From: Nereocystis luetkeana
Lineage: Eukaryota; Sar; Phaeophyceae; Laminariales; Laminariaceae
Assembly (NCBI GenBank): GCA_031213475.1
Contig: JARUPZ010000009.1
Location: 5,179,601-5,243,600, forward strand
Direction of reading: 5' to 3'
Length of the DNA stretch: 64,000 bases
Of the stretch, positions 1 through 64,000 are shown piece after piece (position 1 is the stretch's first letter; each line of letters opens with the position of its first letter). The position numbers and the translations under genes were made by a program. The notes below the pieces were generated by a model, which was not told where the DNA came from, ran no database searches, and saw only the letters and a program-made list of their open reading frames with translations.

Positions 1-1060
1 TGTGAGGTTCAACACTGTATAGAAGCGGCCAGCCCCGCTGCTCGATCTTTGCCACTTTTTCGCGAGTGCACAAGGCCGACAAGGGCCGTTCCAAATGTAA
101 TTAATATGTCATGGCCGAGTGCAGAAGGCGCACTAGCTGTCTGGGCTCTCGTGGCCCACTTGACAGAGTGACCGCACCGAGATGGCCAACGGATTGGGCT
201 GAGTGAGGCTATCGCTGCGACTTTGCCACCTTGTGCGTTGATGTTTGAGCAGGGGATAGCCCATTTCACTCTCCAAGGCACCGACACCTCCTCAGAAGTC
301 AGGATGACGACTGTGGGACAACCGCTGAGCTTCTCCTGGGGTGACGGTTCCGTGCCGGGTGGAAGACTGTTTTGAGACCCAACGGAGACACACAATCGAC
401 ATAATGTAACCCTCGCTGAACTCATTTAAGTGTCTCAAGATTCGAGACTAAGCACAACATAACGCGTGTCGTTAAGATCGACCTGTACTATAATACCTAC
501 ACCAAATAAATGTGGAAATTCTTAATTCCTGGGACAAAGTCACACATCACAATAAGGACAGCGATTTTCAAAATCGCCAGGTGTACTTATGAAGTTCTGT
601 GAAGACGTTTGCGTACACAGAGAGGACGATGACGACCAAGGCCCTCGTAAAATCAGAAAACTTGATGTTGTCTTCAGAGTACCTCCCGGCGCACTTGTTT
701 CGTAGGGTATCTGGCGTATTTGATCCAATGCCTAGGTAATACTCCCCTCCCTGCCTCTGCAAGTTCCCCTGAACTCTTCACCGGTGGCAGAATTTCGTGC
801 TTGAAATGACAAGTCCTAAAACGTATAACAGAAACCCTTGTATGGTTTCGTGTATTCAACAACACGATTAGCTCGCTACTTGAAGGGTTTGTTTTTTGCG
901 CAAACCTTTGTTTTATCGCGTTTCAGACTCGGAAACAGCCTAAAAACGACCGAACCGCATGAATCGCGATCGATCATGACCGCACAACCAGCATATCATC
1001 TCACCCAGGATTTGGTCTCTCATGAGGTTGAGTACGACCCACACTCGCACGCGACCACTC
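1..1060 (+). repeat. Old dispersed repeat, left copy (cut by window edge)
   Basis: This stretch aligns, with many differences, to 54,134-54,461 followed by 62,175-62,955. Shared landmarks include the words around 150-215 (GTGACCGCACCGAGATGG) and around 54,293-54,310, and a second block at 700-1,050 matching 62,590-62,950. At the other site the Copia element sits inside the repeat, so this copy behaves as the uninterrupted paralogue. No reading frame is conserved between the copies, so I do not call a gene here. The left end is not seen because the window starts inside the repeat. Confidence 0.75.
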
Positions 1061-3300
1061 GCCTGAAACGAACCAAGCATACATGCCGACGATGCTTTGA
1101 ATACCGCGAAGGGTTTCAGGTCCCTCCAGGCAACGAACATTTGGTCGTCACATGCCTGCTTGATGCAGGTCTACTCCCCGTAAGACGGCGCGGGGGTGCT
1201 ATTTAAGCGCGCCCACAAAATATGTCATCGCCTCATTTATTATTTATTACAATCTCGAACCGTCATACGGATGTATTCGATCGGAAATTTGTTTTGTTTT
1301 TTGTGTGTTTTTAACAGATCGGAAACGGCTTTCGCCTTGGATCGCTTTCACAAGCCCAATGGTTGAAAAATTATCCACGGAAACTCCACATACGACAAAG
1401 AACTCTGCAGTTACTACGACGAAGCAAGGGTACATTCGTTTGAATTTTTCACGGGCAGTGTATGTGGCGTCGACAACAATGTCCGCTCGTTAAGTATTAT
1501 CGAATTACTCTCGCTGTCGAACCTTACCTCTAAATAAATGCCGTAATTTATTCAGCATAGGCCACCTTCGGCTAGAATATCAACTGCACGGGCAATCAGG
1601 GGGATGGCGTGCTTTTTGCAAGTGTGTGCAGTCGTGCAGACAATTTTACCTAGATTATTAGAAGTATTATTATTTGCTTGAAATATATAGATATTGGTCC
1701 ACTCCAGATTTAGTGCAGACGGCAATCAGTGTGAAGTTCCATGTTTTCCCCAAAACAGGACTGCGGTACAAATAATGAATACGATAAAAAAAGGAAACGC
1801 GTGCGTATATATTACGCGCGAACGGCATAGACTACATCTAGTCGAATTCAAATACTTTTGGCGTATCGTAGACGAAGCGAATTTCACGCAGCATGCAAAG
1901 TTTAGTATTAACTACAGTATGAGTATATCCACGAAGTACGTTCACCTCCGCTTGCGCAGCAGCTACTGTAGTATGAGCGTTTACCACCGCCTGAGCTTGA
2001 ACAGCCCTTAGCGCCTCTTGCGCGGCAGTAGCCGCGTTAAGCCCGACCTCCGGCGACTTGCTCTCATCGGGCATCCGGAACTCATAAGTAGTCTGCATCA
2101 CACCTTGGACCTGTAGCTCTGCATTTGCATCCCTGTGCTATCACGTGGAGGTTGCTACTGATTTTTCGACGACGAGTCACGGGTGCTCACTGAAAAACGA
2201 GATCAAAACACGCCCCCCCCAGAGATCGGAATGAAAAACCGTTGATGTTGTGATCTCAGGATACACGAAAAAAAGGATACAACGGTGGGCAGTAAATACA
2301 TTTTTTGCCTTGGTATTTAAATATTTCCCGCCCGTCGTATCACTTAGTGTTCAAGGTAAGACAACAATGAGTCAGTTACATAGTACTCCCTCTCCTTTCT
2401 TTGGATGTGCCTAAACCGTAAATTAAATTCACTTAGTTCTTCTGTCATCCATATTCAAGTCCGTTTCATAAACGGTTCGTAGTAGGATGCAGCGTACCTT
2501 TCATGCGACTCGCCGGTCATCTCACGGCGCTTCGTGCTTCGTGCACGCAATATCTGCTTGGTCAGTGTAATTCCGACATGTTTCGTCCCGGAATTATAGC
2601 GATGTGAGGGTATACGTGCAAAGAACTGCGGCCATGCATGATATCGAGTGTATTCATCTTATCGGGTACACTCCCACGCCCCCCCTCGTCTAGCGAAAAC
2701 AAATTATGTGACGATAGGGTTTAGATTTTTGCGGTATCTCGTGGTCGGTTTCATTTCTTCCACTTGACAAAAAAATTGAAGCATTTTCCCCTGGTCCCGG
2801 TTTGCGGGCAAACCAGTCAAATTGCAACACTTGGTGCTTAAACGAATGCACGAAACAGAGGCTACGCTCCGACGATCATCACTTCTACAAATATTCCCAT
2901 GGTACGTTGTTGACGATCATCTGTCTGCTACCATGCGTGATGTATACACGTCATATATAATGTTATCTCGGGATCATAGTTCGTACCAGGTGTCAGGTAC
3001 CAGGTACTCTACTGAAACTTATGTTTATCGGTCCCAGGTAGATATCAAAACAGAATATATACGGAGGTAGGAAATTCCATTCACCGAGAGAGGGTCCGCC
3101 GGCACAAAGTTTGCAGATATGTCCGCGGCAAAAAGTTTCGATACATATGTCATTTTTCCGCTTGGTATCCGATAATGTGTAGTGTTGTTCCAAACAACAC
3201 GAAAAAGGAGAAAAACAAGAACATTCCGGAACAAAAGAGCGGCAGTATCATACGACCATTCAAATCTCATGCGACGTATATGAAGACCACCACAACAAGC
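1061..3300. other. No supported gene
   Basis: Short unrelated frames occur on both strands, none with a recognisable domain or duplicated elsewhere in the window. The stretch is moderately AT-rich. Near 2,984-3,006 there are two adjacent copies of the recurring word built on ACCAGGTA. I see nothing else that can be named. Confidence 0.5.
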
Positions 3301-4750
3301 ATCGCTCCATCCCATCCACCAAAACACGACCACTCCCCACCCTAAGGACCCCCTGTGAAGAAACTACCAACAGCCCGCTGTCCATCAAAACGGATAGTTT
3401 TCAACTGCTATGCGCATATTTGGACACTCAGAAGGCGGTGGTATGTGGCTGGTTCATACTGCTATCGGTAGAAACAGGGAGAATGTAACTGGGGTCTGAC
3501 GTTTTTGCGGCACTTCTACCTTTTCCAACCCCTCCCCCCACGAACTACTTATATTGTTACTTCCAGTCGCTCTGCCTCAGCTACCTCCGACCGTAAGGGT
3601 CCAGACCTCCCCTCCCCCAGAACTCCCAATGAAACTTCTGCTCAAACCTCGTTGTCCACAATGATGACTGGTTTATACCTGCTACGCGCATGTTCCAACG
3701 AGGAAACCTCGGTGAGGTGTTGCTGATCAATACTGATTCCGGCAATACTTTGTAGCTAGTTTCTGAGGCTTGCTCTCACTGTAGCTCTTGTATCTTCTTT
3801 AAACCTCATTCCACCCTACGCCAACGACCGTTACAGTCTTTCTGCTTCCCGCATCCCTCACCCTTCCACCTCCGACAGCAAGGGTCCAGTTCCACTTCGA
3901 AATTATTCTCGATGAACATATACGAAAACCCGCTTCCCGATGAACATCTACCTAATGGCTGGTATAGAACAGCTACGAACAGGATTCAACGCGCTGAATG
4001 TCGTGCGTGGTTGCTGATTTACAACACTACCAGATGTACCTAGGCTAAAGGTAGTGCTGTCGCGGCATACTCTTTAGCTCTTCAAACCTCTCGACCCCCA
4101 CTAACACACGTGCTGACACCGTCTTTACTCCTGGTACCCCAGACCTTGCGACCTCTGACCGCAAGAGACCGGTATTCGTTCCCATGTCTTCTGGAAAACC
4201 AATTACCCAAACTTCGCTGCCCGTAAAAATCATCAAAATGGCTGCTTTATCACTCCTATGCACATGATTGAAAGCACAGAAGGTCGTGGGGTGTTGCTGG
4301 TCTACACTACTATCGGTCGCACTTATATGGAGGTCCATTCGGTCTCGTCCTTTCTGCAGCCTTTTCATCTTATTATCCAACCCGTTCCGTCACGTAGTAC
4401 CACTGCCTTCACTTGCCGTGCCCCTGACGATGCAACCTCCGACCACAAGGGCTCAATCCTCCTTCCCAAGCCCTTCTCAAGAAGCATCTAACCTAATCCC
4501 GCTGCCTTATATATTTGTTTTTTGACTTCTGCGTGCACCGTTTTGCGCACGTCGTGCTGTGTTGCTGGTTTACACTGCATTTCATCGTGTTCAGGAGAGA
4601 ATTCTTGCCGTGTCGCTCTCTCTGCAACCTTACGTCCTCCTCGATTATGAAACCCCCTCCACAGAGCTACTTCTTAGTGGGCCACGAAACCTATTGCTCT
4701 TACTGTCGTCCATGCAGCTATACATGCCGTGATCACATGAAATAAGATGG
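3300..4750. repeat. Degenerate tandem repeat, period about 284 bp
   Basis: The landmark CTCCGACCGYAAGGGTCC or a close variant starts at 3,585, 3,870, 4,153 and 4,437, giving spacings of 285, 283 and 284 bp. Each landmark is followed about 130 bp later by a word like GTTGCTGGTTTACACTGCT. Partial units seem to extend the array on both sides. Translations of the units do not share an uninterrupted frame: a frame open in the third unit on the minus strand has stops in the first two. I therefore treat this as a satellite-like or decayed duplicated segment rather than tandem coding exons. Confidence 0.75.
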
Positions 4751-7719
4751 GAGGTTCATGCTTCCCTCCAAAACAATCTGTTCACGCGTGTCTTTGCCGG
4801 CAGTACGTACTGCTGCTGTGAATGAACAAACGAAGAACTAAAGTATGAATATCCCTAAGACAGACAGCAGTATATACACAGTGGTCGAACCAACCTTCGT
4901 CGAAAATTGTCGCGCACAGAATATATGAACGGCAGGTGACTGCCCCAGCACTCAACACACGCCATTCCTCTCGAATTGTGTCAACATTGGTGGCAGGTCC
5001 AACAAAGTCAGTCAGTGTTGCAGAACAGCGCCTCTCCGAAATTTCAAAGCAAGGGCCTATTGACAGATACCCGGTCCATACCGAACAAACTTACTTAAGC
5101 ATTGCTGTTGTCTACATCAATTTATATATATGTAATATATATATATGAGATCCTCGGTTGCCTTCTGCCTCGTGTACCGTCCTACAACAGTACGACGACA
5201 GCCAGAGCAGTCGGAATGCCCAGAGATTGTTGCGATCACAACAAGCACAGCAGATGACATTAATATCTAAACACCAACCACGAAGGAGGATGGGCATTAC
5301 AAGCACAAGGACTCTACATGTCGAGTGTAATGAGCTGGGGAAGCCACCCGACCTCTCGCTCAAACTTTCCCCAACAAAAAACAGGGGGGAGAACCTACGT
5401 CCGCGGTAGGCAAATGTAAAACTTCAAAAACTATCCTTGTACCTCTGCATGAGTTCCGCGAACAAAATCCCCACCTAGCACTCTCACCCGTTCTTCCTCT
5501 TTCTTCTCCGTCCGCGAAGTTGGAGCGACTAGTACTCCTTCCCTCCTGCTTCGCTTGGAAGATAAGATTCGGTCTCAAACGCTCAATCCACCTTCGCGTC
5601 GCACATCTCCCCGTCCCACGTACACGTCGCTCCTTGCCGTGAGTGTTACTTCCCTTTATGGGGTACGGGTACACCCTTCCCCCCCCCCCTCACCCCTCGA
5701 CTTTTTTCTGATGCTTTCGATCCCATGAAGCCTCGCGGCCTGGTACAGTGATGCACGATCGGGCGCTCAGCTCGAGGCCGGGCGCCTGACCGTCCACCTT
5801 GCGCCTGGTCCGCTGGGGCTTTCGTTGCTTTTGCTCTGCGCCCCTCCTCGCCTCTGCCGCTCTATTTGCTCAACCAGTGAACGTACGTACGAAATGATTC
5901 CAAACATTTCCCACATTATTATTTAGTGTCCTTCGTTGAAGGCCGAGCTAGCCTTAGCTTACGACGGGGACACGTGCCTTGACCACACGCGTCCCCGCCA
6001 CCCCGCTCGTGGTGCTGCTGTTTTTGTTGTCGGTGTTGTTATTGTTTTTGTTCATTGTCGGCTTCACTATTGTATCACTGCTGCTTGTCGGATATTTATA
6101 TTGTTGTGTGTTTACAAACAAGACAGGTTCGAATAACACTGTGTGCTGTGAATCATGCAAACCCACAGATGACGTAAGAATTTTCAGAAAGATGAATTTT
6201 TGTAGTTTCCATCCAGAGGCCCAGTGGTGGCAGTTACGGGAGATCGAAACACTCTATGGTGTATTTTTGGGCAATCAATAAGTTATATTACCGACGGTAA
6301 CTACGGAAAAAACAGCCCGATATCCTCTGGTGTCTGAGACACGAGCAAATCCCGCGAGGACGCGCTCCAGGCAGCCATAGCCGTTGCTGGTGTGTAGTGT
6401 GCTGTGCTATTTGCTATGTACTGTGGTTGTGTGTGGCTGCTGTCTGCGGTGTGCTGTGTGCGGGTGCTTCCACTATTTAATCTAGGGTGAGGATTGGGGG
6501 GGCCCGTAGATCGGGCTGAATCATTGCGGCGAGAAAAAACAATGCGGACGGCTAAATCTGCTCACGGGAGGTTACGTGTACTGCGGTAACAGCCATCACT
6601 TGTTAAGACGCACTATCGTTTCGGAGGTCAGAGAGCTTATGAGGTGCCGGGACGGGGGGGCGTCATGCAGGGGGTAGGAGAGACGGGAAACACGGAGCTG
6701 AGGCAGGGAGCAAGGGTGGTGTAAAGGGCGGGAGGAAGCGCCCACGAGGGCTTCGACCCTAGCGTTCGGCATGGGCGTAATCGTTTCGAATGAAACCGTC
6801 AGTACGTAACCATTCCTGTTGCGGTGCCGCTCATCGCTTACAGCGCAACAGTGCAAAAATGTTTTTCACCCAATGTTCCACTGGAAAATATAATTGACGG
6901 ACTGCGTATTCGTTGGCCTCGGGGAGGGATTGCTGCTGCTCTGCCTGTCACCCCCGTTCGGATGCGGGAAATCAACTCCTACAAATCCACACGCAACATA
7001 AGCGAAGATACGTGGTTTGGACCGTAATGATCCCCTCCACGATGGCTTTGACCTGAGGCGTGCTGCATGGGCGTAGTCGTATCTAAGAATATTTTGTGCG
7101 TAGATAGCCACTGATTGACCATGATCAGACAGACATTTTTTCTGAATCCGTTTTAGAGGCCACAACTTCACCACTTGAAACATAAGGGGGATTGTGTGTC
7201 TTTCGGCCGTGAGATCTTGCTTGTTGTTCGTTTTTGCAAAATTTCCGTAAGACGAGTATTTGTTCATATCCCATGCTCACCGTATGAAAACCGGATCGTA
7301 TTTCAAAGGCCGAATTATTGGAGCCCGGGATCTCTCTGTAAAGGCAGCGTACTATATAGTTGAACTAGTGGTAGTCAGTTTATTAATCTGTTCTCGGAAT
7401 AGCAAGATGGGCGGTACAATCGTGTGATCATGCCGATATCGTAGTATTTTTCTCGCCATTCCATTACCTGCACAGCTGTATTGCCCCCTCATTTCACTCT
7501 CATCAATAGCCGGAACCAGTATCGGAGCCATACAGCAGTAAGTGGCTTCAATCCTTAACCCCTCTCTTTTAGTATCTCGTCGACTCTCGTTGAATCGAAA
7601 TTATTCAACCTACGCACTCTCGGCGGTCTATTTTGTTTGACGGGAGCATTCGGACCAAAACAGAAGAAATTGCATAAATGTCTGAAAAAAATATGTTTTT
7701 CCGACATCTATAATATAGT

Positions 7720-7775
7720 TATGATTCGAACCCGGCCAAGGTCTGGTGGTATGTACGAGTGCGGTTCGCCATACT
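7720..7775 (-). other. tRNA-like Pol III promoter signal (weak)
   Basis: On the minus strand a B-box-like word (GGGTTCGAATC) lies about 40 bases after an A-box-like word (TATGGCGAACCG). The order and spacing fit a tRNA or tRNA-derived SINE head. The acceptor stem pairs poorly, so I do not call a functional tRNA. Confidence 0.25.
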
Positions 7776-8068
7776 GAACGGAGGGAGTTTGCTAAACATT
7801 GGTGGTAGTACGGTGTTCGTAGGAGCTACGGTAGATACTGCGGGACGGGATTTGGTGTGCCCGATCTAGTCACACAGAGCGTACGTTGGGTTTACATGTG
7901 AGAGGGACGGGTTCCTCGGGTATTGTACTGAGTTGGAAATATATCAGCCTTCGACTTCAACATACGGTTGGACGCATATATATGTCTGTCTCACTCCTTG
8001 AGTTAACCTCAAAGAAATATAATTTTAGGCATAAATCACACCAATGGTATGCAATCAAATCGTATCGA

Positions 8069-8090
8069 CATATATATATATATATATATG
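8069..8090. repeat. (TA)n microsatellite
   Basis: An uninterrupted TA dinucleotide run in an otherwise unannotated stretch. Confidence 0.9.
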
Positions 8091-11000
8091 TTCTCCGCGT
8101 TAGGAAACAACGCATGCCTTAGGGGCGTGCAACATGTACTTCTTTGACTGAGTGCGAACATTCCATGACTTCGGGGAGGGGCCATTCCTTGATGAATAGC
8201 CAAATGCACGACAACGGCTACCTTTGACCTAAACCAACCACCCTGCACGACTTCAGACGGACACCGATTGGAAGATAAACGCTCACCTTCTCCTCTACTG
8301 TGTACGCTACTTGCCCAGCCCTTCCGCCCCCCATTCACAGACTTGGAAATATATTCCCTCGTGATAAAAAAAGATAAGGGCCGTATGAGGACTACATAAA
8401 ATATCAAGCATCGCATGTGAACGACCTATCTATGGAGACATATCGAGACGCTGCTCACACTTTCGCAGACTTGAGCAACAGCCCCTTCCTCACCAGAGGC
8501 CTGCGTCACCAACGCAATACGACCTGTATACAGCTCAAATCCACTTTCGATATACTTCGTGATTCGAATTTTTTCATGGACGCCTTTGTGCCGAGATAAA
8601 CATGAGTGAATGACGCAGCAGATGGTACCATGCGCAGCCGACACGGTCGCGAACAAGGAAAAAAAACGTTAACCAACACACACCTAAGACGTTCACGTAG
8701 ATACACCCCAACGTCTTCACGACCAGTCACCGGTTGTGGTATGCAAGCCCCTCGAAAAAACGTAGCGCCGAACTGCACTGCGCGCACGTTCGGCAACTGC
8801 CCCACGTTCTCCCCACAAGGACCCGACGTTATGGTGGATATTAACTGCACTACGAACACCTTCGTGAAAACGGCGAAATGGCAAAGGTAGTCAAGCCCAA
8901 ATACGGTCCTCGCCTCGCCGGGCGTTCACCTAAACATGGTTGAACGTGTGCTGATGCGGCAATGGCACACCCGCACCATGCCTTCAACATAAACGCATTG
9001 CTCATCAAGTATCGATAAAAAATATGCTATATACTAGTACGCGCGATCGACGTGTATACGCACAGCTATCAAAGATGAGTATTGACGAAATCCTCTATCT
9101 TAAATCTGTTGTTTTTCTATTATAAAAACACAATGTATCATGCAATTTGTACTCGCCAGGGATAAAGATCTTGACCCAGACCCTGCCTCATGGTAGTACG
9201 GCCAACTTGAATCAACCTTTTTATGAGCCCTGCCTTGTGCAAATTACAGCCTAGCCTGCCGGTATCAATAATGACACCAAGCAGACGAGGTGTTATATTG
9301 GAGGCGGAGTCCGGCCGCACTGATCTTCCGCGTTGGGCGAAGCCCGGACAAAATCATGCAACCTGTCGACGATAATCAACCTGCTGTTTTGGACTCCCCA
9401 TTCTCCTCTTCAGCAACGACAACAAGCACTACAGTGGATTGCAGAATGCCTCTAAGACCCTACGAAAGTTTTGTGTGGTCACATACTCTGTATGTAGGGG
9501 TCACAGTAGAGGACTCTCAACCCATATACACGATGCGACCAGACTGCTTGCTTAGAATGTAAGCGGCGCGACGTAATGGCGTTGTGATAATGGATAGGGG
9601 AAGGGCATCGCCGCATTTGCTTCCATGGCCCCCGTACACCATTAGCCTCCATGTTGTAGTCCCAGTGCTTCCGTAGATACTTCTTGTTACCTGTTTTCAT
9701 TATCGCGACTGCAAAATGAATAAGTTGGTGAGGAGGGCATGGTTAAACATTAAGATGCTGGGGGTTGGATACAAATACCAAATTGTTCGAAAACGTGCAT
9801 ATTTGGTAAGACAATATCGACGAGTCATCTAAGTTAAACTCGTTTGTCGCCCTTTTTTATTGACTAGAAATTGTGGCCGCAAAACTCCCTCGAAGAACAC
9901 GCGACATGTGCAAACTCGAAAAAAGCAAATATCGCCCAACGACGTTTTTGTGTATCACGGAAAACGAAACACGTTACTGCAAAAAGTGAGCGTGTGTTGA
10001 GTATCCCATGCCCACGCTTTACAGGATGGTTTGGTCCCACATATACCAAGGGTCACGGTGATTGGAGTATATATTGCGCGGCTTTTTTCGCTGTGTAATT
10101 CGAACACACGTTCCATTCCCCATATAGTCGCAGGAAGGAGTGAATTTTCAGACGAGGACTGAGGCCGGACACCGCGTGCCCCGTAACCCGTAGGTCCCAC
10201 ACCAGCTTCGGGATAGAATTGTTCGCTCGGTGGTATCCTTTAGACACCGGCAATGCCATGGCAGGTGAAATCGAAATACCGGGGTGGATGACGCCGCTTC
10301 AATTCTACATATTTATCTGGAGTATCTTAATGGCAACCCATGGTTTTGTTTCATCGTATCAAATGACCCTGAACGTATTACCGTAGTTCCGTCCTAATCG
10401 TACGCACCAAGACTCATGAAAGGGCCATATATATAGTAAAAAGTTCCCGTTTCATTTACGACGATAGATAGAGCATCCGAGGAATCGCAAGTGCGGGTGG
10501 GTGCCAAAGCAAGGGTGTTTTGGCGTTGGAACACTTTCAATGGCGTGCCATGGAAACGGTTAGAATAGGTATGTGGTGAAACGAACTCACGACATCCCAC
10601 TGCGTAGTTATACCTCGAAAAACTACGGCAAAGTCAACAGGTACGTCTGCAGCAAGACAACGCCGATTTCCTCGCAATTAGGCTTTTCACTCGTTCGAAA
10701 TCTAGCACATGTGTAATTTGACGAACTCTAAACAGGCGAAGCACGTGATTATTACAGCGAACAGATGTCGGCGGCGGCCGTTACCGTGGCAAGTTTCATA
10801 CGTGCATAGCCGAGATCACGCATCACTGCGGTAGTACGCAGTGTAGGACACCTTGTAAAAATCAAGCGATAGTCACTTCATCGGCCGCGTCAGCTATTAT
10901 CGAAGTGCACACATTATTCCAAGCAGCATATCCTGGAAAGTCGGCAGCTACTGCTGAGGTACACATCCTGTTTTACGTGTAACACCAATTGAACCACTCT

Positions 11001-12664
11001 GAAGGCGTAGAAAATGTGCATCTGTATGTGAATAATTCACCGGCCATGTCGCCGCGGATACCACTACGACATCAAATTCAGCATGCCACTTACCAAAGGT
11101 AATGCGGATACTCCCTCTACGGGCATATTTCGTCCACGCAACCTGTCGCAGTAGTTGTGAGTAAGAGAAGGTGAAACAGCAGTGTTAGAGCTCTGAGTCC
11201 ATTAGATTGGAGATGCGTGTTTGGTCCAAAGCACGGCTGGGCATCCATACAAGTGCAGATCGCAATACCGGACGCTCGTCGTTAGCCAACATTACGCAGT
11301 AAACACAAAAATATATACTATTCACTTCATGTATATGTGTGGCGTTTGTTTGCACCGTTAATTGGTCAGTAAATATCATATGAGCATAGATACGTGTAGT
11401 GATCGACGAGGAACAGCACGTCGGGCGTGTGGCTGAAGAACGTACAACAAAGACAGTAGACTCAAACTCTACGAGTGAAATGTAGTAGAAGCCTCTTCTT
11501 GTCGTTAGACGGCGACAGATATATAAATATATAAAATCGAAACTATCACTTGTACCCACTGTCGAAGGAGCGTGCTGGAATATCCCACGTGGCACTTTTC
11601 TATACGAACTACATATCTGCCATATATGCAGCGCTGATTGCATAAATGTCTATGACGCCAAATATCCGTGCCACGGAGAATGAGCCCCCCCGGCAAAACG
11701 GAATATCCGAAATATCACGCTTGCAACCATCAAAACTATGCGTACGTCTACCGCATGCCACCAGGAACAGGAGTAGATTGCGGGATCGCAAAACACGTTG
11801 CCGCGCTTCTGCCACGCAAAAAATTATACTCCGTATAGAGAAAATTACCGCCTGCGTAATTACTACGCCATTAAGCGTTCGAAACGTGTTTCCGACATTG
11901 ACATCGTATACCGATATCAAGGGAGCACTCACGGCCACCATGCATTGGACGGCATCCCCGCACAGTACTACCACCACTATGAGGGCGAATATCCGTGGGG
12001 CTGGTTTGGCGAGGTACTTTATTTTATAAGGTCCAGGTGCACCAGTAATATTCACTGAGGCCACCCGCTTGAGGAGCCCTGCCCTACTACTAGGGCACAG
12101 ACAACGCTGATTTTAGATGAAACCAAAAGTGAAAGAGATGAACACAATTCCGCGTCGCACTTGCCCAACTACCAATACCGAAACAAAACACGAAAAGCAG
12201 CGAGTTATGCTGAGTAGTTCGGTGTGTCAGGACAACTCTTGCCACACCGTTCTTCCACTGCAACACGTGCTCCTTGTCCAAGTGAATCATATTATGTTGA
12301 GCGGGTATTTGGTTAATATCGACCAATCAATTGTTCACGCGGTGTCGGTCTAGACATAAGGACTACGTAAAACAAACAGAACGTAAACGCTGTTGAAAGT
12401 GATCATCGTTGTGGCAGTTGTTGAATTTGTTATCATACACAAGCCATCCCGGGATTATTTATGCGCATTCTAGAATGAGAGGGAACCACTCCAACGTCGA
12501 CCATGGGTACGACTGCACGTCGGGCATTCATGGATGCTCAGCACGAAGAAATTACCGTAAATTCTATGGTTTTACCATCGCTGTTGGCCGTGATGGACAG
12601 ACAGGATGTGTCTAGTATCACAACTACTACGACACACAAAGGTATCCCCGTCGTAAAGAAATAC

Positions 12665-12741
12665 TCATTGGGCACATGTTCCTTCCAGCAAGGAAATCTT
12701 ACCGGGTGGGCATATACCACCTTCATTGCAGGAGGGTGGAA
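12665..12741 (-). CDS. Exon 18: tentative terminal exon
   Basis: After acceptor TTCTAG| a 77-bp stretch encodes a lead VPPS, then CNEGGICPPGK and EGTCAQ, and ends at TGA (12,667-12,665). The start and end of a type I module are recognisable but the CC pair has become other residues. The phase is right and the summed coding length becomes a whole number of codons, which supports it as the 3' end. It could instead be a decayed internal module. Confidence 0.45.
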
Positions 12742-15700
12742 CTAGAAAGGGCGAGAGACATGTTTGGAAACGCGGTCGACGTCGCGCAACAGAATGCATA
12801 AATATGGTAGACAAATATGTATACACAGTCGGAGAAATTCCTAACACACAGCCCGTGAGAGATTGCGAAATACGGTAGACAGGTTTTTCCAACAAGGAAG
12901 AGACCCAAAGTACTAAGCCATTGTGTACGTCAATCATGCAACACACATTATTCACCATAGCTGCTTCGGACTAACACTCTTGTCAAAAACATTGCCAATC
13001 CAAACTTCTTCTCACCACAGACGAAATCACAGTTCCCGCCCGGGCAGCATTCGGTGTTTGAAGGGCAGTCACGACTTGTTTCACATCCTGTTAGGGGACG
13101 AAATGTGCGAGCATCATCACCACAAGGTTATTCACAATACATATACGTGTAATAATAAATACGACAGGTAACCACAGTATTTAGGTATTCAGATATACAT
13201 GCCGGACGCTCTTGATTTGGACAACAAAACGAGTTAACACCCACGGGATATCCATCTCGATCAGGCGCCAGGAGAGTGCCGGCCCGGATATGGCGTATGT
13301 CCCGACCTGCATTGTCCTACATACTTTTTCGTTTGACTTATTGCACCGAAGTCCTGTGTGCTTGCATTGCAGTCCACAGTTTAACTGGGTGTATTGAAAA
13401 TATCGTGTTTCAAGTATTTATTCAGAGTGTCTTCCGTAGGCCACGGCTATGTCACGTTTCCAACAGAGTTTTTATTTGAGACTAATATTAAATGTCGTCG
13501 AAGATGTGTTGGAAAATTCAACGTAATTAGGAAACAATTCTGACACTGTGGGTGGAGTTGTTTGAGGTGAGTCTTGCCCAACCTGTGAACGAATTATAGA
13601 CGGGACTGTGTCGTATTGCGTGTGCAAGACAAGCGCGGACGACCAACCAATTGCTTCGTTGCCATTTTTCCGATTAAAAAATTTTGTCTGTTATAATTGG
13701 GTTTGTTACGTTTCTGACCTTGTCGAACCAAAATGAAGAGGCCGTTGATGCAGCCTCTAGCGCGAAGAGGTTTGTGTTATTTACCAGCGGCCGAAAGGCC
13801 AGCGGCCACCAGTTACTACTGTTGTTAATGGTAAGTCAAATATGGACAAAGGCAAGTGTAGCATCGATCGTCTGTCGGCGTGTCCAACATTTGCTGTGCA
13901 ACGCATACGTTACACATACTCAATGCCCGTTTCGGTGTGTTTTCCACAAACGTAACTAGTTGTAGACCATCAACCTAACGGTTCTTTTCAATCTAGTCGT
14001 GAGTTGAACAAACCCCTGACCATAGGGATCTGTATTGCCTGCACACATTGTGTCCGCGAATCAGAGTTACGCCAAGGCTGACACTAACAACAATTAGTTG
14101 ACCATGTGGTACGCTGGTAACGACAAATGCTCGAACAATGTGAGGACGGCCATACGGATACCCTCGTTAGAAATGTATCGTGCCCACAAAGCACCGTTAA
14201 GGCCATCTCTTATGGGACGGGTTTGAAGACCGAAAAAAATACCTGAAACTGTGCTTTGTACGTGCGTTCACGTAATTTACACAGAGAGTCCGACCGAATC
14301 AGGCTCGCTCTTCCTAGAATACTTGCAATTTTTTGGAGAGAGGTATCTAGACCCGTTTTTCAATTTTTCAGGGGTGTCGCTCGAGGTTAAAACGATGCTG
14401 TCAGTTTGAGACATAAGATTTAACAAGGTATTTTCCGATCAAAATCGATCTTTCAGACGAAAAAATGGCCTATTTTTCAGATTAACGGCGTCCCAGACTG
14501 AAAGAGGAAACTGGAGTGTATCGACAATTTTTGAAAATGATATCTTGAAGATACGGCAAACTGCGTTGCATGCCTCTCGCAAAAGGACTGGTGGGACGCC
14601 AAAAAGAGATGGCCTGATTAACCCGTTTCCCTGTTCAAACACGCCTGCGAAGGTGCTGAAACCTCGATTTTTTTAAACCAAAACCGGTTTGCCATAAGAG
14701 ATGGTCAATTAATAGTGTGATTTTTTTAGTTACTTCACGGTATACCATGTTGTGATTGTCCCACCCCATCGTTTTTCGACTGACCTTCGGACGATCGTCG
14801 GGGTTTTCAGTCCAGAAATATACTTGTTGAAAGTTTGCTCTCGTCCTTGATAACCCACTAGCAGATTTCATAGAATGTTGGATCGTTCGTGGTGAGCCCG
14901 GCAATTTCGAACGAACTTAAGGGCGACCATACCGATCCCGTGGTAGACGCTGCATTGAACCCATTTCTTGGCAGACGGGGTCGGTCCCGCCCGAGGGCCA
15001 TCCTCTGTCATACCTCCAGGTTTCGTGACGATTACTAGGAGAAAAAGAGGCATTCGCGAAGGGGTACCTTACAGCTGCACTCCCGAAGTATCGTGGACTC
15101 AAATGCATGATTAGACACCATTTTCCTTTTATTTGCATCGATCTGGGTCCATCGGCGTATCTTGGTGTTTCACCAATGCTGACCCTGTTTTCCCGCTGTG
15201 CTCGAGATTGTGGTCGTAGTGCTTCATGACTGATTTCCGGTGTTGCCGGGACGATATAGTTGGTCATGGTTTACAGCATGTATCGTACATCAAAGTCCAA
15301 GAGACGAGCATTATAGTTGGTCTGGATACGTGGTATATTCGTGTCGGTATATCAAAAACCAAACAGATAGCTATCGGGGACACTGTTTTTCCTTATTACG
15401 TCGGGAGGCGTCTGATTCTTACAATGAATGGGCATTACCAGAGAGCACCCCCGAATAGCGGTAACGCTTAACACGAAGACGTCTACAGTAGCAACGATTG
15501 CATATTTAGCGACTGCTACACACCCTGTCAGCACGAAGTGGTTTCACTTGTGAATATGTGGGATCGATGCCACTGTGGCCTGGGCTTAACCAAAGACCAA
15601 CAAAATGAGCTTGATGGAATCCTCACCACACGAAGAAAGTGATGCAGCACATGTTCCATCCGAGCAGCAGAAGGCACGTATGGGGCATTCCCCGCCGTTG

Positions 15701-18700
15701 TTACAACCTGGCGTTTAATGTAAGCCCGCCAATAGGGAAGGCCGTGGGCAGTGCAATATATAAGCGTATGTCGTAAGCAAGGAACGCGCGTGAGGATAAG
15801 TACAGCCTCGTAGACGGTTGAAGTAAGTATTGATAATTAACAGAACGCTGATCTAAAAGCGAGGTTATACAGGCGCTGCGACTAGAAACAGTTTCGAACA
15901 ACCATTTACCGTCAAGTGGGTCACACCGGACAACGTCTTCCGTCTGTGTCGGGAAATACATCGGGTGCTTCCAACAGTTAGTTCCTCACCGCAGTCGTTA
16001 ATCGTTGGAGCGCATGTCCCGTCTGAGCAGCACTCGGCAGTGGAAGGGCAGTCGCCGTCAAGACGGCATTCTGGCCGGAGTAGGTCAGTGGGAACACGTC
16101 GTGAGGGGAATATTGAACCATGTTATTTGAAGACGATGGCCACTTTTTGTTCATGGATGGGACTATAGTAGAATGAGCACAACACCTCCTGAGGTGGCAA
16201 CACGCAACAAATACGGGAGAATGCCAAGCAGAATAGGGACGAAAACAATGTGAAAGACCAGGAGCCTAACGCCTCCAACAGTCATAACAACCATAAACTC
16301 ATTATTTTCTGTCTCACCACAGGACGCCAGGGTATCAGCGCACGTTCCGTTCACGCAGCAGATTTGACCTTCATCGCATCTACCGCCATTGTCACAACCT
16401 AGTATTGCAGGTATGTCGCCCGCCAATAAGGGCGATCGGCAGAGCAACAAAGAAGAAGAATCGCGGAAAGGGGGAACACAGATGCAGGCAAAGTCAGCTT
16501 GGTACACCGTAGAGACACATGTCTATATACCAACCAACACAATTAAAGTTTAGCACATAAAAGGTAAGCTGCGTACTTTGATCATGAGACACGCCTTCCC
16601 AGTACTTTTTCGCGCACTCGACGACATTTGCCGCCGGTTTCATGTTGTATCTCGGGTACGTAATACAGACGATTTATTACCGCAGTCATTGAGCGTTTGG
16701 GCACAAGTCACGTTTGAGCAACACTCGTTCGTAGCAGGGCAGTCACCGTCATCACGGTATCCTGGCACGTGTAGGTCATTAAGGACAAGGTAGGGTCGAT
16801 ACCTTTACCTGTTCCTTGGGATACAGGAATCGATATCTACCCCCAAAGATTTAGTTACCGCTTCGAACCGCAGCTGCTCGTTGGACGGCAACATGCACCA
16901 ACCATGGTCACATTCCACCAGTACACGGTCTATGTAGAATCGTATAGAACATGAACACCACGCCTGTTACCGTCACCACAAACAAAACAATTCAATCGAC
17001 TTTGCACCACAGGACATTAACGTGTGGGCACACGTTCCGTCTGAGCAGCAGAATGTACCTCTGGGGCATACCCTGCCGTTGCTACAACTTAGCGGTTAAT
17101 GTCGGCCGGGCACGTGGAAGCGCCGTGGACAGTACAATACACGAGCGTAGGTCGTAAGTAAGGAACGCGTGTGAGGATAGACACCCCTGTGTAGACCGTT
17201 GAAGTAAATAGTGGATGATAAATATATTGCTGATCTTAATACGAGTTGACACAGACGCTGCGACTACAAACATTTTCGAGCAACCATTTACCGTCAAGTG
17301 GGTCACACTCGACAACGTCTTCTGGCTGTGTTGGAAAATACATCGGGTGCTTCCAACGGTCGGTTCCTCACCGCAGTCGTTAACCGTTGGAGCGCAAGTC
17401 CCGTCTGAGCAGCACTCGGCAGTAGAAGGGCAGTCGCCGTCAAGACGGCATTCTGGCCGGAGTAGGTCAGTGGGAACACGTCGTGAGGGGAATTTTGAAT
17501 TAAGTTATTTAAAGACGATGGCCACTTTTTGTTCATGGATTGACCTATAGCAGAATGAGCACAACACCTCGTGAGGTGGCCACACGCAACAAATACGAGA
17601 GAATGCCCAGCAGAATATGGACGAAAACAATGTGAAAGACCAGGAGCCTAACGCCTCCTACAGCCACCACGACCGCAAACTCATTTTTTTCCGTCTCACC
17701 ACAGGACTCCAGGGTATCAGCGCACGTTCCGTCCACGCAGCAGAATTGATCTTCATCGCATCTACCGCCATTGTCACAACCTAGTATTGCAGGTATGTCG
17801 CCCGCCAACAAGGGTGATCGGCAGAGCGACACAGGGGAAGAATCGCGTAAGTGTGGAACAAAGATGCAGGCAAACTCAGCTTCGTACACCTTAAAGATAC
17901 ATGTATGTCGATATACCAACCAACACAAATAAAGTTTAGCACATAAATGGTAAGCTGCGTACCTCGACGACACTTACACCGTCAATTTCATAGCGTAGCT
18001 CGGGTACGTAACACAGATGGGTTTTCGCTGTAGTCATTGAGAGTTTGTGCACAAGTCCCGTTTGAGCAGCACTTGGTCGTAGCAGGGCTATCACGGTCAC
18101 CACGGCATCCTGGCACGTGTAGGGTATTAAGTACAAGGTAGGGTTGATACCTGTACCCGTTGATACAGGAATCGATATCTACCCCCCAATGATTTAGATA
18201 CCGCTTCAAACCGCAGCTGCTCGTTGAACGGCAACACGCGCCAACCATGATGACATTCCGCCAGTACATGGTCAAAGCATAATCTTATAGAATATGAACA
18301 ACACGCCTGTTACCGTAACCACCACAAAATCATTCAATCGACCTTGCACCACATGACATTAACGTGTCGGAAACACGTTCCGTCTGAGCAGCAGAATGTA
18401 CCTCTGGGGCATACTCAGCCGTTGTTACAACCTGGCGTTTAATGTAGGCCCGCCACGCGGTAATGCCGTAGACAGTACAATACACGAGCGTACGAGTATG
18501 TCGTAAGAAAGGAAGACGCATGAAGATAAACACAGCTTTGTAAACCGTTGAAGTATTGATGATAAATACAATGCTGATTTAAATACGAGTGTTAGCAGGC
18601 GCTGTGACTACAAACAATTTGGAGCACCCATTTACCGTCAAATGGGCCCACTCGACAACACCCGCTTTCGGTATGATGCAATGGGTCGAGTACTCAATAC

Positions 18701-21700
18701 CGAAAGCTCCTTACCACAATCATTTAGAGTTGGAGCGCAAGTCCCGTCCGAGCAGCATTCGGCGGTGGAAGGGCAGTCGATATCTTCTTTGCATTCTGGC
18801 AGGAGTTGGTCATCCGGAACACGTCTTAGTTGGGGTATATATACGGCATATACAAGACGATAGCTAGTTTCGATGAATAGAGAGGCAGCAACACATTCAC
18901 CACACCTCGTTAGGCATCAACATGCGTCAACCCAATATATCGTACTCCTAAATACGGTTCGAAGAGAAGGTGAAAGTCAAGGAACCTCACGCCTGCTGCT
19001 GCGACAACCACCACCGCCATTTTCAAGAGCCTCTCACCACAGGACGCAAGCGACTCAGCACACGTTCCATCCGAGCAGCAGAACGTGCGATCGGGACATG
19101 ATCCGCCGTTGTTACAACCTGGGGGATGCAGACACACACCAGAAGAGGCGATTGTCAATGCCAAATACGACAGGCCCTCTTGAGAATGGGATTCACAAGA
19201 AGAAACAAAGAGCTTGGTACATTCTCACTTACAAAACCAACTCCAACGAAGTCACGAGTTTTGATCAGCACTTCGTAAATCGACCATAGCACACGTATTG
19301 GCCGTCACGATTGTTAACACTCAACATCTCGTGGCATACAGCATGCTCAATAGGCCCCGTTGTGTTACAAACACATCTTCTCACCACAGTCATCGATAGT
19401 TTGCGCGCAAGTTCCGTCGGCGCAGCATTCCGCTGTCGATGGGCAGTCTCCGTCTTCCTTACATTCTGCCAAGAGTCGGTCAGTGACGACACATCAATTA
19501 TTGTGATATATGATCGCGTGAATATAGAATTATATGGCAAATTTAGAACGTCACATAAGGCATACTTGGTTAGACAGAACCCCGCAACAGATATGGCAGC
19601 CTGTGCACCTAGCCACGTCACAATGAAACATACAAAACACCAAGAACCTTACATATCCTACCACCACAACAACCGAATTGATTTTTGTGAATCCTCACCA
19701 CAGGACGTTAGGTTGCCAGCACACCTTCCGCCTGAGCAGCAGAATGTTCCTTCGGGACATGTGCCACCGTTGTTGCACCCTGGCATTACAGGTAAGAAAC
19801 CGCCAGAAAAACCGGTGGGCGTTGCTAAGTAGCTGATGATCTCGTAAGAACGGCATGCACAGGCGGATAGACAGAGCTCGGTACAAATTAGAGTATATCT
19901 CTCTACGTAACCCGGTTACACTGCAATTAATTGCAACTTTGGCTCGGCACTGCGTACATCAGCCATCTGACACAGAATTGACCGCGAAATTTCTAGCACT
20001 CGAAAAACCTTCATGTTGGTTCGGGGGAATTTGTCGGGTACCTAACACATACGTCCTTTAACAACTGTTAGCAGCCTATTTTTAGTAGAGCACAAGTCCA
20101 ATTCAAGCAGACCTAGGACGCGGAAGAGCGTCTGTTGATTTCTAGGGATACTGATAGGACTACAAGGACTGGGATCTACTCATAAGTTGACACATGCACC
20201 CAGATAGCACTAACCACACCATCCATATATCTAGTTGTAGTTTAGGCTACGATTCGTTTTATCCAACCCCCATCTCCGGGGTATAGGGTGATTGAAACGC
20301 CTACATCCGTCTTGGTGATCTTGAGTAGGACGTGTGTTGGGTTCGATGTTTATAGACCTGCTGCTGAGTTTCGCTCCGTCAGAGAGCACGTGCTGAGGGT
20401 CTGGTTTCCGTCTACATTTATTTCTAATTCGCTCGTACATAAAAGGCCCGTTCTACGATAGAGGTAGCAAATTTCCGCTGTTTCGATTCTAAAAGACGGG
20501 GTTCCTTGATCCCAAACCGTCGGAATGCCAACCTTGATTTCGAAAAAAATGGTTTTCTAGACTCGGGCCATGGGATTGTTCGCCGCGATGCAATTTGATT
20601 TTTCCTGAAGTCAGTTTTCAGGTGAGGTATGGAGCTCCTCAAGTGAGGGAGACAAATTTGGGTGAACGTCTATCGTAGAACGCGTCACGAATGAAATATT
20701 TTTGATAATGTATTATAGGGAGCGTTCGAGTCACAGTTGTGTCTGCAGAAGGCGTTACTCGGATACTAAGTTACTCGACACGATCGATGCCTCCTTACTC
20801 GTTTCGTTGAGCAGCAGTGCTATGCTTCTCCTGCCTAGGGTTGCGTCCTATCCCGTGGGAATACGCCTTTGGGTATGTCCCGACACGAGCACAGTTTCAA
20901 TATTGGATCGAATTACCTAGTCTTCGTGGTCGAAATTCTCATGCAATGGGTATCACGGGGGAGTCACACGAGGGAGGTCGTTGCTTCGTCCGTGTTCCAC
21001 GGGCGACACGTGTCTTCGGTTTCTAATGTAGACATGCTCGTCCCGGCTATTTGCGAATGCTGGAAGTAAAACAATATGGGGAAAAAACGACAAGGAACAA
21101 CGCTTTCTCGACTTCGACGCTATAACAGTTTGATCGCTCCAGCTATGCCTGTAGGACAGCTTAGCACGGTATTTTTCTGTTGGATTTGAGCTTGCCTTAT
21201 CCGAGTACCAGATAAAAATGTTTGTTTACCGTACATTAGTGCCGGGCACGGGTACTAACGGACGGGCGTACAGAACTGACAAGTTCCGAGCACCTCTACC
21301 GCTGTCTTTCTCCGCTGCTATCAATAGTAAAAGTTGCAGGTACCGGTATCGATGCCGTATACATCTAGATTGAAATATATTTTGTGTGCGGTCAACATCC
21401 GCTTCCACATTCACGCGTTAAAGGGGTGGAAGAAACAGGCTGGCATACGGTACGATAAAAGTGCATACCTGGTATGCAAAGGGCTCGCGAAGTTCCAACA
21501 TAGGGAAAATATTAATTTCCAACCAAAAGCGGTGTTTCGGGTAAGTGGGTGGCAATGACAATACCCGATCTAGTCGCCCACGTGTTTGTGATCCCGTAAA
21601 TATATACCAGGTATTCATGTAACTTATGTACCTGATACGACAGACTCATCTTGGAATCCGAGTGCAACACCTATTTGTGTAAGTGTGGCGCATACCTTGT

Positions 21701-24700
21701 ACTATATACATACCGCGGAGATACGTAGGGTAAGGGTATACTGCTGGTCAGTAAATGTACTTGATATCGTGCCCACTGCTGTAGCACACGAGTCTTCAAA
21801 ACAGAACCCGTACGTTTCAATCGCCTCTGGGTCCAAGATGTGAACCGGAATATAGCAGGCCAAACCTAAACACTGTGCGAAAGGGTATAGCCTGAACCCT
21901 AAACCCGAAGAACGCTGGGGTCCTGGGTGTCGTGGCAAGGGCACACCCGCACCCCGCAACAAGAGCATTTCTACTGTAGTACAGAAGTATCGGGTACCGG
22001 TAGGAATGTCTTGCGCCACTCAGAGGAGTTCAGCGTATTGTGGCTCGGGCGTACGAAACTCACCAAAGCTATTAACGGGAAATACTATGCTGTGTACCAG
22101 TACCCCGGGCACTGTGACACGGGGACACACAGCCACCAGGATGTCCGGGCACGAATACAAGAATCGTACATGACGTACGGGAGTCCGGTCCACGGACATG
22201 GGTGACGCACAGAACGTAAAGCTCGTCACATGTAAATGGAAAGGCATATTGTTTTGATTTTTGAGTTTCCTGGCTTGAAGAACTCCCTATGAAAAAAATG
22301 TGGTAATCTCAGGTAATCTTAAACATCTGAAAGTTATACCCGATGAACAAATCCCATGTCGGATTACTAGGTGTTCACAATTTTCTGCCATTGAAAACAC
22401 AAAAAGCGATACGTAGGACGATTTTAGGCTCGTCTCGGCCGAAACCTACTGCCCCAATTCTGACATGCCGAATTGCAAGACGTCCTTTGTAGGGTAATAC
22501 CCGCAAAACTAACCTGGGTATGGCCCTATACGACTGGCCAAAAACATGCATACTGAAGCTCTAAGATGGAACGCGTCGAACATTACGAGAGGAGGCTTGC
22601 GGTTTAGAGTACGCGTCATCGTTGTGCGCAAGATACTCGTGAAAAATCTGCAACGATCAGGGGGTTCGATACTGCCGCCCGAGTACTACAACGTATCGAC
22701 ACAGGTTTCGGAGTACTAACTCAAAACAACCGTACAGTTCGCTCCACTGCCGCATACCATACAAAGCCGTGAGTGGAAACACGAATGGAATGGCAACCGG
22801 GATAAAAACAAGTGAAGACGAAAGCCTCCAGCTACAAGGGTAGCTGCGTTTTTCCGTATGCGTCTGCGTCACATCGGGTACTCGTGGAAGCACTTGCGGT
22901 TGAATGTGTGATAATAATATGCTTTGCCTATGTACGAAAAGGGTGCGCTAAGTGTGAGCATTAATAGCGGGCGCTCAACTTCTCGATAATGGCCTCACGC
23001 GCATCGCGCCGCGACGGTACGCTCGCCCTTTGTGTTAGTATGCACGCAAAAACCTTAGTCCCACGGTTGGGTGCGTATGACTTGAGTGTAAAGGATACAA
23101 TATTTTACTACAGAGGAGGTGATGCTATCCGAATGCAGTATCATGTTTAACCGTCGACTTATATGCTCCCATGTTTCTAACGCTAACTTAAATAATTGCA
23201 CATCTCATGATCGATAGAACATTCTACCCTAGAATAGGAAGTTCACGTTCCTCACCGCAGTCCACGGGGTCGGCGGTGCATACCCCGTTCGGGCAGCACA
23301 CTGAATCACCAAAGCAGTGGGTGTCATCCTTGCATGCTGTTACCGCACGTGTGTTGGACGGCGTTTGGGACAACCACGGTAACGGCAGCAGACGTGAAGA
23401 CAAGTGGGTCATACGTACCATTGGCAAGATGCGAAATTTCTTGCTTGTTTTATTCGACCATACTGTTTATTGCATGAACGTGGGCGACTGTGCTGGTGCT
23501 GAACAACAAACTGCATTAGTTTTACGTGGCATTGTGTTTGGTTTGACACGTTAAGAGGGCAAATGAAGGGTATATTTGGAAACATAATGTGTTGGGTGAA
23601 CATGGTGCCTAAGCCAAGCATTCACTGCCCTACGACTTCGCATTTGACAACTATTTTACGCATTTTCTCTGGGATATTTGCCTTGGACTCCCGAAACAAA
23701 GCCTACTCCGCATATAACACGTTCCTCACCACAGTCCTCGAGTTGGTCGGCACAAGATCCGTCCGGGCAAAAAACCATACCGTCGGCACAACCACTCGTG
23801 TCATCTCCGCAGTCTGTCGCAAAATATGAAGAGGGGCAGGCCATCAACGACAATAAACGGGGAAACAAACGCGTTAGTCACGTGGCAAAAGCGAACAGGT
23901 TATCCAGCGATGGATTCAAACAGTAGGTATGGGATATACAGGCTGTGTATTTGAAAAACAATAGAACCGTTTTAGCTTTGACATCGGATATCGATCGTAG
24001 CTCATAAGCTTAACGATATGTATACAAGTCCATACAAGAATGAGGCCGTGGCCGTGAGAAGCGACACCAGCAGTACCGATGTGGTGTAAGCGTACCTAAA
24101 CCCGGCCGAAAGGATTTAGAGCGTCTGAGGTGGTAACTGTCACGCGTGCAAGGGATACAAACTACCGTGTGAACCGCGGTAAGAGGTGCGCAGACGAATT
24201 TTGACCCACTTCTACCTATCACGTACGCCCGCATTCACAAATAAATATCTATTCTGCAGGGTATGAGCGTCATTATCGTATGAAGCACTTGCCCAGGCTG
24301 GATCTAACCCTAGTTGGTAGTTGTAAGGGGTCACCGTTAGCAAGGGAGACAGGTATAAGAAACACCGCCGTCGAACCATAAAAATACATATTTGGAGTTT
24401 GTTTGGCCGGCAGCATGGGCGTTCACACGCTGAACCGTTCGGTTCGTGTTTTTTTTGAACAGCTACGAACGCCGTATGTGCAGTAACAAAAGGATTAAAG
24501 TACATATACTTCATCACCAATTTAGAACGATCATAACATCCATCCTCGAGGAACTGAGCACTCGTTGTGGACACCGTCCAAACTGTCCTGAGCAAACTAA
24601 TACTTCGTCAACGGTGTGACCTGCAGAACTGCAATACACCAAACGCAGAATTCCTCCTTTTTAAATACAGTGTATATCTGGGTCATCTCAAGTACAGGGA

Positions 24701-27700
24701 ATCCAAACTTACGTGAAGGTTAGCATTTTTATAAAGCAGTTGGCACAACACGTCATCGACGTTTCGGTCTCGAAACATCCAGCGGCAGCACAACTGGCCG
24801 GAAAGCATAACCCGACACCAGCCCCAACCGCAACGTGTGAATCTAAGCTAGACTCCTCACCACACATCGTGAGGTTGTCGACGCAAGATCCGTCTGGACA
24901 ACACACATCGCCACCAGGGCAGTGATTGTCTTTCTTGCAACCTGTCGGAAACGTCGTGGGAAACCATCCGGAAACGACTGTTTCAGCAATCCTATTGAAT
25001 CTATTACATACGTGGATATATGGTGTACCTTCAGCGTATACGATAGGTTTCACACGCACCAACATATTTCCGATGGCAGGGTCACAAGAATTGGGCGTGC
25101 AGCCACAGGGGGGAAACGCCTTACTCCAGGTCGAAAGTCCCGTTGTCTCCGATTTGACATGCCATATATGACGATGTTGCAACCCCGACTACCTGGTCCA
25201 CCCAGACGTACTTGGCGATAGGTGCAGAAACTTCACCAAGATCGGCAGGGTACGGAAATTATTTACAGGTTTACTTCGGAACGGAATGCATGCCAAGCGT
25301 TCAGTCTGGCGCTTAGCGACATTCTTACCATTCCGGCAGCTCCATGTATCGACCTTATCCTGAATATGACACGAATCATACTCCATCCGTAATAGAATCA
25401 GTACAATCTGTCCACACCTACATCCCTAAAAAGGTACGACCATAGCACAATAAGTGAACTTGACCGGATTTGTGTAATATGTATAGTCCTACAACTGGAC
25501 TCGACCGAACAACAACTGGAGTGTTTGTCAAGTTCCGATGAGAAAATGTTCCCGTTGGTGGGCTTTCAATATGCTTCTGTACGCCTTCCGTCTTTGACAT
25601 GTGTACATTCCGTGCTGTATTTGATCAGCTGAAACGTGGTCGTCTTGATGCGGGTAAGAGATATCGACTAGGTACGCGATGTATATATCCTACAAAGAAA
25701 AGTTTCAAAGTTATTCCCGTTCAAGTGTTTTAAAACAACCGACTATCGACACGACATTTGCACGGAATTGCGTCAGTGCTTCGCAGATTCGACGTTATTG
25801 AGAGAATACGCGCCAGGATAAGGGTGCGTCAGATAAGTTTGTGGGAGTCCTTACAACATGGGGACATCTATACATTCCACAAAATATCGTGGACGTCGTC
25901 GCGCAAACCAGTACGGAAGGCCATGACCGCGCGCTAACAGTCTCAACATTGAGTCAAAGAGAAAATGTGTTTTGGGTGACACTGTGAAGAGACTCAGTCA
26001 ATGCACCCGGAACACGATTCAATACGAGTACCCTAATTGAAGCGAGCATTAGTGTAATTACCTATACTATGGTGAACTTCAAACATCCCCCCTCTCTTCC
26101 ATGTACTACCTCGTGCGCCGTCGTCTAAGACCTGTTTCCAACTGTAACACGTAGTCAAACGTAGTATGTCTAGGTAGAATTGGGGTTGATGTTCCGTCAC
26201 ACCTTTGCAGAAGCCGTTTATGCACTTTCTCCTGAAGCAGTCACAGCCACCCTCCGTAAAACACGGCATCAGGGGAGCAAGACCGTTTTTCGCTGAGGTT
26301 GGAAAACAAACACAGGTCACAGCGGTACATGCGTTGTGCGTACGTTGTTGTCAAATGGAATCTCGCGGGCGTTTCGGTGACTAAGTCGCTTTCGCTGTGG
26401 CTAGTTACACTGCTGGTCATGAAGATGGGGAACTATTCAAACAAGGTATTTTTTGGCCTGTTGACCATTGTTGCACTACCTATAAAAAATCGACCAAACA
26501 CCCAATTGTCACCGGCTATGCACTTCCAATTGCGACGCAGATATAATATGCGAACCATTTTGTTATGGTATATATGTTGCCCTCATGCCGATCATCAGAA
26601 TTGCCCTCAACACATGTTGGGATTATTACTGAACCGAAAAACGTTTCGAGAAATGGATCAATTGGAAACAATTGGGGAAAGCACGTGTGACCATTTAATG
26701 CTTCAACCGATACGCGTTGTGCTACAAGGTATTCTGACAAAACGTTGGCAACAATTGATGCACCCACGTCAATTCAGATAGCCGATAGTTGTTCGTGATA
26801 TTTTGTCGGAAGCATCATCTAGGCCGTTAGCTTCCATCGCTCTCTAAACGGCTTCCATTACTCCAGCGTTCCCGTAATCTGGGTAAACACTGGGCTTGTT
26901 TCACGATATTACACAGTTCATACGTAGCGATCTAGGAGTGATACGCCCCAGGTTTTTAGCGAGACAATTTAGTCACTGCTTCATATAGTCGCTTTGTGTG
27001 CAGTCGATTGGCCAATGCAGAAGTCGACCTATAAACATTACCGGGCTTCACTCCAGGGTGACAACTCCAACCTGTGCGTGACACCTGTGGTCCAAATCGT
27101 CAAAGGAGGTATACACATACGTGGAGGGTGTATCAATCAGGGCCGATTAACCATGGGGGCTACACTTAACTCAACCGAAACTCCCCGACAAAAAAAACGA
27201 ATACATTTAGTAAGAGAAGTTCTGGCTACCTACATGATTGATTCCCAAAGTTTGGCGACGTCCTTACTCTTGCATCAGAGTCATCATCTCGACATACTCT
27301 GTAACCCTTGACAAGCTTTACAATGTACCAACACGATCAGCTTAAACCAGCGTCGGAACGAAGAACAACTGAAACATCTCCCAGATATGGCATAACTACT
27401 CTATAAAATTTTGGTTGATTACTTCACGTGACCGGCCGCGATAACTGAGAAATGTGCACCAATCACACCAATCACGCATTTAATGGTTTCTGAACCAGGT
27501 TTTGCGGCTTTGATTGGTATCCAATGCGTAGATAGGTAGGCACGAGTTTCCGCGCTGTTCTGTTACAGAGTGTGTGTCGAATTCCCCCCCCCCCCCCCCC
27601 CCCGCCGTATCTCTCGAAGCTACTTACTGACACAGACTGAAGGGTCGTACAGCGTCCCGCAGCAGGAGGTGTCGCAGTCCGCGTTCACCGTGCAATCTGT

Positions 27701-28878
27701 TTTCAAGTACCACACGGTTCCAGGCATCAACAGTGTCAGGTGGTGGGGGAGTGCGTGGATGCGTAGGGGTTTCAATATAGGATCGACCGAGTAAGCTTGA
27801 GTGCCGAAATACGATCGTTCGCATCACTATATAATCATGGGACAACATATTGTGTCTAAATCAATAGTACTGGCTGCTGCTACCTTGCTTACTGATTGCT
27901 GGGTAAATAACAAAAAGTAAGTATTAACGCCCTAAGAAGTAACAATATGATCGGTGACGTCTAGAACCCCTTCAACCCGTTGGGCGAAGGACCTCGCGAT
28001 ATGTCGCATAGTAACCCCCGTAGTGTGTCATCATGTTTGGATGTGACTGGTCGGTCGTCCGTAGGTCGTTTCAGTTTAGGCTATAGCGACCACGAAAATA
28101 TTTTTGATACGTAGTCGGAATAGCTTGGCAGCCTCCGTAATCCCCTACCCACATCCTGAATATCATATAGAACACGAGCAAACGGCGGGCCATGTCAATT
28201 CCTGAACAACATCGATAAAATCCACATGCCGTATGTAATAAATGCCAAGAACAACGGTCACCAATTCCAAGCACGGCAGTACAGGCGGTACGGAAGGGAT
28301 GCACGCTCACATGATGTGGGAAATGGATGGATTATTAAGAGTAGTCATCTTGAATGGTTTCGTTTGTGTCCGAAGAAACGTTTCGAGCGTCTGTTTTCAG
28401 CTTAGCAGTTGATCGGGGCAGTATACTGCAGGTGGTCTGTTTACGTGTGCAATCTGGCCCCACTTTAGTTATGTACCTTCGTTGGTGAAATACACGGTGA
28501 ATATATCCCAATCAAACTTATCGCAAATGTCACCGCTCCCTGTTAAATGTAAGGGTGCCATTTGCTCCCCATGTAACTGTGCGCTGAAGTCGTGAACTCA
28601 TACTTCATTAAGTCCAGATGATGGGACGTTGTGAAAGAACAGGTACTAGAAGTGAATAACAATGTATCTAGATACCACATCCGTAACGAAACAAAACAGA
28701 AACGCAGCCATTCAAAAGGTCTGTACGTATGGCAGACCAGGAAACTACTTTGATGCGCTAGGTGCATCGAAGTCTTATCGTGAGGGATAAACTCACCTTC
28801 GCCTTCATCTTGGGCAAATGCGGAGAGAGCAAAGAAGAGCACGGTGCACGCACCCTTGGCATAAGGGGCGAAACGCAT
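12665..28878 (-). CDS. Secreted multi-module cysteine-rich protein, split gene with tandemly duplicated exons
   Basis: I predict one gene on the minus strand from the signal-peptide exon at 28,878-28,797 to a tentative last exon ending at 12,665. Eighteen exons are called: signal peptide, sixteen module exons and a terminal exon. Internal exons are 69-90 bp, usually exactly 81 bp, and every intron is phase 1 with GT donor and AG acceptor. The usual donor is G|GTGAG or G|GTAAG, splitting a glycine codon after the last cysteine. The typical module has spacing C-x5-C-x5-CC-x4-C-x6-C, compatible with inhibitor-cystine-knot (knottin) folds and loosely like hevein-type or Dickkopf/colipase-type modules. 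I cannot assign it to any of these. Exon lengths sum to 1,446 nt, 482 codons including the stop. The hydrophobic N-terminus implies secretion. Function, partners and expression are unknown. Intron sequences are partly duplicated with the exons. The last exon, and whether all exons are used together, are the least certain parts. Confidence 0.72.
13016..13087 (-). CDS. Exon 17: short cysteine module
   Basis: This 72-bp phase 1-1 exon has acceptor CTAACAG| and donor GTG|GTGAG. It encodes a module starting GCETSRDCPSNTECCPGGNC and ending FVCGE. The last loop is only three residues instead of six. It is separated from exon 16 by about 2.5 kb of sequence in which I find no other module. Confidence 0.75.
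15627..15707 (-). CDS. Exon 16: cysteine module, type I
   Basis: This 81-bp phase 1-1 exon has acceptor ACGCCAG| and donor GTG|GTGAG. It encodes a module starting GCNNGGECPIRAFCCSDGTC and ending SSCGE. Its tandem counterparts at 17,008 and 18,350 are both broken, so this is the only intact exon in that position of the repeat unit. Confidence 0.8.
15990..16070 (-). CDS. Exon 15: cysteine module, type II
   Basis: This 81-bp phase 1-1 exon has acceptor CGGCCAG| and donor GCG|GTGAG. It encodes a module starting ECRLDGDCPSTAECCSDGTC and ending NDCGE. The coding part is nearly the same as exon 12. Confidence 0.83.
16318..16398 (-). CDS. Exon 14: cysteine module, type I
   Basis: This 81-bp phase 1-1 exon has acceptor TACTAG| and donor GTG|GTGAG. 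It encodes a module starting GCDNGGRCDEGQICCVNGTC and ending ASCGE. It is near-identical to exon 11. Confidence 0.83.
16681..16761 (-). CDS. Exon 13: cysteine module, type II, first cysteine lost
   Basis: This 81-bp phase 1-1 exon has acceptor TGCCAG| and donor GCG|GTAATA. It encodes a module starting GYRDDGDCPATNECCSN and ending NDCG. The first cysteine is Y, leaving five. Splicing and frame are intact, so the exon may still be used. Confidence 0.7.
17008..17087 (-). pseudogene. Decayed module exon (type I), one base short
   Basis: The module core is readable (CSNGRVCPRGTFCC) but the exon is 80 bp because a base is missing at the acceptor side (CTAAG|TTGT in place of CAG|GTTGT), which breaks the phase. 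The donor is GTG|GTGCAA. It would shift the frame if spliced in. Confidence 0.62.
17372..17452 (-). CDS. Exon 12: cysteine module, type II
   Basis: This 81-bp phase 1-1 exon has acceptor CGGCCAG| and donor GCG|GTGAG. It encodes a module starting ECRLDGDCPSTAECCSDGTC and ending NDCGE. It is almost identical to exon 15, 1,382 bp away, which points to a recent duplication. Confidence 0.83.
17700..17780 (-). CDS. Exon 11: cysteine module, type I
   Basis: This 81-bp phase 1-1 exon has acceptor TACTAG| and donor GTG|GTGAG. It encodes a module starting GCDNGGRCDEDQFCCVDGTC and ending ESCGE. It lies exactly 1,382 bp from its near-identical copy, exon 14, and the flanking intron sequence is duplicated as well. 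Confidence 0.83.
18031..18111 (-). pseudogene. Decayed module exon (type II), donor lost
   Basis: The 81-bp length and acceptor TGCCAG| are kept. The second cysteine is S and the last is Y (NDYSE). The expected GCG|GT donor has become ACAGCGA, with no GT. It is the tandem counterpart of exon 13 and probably no longer recognised as an exon. Confidence 0.7.
18350..18431 (-). pseudogene. Decayed module exon (type I) with stop and frameshift
   Basis: The copy is 82 bp instead of 81. It has an in-frame TGA in the first loop (after GCNNG) and a one-base insertion after the fifth cysteine codon. The donor is the weaker GTG|GTGCAA. Including it would truncate the protein, so it should be skipped. 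It is the counterpart of exon 16 and of the decayed copy at 17,008. Confidence 0.72.
18715..18795 (-). CDS. Exon 10: cysteine module, type II
   Basis: This 81-bp phase 1-1 exon has acceptor TGCCAG| and the near-ideal donor GTG|GTAAGG. It encodes a module starting ECKEDIDCPSTAECCSDGTC and ending NDCG. All six cysteines are present. Confidence 0.82.
19038..19118 (-). CDS. Exon 9: cysteine module, type I
   Basis: This 81-bp phase 1-1 exon has acceptor CCCCAG| and donor GTG|GTGAG. It encodes a module starting GCNNGGSCPDRTFCCSDGTC and ending ASCGE. All six cysteines are present. Confidence 0.82.
19385..19465 (-). CDS. Exon 8: cysteine module, type II
   Basis: This 81-bp phase 1-1 exon has acceptor TGGCAG| and donor GTG|GTGAG. 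It encodes a module starting ECKEDGDCPSTAECCADGTC and ending DDCGE. Type II modules have an acidic DGDCP between the first and second cysteines and alternate with type I along the array. Confidence 0.82.
19699..19779 (-). CDS. Exon 7: cysteine module, type I
   Basis: This 81-bp phase 1-1 exon encodes a six-cysteine module starting GCNNGGTCPEGTFCCSGGRC and ending TSCGE. Type I modules have C-[N/D]-N-G-G after the first cysteine. Acceptor is TGCCAG| and donor GTG|GTGAG. It is the first exon of the compact array in which exons recur every 314-365 bp. Confidence 0.82.
20056..20140 (-). pseudogene. Decayed cysteine-module exon relic
   Basis: Words resembling the middle of a module exon (plus strand GAGCACAAGTCCAATTCAAG) occur about 340 bp beyond exon 7, where the regular spacing predicts one more exon of the second type. 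The frame, cysteines and splice sites are gone. Confidence 0.35.
23256..23336 (-). CDS. Exon 6: cysteine module
   Basis: This 81-bp phase 1-1 exon has acceptor GTAACAG| and donor GCG|GTGAG. It encodes a six-cysteine module starting ACKDDTHCFGDSVCCPNGVC and ending DCGE. The next intact module downstream is about 3.5 kb away, the second-longest gap inside the module array, beyond the region of compact duplications. Confidence 0.78.
23730..23813 (-). CDS. Exon 5: cysteine module lacking one of the paired cysteines
   Basis: This 84-bp phase 1-1 exon has acceptor GCGACAG| and donor GTG|GTGAG. It encodes a module starting DCGDDTSGCADGMVFCPDGS. The CC pair is FC, so one half-cystine is lost, and one residue is added in each of the first two loops. 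It ends EDCGE. Its splice sites and frame are intact. Confidence 0.72.
24861..24941 (-). CDS. Exon 4: cysteine module
   Basis: This 81-bp phase 1-1 exon has acceptor CCGACAG| and donor GTG|GTGAG. It encodes a full six-cysteine module starting GCKKDNHCPGGDVCCPDGSC and ending MCGE across the junction. Like exon 6 it has an H before the second cysteine instead of the D or G seen nearer the 3' end. Confidence 0.78.
26203..26292 (-). CDS. Exon 3: divergent cysteine-rich module
   Basis: This 90-bp, phase 1-1 exon has acceptor CCAACCTCAG| and donor AAAG|GTGTGA. It encodes a lead-in of about ten residues, then CFTEGGCDCFRRKCINGFCK. The cysteine spacing (C-x5-C-x1-C-x4-C-x4-C) differs from the main module type. 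It could be a related but rearranged module or an unrelated small one. The donor is not optimal, so confidence is lower than for the main array. Confidence 0.55.
27584..27603. repeat. Homopolymer C20 (G20 on gene strand) in intron 2
   Basis: Twenty consecutive C on the plus strand, hence G on the sense strand of the cysteine-rich gene, lie just inside intron 2. Exact length may be a sequencing artefact. Confidence 0.85.
27628..27696 (-). CDS. Exon 2: divergent cysteine-rich module
   Basis: This 69-bp exon lies between acceptor AACAG| and a perfect donor A|GTAAGT and is phase 1-1. It encodes a five-cysteine module beginning CTVNADCDTSCC and ending in SVCV, with spacing C-x5-C-x3-CC-x8-C. It lacks the sixth cysteine and the CGE ending of the later modules. 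A run of 20 G (minus strand) begins about 18 bases after its donor. Confidence 0.65.
28797..28878 (-). CDS. Exon 1: signal peptide
   Basis: The ATG at 28,878 opens a 27-codon exon: a short basic start (MRFAPYAKG), a hydrophobic core (TVLFFALSAFA) and then an acidic stretch (QDEGE). This is a classic secretory signal peptide with likely cleavage after AFA. The frame runs straight into a textbook donor, GAAG|GTGAGT. The exon is 82 bp, so it ends in phase 1, exactly the phase that every cysteine-rich exon downstream needs. That match is the main reason for joining it to the array. It has no cysteine module of its own. Confidence 0.75.
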
Positions 28879-29007
28879 CGTCAAGTCCTTGATCGCGATA
28901 ACGGATGTACGGTGCACGTGTGCGGGTATTGAACAAGGAGAGAGTATGCGTGAGTGATTAACCAGGGCATCTCGAGATACCGCAGGCATATACTATAGGC
29001 CGTGCAT

Positions 29008-29020
29008 ATATTGACTGTGA
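29008..29020 (-). promoter_or_regulatory. Possible TATA-like element upstream of exon 1
   Basis: AATATATGC on the minus strand lies about 135 bp upstream of the signal-peptide ATG. It is a weak candidate in an AT-rich neighbourhood and no transcription start can be fixed from sequence alone. Confidence 0.2.
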
Positions 29021-29079
29021 CGACCTCCTGTGAGACGCTGACAAATATGTAAAAGGTTTCGCAAATGGGTATGACGCTC

Positions 29080-30700
29080 ATTCTGCTACAGCAATAGATT
29101 CACGCAAACAAAAACAATTCACGCAAACTGAAATGCACACGCAAAACGATTGACACCTCACGCCAAATTGTTCGGCTTGAGTCCTGACTATAGAGGGGGT
29201 ACCTGGTACCGCCCGCCCCACCTACGCATGTTCAATTATACATATATTAAAACGAAACCATGGGACGGTATTTAGCCGTCTACAACCCTGCTTGATTCTG
29301 AAGTCTTCAATCATACTCTGATACTGCAGTTTGGCGGGGCCTGCTGACCTGTGGGCTACAGCTGCGTCTGTCAGTTAAGTTGGGTCCACGGGCAAAAACT
29401 TTGAGTGACACCAATACAAAGGGTCTATGAGCTCGCTCGGAAAAGGACGAGCAAAGGCCCCGACGATCCATGTGACAAGCAGGCTTGGGTGGATGAGCAC
29501 TGCCTGAAGAAGTTCGAGGGACAGCTCAGCTCTCGACGCTGTACTTGCTAGACAACATGAGCTCTCCGAATGAGATTAAATGTGATTGCCATATTGTTGC
29601 GGAACACTTAAGATAAAAATATAGCTACCGAGGTATTTTCGGGGACCATGGTAAAACGGACCCACGGTACACCCAAAAAACCTACCAGTATCTTTTTCTA
29701 TTTTTTCACTGGCAATATATGGTCTTATTTACTATGGCGCCCCGTATAAGCAGCATCTCCCCCCCCCCCCCCCCCCTCCCTCCCCCTCTCTTGGTACTTT
29801 CGTTTCCCCTCTCTTGGTACTTTCGTTTGTTATAGCTGCCGTAGCGTTAGTATTGGTCCTGTCGACCTAAATGTAGACAGCTTGAGACCCTGCCGGTTTG
29901 TGTTCGGTAACTCAAGGACTGGTTAAAATCTATTTGCCATTAACCCATTTCCGGACAGAATTGTATATATTACCTGCCTAGTATAGGCTCCAGGTGCCTG
30001 ATATAGCCTGGACCATATATGGGAGAGCGTTGTATTGTTTTTTGGGCTCCTTACGGACGAGTTGCCGAAGCACTCTTGCTTGTTTAGGTCACTCCCGGCA
30101 CCGAAGAAGCTGTAGTGCTCCCGCAGCTACAGCAATCCTACCGAATGATAAGCCGCATGGAATGTCGGTACATAGTATGTGGTCGACAAGCTTGGGCTGA
30201 TAAAACTATGATTTCGTTCTTCAATCTAGTGGCGGATGAGGTAAGATGAAGGGAATATCTGAATATACAGGTCGAAATAATCCAGGCATAATTCGTACCT
30301 GTGTATACCTCACCAATGACAATCTATCCGCATTTACAAACCGTTGACGGCGCCTGGTGTCAAATGTATGACAACCTCGCCTGCCTACCTGCCTTCGTCT
30401 GTAATTGTCTTGGAAGTCATTATCTGAAAATATGTGAAGGTTTCTACTGGTCACCCACTTATACCTGACCGCACGTCTAGCTTGGCCGTAAAAAGGAAAG
30501 GGAAACAAACGTACATACCAGTTGCGCATACCCGTTAAACCACACAACGAGGCAGTGGTTAATCTTGCAGCAAAGCCGAACAATATTAACACTAATATCA
30601 GGTGTAAATGCGTGGGGCTAACTTTGTCGTATGCCTGGTATCATATTCCAAGTAATCGAGAAGGGGAAACAACAAGTACGAGTAGGTACGCCTCTTCAGT
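29080..30700. other. No supported gene; low-complexity patches
   Basis: This stretch holds short repeats of CACGCAAAC near 29,100 and a TACCTGGTA word at 29,200. A run of about 18 C lies at 29,759-29,776, followed by two adjacent copies of CTCTCTTGGTACTTTCGTTT. No coding region is supported. Confidence 0.5.
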
Positions 30701-30707
30701 ACCTTAG

Positions 30708-31300
30708 TACTGTCTCACCGCTCGTCCCCAGAGCAGCGGGGCAGATGTATAGACAGACTACACAGTTTTCGTACCAGGGAGGTGTTATCTCAGACGCTGA
30801 CAACATGCCAAAAATCACACGACGGATACGAATCGGTTCAGACGGAAGCTGTGTGATATGGAGGGCAGTGCGCATGTTTAATGCCGACGTGATGGAGACC
30901 CTGCTGTACGGGTGCGTGACGAAGACTCAGGGCCAGGGACACTTCGCTAAACTCCGAACGGCACATCACAAACTCCTGCTACGGAACATTGGTTTCCATT
31001 ACGAGAACGCGCGCTAAGGCCTCAAAACGGCGTAATACAAGAGCGTTGAGACGACCATCCGCAAATGACGTCTTCTTTTTCGGGGGTCAGTACAGCGGAC
31101 GACCAATGAGCGGTTGACTCCCCGCGTGGTCTTCGAGACGATGGCTGGTGGAGAAATCCCAGGGACCAGGCCGACTGGGAAATAACTGGGTCCAATGTTT
31201 AGCAGACGAGCTTAGGGTTTTTGAAGCCACCGGGGGGTCTGCGGGAAACTTTGCTGTTCGAGGTAGAGCCGGTGTTATGGCCGAGCGCGGCTAAGAAGAG
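30708..31300 (+). pseudogene. Relic of a LINE, C-terminal part of ORF2
   Basis: The plus-strand translation matches the C-terminal part of the LINE at 34-37 kb, in opposite orientation. Shared words include [26 protein letters not shown] and [10 protein letters not shown], then matches in other frames to about 31,300 (TTIRK, LRVF). The reverse transcriptase catalytic part is absent and several frameshifts and stops are present. It is a truncated, dead insertion of the same or a close family. Confidence 0.8.
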
Positions 31301-31854
31301 CGGGGCGTAGTACCGGGGGGGCGTCGAAGTGGCCGACTGTTTTCATGGTGAGGTAACGCAGGGATGACGCATAGAAAAGGCGGCTGCACCATGCAGCCCA
31401 GGACGCCAAGAACGGCGACGAGGGTAGCGGGGAACAGGAACGGGAGGGGAGCCGGACTGATAGAGTTGTTGGCGAATGCACAAACCAAAAAAATACATTG
31501 GGTGGCTATGTATCGGTCCGCCACGAGCTCTTACACAGTATGTTGCTGCTATATGTGTCTCTTTCGTGCTGCATCGTTCGTGCAGCAGATATCTGTCTTT
31601 CCTGAGTACGTATTTTCTCCGTCTAGCCGCCATTATGAAGCCCTTGCGTAACTTATACCAGTTACTATTTTTTTCATTCCATATACTTTTAGGTTTGGTT
31701 ACCTTCCTGGTTTTGCTTCTAGTATTATTGCTTGTGTTGCCGTGTTCTCGCGCCCGGTACACTGGCATTTCACTTGCTTGACATTCAGTATTATTGCGAC
31801 GTTAGTTTTTTGTTTGTATTACTCTGACTCAGTCTGTGACCGCAGAATCCATAT

Positions 31855-32064
31855 CTCTTTTAAATACGGGATCAGGACGGACACTGGGTGTTCATATAAA
31901 GCAGGTTTGAAAGGACAATTTGATGTGAAGAAAACAACAACGATAACAACACAACCAACACCACCACCACCACCGCCACCAACAACAACAGCAACCACAA
32001 CAACTACAACAACAACAACAACAACTACAACAACAATAACAACAACAACAACAACAACAACAAC
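31855..32064 (+). repeat. SINE-like repeat copy with long (AAC/ACC)n tail
   Basis: The segment 31,855-31,935 shares the core ATCAGGACGGACACTGGGTG and the ending TTTGATGTGAAGAA with the copies near 33.4, 39.5, 46.5, 46.7 and 48.6 kb. It is followed by about 130 bases of AAC/ACC-rich microsatellite. The arrangement of a conserved 3' end followed by a simple-sequence tail is typical of retroposons. Confidence 0.6.
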
Positions 32065-32289
32065 ACGTTTGATCCAGGCGTAGTTTTGTTTGCCAACGGG
32101 GTGCGGGTTGTTTCTCCGTCTTCTTTGAGAATACACACCATGACCCAAGTGCCCCAAAATTGCGCGACCGAGAAGCGTGTCTACTATAGGGCTTGAAAAC
32201 AAGCACGACAAATACATTTGCTTTGAACATTTTGGGAATTAATACCCATAAATAAGACCGATATTTGAAACCAAATGGACCAGACAAAA

Positions 32290-33430
32290 TTCAACTCACA
32301 GACGACGCTCATCGCACACCTGACTAGTCGAGAAGACCCTCGAAATAGTCCACTCGGTCAAGTTTTGCCCCCTTGTGACCCCCACTTTCTCTCGCATATT
32401 TTTCCAAGTTGTAAGGGGAAATATAGATGAGACTGTGGGGATGAGGTGCACTCAAATTCGTTGTCCATTTGCTTTTGAAAAAATTGGACACTTTCGAGAA
32501 AGAATGGCCGAAATTTGAGGGGGGGAAAATACAGTCACTTAGGGTTAAAAGAAACTGTGAATCATGGTCGGTGTCATACTCTCTAGTATGACGTTAAACT
32601 ACCGGGTTTGAGGGAAAAGGAACAAGTAAATTGTGTGCCTAGAGTTTCTCACTCTATGTGGTAGCACAGAATAATATAATATATTATGTAAACAGTATAT
32701 CTATGTGTGATATCACGATCGGTGTCATCCTATCTCCACAATGAACAGAAATGCCCCAAATTCGGGCGGGGGGGGGGGAGGGACTCGACCTTTTGCTTGT
32801 GTTTTATTATTTGTAGTATGTGGCAAACTTATATATCTGTGTATACGTGGTATATCCAAATTGTTGTCACCTTGTTCAGCATGACCGGGTTGCCGCGAAC
32901 CTCCTTGAGCAGACATTGATTATTTTGGCTCCGAATCGTTTTTTTCCGCAGGTGGAACGCGTTTGTAAAACCGCCTACCAGCTATACTTGCAGCTCGTAG
33001 CTTTGGCACCTCAAGAACGCCCATCCCTCTTCATTGGGTTTTGTCTGTGCGTAGGTGGGCTCTCGTGTGTGTACTACAGTGCTAGCCCTCTTTTTTGGGT
33101 TATGTTTACGTGTGTATACTATAGTGTGGTTCACTGTGTATTTCGCTGGAATGATTTTTGCCTTGCACATATTTAATAAAAAGCCCATGGGTCCTTTCCC
33201 AGTTCGTCTGAATACGTCGAGTTTTTAGATAGTATATGTTCAGTTGTTCTCGCATGAATCGAATCATGCTCCCCACGCATACAAGGTTTTCTTACTTTGT
33301 CTCGGCCAAAACTCGGCTGTGAAAAAACTTGTCACTTGACCTGAACCTGGTCGACGAGGTCTGTTCAAAACGGGTAAAAAACAAAAGGGCTCACGTTCGT
33401 TCACAGAGAACCAATGAAAACCATCAAGAA
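32290..33430. other. No supported gene
   Basis: AT-rich sequence with an 11-base G run near 32,768. A plus-strand frame at 32,820-33,176 is open for 118 codons but has no recognisable features. Confidence 0.45.
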
Positions 33431-33440
33431 AATCCTCGGA

Positions 33441-33627
33441 TTTGTGTGTGTGTGTTCACATTAAACCGTTATTTCTACCCGTCGACATCCAGCACAACCA
33501 GTGTCCGTGCCAACTCTTCAATCCTAGAAGAGATACAACTTCTGTGGTCACAAAGCTACGCTACAGAGATACTACGTTGCCACGTGTGCAGTGTGCACTG
33601 CAGTGGGCAATGCAAAGCCATGACATC
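33441..33627 (-). repeat. SINE-like repeat copy, inverted, with (CA)n tail
   Basis: This copy is nearly identical to the reverse complement of 46,468-46,659. In sense orientation it ends with GACGGGTAGAAATAACGG and TTTAATGTGAA, followed by a short CA run. The two copies are 13 kb apart and differ at only a few places, so this is a recently active family. Confidence 0.75.
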
Positions 33628-33721
33628 ATACTAGATACGAGAGGCACGACATACGCATCCTATGAAATAGTGAAACGAAAAGAAACAATCAAAGAGAAAC
33701 AAAAACAAGGTAGACAAATCG

Positions 33722-34326
33722 AAAGTGAATAAGAAAAAAAATGAAAGCAAAATCTAGGAGAAACAATCTGTCGTGCCTCCCCCCCGCAGGCGAGGTGGCC
33801 AACACTTGAAAAAGAACGAGTTGGAGAAAAGAAAGAAAAATAAAATAAAATAGGAAAAACACCACTGCTTGTAAACAGAGTAAGACAAAGAACCAAGGAA
33901 AAAAGTAACAAGGACAAATAACAAAGGGGAAATAACAGGCAGACCAAAACCCAAAACACCTTCCAGGTGGCGGCAGCAGCCTTGGTACGGGTAGTATAGC
34001 CAGGTTCTCCCTCCTAATCCGCCTGGTACCTTGCTACCCAGACTGCCGTCGCCGCCTTGCGTTCGTCAACTCTGCCCAGCCCCTTGACGTCAGACAATAC
34101 GAAACGAGCAGAGCAGGTTCGTCTTCCAACAACGCCACACGGCTCCTTCAGTACGGCTTATCAATCAGAAAGGAAGAGGAAGAGAAAAAATAATATGAAA
34201 ATCACGGAGAGTCAGCGCAAGAAAGGAAAAAAACAAAAACAAGAAGAGAAGAGAAGACAAGGGAAGACCACGTTCGAACCAGCTGCACCAGTTGGTAGCA
34301 CTAGTAGTATGGCCATGTTCTACTTC
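33722..34326 (-). repeat. Duplicated 3' region of the LINE
   Basis: The segment 33,990-34,065 resembles 34,308-34,385, about 320 bp away in the same orientation, and each is preceded on the plus strand by an A-rich stretch. On the LINE strand this means a pyrimidine-rich 3' region present twice, probably a partial tandem copy or an older insertion at the same site. No coding function is seen. Confidence 0.5.
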
Positions 34327-36050
34327 CTAGTCGACTTGGTGCCTTGCTACCCTGTCTGCCATCTCCTTCCTACTTTCGTTTACCGCCGTTTCCCTTCTAC
34401 CCCTCCTATTCCCCCCCCTCTCCGCATTCCCTCGGTCGGGCTTTCTGCCACTTCTCCTGTTGCCCCCTCCCCCCCCGGTTCCTTGGGCACCATCCACGGC
34501 GGATGCGCGGCGCTGCCTACTCATCTCAGCCTCAGCCTCGTGCCACCTCACCATGAACCGTTCGGCTGCTTCAAGGATCCCCCGGTACCACTTCTCCGCC
34601 TTTTGGGGTGCAGTGGACCACAACGCTGTCTCAACTCCAAACACCAAGGGGGCAACTTCCGTTGACCCTTCGGTGGCTCGGAACTCCCTAAGGTCTTCGA
34701 CTATGCATCTATGCCAGGTCTTACACTGTCCGCCTGGTCTCGGGTTCTCCCCACCGGTTATCGTCCCGAATATTACCCGACTTGGTAATCGCTCCTTGCT
34801 TTGCCGTGCCACGCCCCCCGCAAAGAAGAGCCGACGTTTACGAATGGTCGTTTCGATGCTCTCGCAACGTGTCATCTTGAGGGTCTTCGCGTACGAGAGG
34901 GTGGCATGGTCAGTATGAAGTCGGCGCTGGAAGCCAATGACTCGCAGCAGGACTTGGTGGTGAGCCGTTCGAAGCTTGGCAAAGTGTTCCGCTCTGAGTG
35001 TCCACGTCACACACCCGTACAGCAGGGTCTCAATCACCTCGGCCTTCAGCATTCGGATTTTAAGACTAAGGGGGGCGGTCGTCCTATCATACAACTCCGG
35101 GCCGAACCGTTTGAGGCATGCTCGCATAATGCGGATCCGTCGGTCGATTTCGAGCGAGAGCGCAGCGTTTTCGTGGATAACGCCGCCTAGGTATAAGAAC
35201 TGGGTCGTCTGCTTATACCTCTGACCTGCCGCTTCGATGACGAGCGGTGGTGCGAGGGTTGTCCGGTCTGGTGTTTGTAGGACCATTGTCTCGGTCTTCT
35301 TTTCCGACACCGTGAGGCCTGCTGCTTCGAAGACAGTCACGATGACTGTCATCATTTTTCCTGCATCATCGGCGTGCAACATGCCCCATACAGACCTTCG
35401 CACGCACGCCAATGGCTCCTCCTTCCCTGTTCGAACTGCACCAGCTTCACTGAGTTGGACCAAATCTCTTACAATGGCTTCGTCTTGGCTGAAACGTACT
35501 AGTTCGACGTGTAACGCAGCAGCGAAGAACACGTTTAACAGTAACGGTGATAGTACACAGCCTTGCCGCAGCCCCTGCGTGACATCAAACCATTCCGAGA
35601 GCTCGCCGTCATCAGTACGCACGCGAGCCCGCATGCCATCGTGGAAATTACGGATAATTCTCAGCATCTTGGTTCGTACGCCAAAGCGTTTGAGTACCTT
35701 CCATAACAGATCTCGGTCGACAGAGTCGTACGCTTTCTGCAGATCGATGAAGCACACGTATAAGGGGATTTTTCTCTGGCGTCCGAGCTCTTGCAGCCGG
35801 CGCACGACGAACAACATATCAATCGTTGATCGTGCGGGGCGGAAGCCGCACTGTTCCTCGAGGAGTAGTTCCTCGGTCTCGCAGTAGTTGCTGAGGCGGG
35901 ACGCGACGATTTTCAACAACGCTTTGCCTGCATGGGCAACAAGCGACATCCCTCTATAGTTGTTGCAGTCAGTTCGATCCTTCTTTTTGTGAAGGACCTT
36001 GATGATCGCATCTTTCCATTTCATTGTTGAGGGACTTCTCCTGTTAACCA
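34327..36050 (-). pseudogene. LINE ORF2, reverse transcriptase and C-terminal domain
   Basis: This frame encodes a non-LTR reverse transcriptase. Visible blocks are [22 protein letters not shown], motif [14 protein letters not shown] (around 35,712-35,755), [17 protein letters not shown] and the catalytic box as HADD (around 35,363-35,376, normally YADD). These are followed by [12 protein letters not shown], a conserved C-terminal part and a charged tail. The catalytic box is followed almost at once by the KMM helix, which suggests a small internal deletion. The open frame extends upstream to 36,147 but the homologous part begins where the endonuclease frame ends. The two were one ORF, separated by about five extra bases near 36,025-36,035. 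The element would copy itself by target-primed reverse transcription if intact. It is inactive as read. Confidence 0.88.
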
Positions 36051-37268
36051 AACATTGACAAGGATGTTGTGAAAGCGCTGGGCGAATGCCGGGTGGTCGA
36101 GTTTTAGGAGTTCGACCGGGAGACCATCTGGCCCGACAGCTTTCCAATTCGACATCCCCTTAAGTGCTTCTGTCATCTCGTCTATGGATGGTTCATTTTC
36201 AAGCGACAGTTTAGGCGGTCGCGGCGAGAGGTCGATGATCGTGGGATCGAGTTTCAGCGACTTCATGTTCAAGAGTTTGTGGTAAAACCCCGCCCATCGT
36301 TCACGAATTCGCACCTTATCCCGTAGGATCGTGCCATTCTCGTCCCTAATGAACTGTTCGCTCCTCGCTTTAGTCCCTTCCAATCCTACCGTACTCTTAA
36401 GGTGCTTGTAAAAGCCTCTTTGGTCGTTGTTCGCTAGGAGTCGTTCGGTTCCGGTAAGGTACGCTTCGAAGTACGCATGCAGTCCTGCGGCAATCACCCT
36501 CTGCAGGTTCGCACACGCAGATCTCAGGGTCTTCCACGCCGTTCTGTCCCGGATGTGGGCACGCAAGAGTTGTCGTGCATCCTCCCTCGCTGTCCATGCT
36601 GGCATGAATGCGGCCAAGGTTTCGGCAGACTCACACCATCCATGTCTGTGGTGGCGACGTGCAGGGGGTGGTACCTCTTTTCCGACCGCATCAATAACAA
36701 CCGTTGTGAAAATCTTAACCATACCAGACGTATTACGGGGCTGGATAGCCTGGTTGAGAGTGGAGTTGACCCTGGAGACTACTCGTTCACGACCATTTCC
36801 ATCGGACATAAAAATCTGCCTGTCGAACTCTCGGCGTTTCGTCGGTCTACGTATATGTCTGTTTGGCGCAAAATAACCACCGAGTCGGACTTTGATATAC
36901 AAGATGTTGTGGTCTGAGTCAGCCTTAGCTGGGGCAGGAGGATGTGGGACGACTTTCGCATCTTGTACTCTAGGTCGATGGACTTGACGGGTTAGGATGT
37001 AGTCAATCCGCTTACGGTCATTCGGGCCGGTGCCGTTGTGAGTATGCGATACCCCACCCTTGCGCGTGCTGAAAAACGTGTTGGTGAGAGCTAACTTGCA
37101 ATTGGTGGCAAACGCCAGGAGCCGTCTGCCATTATAGTTACGAACATCACGTCCATACGCTCCCAGCACTCTGCTTTCATCATCACCACACCCTTCCTTC
37201 CTCTGTCCAGTTCGCGCGTTGGCATCCATCAGTACGAACAGACACTCTTTCGTCGGGATTTTTTCCAC
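36021..37268 (-). pseudogene. LINE ORF2, endonuclease and N-terminal RT region
   Basis: This is the C-terminal part of an APE-type endonuclease: MDANARTG (metal-binding region), KRIDYIL, and the catalytic SDHN motif. A linker follows, then the start of the reverse transcriptase ([16 protein letters not shown]). It stops at TGA just after TGEVPQQ, where the next residues (WKDA) are found one frame away. In plain terms the ORF is broken between the endonuclease and RT palm by a short insertion. The upstream end is also broken (see next entry). Confidence 0.87.
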
Positions 37269-37284
37269 CGAGTACTCCAGCTTC

Positions 37285-37441
37285 TGCAGAAAATACGTTT
37301 CAGTTCGGCGTCCTTGGTACTATCAGTTGGAGCATACGCAACGACGAACTTGACTGCCTCGCATTTGCCAGCCAGCTCAAAGCGCATAGACATTAGCCGC
37401 TCGTCAATGAGCTGATGAGTATACACAGACTTACCGTACAA
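37285..37441 (-). pseudogene. LINE 5' remnant, N-terminal endonuclease part
   Basis: The frame upstream reads SVYTHQLIDERLMSMRFEL and VVAYAPTDSTKDAELKRIF, the middle of an APE-type endonuclease (VAYAPT motif). It joins the downstream frame only after a one-base shift near 37,296. Homology stops near 37,440, so the first catalytic residues are missing and the element is 5' truncated, as is usual for LINE insertions. Confidence 0.8.
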
Positions 37442-37661
37442 CGATGATTTGCGAATAGCTGGCCAACAACAGAAACAACAATAACAATGATTGATACAAA
37501 ATGCACCGGTGAAACAGAGTCTTCAAACAGTATATCCCATTGCACCAAGGGGTCATTCTGCAGTTCAGGATACTGGTGGATACTGGTGAATAGTTAGTTG
37601 ACGATATGGTGAACTGATGTTTTAGTCTTTTATGGACCGTATACATACTCGAGGAGGTAAA

Positions 37662-38788
37662 ATAACGTACCCATTCCACAACAACTAGGGCGGTGGTGGT
37701 GGCGGCATCGCCACCACGCTAGACCTGCTCATTACAGATGGTTCCCGTCTACGCCATTATGCCCGACTAGTGGTATGTAATCTTAGTATTAGTGGTAAGA
37801 GTTGCTACGCCCTGCCCATACAGCGGTATACGTCAGACACTATGCTAACAGTCTCCCCATGAAAAAGTTGGGAGGCCTTGCAACGCCCGGTCCTCCCTAC
37901 ACTTTGGCTGCTCGCTGTCTCCCGCGCCGAGCGAGCTAGCTGACACACCACCACGAAGTCACTCTTCTCGCCAGTACAGACAACCGACCGACCCCAATCT
38001 ATCGGTCCCTATATATTCACTTACCCACTTAAGCTATGGTATGTTGGTCTGGACCGCGCCAAAGGTATCGTAACTCAGACGTATGTGAATGGAACCCTGT
38101 ACAGACAGTTCCCCTGCTCTGCACGTACGTATCAGAAGTGTGACCGCGAGCCTCCATCTGTAGACGGTATACTCTGAGTACACTCGCGTTCTATCGGCAA
38201 TAGGATAGCACGCCACATCGAGCGTACCTTGCGAACTTGGTCGCAACACAGAGCGAAACAATCAGAACTGAAAGACATAAAAACATAAATGCCATCTAGC
38301 CGAAAAGAGGAGATGGATCATACGTGGCTGTCTATAGTTGACACGAGTCGAAATTCGCTGCATAAACCACGCATGCATGTATGTGTATGCCGTCCGAGAC
38401 GCAACATCGTACTCAACAGAGTTTGCTAGATCGAAAGGTTAGTCGGACCCCTGCAGGCGCACCCGACGTCACACCATCCATGCTGTCTCGAGATTACTGC
38501 CAATCGTACAATTGTACCACCGAGGGACTACGCATTACCTATGTGTGAGATGCCGTATACCAAATGCAGATACATGTCGTGGCGAGACCATTCGCATTGT
38601 TGTCTACCGCATACCGCTGTATGGGCAGGGCATAGCAAGCCTAACCACTAGTAACAAGATAGCATACCACCAGTTGAGCAAAATAACGACAAAGGGCATC
38701 ATCTGTCATGAGCACGTCTCGCGTGGCGGCGGTGCCGCCACCACCACTACCCTGGAAGTTCTGGTATGGGTACACGATGAGTGCACGT
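37662..38788. mobile_element. Foldback element with inverted arms of about 200 bp
   Basis: The arms at 37,662-37,862 and 38,576-38,788 are reverse complements with scattered mismatches. Landmarks are GTGGTGGTGGCGGCATCGCC (mirrored at 38,727-38,747) and GCCCTGCCCATACAGCGGTA (mirrored near 38,613-38,632). About 710 bp lies between the arms with no meaningful reading frame. The structure fits a foldback or long-TIR nonautonomous DNA element. Both arms also read open in matching frames (a G-rich tract, then LVVC and CYALPIQRY), so captured coding sequence is an alternative. Confidence 0.7.
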
Positions 38789-38889
38789 AGTGATGGGTCA
38801 GGGATGTCGTCAGCCGCTGCATGATGAGGCTTGGCGGCGGTAGTAAAAGGCATCAATCAATACTAGGGCAACTCACACACTCACTGTTA

Positions 38890-39460
38890 ATACTCGTAGA
38901 GTACTATACCTGGTACTACACAGACGTGCCGCCACTAGCTCTGTTAATAACTAGGGCACCATGAGAACACCAGTTGAGCTGAGCTTCTCGATTTAGTATA
39001 GGAAATTCGAATACGTGGATTGGTATGTTCAGAAGAATGAGAGGGTGACCTGTGTTGTCTCCGGCGTCACCTCTGCGTTCTTGCTGTTTCCGCAGTCTTT
39101 GCGGACGTTTGTGTCGACAGGCAAGGTCTGATGGTCGACAGTCCCGACCTCTGTTGTGGCCGACAGTCATTACTAGTAATTGGTGGTAATGAGGCGCGAC
39201 CTCGGTAATACCTGCAGTAGTCATATCTGCGATGCATCATGCTGGGCGCATACGGATTATTTTGTATTGTGCTGAACGAACGAACACGAAGGAACATCTA
39301 CCACGTACGACTACTGTACTACTGTACGCCGTCGTGGGTGCATCTCAATAATTTTCGTAAATGTTCTTGGCCTCTCCTGGCTCTTGATATGAAGAAGTAC
39401 TTGATTTGGTCGTGTGTATCATGGTTTCCATCTCGAAATCCGGCATAATAATTTGAAGAC
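38890..39460. other. No supported gene
   Basis: Contains a TACCTGGTA word at 38,907 and nothing else that can be supported. Confidence 0.45.
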
Positions 39461-39462
39461 GA

Positions 39463-39570
39463 AATCTGCACTGCTGTACCACAGAACTTGTATCTCTTAG
39501 GGATTGAGGAATCGGCACGGACACTGCTGTGGGGCTGGATGTCGACGGGTAGAAATAATCAAGAACACAC
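39463..39570 (+). repeat. SINE-like repeat copy
   Basis: Shares ACCACAGAACTTGTATCTCT, AATCGGCACGGACACTG and GGATGTCGACGGGTAGAAA with 46,543-46,625 and ends in a short ACACAC tail. It is shorter and more diverged than the 33.4 and 46.5 kb pair. Confidence 0.65.
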
Positions 39571-40257
39571 AACACTCAACATGTTTTGTCCAGCAGAGTG
39601 CTTTCTGGTTGAAATTCAGCACAATAAAAATCTGCATCTCACATGTTTTGTCCAATAGAAAGAGCATAAATTTCGCAACAGGTGTCACCACAACTATACT
39701 TGGAATGATGTACGACATCTACAGCAGCAGTGCGCGTCCCGCATTATAACAGCAACAGCACCACCAGTAGCAGTAGGTCACACGAGGCCAGGGTCAGCGT
39801 CGCCGTACGCTCGGCTTGTCGGTTTAACCCTTGCACCCTTTGTACGCGTACATATACACACACGTACTGTAGTACGTACCCTGCACTCTTTTTTTTGTGT
39901 TTCCTGCTTCCCACCTCGAAAGTCGGCAAAATATTTTCGAGACAACAACACGAACATGGCATGCCCAAAAGAGCTTCTCGTAGCAAGTGCCACAACTACT
40001 GCTGGTGCGCAACATCTACATCAGAGCTTCTCTAGCGGCATAACCGGTGTCACCACTACTACTGACTGCTGTATAACTACAGCAGAACTTCTCCTGTTTC
40101 TCCGTCCCCTCGTCAGTAGGAGGGTAGCCCTGACAATGTCACTTGCAGCACATGGCCTGAACGTTGCTGTGGACAGACAGGCGAGCTCTGCCTATGACAA
40201 CTCGTAGCTGGATTTCTGTTGCTATTACGTAGGTAGAAGAAAGCTAAAAAAACAGCC
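39571..40257. other. No supported gene
   Basis: No domain or repeat stands out apart from CAG-rich sequence near 39,722-39,775. Short frames exist on both strands without support. Confidence 0.45.
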
Positions 40258-40460
40258 GTCTGTCTGCCTGCTGTGGACAAGCCCAGTCTGCCTGCTGTTG
40301 AGTGCTGCGGACAGGCTCAATCTTCCTGCTGTGGATAGGCCCGGTCTGCCTGCTGTGGACAGGCCCAGTCTGCCTGCTGTGGACAAGCATAGTCTGTCTG
40401 CTGTGGGCAGGCACAGTGTGCATGCTGTGGACAGGTACAGTCTGCCTGCTGTCTGCTGCT
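40258..40460. repeat. 24-bp minisatellite
   Basis: About eight imperfect units of TCTGCCTGCTGTGGACAGGC plus four bases. The period is a multiple of three and two minus-strand frames stay open through it, giving octapeptide repeats of the CPQQADWA or VHSRQTGP kind. No start, splice or flanking domain supports translation, so I list it as a minisatellite. Confidence 0.8.
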
Positions 40461-41283
40461 GTTTGCACAGGCACAAAAACCGTTATGATTTTTCTTTTTT
40501 TGAACACGGCCCAGCACAGACGTGCCTACACACGTTGCCGCACCTAGCTCGACGAACTGTGAACGATTTTCCACCCCACCAAGACGAGAAAGTGTCTTGC
40601 GTGTGTGTGCGTGCACAGAGCCCGCCGGGACTGCATTTGGTGGAGTGTGCGTCGAGCGCGGTCGTGAATAGGGGACCAAAAAAATGTTGAATCCACACAC
40701 CAACTGACACACACACATACAGAAAAAAACAAAACAGGCACCCTACCCTCGTACCCGAGCCGTTATGAAGAGGCTTTTTTTTCCTTGGTTAAAAACCAAG
40801 TGAAAAAAGGCTCGCTTCGCTCGCTCGCCTTATCATTACAGAATTGAAAACGTGATCATTCGAGCAATTATACTTGAAGCTAATAGTACGCGAGACGGAA
40901 GTTGAATAGCTGACTGTAGGTATACCTTGGCCTTTTGAGCCATTCGTAGGTACGATGGAGCGCAGGCCAAATATCGGGCGGCTCCAGGAAGCTTTAATCG
41001 GGGCAAGAGGCGCGGTGTACCTATCGATGGCCCAAAAGGCGTAGGTATGGCTACGTTTGTCTAATGCCCCTAAACGTTTGTTGGTTGGCGTCAGTCGAAG
41101 CGTGTCAAGGCAAAGTTGATGTCTGTCAAGGGGTAAAAATGATGTCTCCTGACATTTTTGTCGTCTACCCAGAAGAAGGAAAAGTGAAATCACCGTACGT
41201 ATGTATGCATAAATACGTACGTGATACGTGCAAGTACCGAGCGTGCGCCCAAATGCGTACGTGCGTACGAAACAGAGTTTATA

Positions 41284-42642
41284 CTAAGGAATTGTGCAAC
41301 CGAGAGACCACAGACCAAAGTGGTCGGTGCCCCAGGTGTGGGTGGGCCCGGATGTCCGACGGGGGGTTAAAGGGAGCGTGGTTAGCCCAGGGCCCTGTCT
41401 TACGGCCGGGAGCTGGTGTTCGTGGGGGCTGTACGCGGCCGGATTTGGCCAGGAAACGGTGGTGGAAGAAGCGCCGTGCGCGTTCCGGAGGCTGACCACC
41501 AGAGCCATGGTGCATGCACGGCGTTGCTGTACCTCCCAGGGACCGTCCGTCATCTGTATCCAGGCGGCGTTTACTGAGAGGTCGTCCTCGGGAATCTCGC
41601 GTCGGAGTCCACGAGCGGTAGAGACGACTGTTGTCGCCGCCTCAGGGAGGAAGCACGGGTTTCGGCTCGGCGCCATGCTGGCGACACTCTCCTGCAGGAA
41701 GTCTAGGTCCTATAGCCTCCAGGTCAGGGCGTCGACCGCGATCGCGCTGGAGAGACGCTGCTCGAGGGGACCAGGTCCGGGGGCGAGAGTGGTGACTGGA
41801 GCAAGTGGCGTTGCGGTCGCGGCGAGTGGGAGACACGCAGCCGGGTCTACTGTCTCGACAACACGAAGGGTCGTCGTGGCGCTGGTCACCCGAGCAGCCC
41901 GCACAGCTTTCCTGGCGCAGGAGGTACACTCCCGGACGCAGTTCGCGGAGGCCGTGACGTCGGCCTCGGAGGCGTAGGTAACATTCTCCGTGGTTATGGC
42001 AGCAGCGGCGACTGCACAAGCGGCAGCTGACACTAATTGTACCCAGAGTCTCACGATGTTTTCCGAGGAAGCCCCGAAGACGTCGGCGGCGGCCAAAGCC
42101 TTTTAGACCGCGACGACTTCTTCCCGGCCGTCGACAGCGGCAGGAGTCCGCTCGGCCGCGACGATGTCGGTCTGATCGGGCGCCGGGCGTGTTGCCGTGA
42201 TCCCCGCGTCGAGCACCAAAATGGTCGACCAATTCTGGAAAACAGCTCCCCTGTCCTGCGACGTGAGGGAGGCCCACACGCTCAGCCGCGACGATGTCGG
42301 CCTCATCGGGTGCCAGGCATGGTGCCGTGATCCCCGCGTCGAGACCCGAAATGGTCGATCAATGCTGGAAAACAGCTGCCTTGTCCTGCGACGTGAGGGA
42401 GGTCCACGCTCCAGGCAGTCGGGAGGACGGGTCTTAGGCACTGTCAACTTCCGCGGCCGCCAGCCCTGCGTCCCCCACGGTATCCAGCCTGAGTCAGGGT
42501 GCTCGACGTCCACGGCGTCCTCCAGAGTCGTGGGGCCCGGAAGCTCGGTTGTCCTCTCTTCCGACGAAAAGGAGGAGCTGTAGGTTCTCAGGCCAGTGGT
42601 AAACCTGGCGGGGCTGGACGTCTTCTCCCGTGCATTCGCCAT
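41284..42642 (-). pseudogene. Unrecognised GC-rich reading frame with two stops
   Basis: From an ATG at 42,642 (MANAREKTSSP) one minus-strand frame stays open for about 453 codons except for TAA at 42,105-42,103 and TAG at 41,712-41,710. The region is clearly more GC-rich than its surroundings. A 129-bp tandem duplication (units starting near 42,153 and 42,282) keeps the frame. The product would be Arg-, Pro-, Ser- and Thr-rich with a small cysteine cluster (CVRECTSC) and I recognise no domain. It could be a decayed retroelement gag or a host gene with stops inside introns. A plus-strand frame at 41,294-41,977 is also open, a common effect of high GC. Confidence 0.45.
42153..42410. repeat. 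129-bp tandem duplication
   Basis: GCCGCGACGATGTCGG occurs at 42,153 and 42,282, and TGCCGTGATCCCCGCGTCGA occurs twice, also about 129 bp apart. The unit is 43 codons long, so it preserves the reading frame above. Confidence 0.85.
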
Positions 42643-42709
42643 CCGTGACCTGGTGTATTGTCTGCTTAGATTTAGAGGACCAGCTTTATTCCTTTCGTTC
42701 ACGCGAAGC

Positions 42710-43590
42710 CTGAGAGCTAAGGTCGTGCCTGCTGGGAAAACCCCTGGTTTTCCATCTATGATACGACTCCGAAGTATTACGAAAAATATCTCAAGACTTG
42801 GACCAGGTAATTATCGGGCCTTGCGCCACATTCAAAGAAGTATCATCACAGCCGACAAGGCCCTAGCCGTAAAGGCATGCCTAAAACAATACAATGAACT
42901 ACTCGTGATGTTTCTGCAACAGGCGTGCCTGAACTACTGTTTTCGTGCCTATCTTGCTTGTCTTTTGCCAGGCACGCTTACAGGCGTTTACGGCGAAAAA
43001 ACATTTGGCTGTTAGTTTGGAGCTCACAACATCAGGGAAAAGGGGATATATATTTAATTTGTATATTTATGTAGGGTCCTCGTGGCCCGTAGCAGCCATA
43101 CAGCGCTTATTCGTGCTCACATCCCCCCCTTGAGCAAAGTAGATTTCTTCGTGGCGTTTCCTGCATGCTGCAAGTTGCCTCTTCACTAAAATACATGTTG
43201 TGACTACGTAGCGACACATGATGTCATCTACGTTATGATAACCCAGCCAGGTACCCTCGCAATATCCTACTAAATGTTTTTTTGTAGGTACTGCTGGAAC
43301 TAACTGTAGTTCTGGCTAGCTGCTAATTTGATAAGGAGGTCTCACGTTCCAGTATGGCGTATGTCGGCCTGTACCGTATGGCGCATCAGACAAAGGTACT
43401 GCAGGAAGGCCATTTTTTTTTATTTTTTTTTGTTTAGCGGGACGTGAGAACAGGTCGAACAATATCTACTCCTACTACTGTACGTCGGTAGTACTATTTA
43501 TGCGTATATACATATACACCTCGTACTCTATCCGTTTTACCGCACGATTCTCAACAAAAATTATATTAGTCTTCCGCTATGTGTCTGGCG
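42710..43590. other. No supported gene
   Basis: Contains frames of up to about 139 codons without recognisable features and a T-rich run near 43,411-43,435. Confidence 0.45.
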
Positions 43591-43593
43591 ATG

Positions 43594-45024
43594 ATTGTTG
43601 TTGTTGTTCTTACATTAACTCTCTGACGAAGGAGTCCGTGGTCACACAAAGGTGCTGGAACCCTAGGAAGGTCCGAAAAACCATAAAAAATCGAAATTCG
43701 GCTGCCTCAAATTACACGAGACGAAGAAAGCGCACACTTGCAAAAATCAATGTGCAAACTGAACTAACATGGCCGCGGGTATATCCTCTCAACTCAAACA
43801 TAGAGAACCCCCGTTCCCCACCACTAACCAAACCGTGGCTGCTGACTACAGCGGATGATGTCTGAAGTGCTGCCTGCACCGTACGAAACGCACGGTAGTC
43901 GTGAAAACGAAAGAGGAACGCACCTGCCTGCTATCTAGAGTGCTGCCAGAGTGAAGACTCGCGGATATGCAGTGAAAAAAAGAGCAATCGAACCTTACTA
44001 CCACACGAATATCGACGATCGCCATCTCTTCCTGGACTGTCTGACACAAAAGGGTGCAGCACAGGTGTTGTTGCTGTTGTTCTCACATTAACTCGAAATA
44101 CAATGCAGTCCGTGGTCGCTTTATGACAGGCTCCAATAACTCTGGTGTGGAAGAAATAGCTCGGTAGTAAAACAGACGCCAAAACGAAAAACAAGCATAC
44201 GCACTCCACCACCGAGGACACCAGGAAAGCAAAAAGGAGACTATTAATAGCAGACGAAAACCTGGAAAATAGTTATGATGCCACGTCCATGATAATTGCG
44301 TGCGTTATTCCCCATGAAGGGTATACAACTCATTAAACTACAAAGACCAGTGACGACGTTAATAACAAGTACCGGTAGATATCATTCTGCCTCGTGAAAA
44401 AGAATACCAGGGAAAAACAAATTATTACTGCTTCTCTCGTGATGATAGTGTGCGCGCAGATCATGGGTCTCCGTGCACCGTCTTCCTGCCGCTCTTCATG
44501 GCCGCCTCATCGCCTTGACCGAATACACCCGCTCCTTTGCGCGTGCACTCGTTGCCATTGACTTCCAGTCGATTCCCTTTCTCCATCATCATGAAAAACA
44601 AAATGCTCCTCGCACTTACTTGCGGTTCTGGTCTAAAAAGTAAAAAATCTCGCGCAGGGGGGGGTCAATCCGTCTCTTCCCCGCACGTCGACGCTCAGTC
44701 TCCCTCCTCCCTCGTCGTCGAGTCCAGCCTCCTACCGGCGCAATAGACTGTGCCGTAGTGTGGCCTGTTGTGGCGCCTTCCTCCGCGCACGGACACCCCG
44801 ATTGAGCATTGCTGCTCTGCCGCAGCTGCCTAAAAAAGACGCGCGAATCGTAGGTCTCCGTGCCTGATGCACCACGTACGACCCAACTGTACTGCCGCCT
44901 GAGCCTCGCGGCCACAGGCAGCAACAAAAAGGTGTCACTCCTTGAGGGTGAGTCCGGCCTTACACCCGCCAGAAAGACCTACCCCACTCGCTATTAGCCT
45001 GATAGGGCATGCCTCGCAGCATTC
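43594..45024 (-). repeat. Long dispersed repeat, copy 1, with nested insertion
   Basis: Aligns in the same orientation with 49,433-50,669. Both begin on the plus strand with a short (TTG)n run and TCTCACATTAACTCTCTGAC (copy 1 has one base different) and end at GGGCATGCCTCGCAGCATTC. Read on the minus strand they end in (CAA)n, as a retroposon tail would. A 208-bp insertion at about 44,065-44,272 is absent from copy 2 and itself starts with the same kind of TTG-rich end. Reading frames are not convincingly conserved and no domain is recognised. Confidence 0.75.
44065..44272 (-). mobile_element. Nested insertion related to the host repeat's end
   Basis: It interrupts copy 1 between CAG and TTATGATG, words that are adjacent in copy 2. 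It opens with a TTG-rich run, TTCTCACATTAACTC and GCAGTCCGTGGTCGC, which resembles the start of the host repeat. This suggests a short, 5'-truncated second insertion of the same family. Confidence 0.6.
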
Positions 45025-45099
45025 ACACGTTGATACGCATACGTATTTGATCAAAACCGGTTACTGCGACCACAGACTGCATGGTATTGTGGCGATCAG

Positions 45100-45100
<1 letters not shown>

Positions 45101-45140
<40 letters not shown>

Positions 45141-45160
45141 CTAAAACAACAACAACAACG
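45101..45160. repeat. (AAC)n microsatellite
   Basis: About 20 AAC units with one interruption, close to the end of the long repeat copy 1. It may be the simple-sequence tail of a plus-oriented retroposon. Confidence 0.85.
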
Positions 45161-45527
45161 GTATTCTAAAGGCCCAGTCAATAAAATATATTCCAAAGGG
45201 AAAGAGATATCCTGCAGTAATTTAATCACTCGTACGGAAATGAAAGTACCAATAAATGTTTTCCACGACTCATCGAAGAAGGGAGCAAAAGCGGCGAAAC
45301 GGATCTGCAGTACTCAAAGGGTTTATCTCCCGCAAAACCACAACCACGAGTCCTGGCGCTGCTGTATTGCACAGTGTAGTAGTACTGATGGACACAAGGC
45401 AGTGTTGCTTTTGAGACTGGGTGATCCTGCTCTATATTATCGACAGTAATAATTTAGTAAATCACACAAGGCAGTGTTCCGTTTTACACTGAAAATAAGT
45501 GGAGAGAGGGGGGGGGGTTGTGGTCTC

Positions 45528-45618
45528 TTAACCCCTTATTAGAACGGCAGTCCCGTTTTGGGGATAAACTACTTGAAAATTGAGTGGTTTCTCCCCAAAA
45601 CGGCACTGCGGTTCTAAA
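45528..45618. mobile_element. piggyBac-like 89-bp palindromic MITE, copy A (right end lost)
   Basis: Starts at TTAA (45,528-45,531) followed by CCCC, AGAACGGCAGTCCCGTTTTG and, after a short centre, the mirror-image arm ending GCGGTTCTAAA. The right TTAA is missing, so the end is mutated or truncated. Homologous to 46,122-46,210 and 54,041-54,129. Confidence 0.75.
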
Positions 45619-46117
45619 GATCGAGGCTCAAGGTTTATATACTAAACGCAGTTGCTGCTGTTCTGCTGCATACAGTGGCCGGAAGCACGAATACCAGAAG
45701 GTCTCCCGCGAGACAAGAACTGAAGTCAGCTCATATCTGCCGAAGGCAAGAGCTAAAAACGGTACAATACGCAGGAACCAAAATAATAACCGGTACAATT
45801 TCCAGAATACGTCGTATTCGAAAGGGAAATAAATCAAAACAGCAATCTATTGTATAATTACTATTTAGGGAAAGCCTGAATATCTTAAGATTAAAGATCA
45901 AAGCCTAGCAGGTCTTCTCTGCGCAAATCATCGATAATAGACGTATGCTTATCGTCAAGCTGAAACACCACGAAACTTTAACATTTTTTAAAACTAAGAA
46001 TATCGTACGAGGTATGGAACAGGTGCATACGTGCGTAGTACAAATGGTTTGCATACCAGGTATAAGATTGAGGAGACCGACCACGTAAGACAGAAAAACA
46101 TTGTGTAATTAATCAGG

Positions 46118-46214
46118 TTAACCCTTTTAGAACCGCAATCCCGTTTTGAGGACAAACCATACAAATTTCAAGTAGTTTGTCCCCAATACGGGACTGCGGT
46201 TCTAACGGGGTTAA
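46118..46214. mobile_element. piggyBac-like 89-bp palindromic MITE, copy B
   Basis: The element is exactly 89 bp between two TTAA tetranucleotides (46,118-46,121 and 46,211-46,214). Ends are CCC..GGG and the arms are near-perfect inverted repeats of about 38 bp (AGAACCGCAATCCCGTTTTG and its mirror). TTAA target duplication with CCC/GGG termini is the hallmark of the piggyBac superfamily. No transposase is present. Confidence 0.85.
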
Positions 46215-46445
46215 AGGAGGTTAATATATTTGTAGGGAAAGGAGGATACTACAATTTGTGTTTTTACTCACGGAAACTTGCCAGGTACCTGGTATCTCTC
46301 TTTCACAACTTTTTTTTTTTTTGTTTTGCATACTTGTACGCGAGTGCGTTTCGTTCGTGTCGTATCCAGCAGGGCGGCATGGTATTGCATTTGCCAACAC
46401 TGCTTACTGCACTACATATTGTTTTGCTCGTGGCCAGAGCTTACA

Positions 46446-46462
46446 ATATATATATATATATG
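46446..46462. repeat. (TA)n microsatellite
   Basis: Short TA run directly before a SINE-like copy. Confidence 0.85.
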
Positions 46463-46467
46463 TTCAT

Positions 46468-46659
46468 GATGACATGGCTTTGCATTGCCCACTGCAGTTC
46501 ACACTGCACACGTGGCAACGTAGTATCTCTGTGGCGTAGCTTTGTGACCACAGAACTTGTATCTCTTCTAGGATGGAAGAATCGGCACGGACACTGGTTG
46601 TGCTGGATGTCGACGGGTAGAAAGAACGGTTTAATGTGAAGAACACACACACACACATA
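46468..46659 (+). repeat. SINE-like repeat copy with (AC)n tail
   Basis: The most complete plus-oriented copy, nearly identical to 33,441-33,627 in inverse orientation. It contains AATCGGCACGGACACTGG, GGATGTCGACGGGTAGAAAG and CGGTTTAATGTGAAGAACAC, then an AC run. No A or B box is obvious. Confidence 0.75.
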
Positions 46660-46745
46660 TCGCGAATCAGAACGAGCACTGGGTGGTTGTGCTTCTTTTT
46701 GACGGGTAGCAAGATACGGTTTAAAGCGAAGAAGAGCACGAGCAT
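46660..46745 (+). repeat. SINE-like repeat, second diverged copy in tandem
   Basis: Repeats the core ATCAGAACGAGCACTGG, TTGACGGGTAGCAAGATACG and GTTTAAAGCGAAGAA immediately after the previous copy. A TACCAGGTA word follows at 46,768. Confidence 0.6.
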
Positions 46746-46779
46746 AATTCATGGTGTTCTTAATATATACCAGGTATAG

Positions 46780-48100
46780 CGTTTGTATCGTATGGTCGTC
46801 GTCCTCACTACCTACCTGCGCACGGCATTGCATTGTATCACGAGTTTTCTTTTCTGCAATCATATATTTATCAATTTTCCAACCTATGTCTCCAGCACGT
46901 ACAAGGTAAAATAGTGCGTGTATGGCAGGTGGTCGGGACCGAGCTGCTACCTAAGGCTGGCTCCTGTGGGACCCGAAACCGAAAAACGGAGCTGGATTTC
47001 ACCGCATGAAACCCACTCAGCCGATAGAGGTATCGTTTGATATAGCGCCAAAAAAAAACGCGGCGCTTTCAACGCAACACACTTACCTCTGTCCGATGAT
47101 TGGTCAACTGGCAGGGCACGAGATTTCGTTAAACATTCCAGGCCATATGCCCCACTGCTCTGGTATAGTGCTCGCTGCCAAGTAAGTGTGATAATCGTTG
47201 ATGTTGCGTCGCCGGAGTTCTCGCGCGAAATAATATGAAAGCCTGGGCCATTTCTGGCCGCGTTGTGTCTGACGAAACCGGGTCCCATACCCGTGTAAAA
47301 AACAATTTGGCCACAAATGGGCCAGACTCTCACGTCTCGAGGGATAGTCCCGGCCACATATCACCAACGACCCCGGAAATTAGTAGCGAGCACTGTCGGT
47401 ACAGCGCAGAGAATACGGCCTACGACCTGGACGGTTTGTGGTCCTCTCGTGGCCTGTCGGGCGAGGAATCCTCGGCGGTCGTAGGTGTTGTGTGGTGGAA
47501 GCACAGATAGATCTCAAGGTATGGAGCAGTGATTGCAAACTGGTTCATGTCTATCGACGGCACTCCCCTGGGGTTTGTTTACGATAGAGGGAAACAACCC
47601 TGTCGTGATTTCTGGTCTTCGGATAAGTTCAACTTAAGGATACGTATTTGATTAAGTCGGGAGTGCCTGCTGTGTGTTAGACGATAACCCAGGGCACGAC
47701 TATCGGCACACCTACCGGGGGGGGGGGGGTGGGGGGCGAGGTATCCCCTGAGTGTAAATTATGTCCTCACCATACCATTTTACCACTCATGGAGTCCACT
47801 TAATACACATTTATTAATGTTGCGCTCCTGCTTAGCTGGCACTTTCCTTGAAACATTTAGTTTGACTCTGACACAATGTTAAGATGTAGTAATAAATTTA
47901 CATTACGAGTACGTTTGCGCTATATATTGTTTGGAGCATCTCCTACAGGGTTGGACGACAGCAGTCTTTTAATCTTGTATTTTTTGTTGTGATTTTGTTG
48001 TATTTCTTAATCTATTCGAAACTACGATAGTATATTATGACGTGTGCCTGTCGAATCCGGTTTGACGGCATTGCAATACATTGGCTGCTCTGCTCACTGG
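46780..48100. other. No supported gene
   Basis: Minus-strand frames near 46,947-47,357 reach 136 codons without recognisable features. A G13 run lies at 47,717-47,729. Nothing else is supported. Confidence 0.45.
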
Positions 48101-48106
48101 ATAGCA

Positions 48107-48170
48107 ATATATATACAATATATATACAATATATATACAATATATATATATATATACCTGGTACCTGGTA
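48107..48170. repeat. ATATATACA tandem repeat ending in TACCTGGTACCTGGTA
   Basis: Four units of about 13 bp (CAATATATATA) run into a TA tract and then two overlapping copies of the TACCTGGTA word, just before a tRNA-like sequence. Confidence 0.8.
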
Positions 48171-48182
48171 TAGAAGCCGGCC

Positions 48183-48254
48183 GCCCCGGTGGTTCAAGTG
48201 GTTAACCTCGAATTCTACTTGATTCCGAGTCTTTTGTTCGAGCCCAAGGTGGGT
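48183..48254 (+). other. tRNA-like sequence, probable SINE head
   Basis: An A box (TGGTTCAAGTGG at 48,190) and a B box (TGTTCGAGCCC at 48,235) are spaced as in a tRNA, with a D-loop-like AGTGGTTAA and a partly paired T stem. The acceptor stem pairs badly, so a working tRNA is unlikely. A tRNA-derived SINE or tRNA pseudogene fits better. Confidence 0.45.
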
Positions 48255-48445
48255 CGGACATTTGACTTTATTTGCAAAACAAAAAAATACAAAGGATTCC
48301 ATCATTGTTGAGAGCGCCTTGCAGCGTGGGCAGGCACGATTCGATGCTAGTCGACGAGGGAATAAAAGGCTGAAATCTTCTCTCGATAAAAATGAAGGCA
48401 CGTACCGTAGCGGGAAGGGGGTAGAAGAGCCTGCTATGTGACCCC

Positions 48446-48515
48446 GGATCTGAGTTACGAGTTGGAAGGAGAGAGAGAAGAAGATGTGCGAAGATAATAA
48501 ATGGGATGAGCAAAA
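48446..48515 (+). repeat. Short dispersed repeat shared with 62,947-63,012
   Basis: ATCTGAGTTACGAGTTGGAA and the following AGGAGAGAGAAGAAGATGTG occur at both places in the same orientation with few differences. Confidence 0.8.
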
Positions 48516-48548
48516 ATAATATATATCCCAGGTAACTGATACCTGGTA

Positions 48549-48695
48549 TATATTATCTCTGTTGTAGTTTCGGCACCAACCACCGAACCTGTATTTCCCA
48601 AGAACTACAGAATCAGCACGGACATTGATTGGTCGTGCTGGTTGTTGACGGGCAAAAAATGACGGTTGAATGTGATGAGGAAACCACACGCACTT
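48549..48695 (+). repeat. SINE-like repeat copy
   Basis: Diverged copy with AATCAGCACGGACATTG, GTTGACGGGCAAAAAATGAC and GGTTGAATGTGATGAGGAAA, then a short CA-rich tail. It starts directly after a TACCTGGTA word at 48,540. Confidence 0.6.
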
Positions 48696-49432
48696 GCACC
48701 TGCGCAATGAAAAAGTCTTGTCTGTTAATACATTTGTTTTTTATCATTACTTTCACTTTTCAGTTAGTTTTAACTCGTACGTAGGAGATTTTACCCTCGA
48801 CGAGCTTCTGGACAAGCCGTGGTCACAGGTGCTTACCCTTCTCTCCCGCGGTGCGTGCCTCTATTTTGTTTTCGCGCAGAAGGGTCATCATTCCTCATGC
48901 TCGTCGATTTCCATTGAATGTAGCTAACGCACGCTCTCGGGCTTTCCGCCAATCACTATTTTTGATGCAAGAAAAAGAACCCTACGAGCATGCACTCGGC
49001 CAGACTTGAACCCACGAAATCGATCTTGATAGGAAAACAGACCACGATCAATCTCTATTTCACCACGAGGAATACACGATCGTCCGACGTCCTCTGTATC
49101 ATTCCATTGTTCAGCCAATGAATTCAAAGTCAGAGTCGTCAATAATTGGCGTTTGCCACGTGCCTGGTGAGGTCTGCACAATCTGATATTGTCGCACTTC
49201 GCTGGATCATATAGAGGGTGCCCACCAAACCCCATCAGCCAAAAAATATGAACCACGCACCTGATGATGTGTATTTCCGGATATATTTATCATATGAAAT
49301 GACGTAAATATGACAAATACGAAGCAAAGGGCTAATTGTCTGGTAGTCGTCAGTATCTTCCCCAATATAATACGTTGTTCATATTAGAGTTTGTCTGCTC
49401 GCTACTCACGCGCCCCACAGGATATATATCTA

Positions 49433-50669
49433 TGTTGTTGTTGTTGTTGTTGTTCTCACATTAACTCTCTGACGAAGGAGTCCGTGGTCACACAAAGGTG
49501 CTGGAGCCCTAGGAAGATCCGAAAAACCAAAAAAAAATCGAAAAATCGGCTGCCTCAAAATACACGAGACGAAAAAAGAGCACACAAGATAAAACCAATG
49601 TGCAAAACTGAACTAACATCGCCGCGGGTATATCCTCTCAACTATAACATAGAAGAGTACCCCCGTTCCCACCACTAACCAACTCGTGGCTGCTGACTAC
49701 AGCGGATGCTGTCTGAAGTGCTGCCTGCACCGTACGAAACGCACGGTAGTCGTGAAAACGAAAGAGAAACACACCTGCCTGCTATCTGGGGTGCTGTCAG
49801 AGTGAAGACTCGCGGATATTCAGTCAAAAAAGGTGCAATCGAACCTTACTACCACACGAATATCAACGATCGCCATAATCTCTTCCTGGACTGTCTGACA
49901 CAAAAAAGTGCAGCACAGTTATGATACCACGTCCCTGATAATTGCGTAGGTTATTCCCCATGAAGGGTATACAACTCGTTAAACTACAAAGACCAGCAGT
50001 GACGACGTTTATAACAAGTACCGGTAGATACTATTCTGCCTCGTGAAAAACAATACCAGGAAAAAACAAACTATGACTGCTTCTCTCGTGATGATAGTGT
50101 GCGCGCAGATCATGGGTCTCCATGCACCGTCTTCCTGCCGCTCTTCATGGCCGCCTCATCGCCTTGGCCCAATCCACCCGCTCCTTTGCGCGTGCACTCG
50201 TTGCCATTCCCTTCCAGTCGTTTCCCTCCCTCCGTCATCCTGAAAAACAAAATGCTCCTCGCACTTGCGGTTCTGATCTGGAAAATAAAAATTCTCGCGC
50301 AGGGGGAGGTCAATCCGTCTCTTCCCCGCACGTCGACGCTCAGTCTCCTTCCTCCCTCGTCGTCGAATCCAGCCTCCTACCGGCGCAATAGACTGTGCCG
50401 TAGTGTTGCCTGTGGTGGCGCCTGCCTCCGCGCACGGACACCCCGATTGAGCATTGCTGCTCTGCCGCAGCTGCCTAAAAAAGACGCGCGAATCGTAGGT
50501 GTCCGTGCCTGACGCACCACGTACGACCCAACTCTACTGCCGCCTGAGCCTCGCGGCCACAGGCAGCAGCGAGAAGGTATCACTCCTTGAGGGTGAGTCC
50601 GGCCTTACACCCGCCAGAAAGACCTACCCCACTCGCTATTAGCCGGATAGGGCATGCCTCGCAGCATTC
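49433..50669 (-). repeat. Long dispersed repeat, copy 2
   Basis: This copy lacks the nested insertion found in copy 1 (43,594-45,024) and is otherwise closely similar along its length. It begins with (TTG)5 on the plus strand. Its left flank (GCTCGCTACTCACGCGCCCC at 49,399) resembles 50,762-50,781 beyond its right end, so it may sit inside, or have duplicated, an older repeat. Confidence 0.75.
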
Positions 50670-50689
50670 CTTGCCGAGGCAGCGAGGGG

Positions 50690-50900
50690 ATCTATATAGG
50701 CATCTAGCAGGGGGACTTCATCTGGTCAAAGATAGTGCCCCAATTCACGGTGAATTTGTTTGCTCGCTATTCTCGCGCCCCGACGACACCCACGCACAAC
50801 GTCAGAGGTAATTCTCAGGAACGAAAGTAATTAGACGCGATGTAAAAGCATCCAGCAGGTTGAGTTCATCCGATAAAAATAGTCCCCCAGTTCAGCCTGT
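50690..50900. repeat. Imperfect tandem duplication, about 147 bp
   Basis: GCATCTAGCAGGGGGACTTC and its following ATAGTGCCCCAATTCA recur near 50,847 as a diverged copy. No coding role is seen. Confidence 0.55.
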
Positions 50901-53900
50901 CAAGCCAACGAAGACCACCTGTGCGGACAATATCCACTATAATACCACCCCCCGCGCGTAATGATTGCACGTATTTAGGTATACTTGTACTCCGACGCTG
51001 TACGCCGCCCTCGGGCAGTTCCATTAAGAAGTCAGGAGAGAAATTTGCATGAGACGACTGCCCGCTCGAACTGCCTCAGGTCAGCCATGCGTCGCATGGT
51101 GGGTTTCATAGGCCGCCTGGTTTGTGAGGGCGCTTGCCTAAGCCAATTATTCTTCGCATATCACCACTCAATAGCCAAACCCGGATGTCTAGCATACACC
51201 TGGTAAAAACAGTTGGTTCACATCTAAGGGGTAACCGCAAAAACCAACGGCCCGTGGAAATGCTTAAGGTACCACTGTAGTGTATCCGTGTCGTGGGGTT
51301 GAGGACAACCGAGAGTACTTGCGAGTCCCGAGGATTAATGAAGTAATGCCCCGGACATCGGGTTGGCTGCATGTCGGGTGGGCTGGAAAGGCAACACACC
51401 CACGAGTCCACCTGGCCATGATGGACTCCATGACTATTCATACGTGCTCGCACTATTATCTTCGCGTTCTGGTTCTATCAAGAAAATAACCTACGTTAAC
51501 CGCCCTTGAATGCACTACTTTCGCTGTTCTTTTGTTTTAGGGCAAAATACCTAGGCGGCCTTAGTCTCTCTGTTACAATTACGCACACAACAAATTCAGC
51601 AGTTTTTGATGCGTAACGCTGATGCGTTGTTATCTCCGACCTCCACTGTTGGCAAAGGCTCTGTCATTTTTCTACCACAGCAGTATTAGAAGACTAAAGG
51701 ACGGTAGATTAGTCTGCCAACAAATAAGAGTTCAGAACCTTACAACATTACAACCTACTCGCGTCCGAGTAGCGCGTTCCAAGGATCAGACTGAGCCTGG
51801 AAATGAATAGTTTTTTTATGACAGCAATCACCTCACAACTGGCTCGTTATGTATTTCGAACTGCATCAGATACCGTTTACACTAAGTCGCCTAGCGCAAC
51901 GGATGGACCACCAACCTCTTGGGGGCTAGGAACGGTAACTTGGTGTACGAGTAGGACAGTAGCATAGTTCAAATCCCATACCATACAAAAAAAACACCAA
52001 TATGCTCTGTGAACACCGTGCCTGCATCGGGAAAACGGCGAACGACACTGCATCTATGTGCAGGAGGTCAACAGCAGAGAAAACACTAGCAGTGGCGCTG
52101 GCGCAACATTTTGTTCAAGATGGTCGTTTTCCGCAACAACCGCCGAGGGTCTGGTTGCACGTAGTTCAACACGCATTTCTGGCCGCGCAACAGTTTGGCC
52201 CGCAGGTCGGACCACATGATGAGGCCTTTTATTTGCAGTAGGTTGAAAAGCAATTGGAATGCTGCTTTTACAGTTCGCCCTTCTCGGGAGCAGTATTGAG
52301 ATCCGTTTTAAAATAATCTTTGGGCGATGTTTGTTTTAAAGGTCCTTTGCTTACATAGTGGAACAAAAAAAGTTTAGGTTATGATCCCGGTAGAATGTTT
52401 TTCGCGCAAACATCCGTGCGCCGCTTATTGCGCGCAGCGCAAACGATACCGGACGGACCGATACCGGACGGCTAGGTATGTGCCTGGTCCACAGAAATCC
52501 GAAAACGTCGGGTTAACCTGGGTGAAACGTGTGCAACACGGGGTATACAGAAACACCAATGATTGAATGTGTTGAACAGCTTAGGAGGCTGGGTTGTTTG
52601 GCTGGACCCATCCTGGGTCATGCGTCAAAAATAGGGCGTCAAGCAGTGGATACAAACATGCGCCAGGCTTACGCATCCCACACCAGCCCTGGAGAACACA
52701 CGAAGACAGACCAGCCAATTAGGCGCGCTTAAGCCAATATGCACCAATTAAAACATAATCAGCCAACCCTCTTGTTTATCAGCGACAACGGTTGGTACAC
52801 TATGCATTTGAAAACAGCACACGCTAAGAACGGATAAAAGATCACCTGAACAAGACGTGGGCGACGGGCGTTTGTCGAGAACAATAAGCGTGGATGTTCC
52901 AGCTGTGTCTTCGATGCGCTCTCTTATTTGTGCGCCTCTTGAGTTCTCAAGGAGTAATCGTTGATGTCGTGTAGGTGTTGTGGTTGGTGTGGAGGATTGT
53001 GGAATGAACGACCGGGGTCGTTTCTCGTGTGTTTGTGGTAGGGGATGATTGAGGAAAAGGCCCTCATATCATCGAAACGCCTAGTAACAAGGTGCATGTA
53101 ACTCACCTCCAATAATAATAGTAGATAACACGCACATCCAGTGTTGCGAATCGCGTTTAGCGATCACAATATGATCGCAGTAAAATCGCGAAACAAACTA
53201 ATCGAGATATCTAAAACGTCTTCTGCGATCACGACATATTTTAAAAGCGAAGTCGCCTCCGCAACCATGTGCAAAGTACTATTAATAGTGCAGAAGAAAC
53301 GTTACAAAATCCATGATTCCGCCTTTTAGTTCTATTCAACAATGCGGAGCCATAATTTCAAATTCAATATTGACTATTCACCAAATAAGTTCTCGCCTCT
53401 CCTGTATTCATTTCATTTTCGGCCCTCTTTATCGAATCCTTCACGGTCGTCCCTTTTAATATTTCGGTGACTATACTACATCGCTAAAAAATACGTGGGT
53501 TTCGCCTGTATTTATAAGTAATGATACGCGTTCGCGATCCCTCGCGATCGGAAACAAAAAAAAAATGAAAGCGAGCTGGTTCCAGCGACTGCCAAACCTG
53601 CCCGTTGCACTTTGGTTGTTGAATTTCCCAGCAGGAAAACTCACATGATAGTACGTCATGGCAATACGAAAACCCTCATGACTGGATGATAATATTTTTT
53701 CAAACTTGTTCGCTTCGTGTGCACCAGTTTTTTCCACGCTGATGATACTGATTTTTTCGGCAACTAAACTATAATCCTCCCTGACGAACGAAATATGCGC
53801 CTAATATATACCAGGTATGAACTATATACGTCAGGAAGAGACGTTTTAGTATTTCTTTAAAGCACGACCCATACGAACATCAATTTCGATTTCTCGAAAA

Positions 53901-54036
53901 AAACAATTATATCGACAGATATCTTCATTGTTTTCCTGAAAAATCTGTATTTTCCAGAAATCGTTTTTTGGACAAGCCAAATAACTCTTACCTCGAAAGG
54001 TGACGTCGTAATGTTTTCTTTTTTATCAATGGATAT
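50901..54036. other. No supported gene
   Basis: Short frames only. A Pol III-like pair of boxes lies at 51,892-51,976 and a TACCAGGTA word at 53,809. The sequence around 53,130-53,560 contains several GATCGC-type words but no clear repeat unit. Confidence 0.45.
51885..51990 (+). other. tRNA-like Pol III promoter signal (weak)
   Basis: An A-box word TAGCGCAACGG (51,892) is followed about 73 bases later by a B-box word AGTTCAAATCCC (51,965) and then an A-rich run. The spacing is wider than in a standard tRNA. This fits a tRNA-derived SINE or a tRNA relic with an insertion. Confidence 0.3.
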
Positions 54037-54133
54037 TTAACCCCTTTAGAACCCCAGTCCCGTTTTGGGGACAAACTACTCAAAATATGAGTGGTTTGTC
54101 CCCAAAACGGGACTGCGGTTCTAAAAGGCTTAA
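54037..54133. mobile_element. piggyBac-like 89-bp palindromic MITE, copy C
   Basis: Exactly 89 bp between TTAA at 54,037-54,040 and TTAA at 54,130-54,133. The arms (GTCCCGTTTTGGGGACAAAC and mirror) are almost perfect and would form a long hairpin. Length, ends and target site match copy B. Confidence 0.87.
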
Positions 54134-54461
54134 GGGCAAGGCTGTAGAGGATCGGGCAGCTCCACTGGTCGAGCTGTGCCACCACTCGCGGGCTCACGGA
54201 GTCGACAAGGGTCGTCCGCCGGATCATTCGCTAGTCACCGCCGAACGCATAAAGCGCAATAGCTTTCTGGGATATCATGGCCGACTTTACAAGGTGACCG
54301 CACCGAGATGGGGAACCAAATGAGATGGGTGAGGGCAATAGCTGAAACTTTGTCGCGATGGGCATGTAGCGTGACGAGGTGGTTATCCACTTCCCTCCCA
54401 AAGGCACAGATACTTGTCTACGAGTCAGGTCGAGGACGTTGGGACTACCACACTAATAATA
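54134..54461 (+). repeat. Old dispersed repeat, right copy, part before the Copia insertion
   Basis: Aligns with positions about 10-330 of the window and continues, after the Copia element, at 62,175. It therefore shows the host sequence into which the retrotransposon inserted. Confidence 0.75.
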
Positions 54462-54835
54462 TGTTGGTCATAACTGTTCGTCATAATAAGTACTTCACAT
54501 GTCTGATGTGTCTGATCGTGGATACGGGTGATTTGTATAAGTGGATATTCCGCCAGGCTGATGTGTCTAATTGTGCGGATACGTGTGATTTGTGTACCTG
54601 GAAAAATGTGGCGGGATTTATGATTTCCCGAATGGGTTTTGCTATAAACATCATATTGATACCTTTTTATGGGATCCTGGGACGAAGGGATAGCCCCTGT
54701 TCGTTCACTTCATCTTTGGTGGTTTCTAATATACACCTGGTTCAACATCTTCTCTCTGGCCTCATGGCAAACTCCCGGGTGGTCACTCACTGCGCCTCCT
54801 ACCCGAGGCAACCCATTACACGAGGCGATCGATTA
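54462..54835 (+). repeat. 5' LTR of the Copia element
   Basis: Starts TGTTGGTCATAAC and ends near GATCGATTA. Aligns over its whole length with 61,807-62,174. Contains an internal direct duplication of about 55 bp beginning at 54,505 (GATGTGTCTGATCGTG) that the 3' LTR shares, so it predates insertion. It does not end in the usual CA. Confidence 0.88.
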
Positions 54836-54883
54836 TACTAGCACAATTGATATATCAAAGATAACTCGTGTAAGGGTTGCAAG

Positions 54884-55844
54884 ATGGACCCGTCGATTAT
54901 CGCGGACCTCCCCGAGGAAACTCGGAACGCGATTGAAGCGAGTTTCCCTAGTAACGCCGCAGGACTGATCAAAGCCCAGTAAGAGGGCCGTGCCGCCAAC
55001 CGCGCGGAACAAGCAAGAAGAGACAGAGAACAAGAGCAAGCCCAGGAAACCAAGCCTAGGAGCAGCACCGTCCAGTCCACAGAGCAATTCCCGCACGACT
55101 ACGCTCGAGCTCAGCAGCAGGGATGGGCTCCAGGCCCCCCGTCAGCCACGTTTCGAATTAGCAGCAACAGCAGTAGTCCTAAAGTGTTTGATGGTGGAGG
55201 GAATACAGCAGAGAGTTATGGTGTATGAGGTTCAAATTATAGCACGGTTTGGGGAGGAGGGTTGCCTTAAAGCAGTAAGCACGGATGTTCATATTAAAAT
55301 AGGATTGAAGGAGGCCAACACGAGGCCATCAATAGAGAGTTTGGGGCGGAGGCGGTAGCCAGGGCACGCGTAGCATGGAGGATACTGATCAACCAGATTA
55401 CATACTTGCCCATACTGAACCTGAATTTGGCAGCCGGTAGCCCCAGTGAGGGATGGAAAATCTTCACGATTTTGTTTGCTCCTCAATCTGCTGCCGAGAA
55501 GGCCAGGCTGACTGCATCGTGGTACACCTTGAGAATGAAGGAGAACGAACCCTCCAACGAGTACTTTGCGAGAGGTAGTGTCCTTAGAAGCCGGCCTGCT
55601 TTATGGGGTAGTATTCTCTGATGTAGATGCTAACCAACATTTTGCCCGTAACCTTTCATGCGCCTTCGGAATGCAAAAGAGCACTTTTCTAAAGAACGCA
55701 GAGTTGACTTGCAAGGTCCTTGAAGATGTGGTGCTCAGCACTTTTGGCAAAATGGAGATGGCTAGGGAGGAGGAGAAGAGGACTGGGACGGGACACGCCC
55801 TCGTTGCTCCCGACTGGTCTGGCCGGGGCAACGGCGGTGTTTAA
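54884..55844 (+). pseudogene. Copia gag, N-terminal part, multiply frameshifted
   Basis: The ATG at 54,884 (MDPSIIADLPEETRNAIEAS) stands 49 bp after the LTR and reads 32 codons to a TAA at 54,980. The same frame continues after that stop (RAEQARRDREQEQAQET) to FDGGGNTAESYG. Further gag blocks follow in other frames: ARFGEEGCLKAVSTDVH, LPILNLNLAAGSPSEGW, then DVDANQHFARNLSCAFGMQ. At least one stop and three frameshifts (near 55,220, 55,325 and 55,585) break it. The gag protein would form the virus-like particle. Confidence 0.8.
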
Positions 55845-55899
55845 CCTGGCGGGAGAGGAGGACGCGGCGGACGAGACAGGAGCAGGAGAAACGACAATA

Positions 55900-56929
55900 A
55901 GGGCGGACAGCAGCAGCAAAATCAACAGTAGCAGCAGCAACATCAGCAACATCAGCCTCAGCAGCAGAAACAGCAGAAACAGCTGCAGCAGCAGCAACAG
56001 CAGCCACAGCAGCAACACCACAACAGCAGCACGTCAGCGGTCGCGGTAGTGGCGGTTGTATCGGAGCACCACAGCCGTGGGGCCCTCGAGGAAGAGGGCC
56101 CGGGGGGAGGAGAGGCGGAGGAAGGTATGTGGGCGGTCGTGGACTAGCGGTCGGGGGTAGGGGGAGAGGCTTGCCATCATACCTCTCCCCCCCCCCCGGC
56201 GGCTACGACTACTCCCGACACCCACCGAGCCTTCCGCGCCCGTTTGATAATCAGCCGCCGGTGCATGGGGCGGACCCTCGCAAACGATGCCAAAACTGCA
56301 ACGAGTTAGGGCACGTGCATCAGTATTGCGCGTGGCGGGTGGACCCTCCAAGGCACCCTCCCCCCCCCGGACCCGCGCCAACTGTCCCCGGGCGTACCGC
56401 CCCCGGCGGCGCCCCCCACTTCTCGTCCGCAACACCTGGCCGGCAGCAGCCGTGGTCACACTCGTACGATCAAGCAAACGTTGCACCGTCGCCGCCGCCT
56501 CCACTGCCGCCGCCTCCGCCGCCGCCGGCCCTTGTGGTGACGCCTATGGTGACGCCTATGGTACTGACACTACCGGTGCCGCCGCCGACGGCAGCTACTA
56601 CTACGACGACGACAACGGTGACTACTACTACTACGAGGAAGACCAGCAGCAGTACCAACCATCTCCTCCGCAGCAGTATCAGCCACCACCTTCGCAACGG
56701 TACCAGGCACCACCACCATTGCCTTCGCCGCACCAGCAGCAGATCGAGCCCTGTACCTACGAATAACATCAGCCGCCGTCACCGCCGTCCCACCAAAATC
56801 ATAACCCCCCCGGCCATGCCTCGTCCTCTTCCTCTTCGCCTTCTCCCGGAGCATCTTCATCTCCCCAGAGCGCTCTGCATCTACTCATGGCACGTTCAGT
56901 GCCACAAGGCGAGTTGGATTCTAGTTTAG
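55900..56929 (+). pseudogene. Copia gag, C-terminal part with zinc knuckle
   Basis: A CAG-rich stretch (55,906-56,035) is followed by a region with a CCHC zinc knuckle, CQNCNELGHVHQYC, at 56,288-56,329, which binds RNA in gag. Beyond it the sequence is Pro-, Tyr- and Gln-rich and the most natural frame switches (DDDNGDYYYYEEDQQQ), so another frameshift is likely. It does not join the protease frame at 56,946 directly. Confidence 0.8.
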
Positions 56930-56945
56930 ATGGGGTAGAGCTGGG

Positions 56946-57554
56946 TTGGGGCTTGCTAGTCAGTCTCCCAGTGAGACAGTCGGGGGGCGTGGGGTAGGCC
57001 CAGGAGGTAGTGAGCTTTGGGTTTCGGATAACGGGGCCACTAACCACATTACCAGCAGCTCTCGTAACATGTATGACTGGGTAGAGATCCCTCGTGGTAA
57101 AGAGAAGGTTTTGATTGGTGATGGAAAAGCTATGCGAGTGCTTGGTGTAGGTAGCTTCAATCTGTACATGCACTCCAAAACTGATTTTAATGTCAAGTTA
57201 AATGACGTGTACGTGACGGAGGGGATCGGATTCAACCTGTTCTCCCTCCTTGATGCACACGCGAGAAAATCCATCACACTTGACAAGGATGGCGCACACT
57301 TGTTCGACAACCGTCTGATTTTCCCTCGTGACGCGACGGGGTCAAGGTTGTTTGCGACTGGCATGGACCCGACCCCAACTACAGGACTTACAGCTGTTTC
57401 TGATTTGTCTCGTGTTGCCCCCCCAACCCTTTCTGAACATGTCGTGCCTGGTTTCTCTCTAGCCCCCTCCTCGAACCCCCAACCCCCCTTAAATGTAGGT
57501 GGGGCAGGGCCCTTGGATGATGGTTCCCACCCCCATTCCACCCTTAGAATATGA
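56946..57554 (+). pseudogene. Copia protease region
   Basis: Contains the aspartic protease active-site box as WVSDNGATNHIT (normally D-[S/T]-G-A) and the following Copia-typical stretch VLIGDGKAMRVLGVGSFNL. It ends at TGA 57,552-57,554. The integrase frame downstream is the same frame, so one stop codon alone separates them. Confidence 0.87.
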
Positions 57555-59290
57555 GGGGTAGTCCCTGCGGCTAACGGTTTCCCGCCCGCCTCTAGAGGCG
57601 TAGTGCATGCAGACATTGGGTTCCCGCCCACGGCTTCAGGTGAAATTAGTGTAGTACCATCGGCGCAGCTCCCGACGGAGCCGCCCCCTGTGGCATCCCT
57701 AGGAAGAGAGCACGGAGTGGTAACGATTAGACCTCTTGTCTCTGCCAGCGGCACGCAAGAGTCAAACTTTAGCGTTTTTTCGGACGTTAGACTTATGGAT
57801 GGTTACGATGACACTGAGTACACGGAATTTTTCCCTTACCCGTTCAACCTTGCGGCAGCGCAAGCCCTAACAGAGTCAGATCGGAATGATTTTGACGTTG
57901 GGAACGCAGGCATTACTGTTGCAGCTGTGCTCGCTCCGGGTAGGTGTCCGTCTACCGTTGGGAAACCTGCCGAGAATATTGATCTTAACCACTTTCATTT
58001 CTCCTCCGGTCACCTGAACGAGCGTTTGTTGAGGGAAACGGCTTGGCGGCATGGTATCACCTTGACGGCAGTACTGCAACCATGTGGTGGAGGTTTGGAG
58101 GCCAACGGTGTGGGAGCTGGGGTGCCGCGGAGGACGACATCGCGCGTGGGGAGGCCCATGGAGACCGTGCATTTCGACCTGGCCGGCCTCTACGAGACGT
58201 CTATGGGCGGGTCTGTCTATCTGATCATGTTTGTCGACGGGATGAAGAAGAAATCGGAGACCACCGCGTATGTGAAGAAGCTCATCGGTGACTTGAACCA
58301 CCTTGGGCCGCCGCTCTGCTTCCGCACGGACAACGGTGGGGAGTTCACCAGCCGCAGCTACATCGAATTCTGCGACACCGCTGGGATCGGCCGCGAACAC
58401 ACATCCTCGGATAAGCCAAAACAGAACGCGGTTGTCGAGAGTGCAATTTGGCGCGCTATGAAGGGGGGCCATGCGGCTCGTCGCGAAATTCATCGACTTT
58501 TCCCGAGCGTCGAACTTGGCCGAATCCCCGACATGGGGGCCAGTGGTAAACGCCTGTGGCTGGAGGTTGTGCTTTGGGCTGCCGGCTGTTTTGACCGCTC
58601 CGCGACCAAGGCCAACATCGATTGGCGATCACCGTACGAGGTGTTCTTCTCGCGGCTTCCGGACGTGCAGGTGGTACCGTTCTTCCAAGAAGGCATGAGG
58701 CGGGTGGACCGCAGCACGAAATCCGACGTCCAACCGGTGCCGTGCTACTATCTGAATAACGGCTATAACAACCCCTCGTCCGCCGTAAAGGTGATCAGGG
58801 CTTCGACGGGGGGCGTATGCTACACCAGTGACGTGGTGTGGACGGTTCACGGTGCCCGCGTGCTGCCATTGCCGGCACCGGCGGGCGCGGGGAGATTAGT
58901 GAACGCCACCGCGCCGGTCAACGCAGGGCTTCAGCAACAGCTACGTGCAGTCACCACCGACGTTCAGTTACCGCCGCTGCCGCCACTGCCGCTCCAGTCA
59001 CCGCCGTCGCCACTGCCGATTCAGCCGTCACCACCGCCGCTTCAGCCCCCGTTACCGCCGGCACCACCGCCCGAGAACTCACCATCGCCCCTCACCGACG
59101 CTTTGACGCGGCCGCACGCGGAGCCGCAACGAATATCAGGGCGTACCTGTTCGAAGAAAGTTCAGCTCTCAGCAACGCCGGAGGAGCCTCCGAAAAGCGA
59201 CCAGGGTATTAACCATAGCGTCGGATTCTTATCGATTATGGGCAAGACGGAGCTGCTGTCAATGTTGACTACGCGTGGAGCCGTCGACGC
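57555..59290 (+). pseudogene. Copia integrase region
   Basis: A GAG-pre-integrase-like stretch (HFHFSSGHLNERLL) comes first. It is followed by the integrase core with its acidic triad: D at 58,176 (VHFDLAGLYE), D at 58,329 (FRTDNGGEFT) and E at 58,437 (QNAVVESAIW). The last two are separated by 35 residues, the classic D,D35E arrangement. A Pro-rich linker follows (LPPLPPLPLQSPPSPLP). The catalytic residues are intact although the polyprotein is not. The frame is lost near 59,290. Confidence 0.9.
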
Positions 59291-59401
59291 CGGGCGCCGC
59301 AAGGAGTCGCCGAGTGGTGGTGGTCGCGTGCAGCCGTCACGCACTTATGGGGACCGAGAGCGAACATTGTCTGCCGGGGGCCCGGGAAGATACCGTGTGC
59401 C

Positions 59402-59941
59402 TTGGCGGCCCTCCTTGCCACTCGGGAGGACATCGACGCCGCTCTGGGCGACCAGCGGCCGCCCTACAAGCCCCCGGAGTTGCCACACTGCTACGCCTCT
59501 GACGTTAAGGTCTCACGGAGGCACAGGGAAGCCATGCGGTCGGAGCACGCCCATCTTGGGGAGGATTCGATGGGGAGGGAGTTTTACGGATTGCTGGACG
59601 CGGGGACTTGTGTGCCGGGATATCAATCATTGGACAACTACATTACTGCAATATGGGCTTTTATATCGAAAGCTGATGAGTACGGTTGGCCCACGAAACG
59701 CAAGACGAGACTTGTAGAGCGGGGGGATGAACAGAGAGCTAATATCGATTTCGGAGACTTGTTTGCGCCTGCTGTTGCTGTTTCAAGTAACCGTTTGTTG
59801 ACAGCGATAGCGTGTGAGCTGGATCTTGACTTGTGCCATTTTGATATTGAACAGGCATTCGTGCTATCTGATCTCGAGGAAAACGTGTACATGCGTTTAC
59901 CTCAGGGTTGCGGTGGGTTGTCGGGGAAGATAGTAAGGTAG
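59402..59941 (+). pseudogene. Copia reverse transcriptase, N-terminal part
   Basis: Shows the Copia RT entry region (EFYGLLDAGTCVPGY, KTRLVERG), FDIEQAFVLSDLEENVYMRL (palm motif with the first catalytic D) and QGCGG. It is cut by a single TAG at 59,939-59,941. The next entry continues in the same frame. Confidence 0.9.
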
Positions 59942-60811
59942 AACAAGAGCTTGTACGGCTTGAAGCAGGCATCGAGACAATGGCATGCGCATCTTACTAC
60001 GTGTTTGCTGTCGTTGGGTTTTCTTCAGTGCCTGGCTGATGCGTGCGTGTTTCGTTTGATGGAGGAGGGGAGTGTTGTGATGACTATAGTGGTACACGTG
60101 GATGATAGATTTGCGGTAGGGGAGAAAGGCAGGTGTGGCCAGTTTGGAAAGGAATTGAACCAGATGGTTCCGGTCAAGAACCTGGGAGAGTTGCGGTGGT
60201 ATATGGGGTGTTTTTATGAGCGGGATTGGGACAAGGGAGTTTTGAAGATGTCCCTGCAAACATGCGCTGAAGAGTTGGCGGACGAGTACGGGATAAAATT
60301 TGGGAGGAGTGTTCCGCTTTTTGTAGGCACGAGGCTTGCGGAATTTGACAATAACAAAGCACCAGGGAACTGGCCGTTTCGTGAGTTGGTAGGCTCACTG
60401 ATGTGGCTTTCAACCCAGACTCGACCAGATATCTCAAGCGCAGTAAGAGCGGTGGCTAGGTATTGCGCTGCTTCTAAGTTAGTCCACTGGAGGGCAACAC
60501 TTGGTATTTTAGCGTATGTGAGACGGACTAGTTCCTTTGGGATTATCTTTCAGAAAGGTACGGTAGGGGGCCTGAGCTTGCAGGTGTTTGCTGACGCAGA
60601 CTACGCAAGTGTGGCGGCTGACAGGAGATCAGTTCCAGGGGGGTTAGTGATGTGTGGGGGTCCTTGTGTGTCTTGGTTTTCTAGGACACAGAAATGCGTC
60701 ACGCTCTCCACGACGGAGGCAGAGTACGTGGCGCTTGCAGAGGTCGTTAAGGAAGTGTTGTTTTTGAGACAGGTTTGGCGTTTCATGTGGCCTGATGTCG
60801 GCGTGCCCTGA
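59942..60811 (+). pseudogene. Copia reverse transcriptase C-terminal part and RNase H
   Basis: Starts with the signature SLYGLKQASRQWH and has the catalytic pair as VVHVDDRFAVG (60,101-60,106). LGELRWYMGC, GSLMWLSTQTRPDI and the RNase H motifs VFADADYASV and STTEAEYVAL (60,707-60,736) follow. A TGA at 60,809-60,811 interrupts it, and the same frame resumes with VFEDSQGAVQLAQNP and SKHFDVRHHLNF up to about 60,940. Confidence 0.92.
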
Positions 60812-60985
60812 ATACCGGTGTTCGAGGATAGCCAGGGTGCGGTGCAGCTGGCGCAGAATCCTTTCACCAACTCCAACTCTAAGCACTTTGACGTACGGCA
60901 CCATTTAAATTTTCCTCAGGGAACTGGTAGGAAGGAAAGATATATCGATCATACACGTAAAATGCCCTTACCAGCATCCGGATTT
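60812..60985 (+). pseudogene. End of Copia RNase H, after the stop and before the MITE
   Basis: In-frame continuation of RNase H (DSQGAVQLAQNPFTN, KHFDVRHHLNF) and the start of the normally conserved C-terminal end (GRKERYID). It is cut by the MITE at 60,986. Confidence 0.8.
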
Positions 60986-61380
60986 AACAGACAAAACGGA
61001 AAAATGGGAACGAAACAAAAAATGGGAACGGACGGTTTTTTTTAGAAAGCAAACCAATTGTGTACAACTCCAACAAAAAACGTTGACAGTCCTGTGGGGC
61101 TGTACAGCAGCCTTCGAATGAGCTGTCGCTCAGGCTGGAAGTCCTCGGCATCGCCGCGGTAGCCAGCATCTAGAGAAATCACAATAGAGCCAGCGTATAT
61201 CGCTTTTTGCGCCCACCCGAAGGCACGAGATGGAGCATGACCGTTCTGACAAGCTCCTCTCACAGGGCTGGCCAAGGGGTTTCGCAAGATCATTTCGGTT
61301 CTCTGATACACCACATGGTTCTGGAGATACGGCTTGGTTCCCATTTTAGGCTTCGTTCCCATTTTTCCGATTTGTCTGTT
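60986..61380. mobile_element. 395-bp MITE inserted in the Copia element
   Basis: Both ends carry the inverted word AACAGACAAA followed by CGGAAAAATGGGAACGAA, giving terminal inverted repeats of about 45 bp. There is no transposase frame. TTAAC occurs just outside each end (60,984-60,988 overlapping, and 61,386-61,390), a possible target duplication. The superfamily is not clear. Confidence 0.85.
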
Positions 61381-61806
61381 TTTTCTTAACCGAAGCGATA
61401 CCGCGGGACTCTTTTGAGTTTCACCGTAGTCTGGCAATGAACATGTGGTGAGTGTATGCTGGATATATATGCTCATTTTTATTTTTCGGATTTTAGTTTG
61501 TTTTTTTTTACACTGATTTTGAATTTTCGGATTTGAGTTTGGGTTTTTCGACATTGACTTTTTTTTCGGATTTAAGTTTGGGTTTTTCGACACTGATTTA
61601 GGATTTTTTGGATAGCAGGGAGGCAGATGTTTGTCTCTAAATATATTTTTTTAATTTCTGTGTTTGGAGTAATATAGCACCACAGCAGTACTACTTGTAG
61701 GGTTACGACAAGAGAATTTATGTGTTGGATGATGATGGACCTATTTGGAGTACGGTATATAGACACTCTTAATATCATCATGACATTGTACTGCGACTAG
61801 GGAGGC
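61381..61806 (+). other. Copia 3' untranslated region and purine tract
   Basis: AT-rich sequence with three near-copies of GGATTTGAGTTTGGGTTTTT (61,498-61,600). It ends in AGGGAGG directly before the 3' LTR at 61,807, the expected position of the plus-strand priming tract. Confidence 0.65.
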
Positions 61807-62174
61807 TGTTGGTCATAACCGTTCGTCATAAGTCGCACACATGTCTGATGTGTCTGATCGTGGATACGTGTGATTGGTATAAGTGGATATTCCGTCAGGC
61901 TGATGTGTCTAATCATCCGGATACGTGTGATTTGTGTAACTGGGAAAATGCGGCGGGATTTATGATTTCCTGAATACGTTTTGGTATAAACATCATCTAG
62001 ATACCCTTTTATGGGATCTTAGGACGAAGGATAGCCCCCTTCGTTCACTTCATTCTTGGTGGCTTCTAATATACACCTGGTTCAACATCTGCTCTCTGGC
62101 CTCATGGCAAACTCCCGGGTGTTCACTCAGTTCCCCTCCAACCGAGGCAACCCATTACACGAAGTGATCGATTA
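61807..62174 (+). repeat. 3' LTR of the Copia element
   Basis: Aligns with 54,462-54,835 from TGTTGGTCATAAC to GATCGATTA with many substitutions and small gaps. Confidence 0.88.
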
Positions 62175-62955
62175 GAATATGTTCCGCGAGCGAATGTATC
62201 TGCTGAAATGATGGTTTTGTGCCAGATGGACGACTATTTCCCGAGCCGACTGAGGTGCGTACTCGATAATGTTTAACCTCTCTGAATTCGGTGAAATGCC
62301 AAAACGTGGGGGAGAAAACGAAATAAATGCAATATGTTATGATTGACCCTTACTCTGTAGTATCTTACCTGGTATTTAAAGTTGGAATACTACGCATTTC
62401 GTTGGACTAGGTCACAAACCTCAACAATCACATGGATCCTTTAGTGGCTCGATATTCAGCGTCACCAGTTGTACTTCCGAAGATAGGTCCAAACAATTGC
62501 ATACACCGAGGGGACGGACTTTAACAATGCCCTCCAAAAATCAGTCCTCCTAATGCCTCGATGTGCACTCGCCGCGTACGGTTTGGGTGTATTTTATTCG
62601 ATGATATACCCGAAGAATGCAGGAACGGTAACACCCCCCGTCCCTCCCCTGCAAGTTTCCCCGAACCTATCAGCCGTGGCATATATCTGCAGGGTGTGAA
62701 GATTCCTAAAACGGAAGCCAGAAACACATGTGTAGCTTTGAGGATTCAACAACAAGGTTCGATCGCTTCTTCCCGGGTTGGTTCGGCCGCAGACATTTTC
62801 TTTTACCGAGGTATGGACTCGGAATCAGATAATCTGCCTTAACACAACTGAAAGGATTAAAACGCGAGAACGCTATCAATCATCACCGAACAACCAGCAT
62901 CTTATCTGCCCCGGATTTTCGTCGCTCATGAGGTCGTGTCCGACCCCTGATCTGA
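62175..62955 (+). repeat. Old dispersed repeat, right copy, part after the Copia insertion
   Basis: Continues the alignment to the left-hand copy from about position 330 to 1,055, for example CAACCAGCATCTTATCTGCC against CAACCAGCATATCATCTCAC. It confirms that the Copia element split a pre-existing repeat. Confidence 0.75.
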
Positions 62956-63025
62956 GTTACGAGTTGGAAGGAGAGAGAAGAAGATGTGCGCAGACAATGA
63001 ATGAGATGAGAAAAAAAAAAAAAAT

Positions 63026-63268
63026 CTCGTGCCTTCGGGTGGGCGCAAAAAGCGATTTACGCTGGCTCTATTGTGATTTCTTTAGATGCTAGCTACCGCG
63101 GCGATGCCGAGGACTTCCAGCCTGAGCGACAGCTCATTCGAAGGCTGCTGTACAGCCCCACAGGACTGTCAACTTTTTTTCTTGGAGTTGTACACAATTG
63201 GTTTGCTTTCTAAAAAAAAACGTCCGTTCTCATTTTTGGCTTCGTTCCCATTTTTCCGATTTATCTGG
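63026..63268 (-). mobile_element. Truncated second copy of the 395-bp MITE
   Basis: The reverse complement of this stretch matches 60,990-61,232 closely, including AAAGCAAACCAATTGTGTAC and the terminal repeat. It stops at GGCACGAG, so about 150 bp and one terminal repeat are missing. Confidence 0.88.
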
Positions 63269-63269
63269 T

Positions 63270-63590
63270 TCATCTCGAAATGGAAGTAAGAGAAGAACGC
63301 TTGCTAGCGTAGAATATCGGCCTGCCGTTCCAACAAATCATGCTGGGCCCCCCATGCAGGTCTGTACTTGTTGACGTAATGCACAACCTAAACTCAGTGC
63401 CAAACCCAGCCTGAGGCCTCCATAAAGGTCGAATAATACTCGATTATTCCCAATATGAGATACATAAAACGCTACGTCACCAAGTGTGTGATTTTCGGAG
63501 GGCTCAAAGAGACAGCACCGTAGTAAACTACTACAAACATACTCCTCCGAAGTAGCACAAATTTGAGTCCGCGATCAAGCTGCGCAGAGT

Positions 63591-63621
<31 letters not shown>

Positions 63622-64000
63622 GCGTGCCCCGCTGCCCTTCTGCATGTGCTTTTCTTCTCGACGTTGTCCGAAGAGGATCTTCTAACACACCAAAGGAAGC
63701 GCGACGGAGACGACATCGGATATCTCCTGCACTTCAGGTCCCAGTATTGTATCCAGTACCTATTAATAGTAAAGGCAACCAGTGCCGGAGCAGGGCTTTC
63801 ACAAGCACGGCAATCATCTTGGTTCAACATGAAAGGACGACTTTCCCAAAGATGTACTCGTAGTGGAAGAGCATCGTGACCTCTAAGCGTGCGTGTTGCT
63901 TTTGTCGCTGTTTGCACAGGATCTGGCCACCGTGTCTATAATGTGTATTGGGGTGTGGGACTGAGGTTCATGCTTGTCGGAGTGCGTTTTTTCCATAGTT
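63270..64000. other. No supported gene
   Basis: Contains a (TA)n microsatellite at 63,592-63,616 and short frames without support. Confidence 0.5.

Follow-up and report, generated by a model that had tools for sequence, protein, structure and literature searches.

A predicted secreted protein built from an array of phase 1-1 cysteine-module exons in a probable stramenopile alga

The window, the whole stretch of 64,000 nucleotides analysed here, carries on its minus strand an array of one-module exons of constant phase that is under coding selection, has expanded by duplication, includes dead copies and encodes cysteine modules with relatives in other records. Our preferred explanation, to which we assign a probability of about 0.6, is that these exons form one gene of a stramenopile, most likely a brown alga, and that its product is a secreted, acidic, cysteine-braced modular protein that grows with the array and acts as a multivalent binder. 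The existence of the gene, and the manner in which it grows, are highly probable; the extracellular binding function, as judged from sequence, is a tentative proposal at somewhat less than even odds. Each module of ~27 residues would correspond to one exon flanked by phase-1 introns, so that copies could be added, lost or skipped with the frame kept. Expansion of the array would come from tandem copying of an A+B pair of exons; surplus copies, once they had lost a splice site or acquired a stop, would be dead and drop from the message. In or near the cell wall, the protein would be a multivalent extracellular binder with contact residues carried by the loops between the fixed cysteines, so that exon turnover would alter both valency and loop repertoire.

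The predicted gene extends from 28878, the A of the ATG, to 12665, the final base of the TGA, exactly the bounds originally given, and comprises a signal-peptide exon, 16 internal exons and a terminal exon. Joined into one message, as we infer they are, the 18 predicted exons give an open frame of 481 amino acids in which every junction is phase 1 and the TGA lies in the last exon. All 16 internal exons are phase 1-1 with lengths divisible by 3, the listing of candidate exons having demanded phase 1-1 and at least five cysteines beforehand. Twelve measure 81 bp and one each 69, 90, 84 and 72 bp, which bears out the original prediction of a phase-1 signal-peptide exon followed by sixteen phase 1-1 exons, mostly of 81 bp. 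Likewise, the predicted sequence gives good support to its proposal of a secreted modular protein with one cysteine module to each exon. The protein would have 95 cysteines, and this odd number, with exons 5 and 13 each one short, points to possible skipping or decay of some exons. Searches with Rfam at the gathering score and with ARAGORN gave no matches.

Exon 1 (28797..28878; minus strand, as for all features below) supplies the ATG and the signal peptide MRFAPYAKGACTVLFFALSAFA/QDEGE, ends in phase 1 and is the best of five start candidates. Exon 2 (27628..27696, 69 bp) encodes a C-x5-C-x3-CC-x8-C module and exon 3 (26203..26292, 90 bp), the least certain of all, a cysteine-rich segment that differs from the main module; these two are not module copies and were placed by borders and open frame only. 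Frame, exon profile and exact motif identify the six-cysteine module of exon 4 (24861..24941). Exon 5 (23730..23813, 84 bp), in which the first cysteine of the CC pair is replaced by Phe, was assigned by frame and profile, and the six-cysteine module of exon 6 (23256..23336) by frame, profile and a relative, P0134, with 26 of 28 residues identical. Downstream, exons 7 (19699..19779), 9 (19038..19118), 11 (17700..17780), 14 (16318..16398) and 16 (15627..15707) encode A-type modules, and exons 8 (19385..19465), 10 (18715..18795), 12 (17372..17452) and 15 (15990..16070) B-type modules, each identified by frame, profile and exact motif. The B-type exon 13 (16681..16761) has Cys1 changed to Tyr and intact borders, and exon 17 (13016..13087, 72 bp) is B-like with a shortened last loop (C-x3-C); both were assigned by frame and profile. 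The terminal exon 18 (12665..12741) encodes a degenerate A-like module ending in TGA (frame; profile E 0.0019).

A and B modules alternate in the array, which grew by duplication of a two-exon A+B unit of ~691 bp. Between 15627 and 19779, exon pairs recur every 651-692 bp, and a double unit of 1382 bp is present. Three of the 15 A/B positions hold dead copies, recognised by the exon profile and damaged by a stop or in frame or splice site: an A-type copy with an in-frame TGA and a shifted frame (18350..18431), a B-type copy with Cys2 and Cys6 changed and the usual donor lost (18029..18109), and an A-type copy with an open frame in which the acceptor AG has become AA, the next AG lying one base on (17008..17088). 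The original prediction mentioned neither the two-exon unit nor the dead exons, nor the competing start exon at 24416 discussed below. A transposon origin was rejected as far as the identified retroelements go, since these occupy 34.3-37.3 kb and 54.5-62.1 kb and do not reach the array. For the window transposon, Ectocarpus (51%) was the only named eukaryote among the best 120 of 761 matches, which gives indirect support to the probable alga of the original description.

Coding selection is apparent from 20 pairs drawn from five A-type and five B-type exons: dN was lower than dS in 14 of 15 usable pairs (dN/dS 0.07-0.35), these being pairwise counts, and five B pairs gave no computable dS. The remaining usable A pair has four non-synonymous and no synonymous changes. 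In the recent 1382-bp duplicate, 7 of 162 exon sites differ versus 115 of 771 intron sites (Fisher p 9.7e-5); against the A-B intron alone the exon difference is not significant (p 0.08).

The exact motif C-x5-C-x5-CC-x4-C-x6-C, flanked by AG and GT where predicted, occurs in 11 of the 16 internal exons; because the copies arose by duplication, these matches do not count as 11 independent events. Without the border requirement the window contains 12 instances of the motif, the twelfth being the dead copy at 17008-17088, and 200 dinucleotide-preserving shuffles produced none, with or without borders. An exon profile recognised 18 places at E < 0.01, all within 12668-24947 on the minus strand: the 13 training exons and five new ones, namely the three dead exons, the 23730 exon and the terminal exon. 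Six cysteines in the order CXnCXnCCXnCXnC are present in 12 of 14 aligned modules, 11 of which have 5-5-4-6 spacing. Among A-type modules variation peaks in loops 2 and 4 and is zero at the cysteines; variation in B-type loops follows no clear pattern.

Eight relatives of the module were found in Logan/ENA records, two reaching E 0.001 and the others E 0.0013-0.034. Each is identical to a window copy at 18-26 of the 28 residues of the module, and in six of them flank identity is only 0.07-0.33, a pattern that the query, made of modules only, by itself favours. For P0130 and P0134 the flanks are shared as well, P0130 being nearest to a dead window copy. After the last cysteine, seven relatives have Gly-Glu and one Gly-Asp, as expected from a G/GTGA donor. 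The shuffle test on the relatives left out P0140, P0142 and P0143. Scans of viral_contigs and genome_contigs, from which the window's own or very near genome records were possibly excluded, confirmed no relative. A satellite or chance ORFs were rejected on the shuffles, dN below dS and the relatives. A further match (E 5.7e-6, 30% identity) is P0005, a protein of 625 aa with the eukprot label Mesen1, which we take to be Mesotaenium. By eye, its C-x6-CC-x4-C-x6-C-x-C blocks alternate with others, C-x5-C-x4-CC-x9-C, similar to exon 2; the second block is longer, and the likeness to the window gene is putative as homology. Deducing the disulfide pairing from the four-cysteine repeats of P0001-P0004 and P0137-P0138 was abandoned, as the missing cysteines fit knottin and WAP pairing alike; a knottin (inhibitor cystine knot) has its disulfides in the order 1-4, 2-5, 3-6.

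Structure models of two modules (pLDDT 81.7 and 85.5) show a helix together with a short hairpin. Hevein-like knottins have the same C-C-CC-C-C framework as the modules, and a Foldseek search ranked the six-cysteine hevein-like Ac-AMP2 (1mmc) first for both models, though at E values of only 3.3 and 2.2. The knottin-type label given originally is plausible as a putative assignment. Pfam at E <= 10 recognised no family, and thus no LRR/TPR, ROC-COR or NB-ARC, in the first 324 residues of the 481-aa model, beyond which lie further A/B modules. The 14 modules gave weak rows only, from six families at E <= 10, HMMER filters discarding most matches above E ~0.1. WAP matched six modules (best E 0.0069); one displayed score was 14.1 bits (E 0.058), below the cut-off of 20.8, the score of the best module not being displayed. 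The WAP four-disulfide core has eight cysteines; with six per module and the displayed score below cut-off, WAP membership was rejected. LDLR class A was also rejected, with weak rows in Foldseek and in a solved-structure search (best E 0.1) and absence from the six Pfam families of the 14 modules. The EsV-1-7/IMM cysteine-rich family of brown algae, whose motif has a fixed His, is probably different from the window module. Hevein-like peptides have the cysteine motif CXnCXnCCXnCXnC and bind chitin through residues of loop 3 (SXXG) and loop 4 (GXXXX-aromatic; PMC8512870). The chitin-binding motif was found in none of the 14 modules, the loops of the 23730 module being unreadable as it has no CC, and Chitin_bind_1 (CBM18) is absent from the six families at E <= 10; hevein/CBM18 membership was rejected on this motif count and the unmatched Pfam model.

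The strongest competing explanation, to which we give about one chance in four in place of binding, is a structural wall protein, a passive stiff matrix part, perhaps calcium-bridged, in which module number sets length only. The predicted pI of 4.05 and the excess of Asp/Glu (81) over Lys/Arg (20) would suit such a role, as would even module spacing and purifying selection, but the strong variation of A-type loops 2 and 4 between copies would be unneeded in a spacer. A division into two genes is somewhat less probable still: a short gene from 28878 would end in read-through sequence downstream of exon 4, and the remaining array would belong to another gene starting in the ORF at 24416. The start candidate at 24416 (24335..24416) is signal-peptide-like, ends in VSLA/NG and has a phase-1 donor at 24334, and the exon 4 frame runs open to a stop at 24709. 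However, the exon 4 donor is good and the read-through of that exon is not a module, and among the five signal-peptide-plus-donor candidates on both strands, 28878 ranks highest by an ad hoc score (3.52 versus 2.67 for 24416), hydropathy alone giving a near-tie (2.48 versus 2.45). Cleavage of a precursor into single antimicrobial knottins, as for the cleavable hololectins of quinoa (PMC8512870), would agree with the six-cysteine hevein-like framework, signal peptide and tandem copies, but is improbable in view of linkers with mostly one residue between cysteines, versus an 18-residue hinge in quinoa, and of a net negative charge in 13 of 14 modules (neutral in the other). Least probable is that the array is the relic of an old gene, an unexpressed tandem repeat in decay. 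Despite the three dead copies and the lost Cys1 of exon 13, frame, borders and almost every cysteine are intact in the other exons, where dN is lower than dS, and relatives retain the module.

We favour a single gene for a putative secreted binder, possibly with a role in recognition or defence. The array had originally been described as not something recognised, but its traits have precedents. The closest are the brown-algal ROCO LRR and NB-TPR genes (PMC11378527), candidate immune genes in which each exon likewise carries a single repeat, exon length and phase do not vary, and exons are extensively duplicated and turned over. Further marks of that group are alternative splicing of its repeat exons, diversifying selection at contact sites, and LRR or TPR repeats together with ROC-COR or NB-ARC. 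In ROCO genes the exons measure 72 bp, are in phase 2 and code for the LRRs of GTPase proteins, whereas the window gene has 81-bp phase 1-1 cysteine exons after a signal peptide, its product being secreted by prediction. Hevein-like peptides and hololectins (PMC8512870, PMC5478723) share the cysteine framework and tandem modules; their published chitin-binding motif has five residues in loop 3 versus four in the window modules, and the window gene has far more modules, one exon each, with a fold match that is not significant. Phase 1-1 extracellular modules are the metazoan rule (PMC8001218), and the predicted exons follow it too, with phase-1 introns flanking every module and another behind the signal peptide; that work covers metazoa, whereas the window gene is probably stramenopile and its module has no good Pfam match. 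SCREPs are secreted cysteine-rich repeat proteins with tandem cysteine modules, as in the window gene, a descriptive class from protein mining (PMC6262176) whose main text contains neither the word "exon" nor "alga". In a literature search, mostly of titles and abstract starts and with few subscription papers, neither this gene nor an algal gene with one exon per cysteine module was described. What is unusual is the combination of known traits: one-exon modules, cysteine modules, phase 1-1 and secretion.

Brown algae are an independent lineage of complex multicellularity. Class 1-1 exon shuffling of secreted modules has been called a root of multicellularity in animals (PMC8001218). For brown algae, the genes with shuffled exons in the sources drawn on here encode ROCO and NB-TPR proteins (PMC11378527). 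A more speculative possibility, at perhaps one chance in five, is that the window gene is an extracellular counterpart of these, in which exon birth, death and in-frame skipping give each alga a changing secreted multi-knot recognition repertoire, class 1-1 shuffling having been invented independently outside animals. A secreted cysteine-module array of like construction would suggest that the exon-array strategy arose separately and extends to the cell exterior. It would also make testable whether phase-symmetric exon arrays undergo regulated skipping in brown algae, and whether exon copy number varies between individuals and tracks pathogens.

The best reading of this array gene, as judged from its sequence, is that it encodes a secreted multivalent binder drawn from an evolvable array of exons. 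The predicted gene runs on the minus strand from a start codon at 28878 to a TGA at 12665-12667 that closes the last exon, exactly as in the original prediction. The chain proposed there, a signal-peptide exon ending in phase 1 and sixteen phase 1-1 exons, was borne out among the predicted exons, with phase 1-1 imposed as a condition when candidate exons were listed. All sixteen predicted internal exons have lengths that are multiples of three, and the claimed majority of 81 bp holds for 12 of them, the others measuring 69, 90, 84 and 72 bp. The predicted spliced reading frame comprises 481 residues. The claimed spacing C-x5-C-x5-CC-x4-C-x6-C was found exactly, with AG..GT borders, in 11 of the sixteen, although these copies are not independent events because they share a common ancestry. 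Regardless of borders the motif occurs 12 times in the window, the twelfth being a dead exon copy, and it was absent, bordered or not, from 200 dinucleotide-preserving shuffles of the window.

Two adjacent genes rather than one are a rival explanation, and a second start exon at 24416 offers real competition. This second signal-peptide-like ORF (24335-24416, minus strand) lies inside the gene and has a phase-1 donor. Of the five candidates that the window offers, the first exon had the best ad hoc signal-peptide score (3.52; the runner-up, located elsewhere, scored 3.24), and the ORF at 24416 scored 2.67; by hydropathy alone the two were nearly tied (2.48 versus 2.45). Within a single gene, the ORF could be an alternative first exon.

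With signal peptide cleavage likely at AFA/QD, the predicted mature chain has 459 residues, including 95 cysteine, 81 acidic and 20 basic residues, and a calculated pI of 4.05. The six 19-residue windows of highest hydrophobicity are all N-terminal. Between the last cysteine of a module and the first of its successor, the linker is mostly one residue long. A structural wall protein and a cleavable precursor are further rival explanations. Variation among A-type modules (five from the window and four from relatives) peaks in loops 2 and 4 and is zero at the cysteines; B-type modules (five and three, respectively) show a flat pattern with cysteines not fully conserved.

The last rival, a decaying repeat, has to be set against the substitution pattern, by which the array exons look like genuine coding units. 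Five A-type and five B-type exons gave 20 within-type pairs, of which 15 were usable, dS being saturated and not computable in five B pairs. In 14 of the 15, dN/dS was 0.07 to 0.35, ratios that are rough because dS exceeds 1 in several pairs; the exception, 17700 versus 16318, has four non-synonymous changes and no synonymous ones. In a recent 1382-bp duplicate, two exons differ at 7/162 sites and three introns at 115/771 aligned sites, gaps excluded (Fisher p 9.7e-5), while the difference between the exons and only the intron between them was not significant (p 0.08).

Between 19779 and 12665 there are 15 copies, by eye in the order A, B, A, B, an alternation that holds when three dead and two divergent last copies are included. 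The two-exon unit has a period of 651 to 692 bp, and the four-exon unit of 1382 bp is likewise duplicated. The dead copies lie on the minus strand at 18350..18431 (A), 18029..18109 (B) and 17008..17088 (A): the first carries a frameshift as well as an in-frame stop, the second lacks the usual donor and two of the cysteines, and in the third the acceptor AG is now AA. Exon 13 has intact borders and has lost its first cysteine. Since all exons are symmetrical, the message could lose a dead one and would still keep its reading frame. A weak trace around 20087-20129 (E 0.84 with the exon profile) may be a further exon relic.

A protein search with a query made up of modules alone listed 18 matches with E values of 10 or less: the window's own exon (P0126), nine other cysteine-repeat proteins excluded from the count of relatives (P0132, P0136-P0143), and eight relatives from Logan and ENA records (P0127-P0131, P0133-P0135), each with one module inside a longer frame that continues into non-module sequence on both sides. 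Two of the eight reached E 0.001 and the remainder 0.0013 to 0.034. Module identity to a window copy was 18 to 26 of 28 residues, with flank identity of 0.07 to 0.33 in six; since a modules-only query favors high module and low flank identity, the relatives support, rather than prove, the exon borders. P0130 (flanks 12/15 and 8/14) and P0134 (10/15 and 3/15) look like close copies of the array locus because flank sequence is also conserved, and probably lie on one contig, the longest contig being 15,963 bp for both; the window sequence nearest P0130 is a dead copy. Gly-Glu follows the last cysteine in seven relatives and Gly-Asp in one, as translation through a G/GTGA donor would give.

The whole-protein search yielded five proteins at E <= 0.001. 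P0005, labelled Mesen1, appears by eye the most telling, with two alternating blocks, one like the array module and the other like exon 2. Its module score was never equalled in 200 shuffles of non-cysteine residues, an outcome common to nine of the 11 distant proteins tested (2/200 for each of the other two; three more were left out), so that the score is better read as reflecting a DG-T/S-C core common to these proteins than as a sign of homology. A four-cysteine tandem repeat centered on C-x-DG-[TS]-C occurs in P0001-P0004, P0132 and P0136-P0139, matched proteins with no precomputed Pfam domains, some of which are probably bacterial.

Elsewhere in the window, a Copia-type LTR retrotransposon (54481-62143) has direct repeats (54481-54803 and 61823-62143, blocks 88-90% identical), between which lie matches to Pol_BBD and RVT_2 and one to integrase that falls below threshold. 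A non-LTR retrotransposon with an RVT_1 match lies at 34327-37268 on the minus strand. The best identities of its reverse transcriptase among the matches listed were 73-74%; one such relative comes from a bacterial bin labelled Parasphingorhabdus, which probably contains algal DNA. The only named eukaryote in the best 120 of 761 matches was Ectocarpus sp. CCAP 1310/34 (51%). The window probably comes from an ochrophyte, with a brown alga the likeliest source. A GC-richer stretch holds a 24-bp tandem repeat of about six copies and a 130-bp duplicate (40303-40452 and 42149-42407); two ORFs scanned there had no Pfam matches.

Class 1-1 shuffling of extracellular modules is described for metazoa in PMC8001218, which also explains why a phase-1 intron lies close to the point where the signal peptide is cleaved, and SCREPs serves as the general class name for secreted cysteine-repeat proteins in PMC6262176. 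According to PMC11378527, whose sources on the ROCO and NB-TPR genes are Zambounis 2012 and Teng 2023, each LRR of brown-algal ROCO genes, two groups excepted, is one 72-bp phase-2 exon, and these genes show strong exon shuffling and alternative splicing. Membership of the array gene in the ROCO or NB-TPR families is ruled out by its different repeat, different phase and predicted secretion. It would nevertheless work in a similar manner, its proposed product being a secreted, multivalent binder assembled from an exon array able to evolve.
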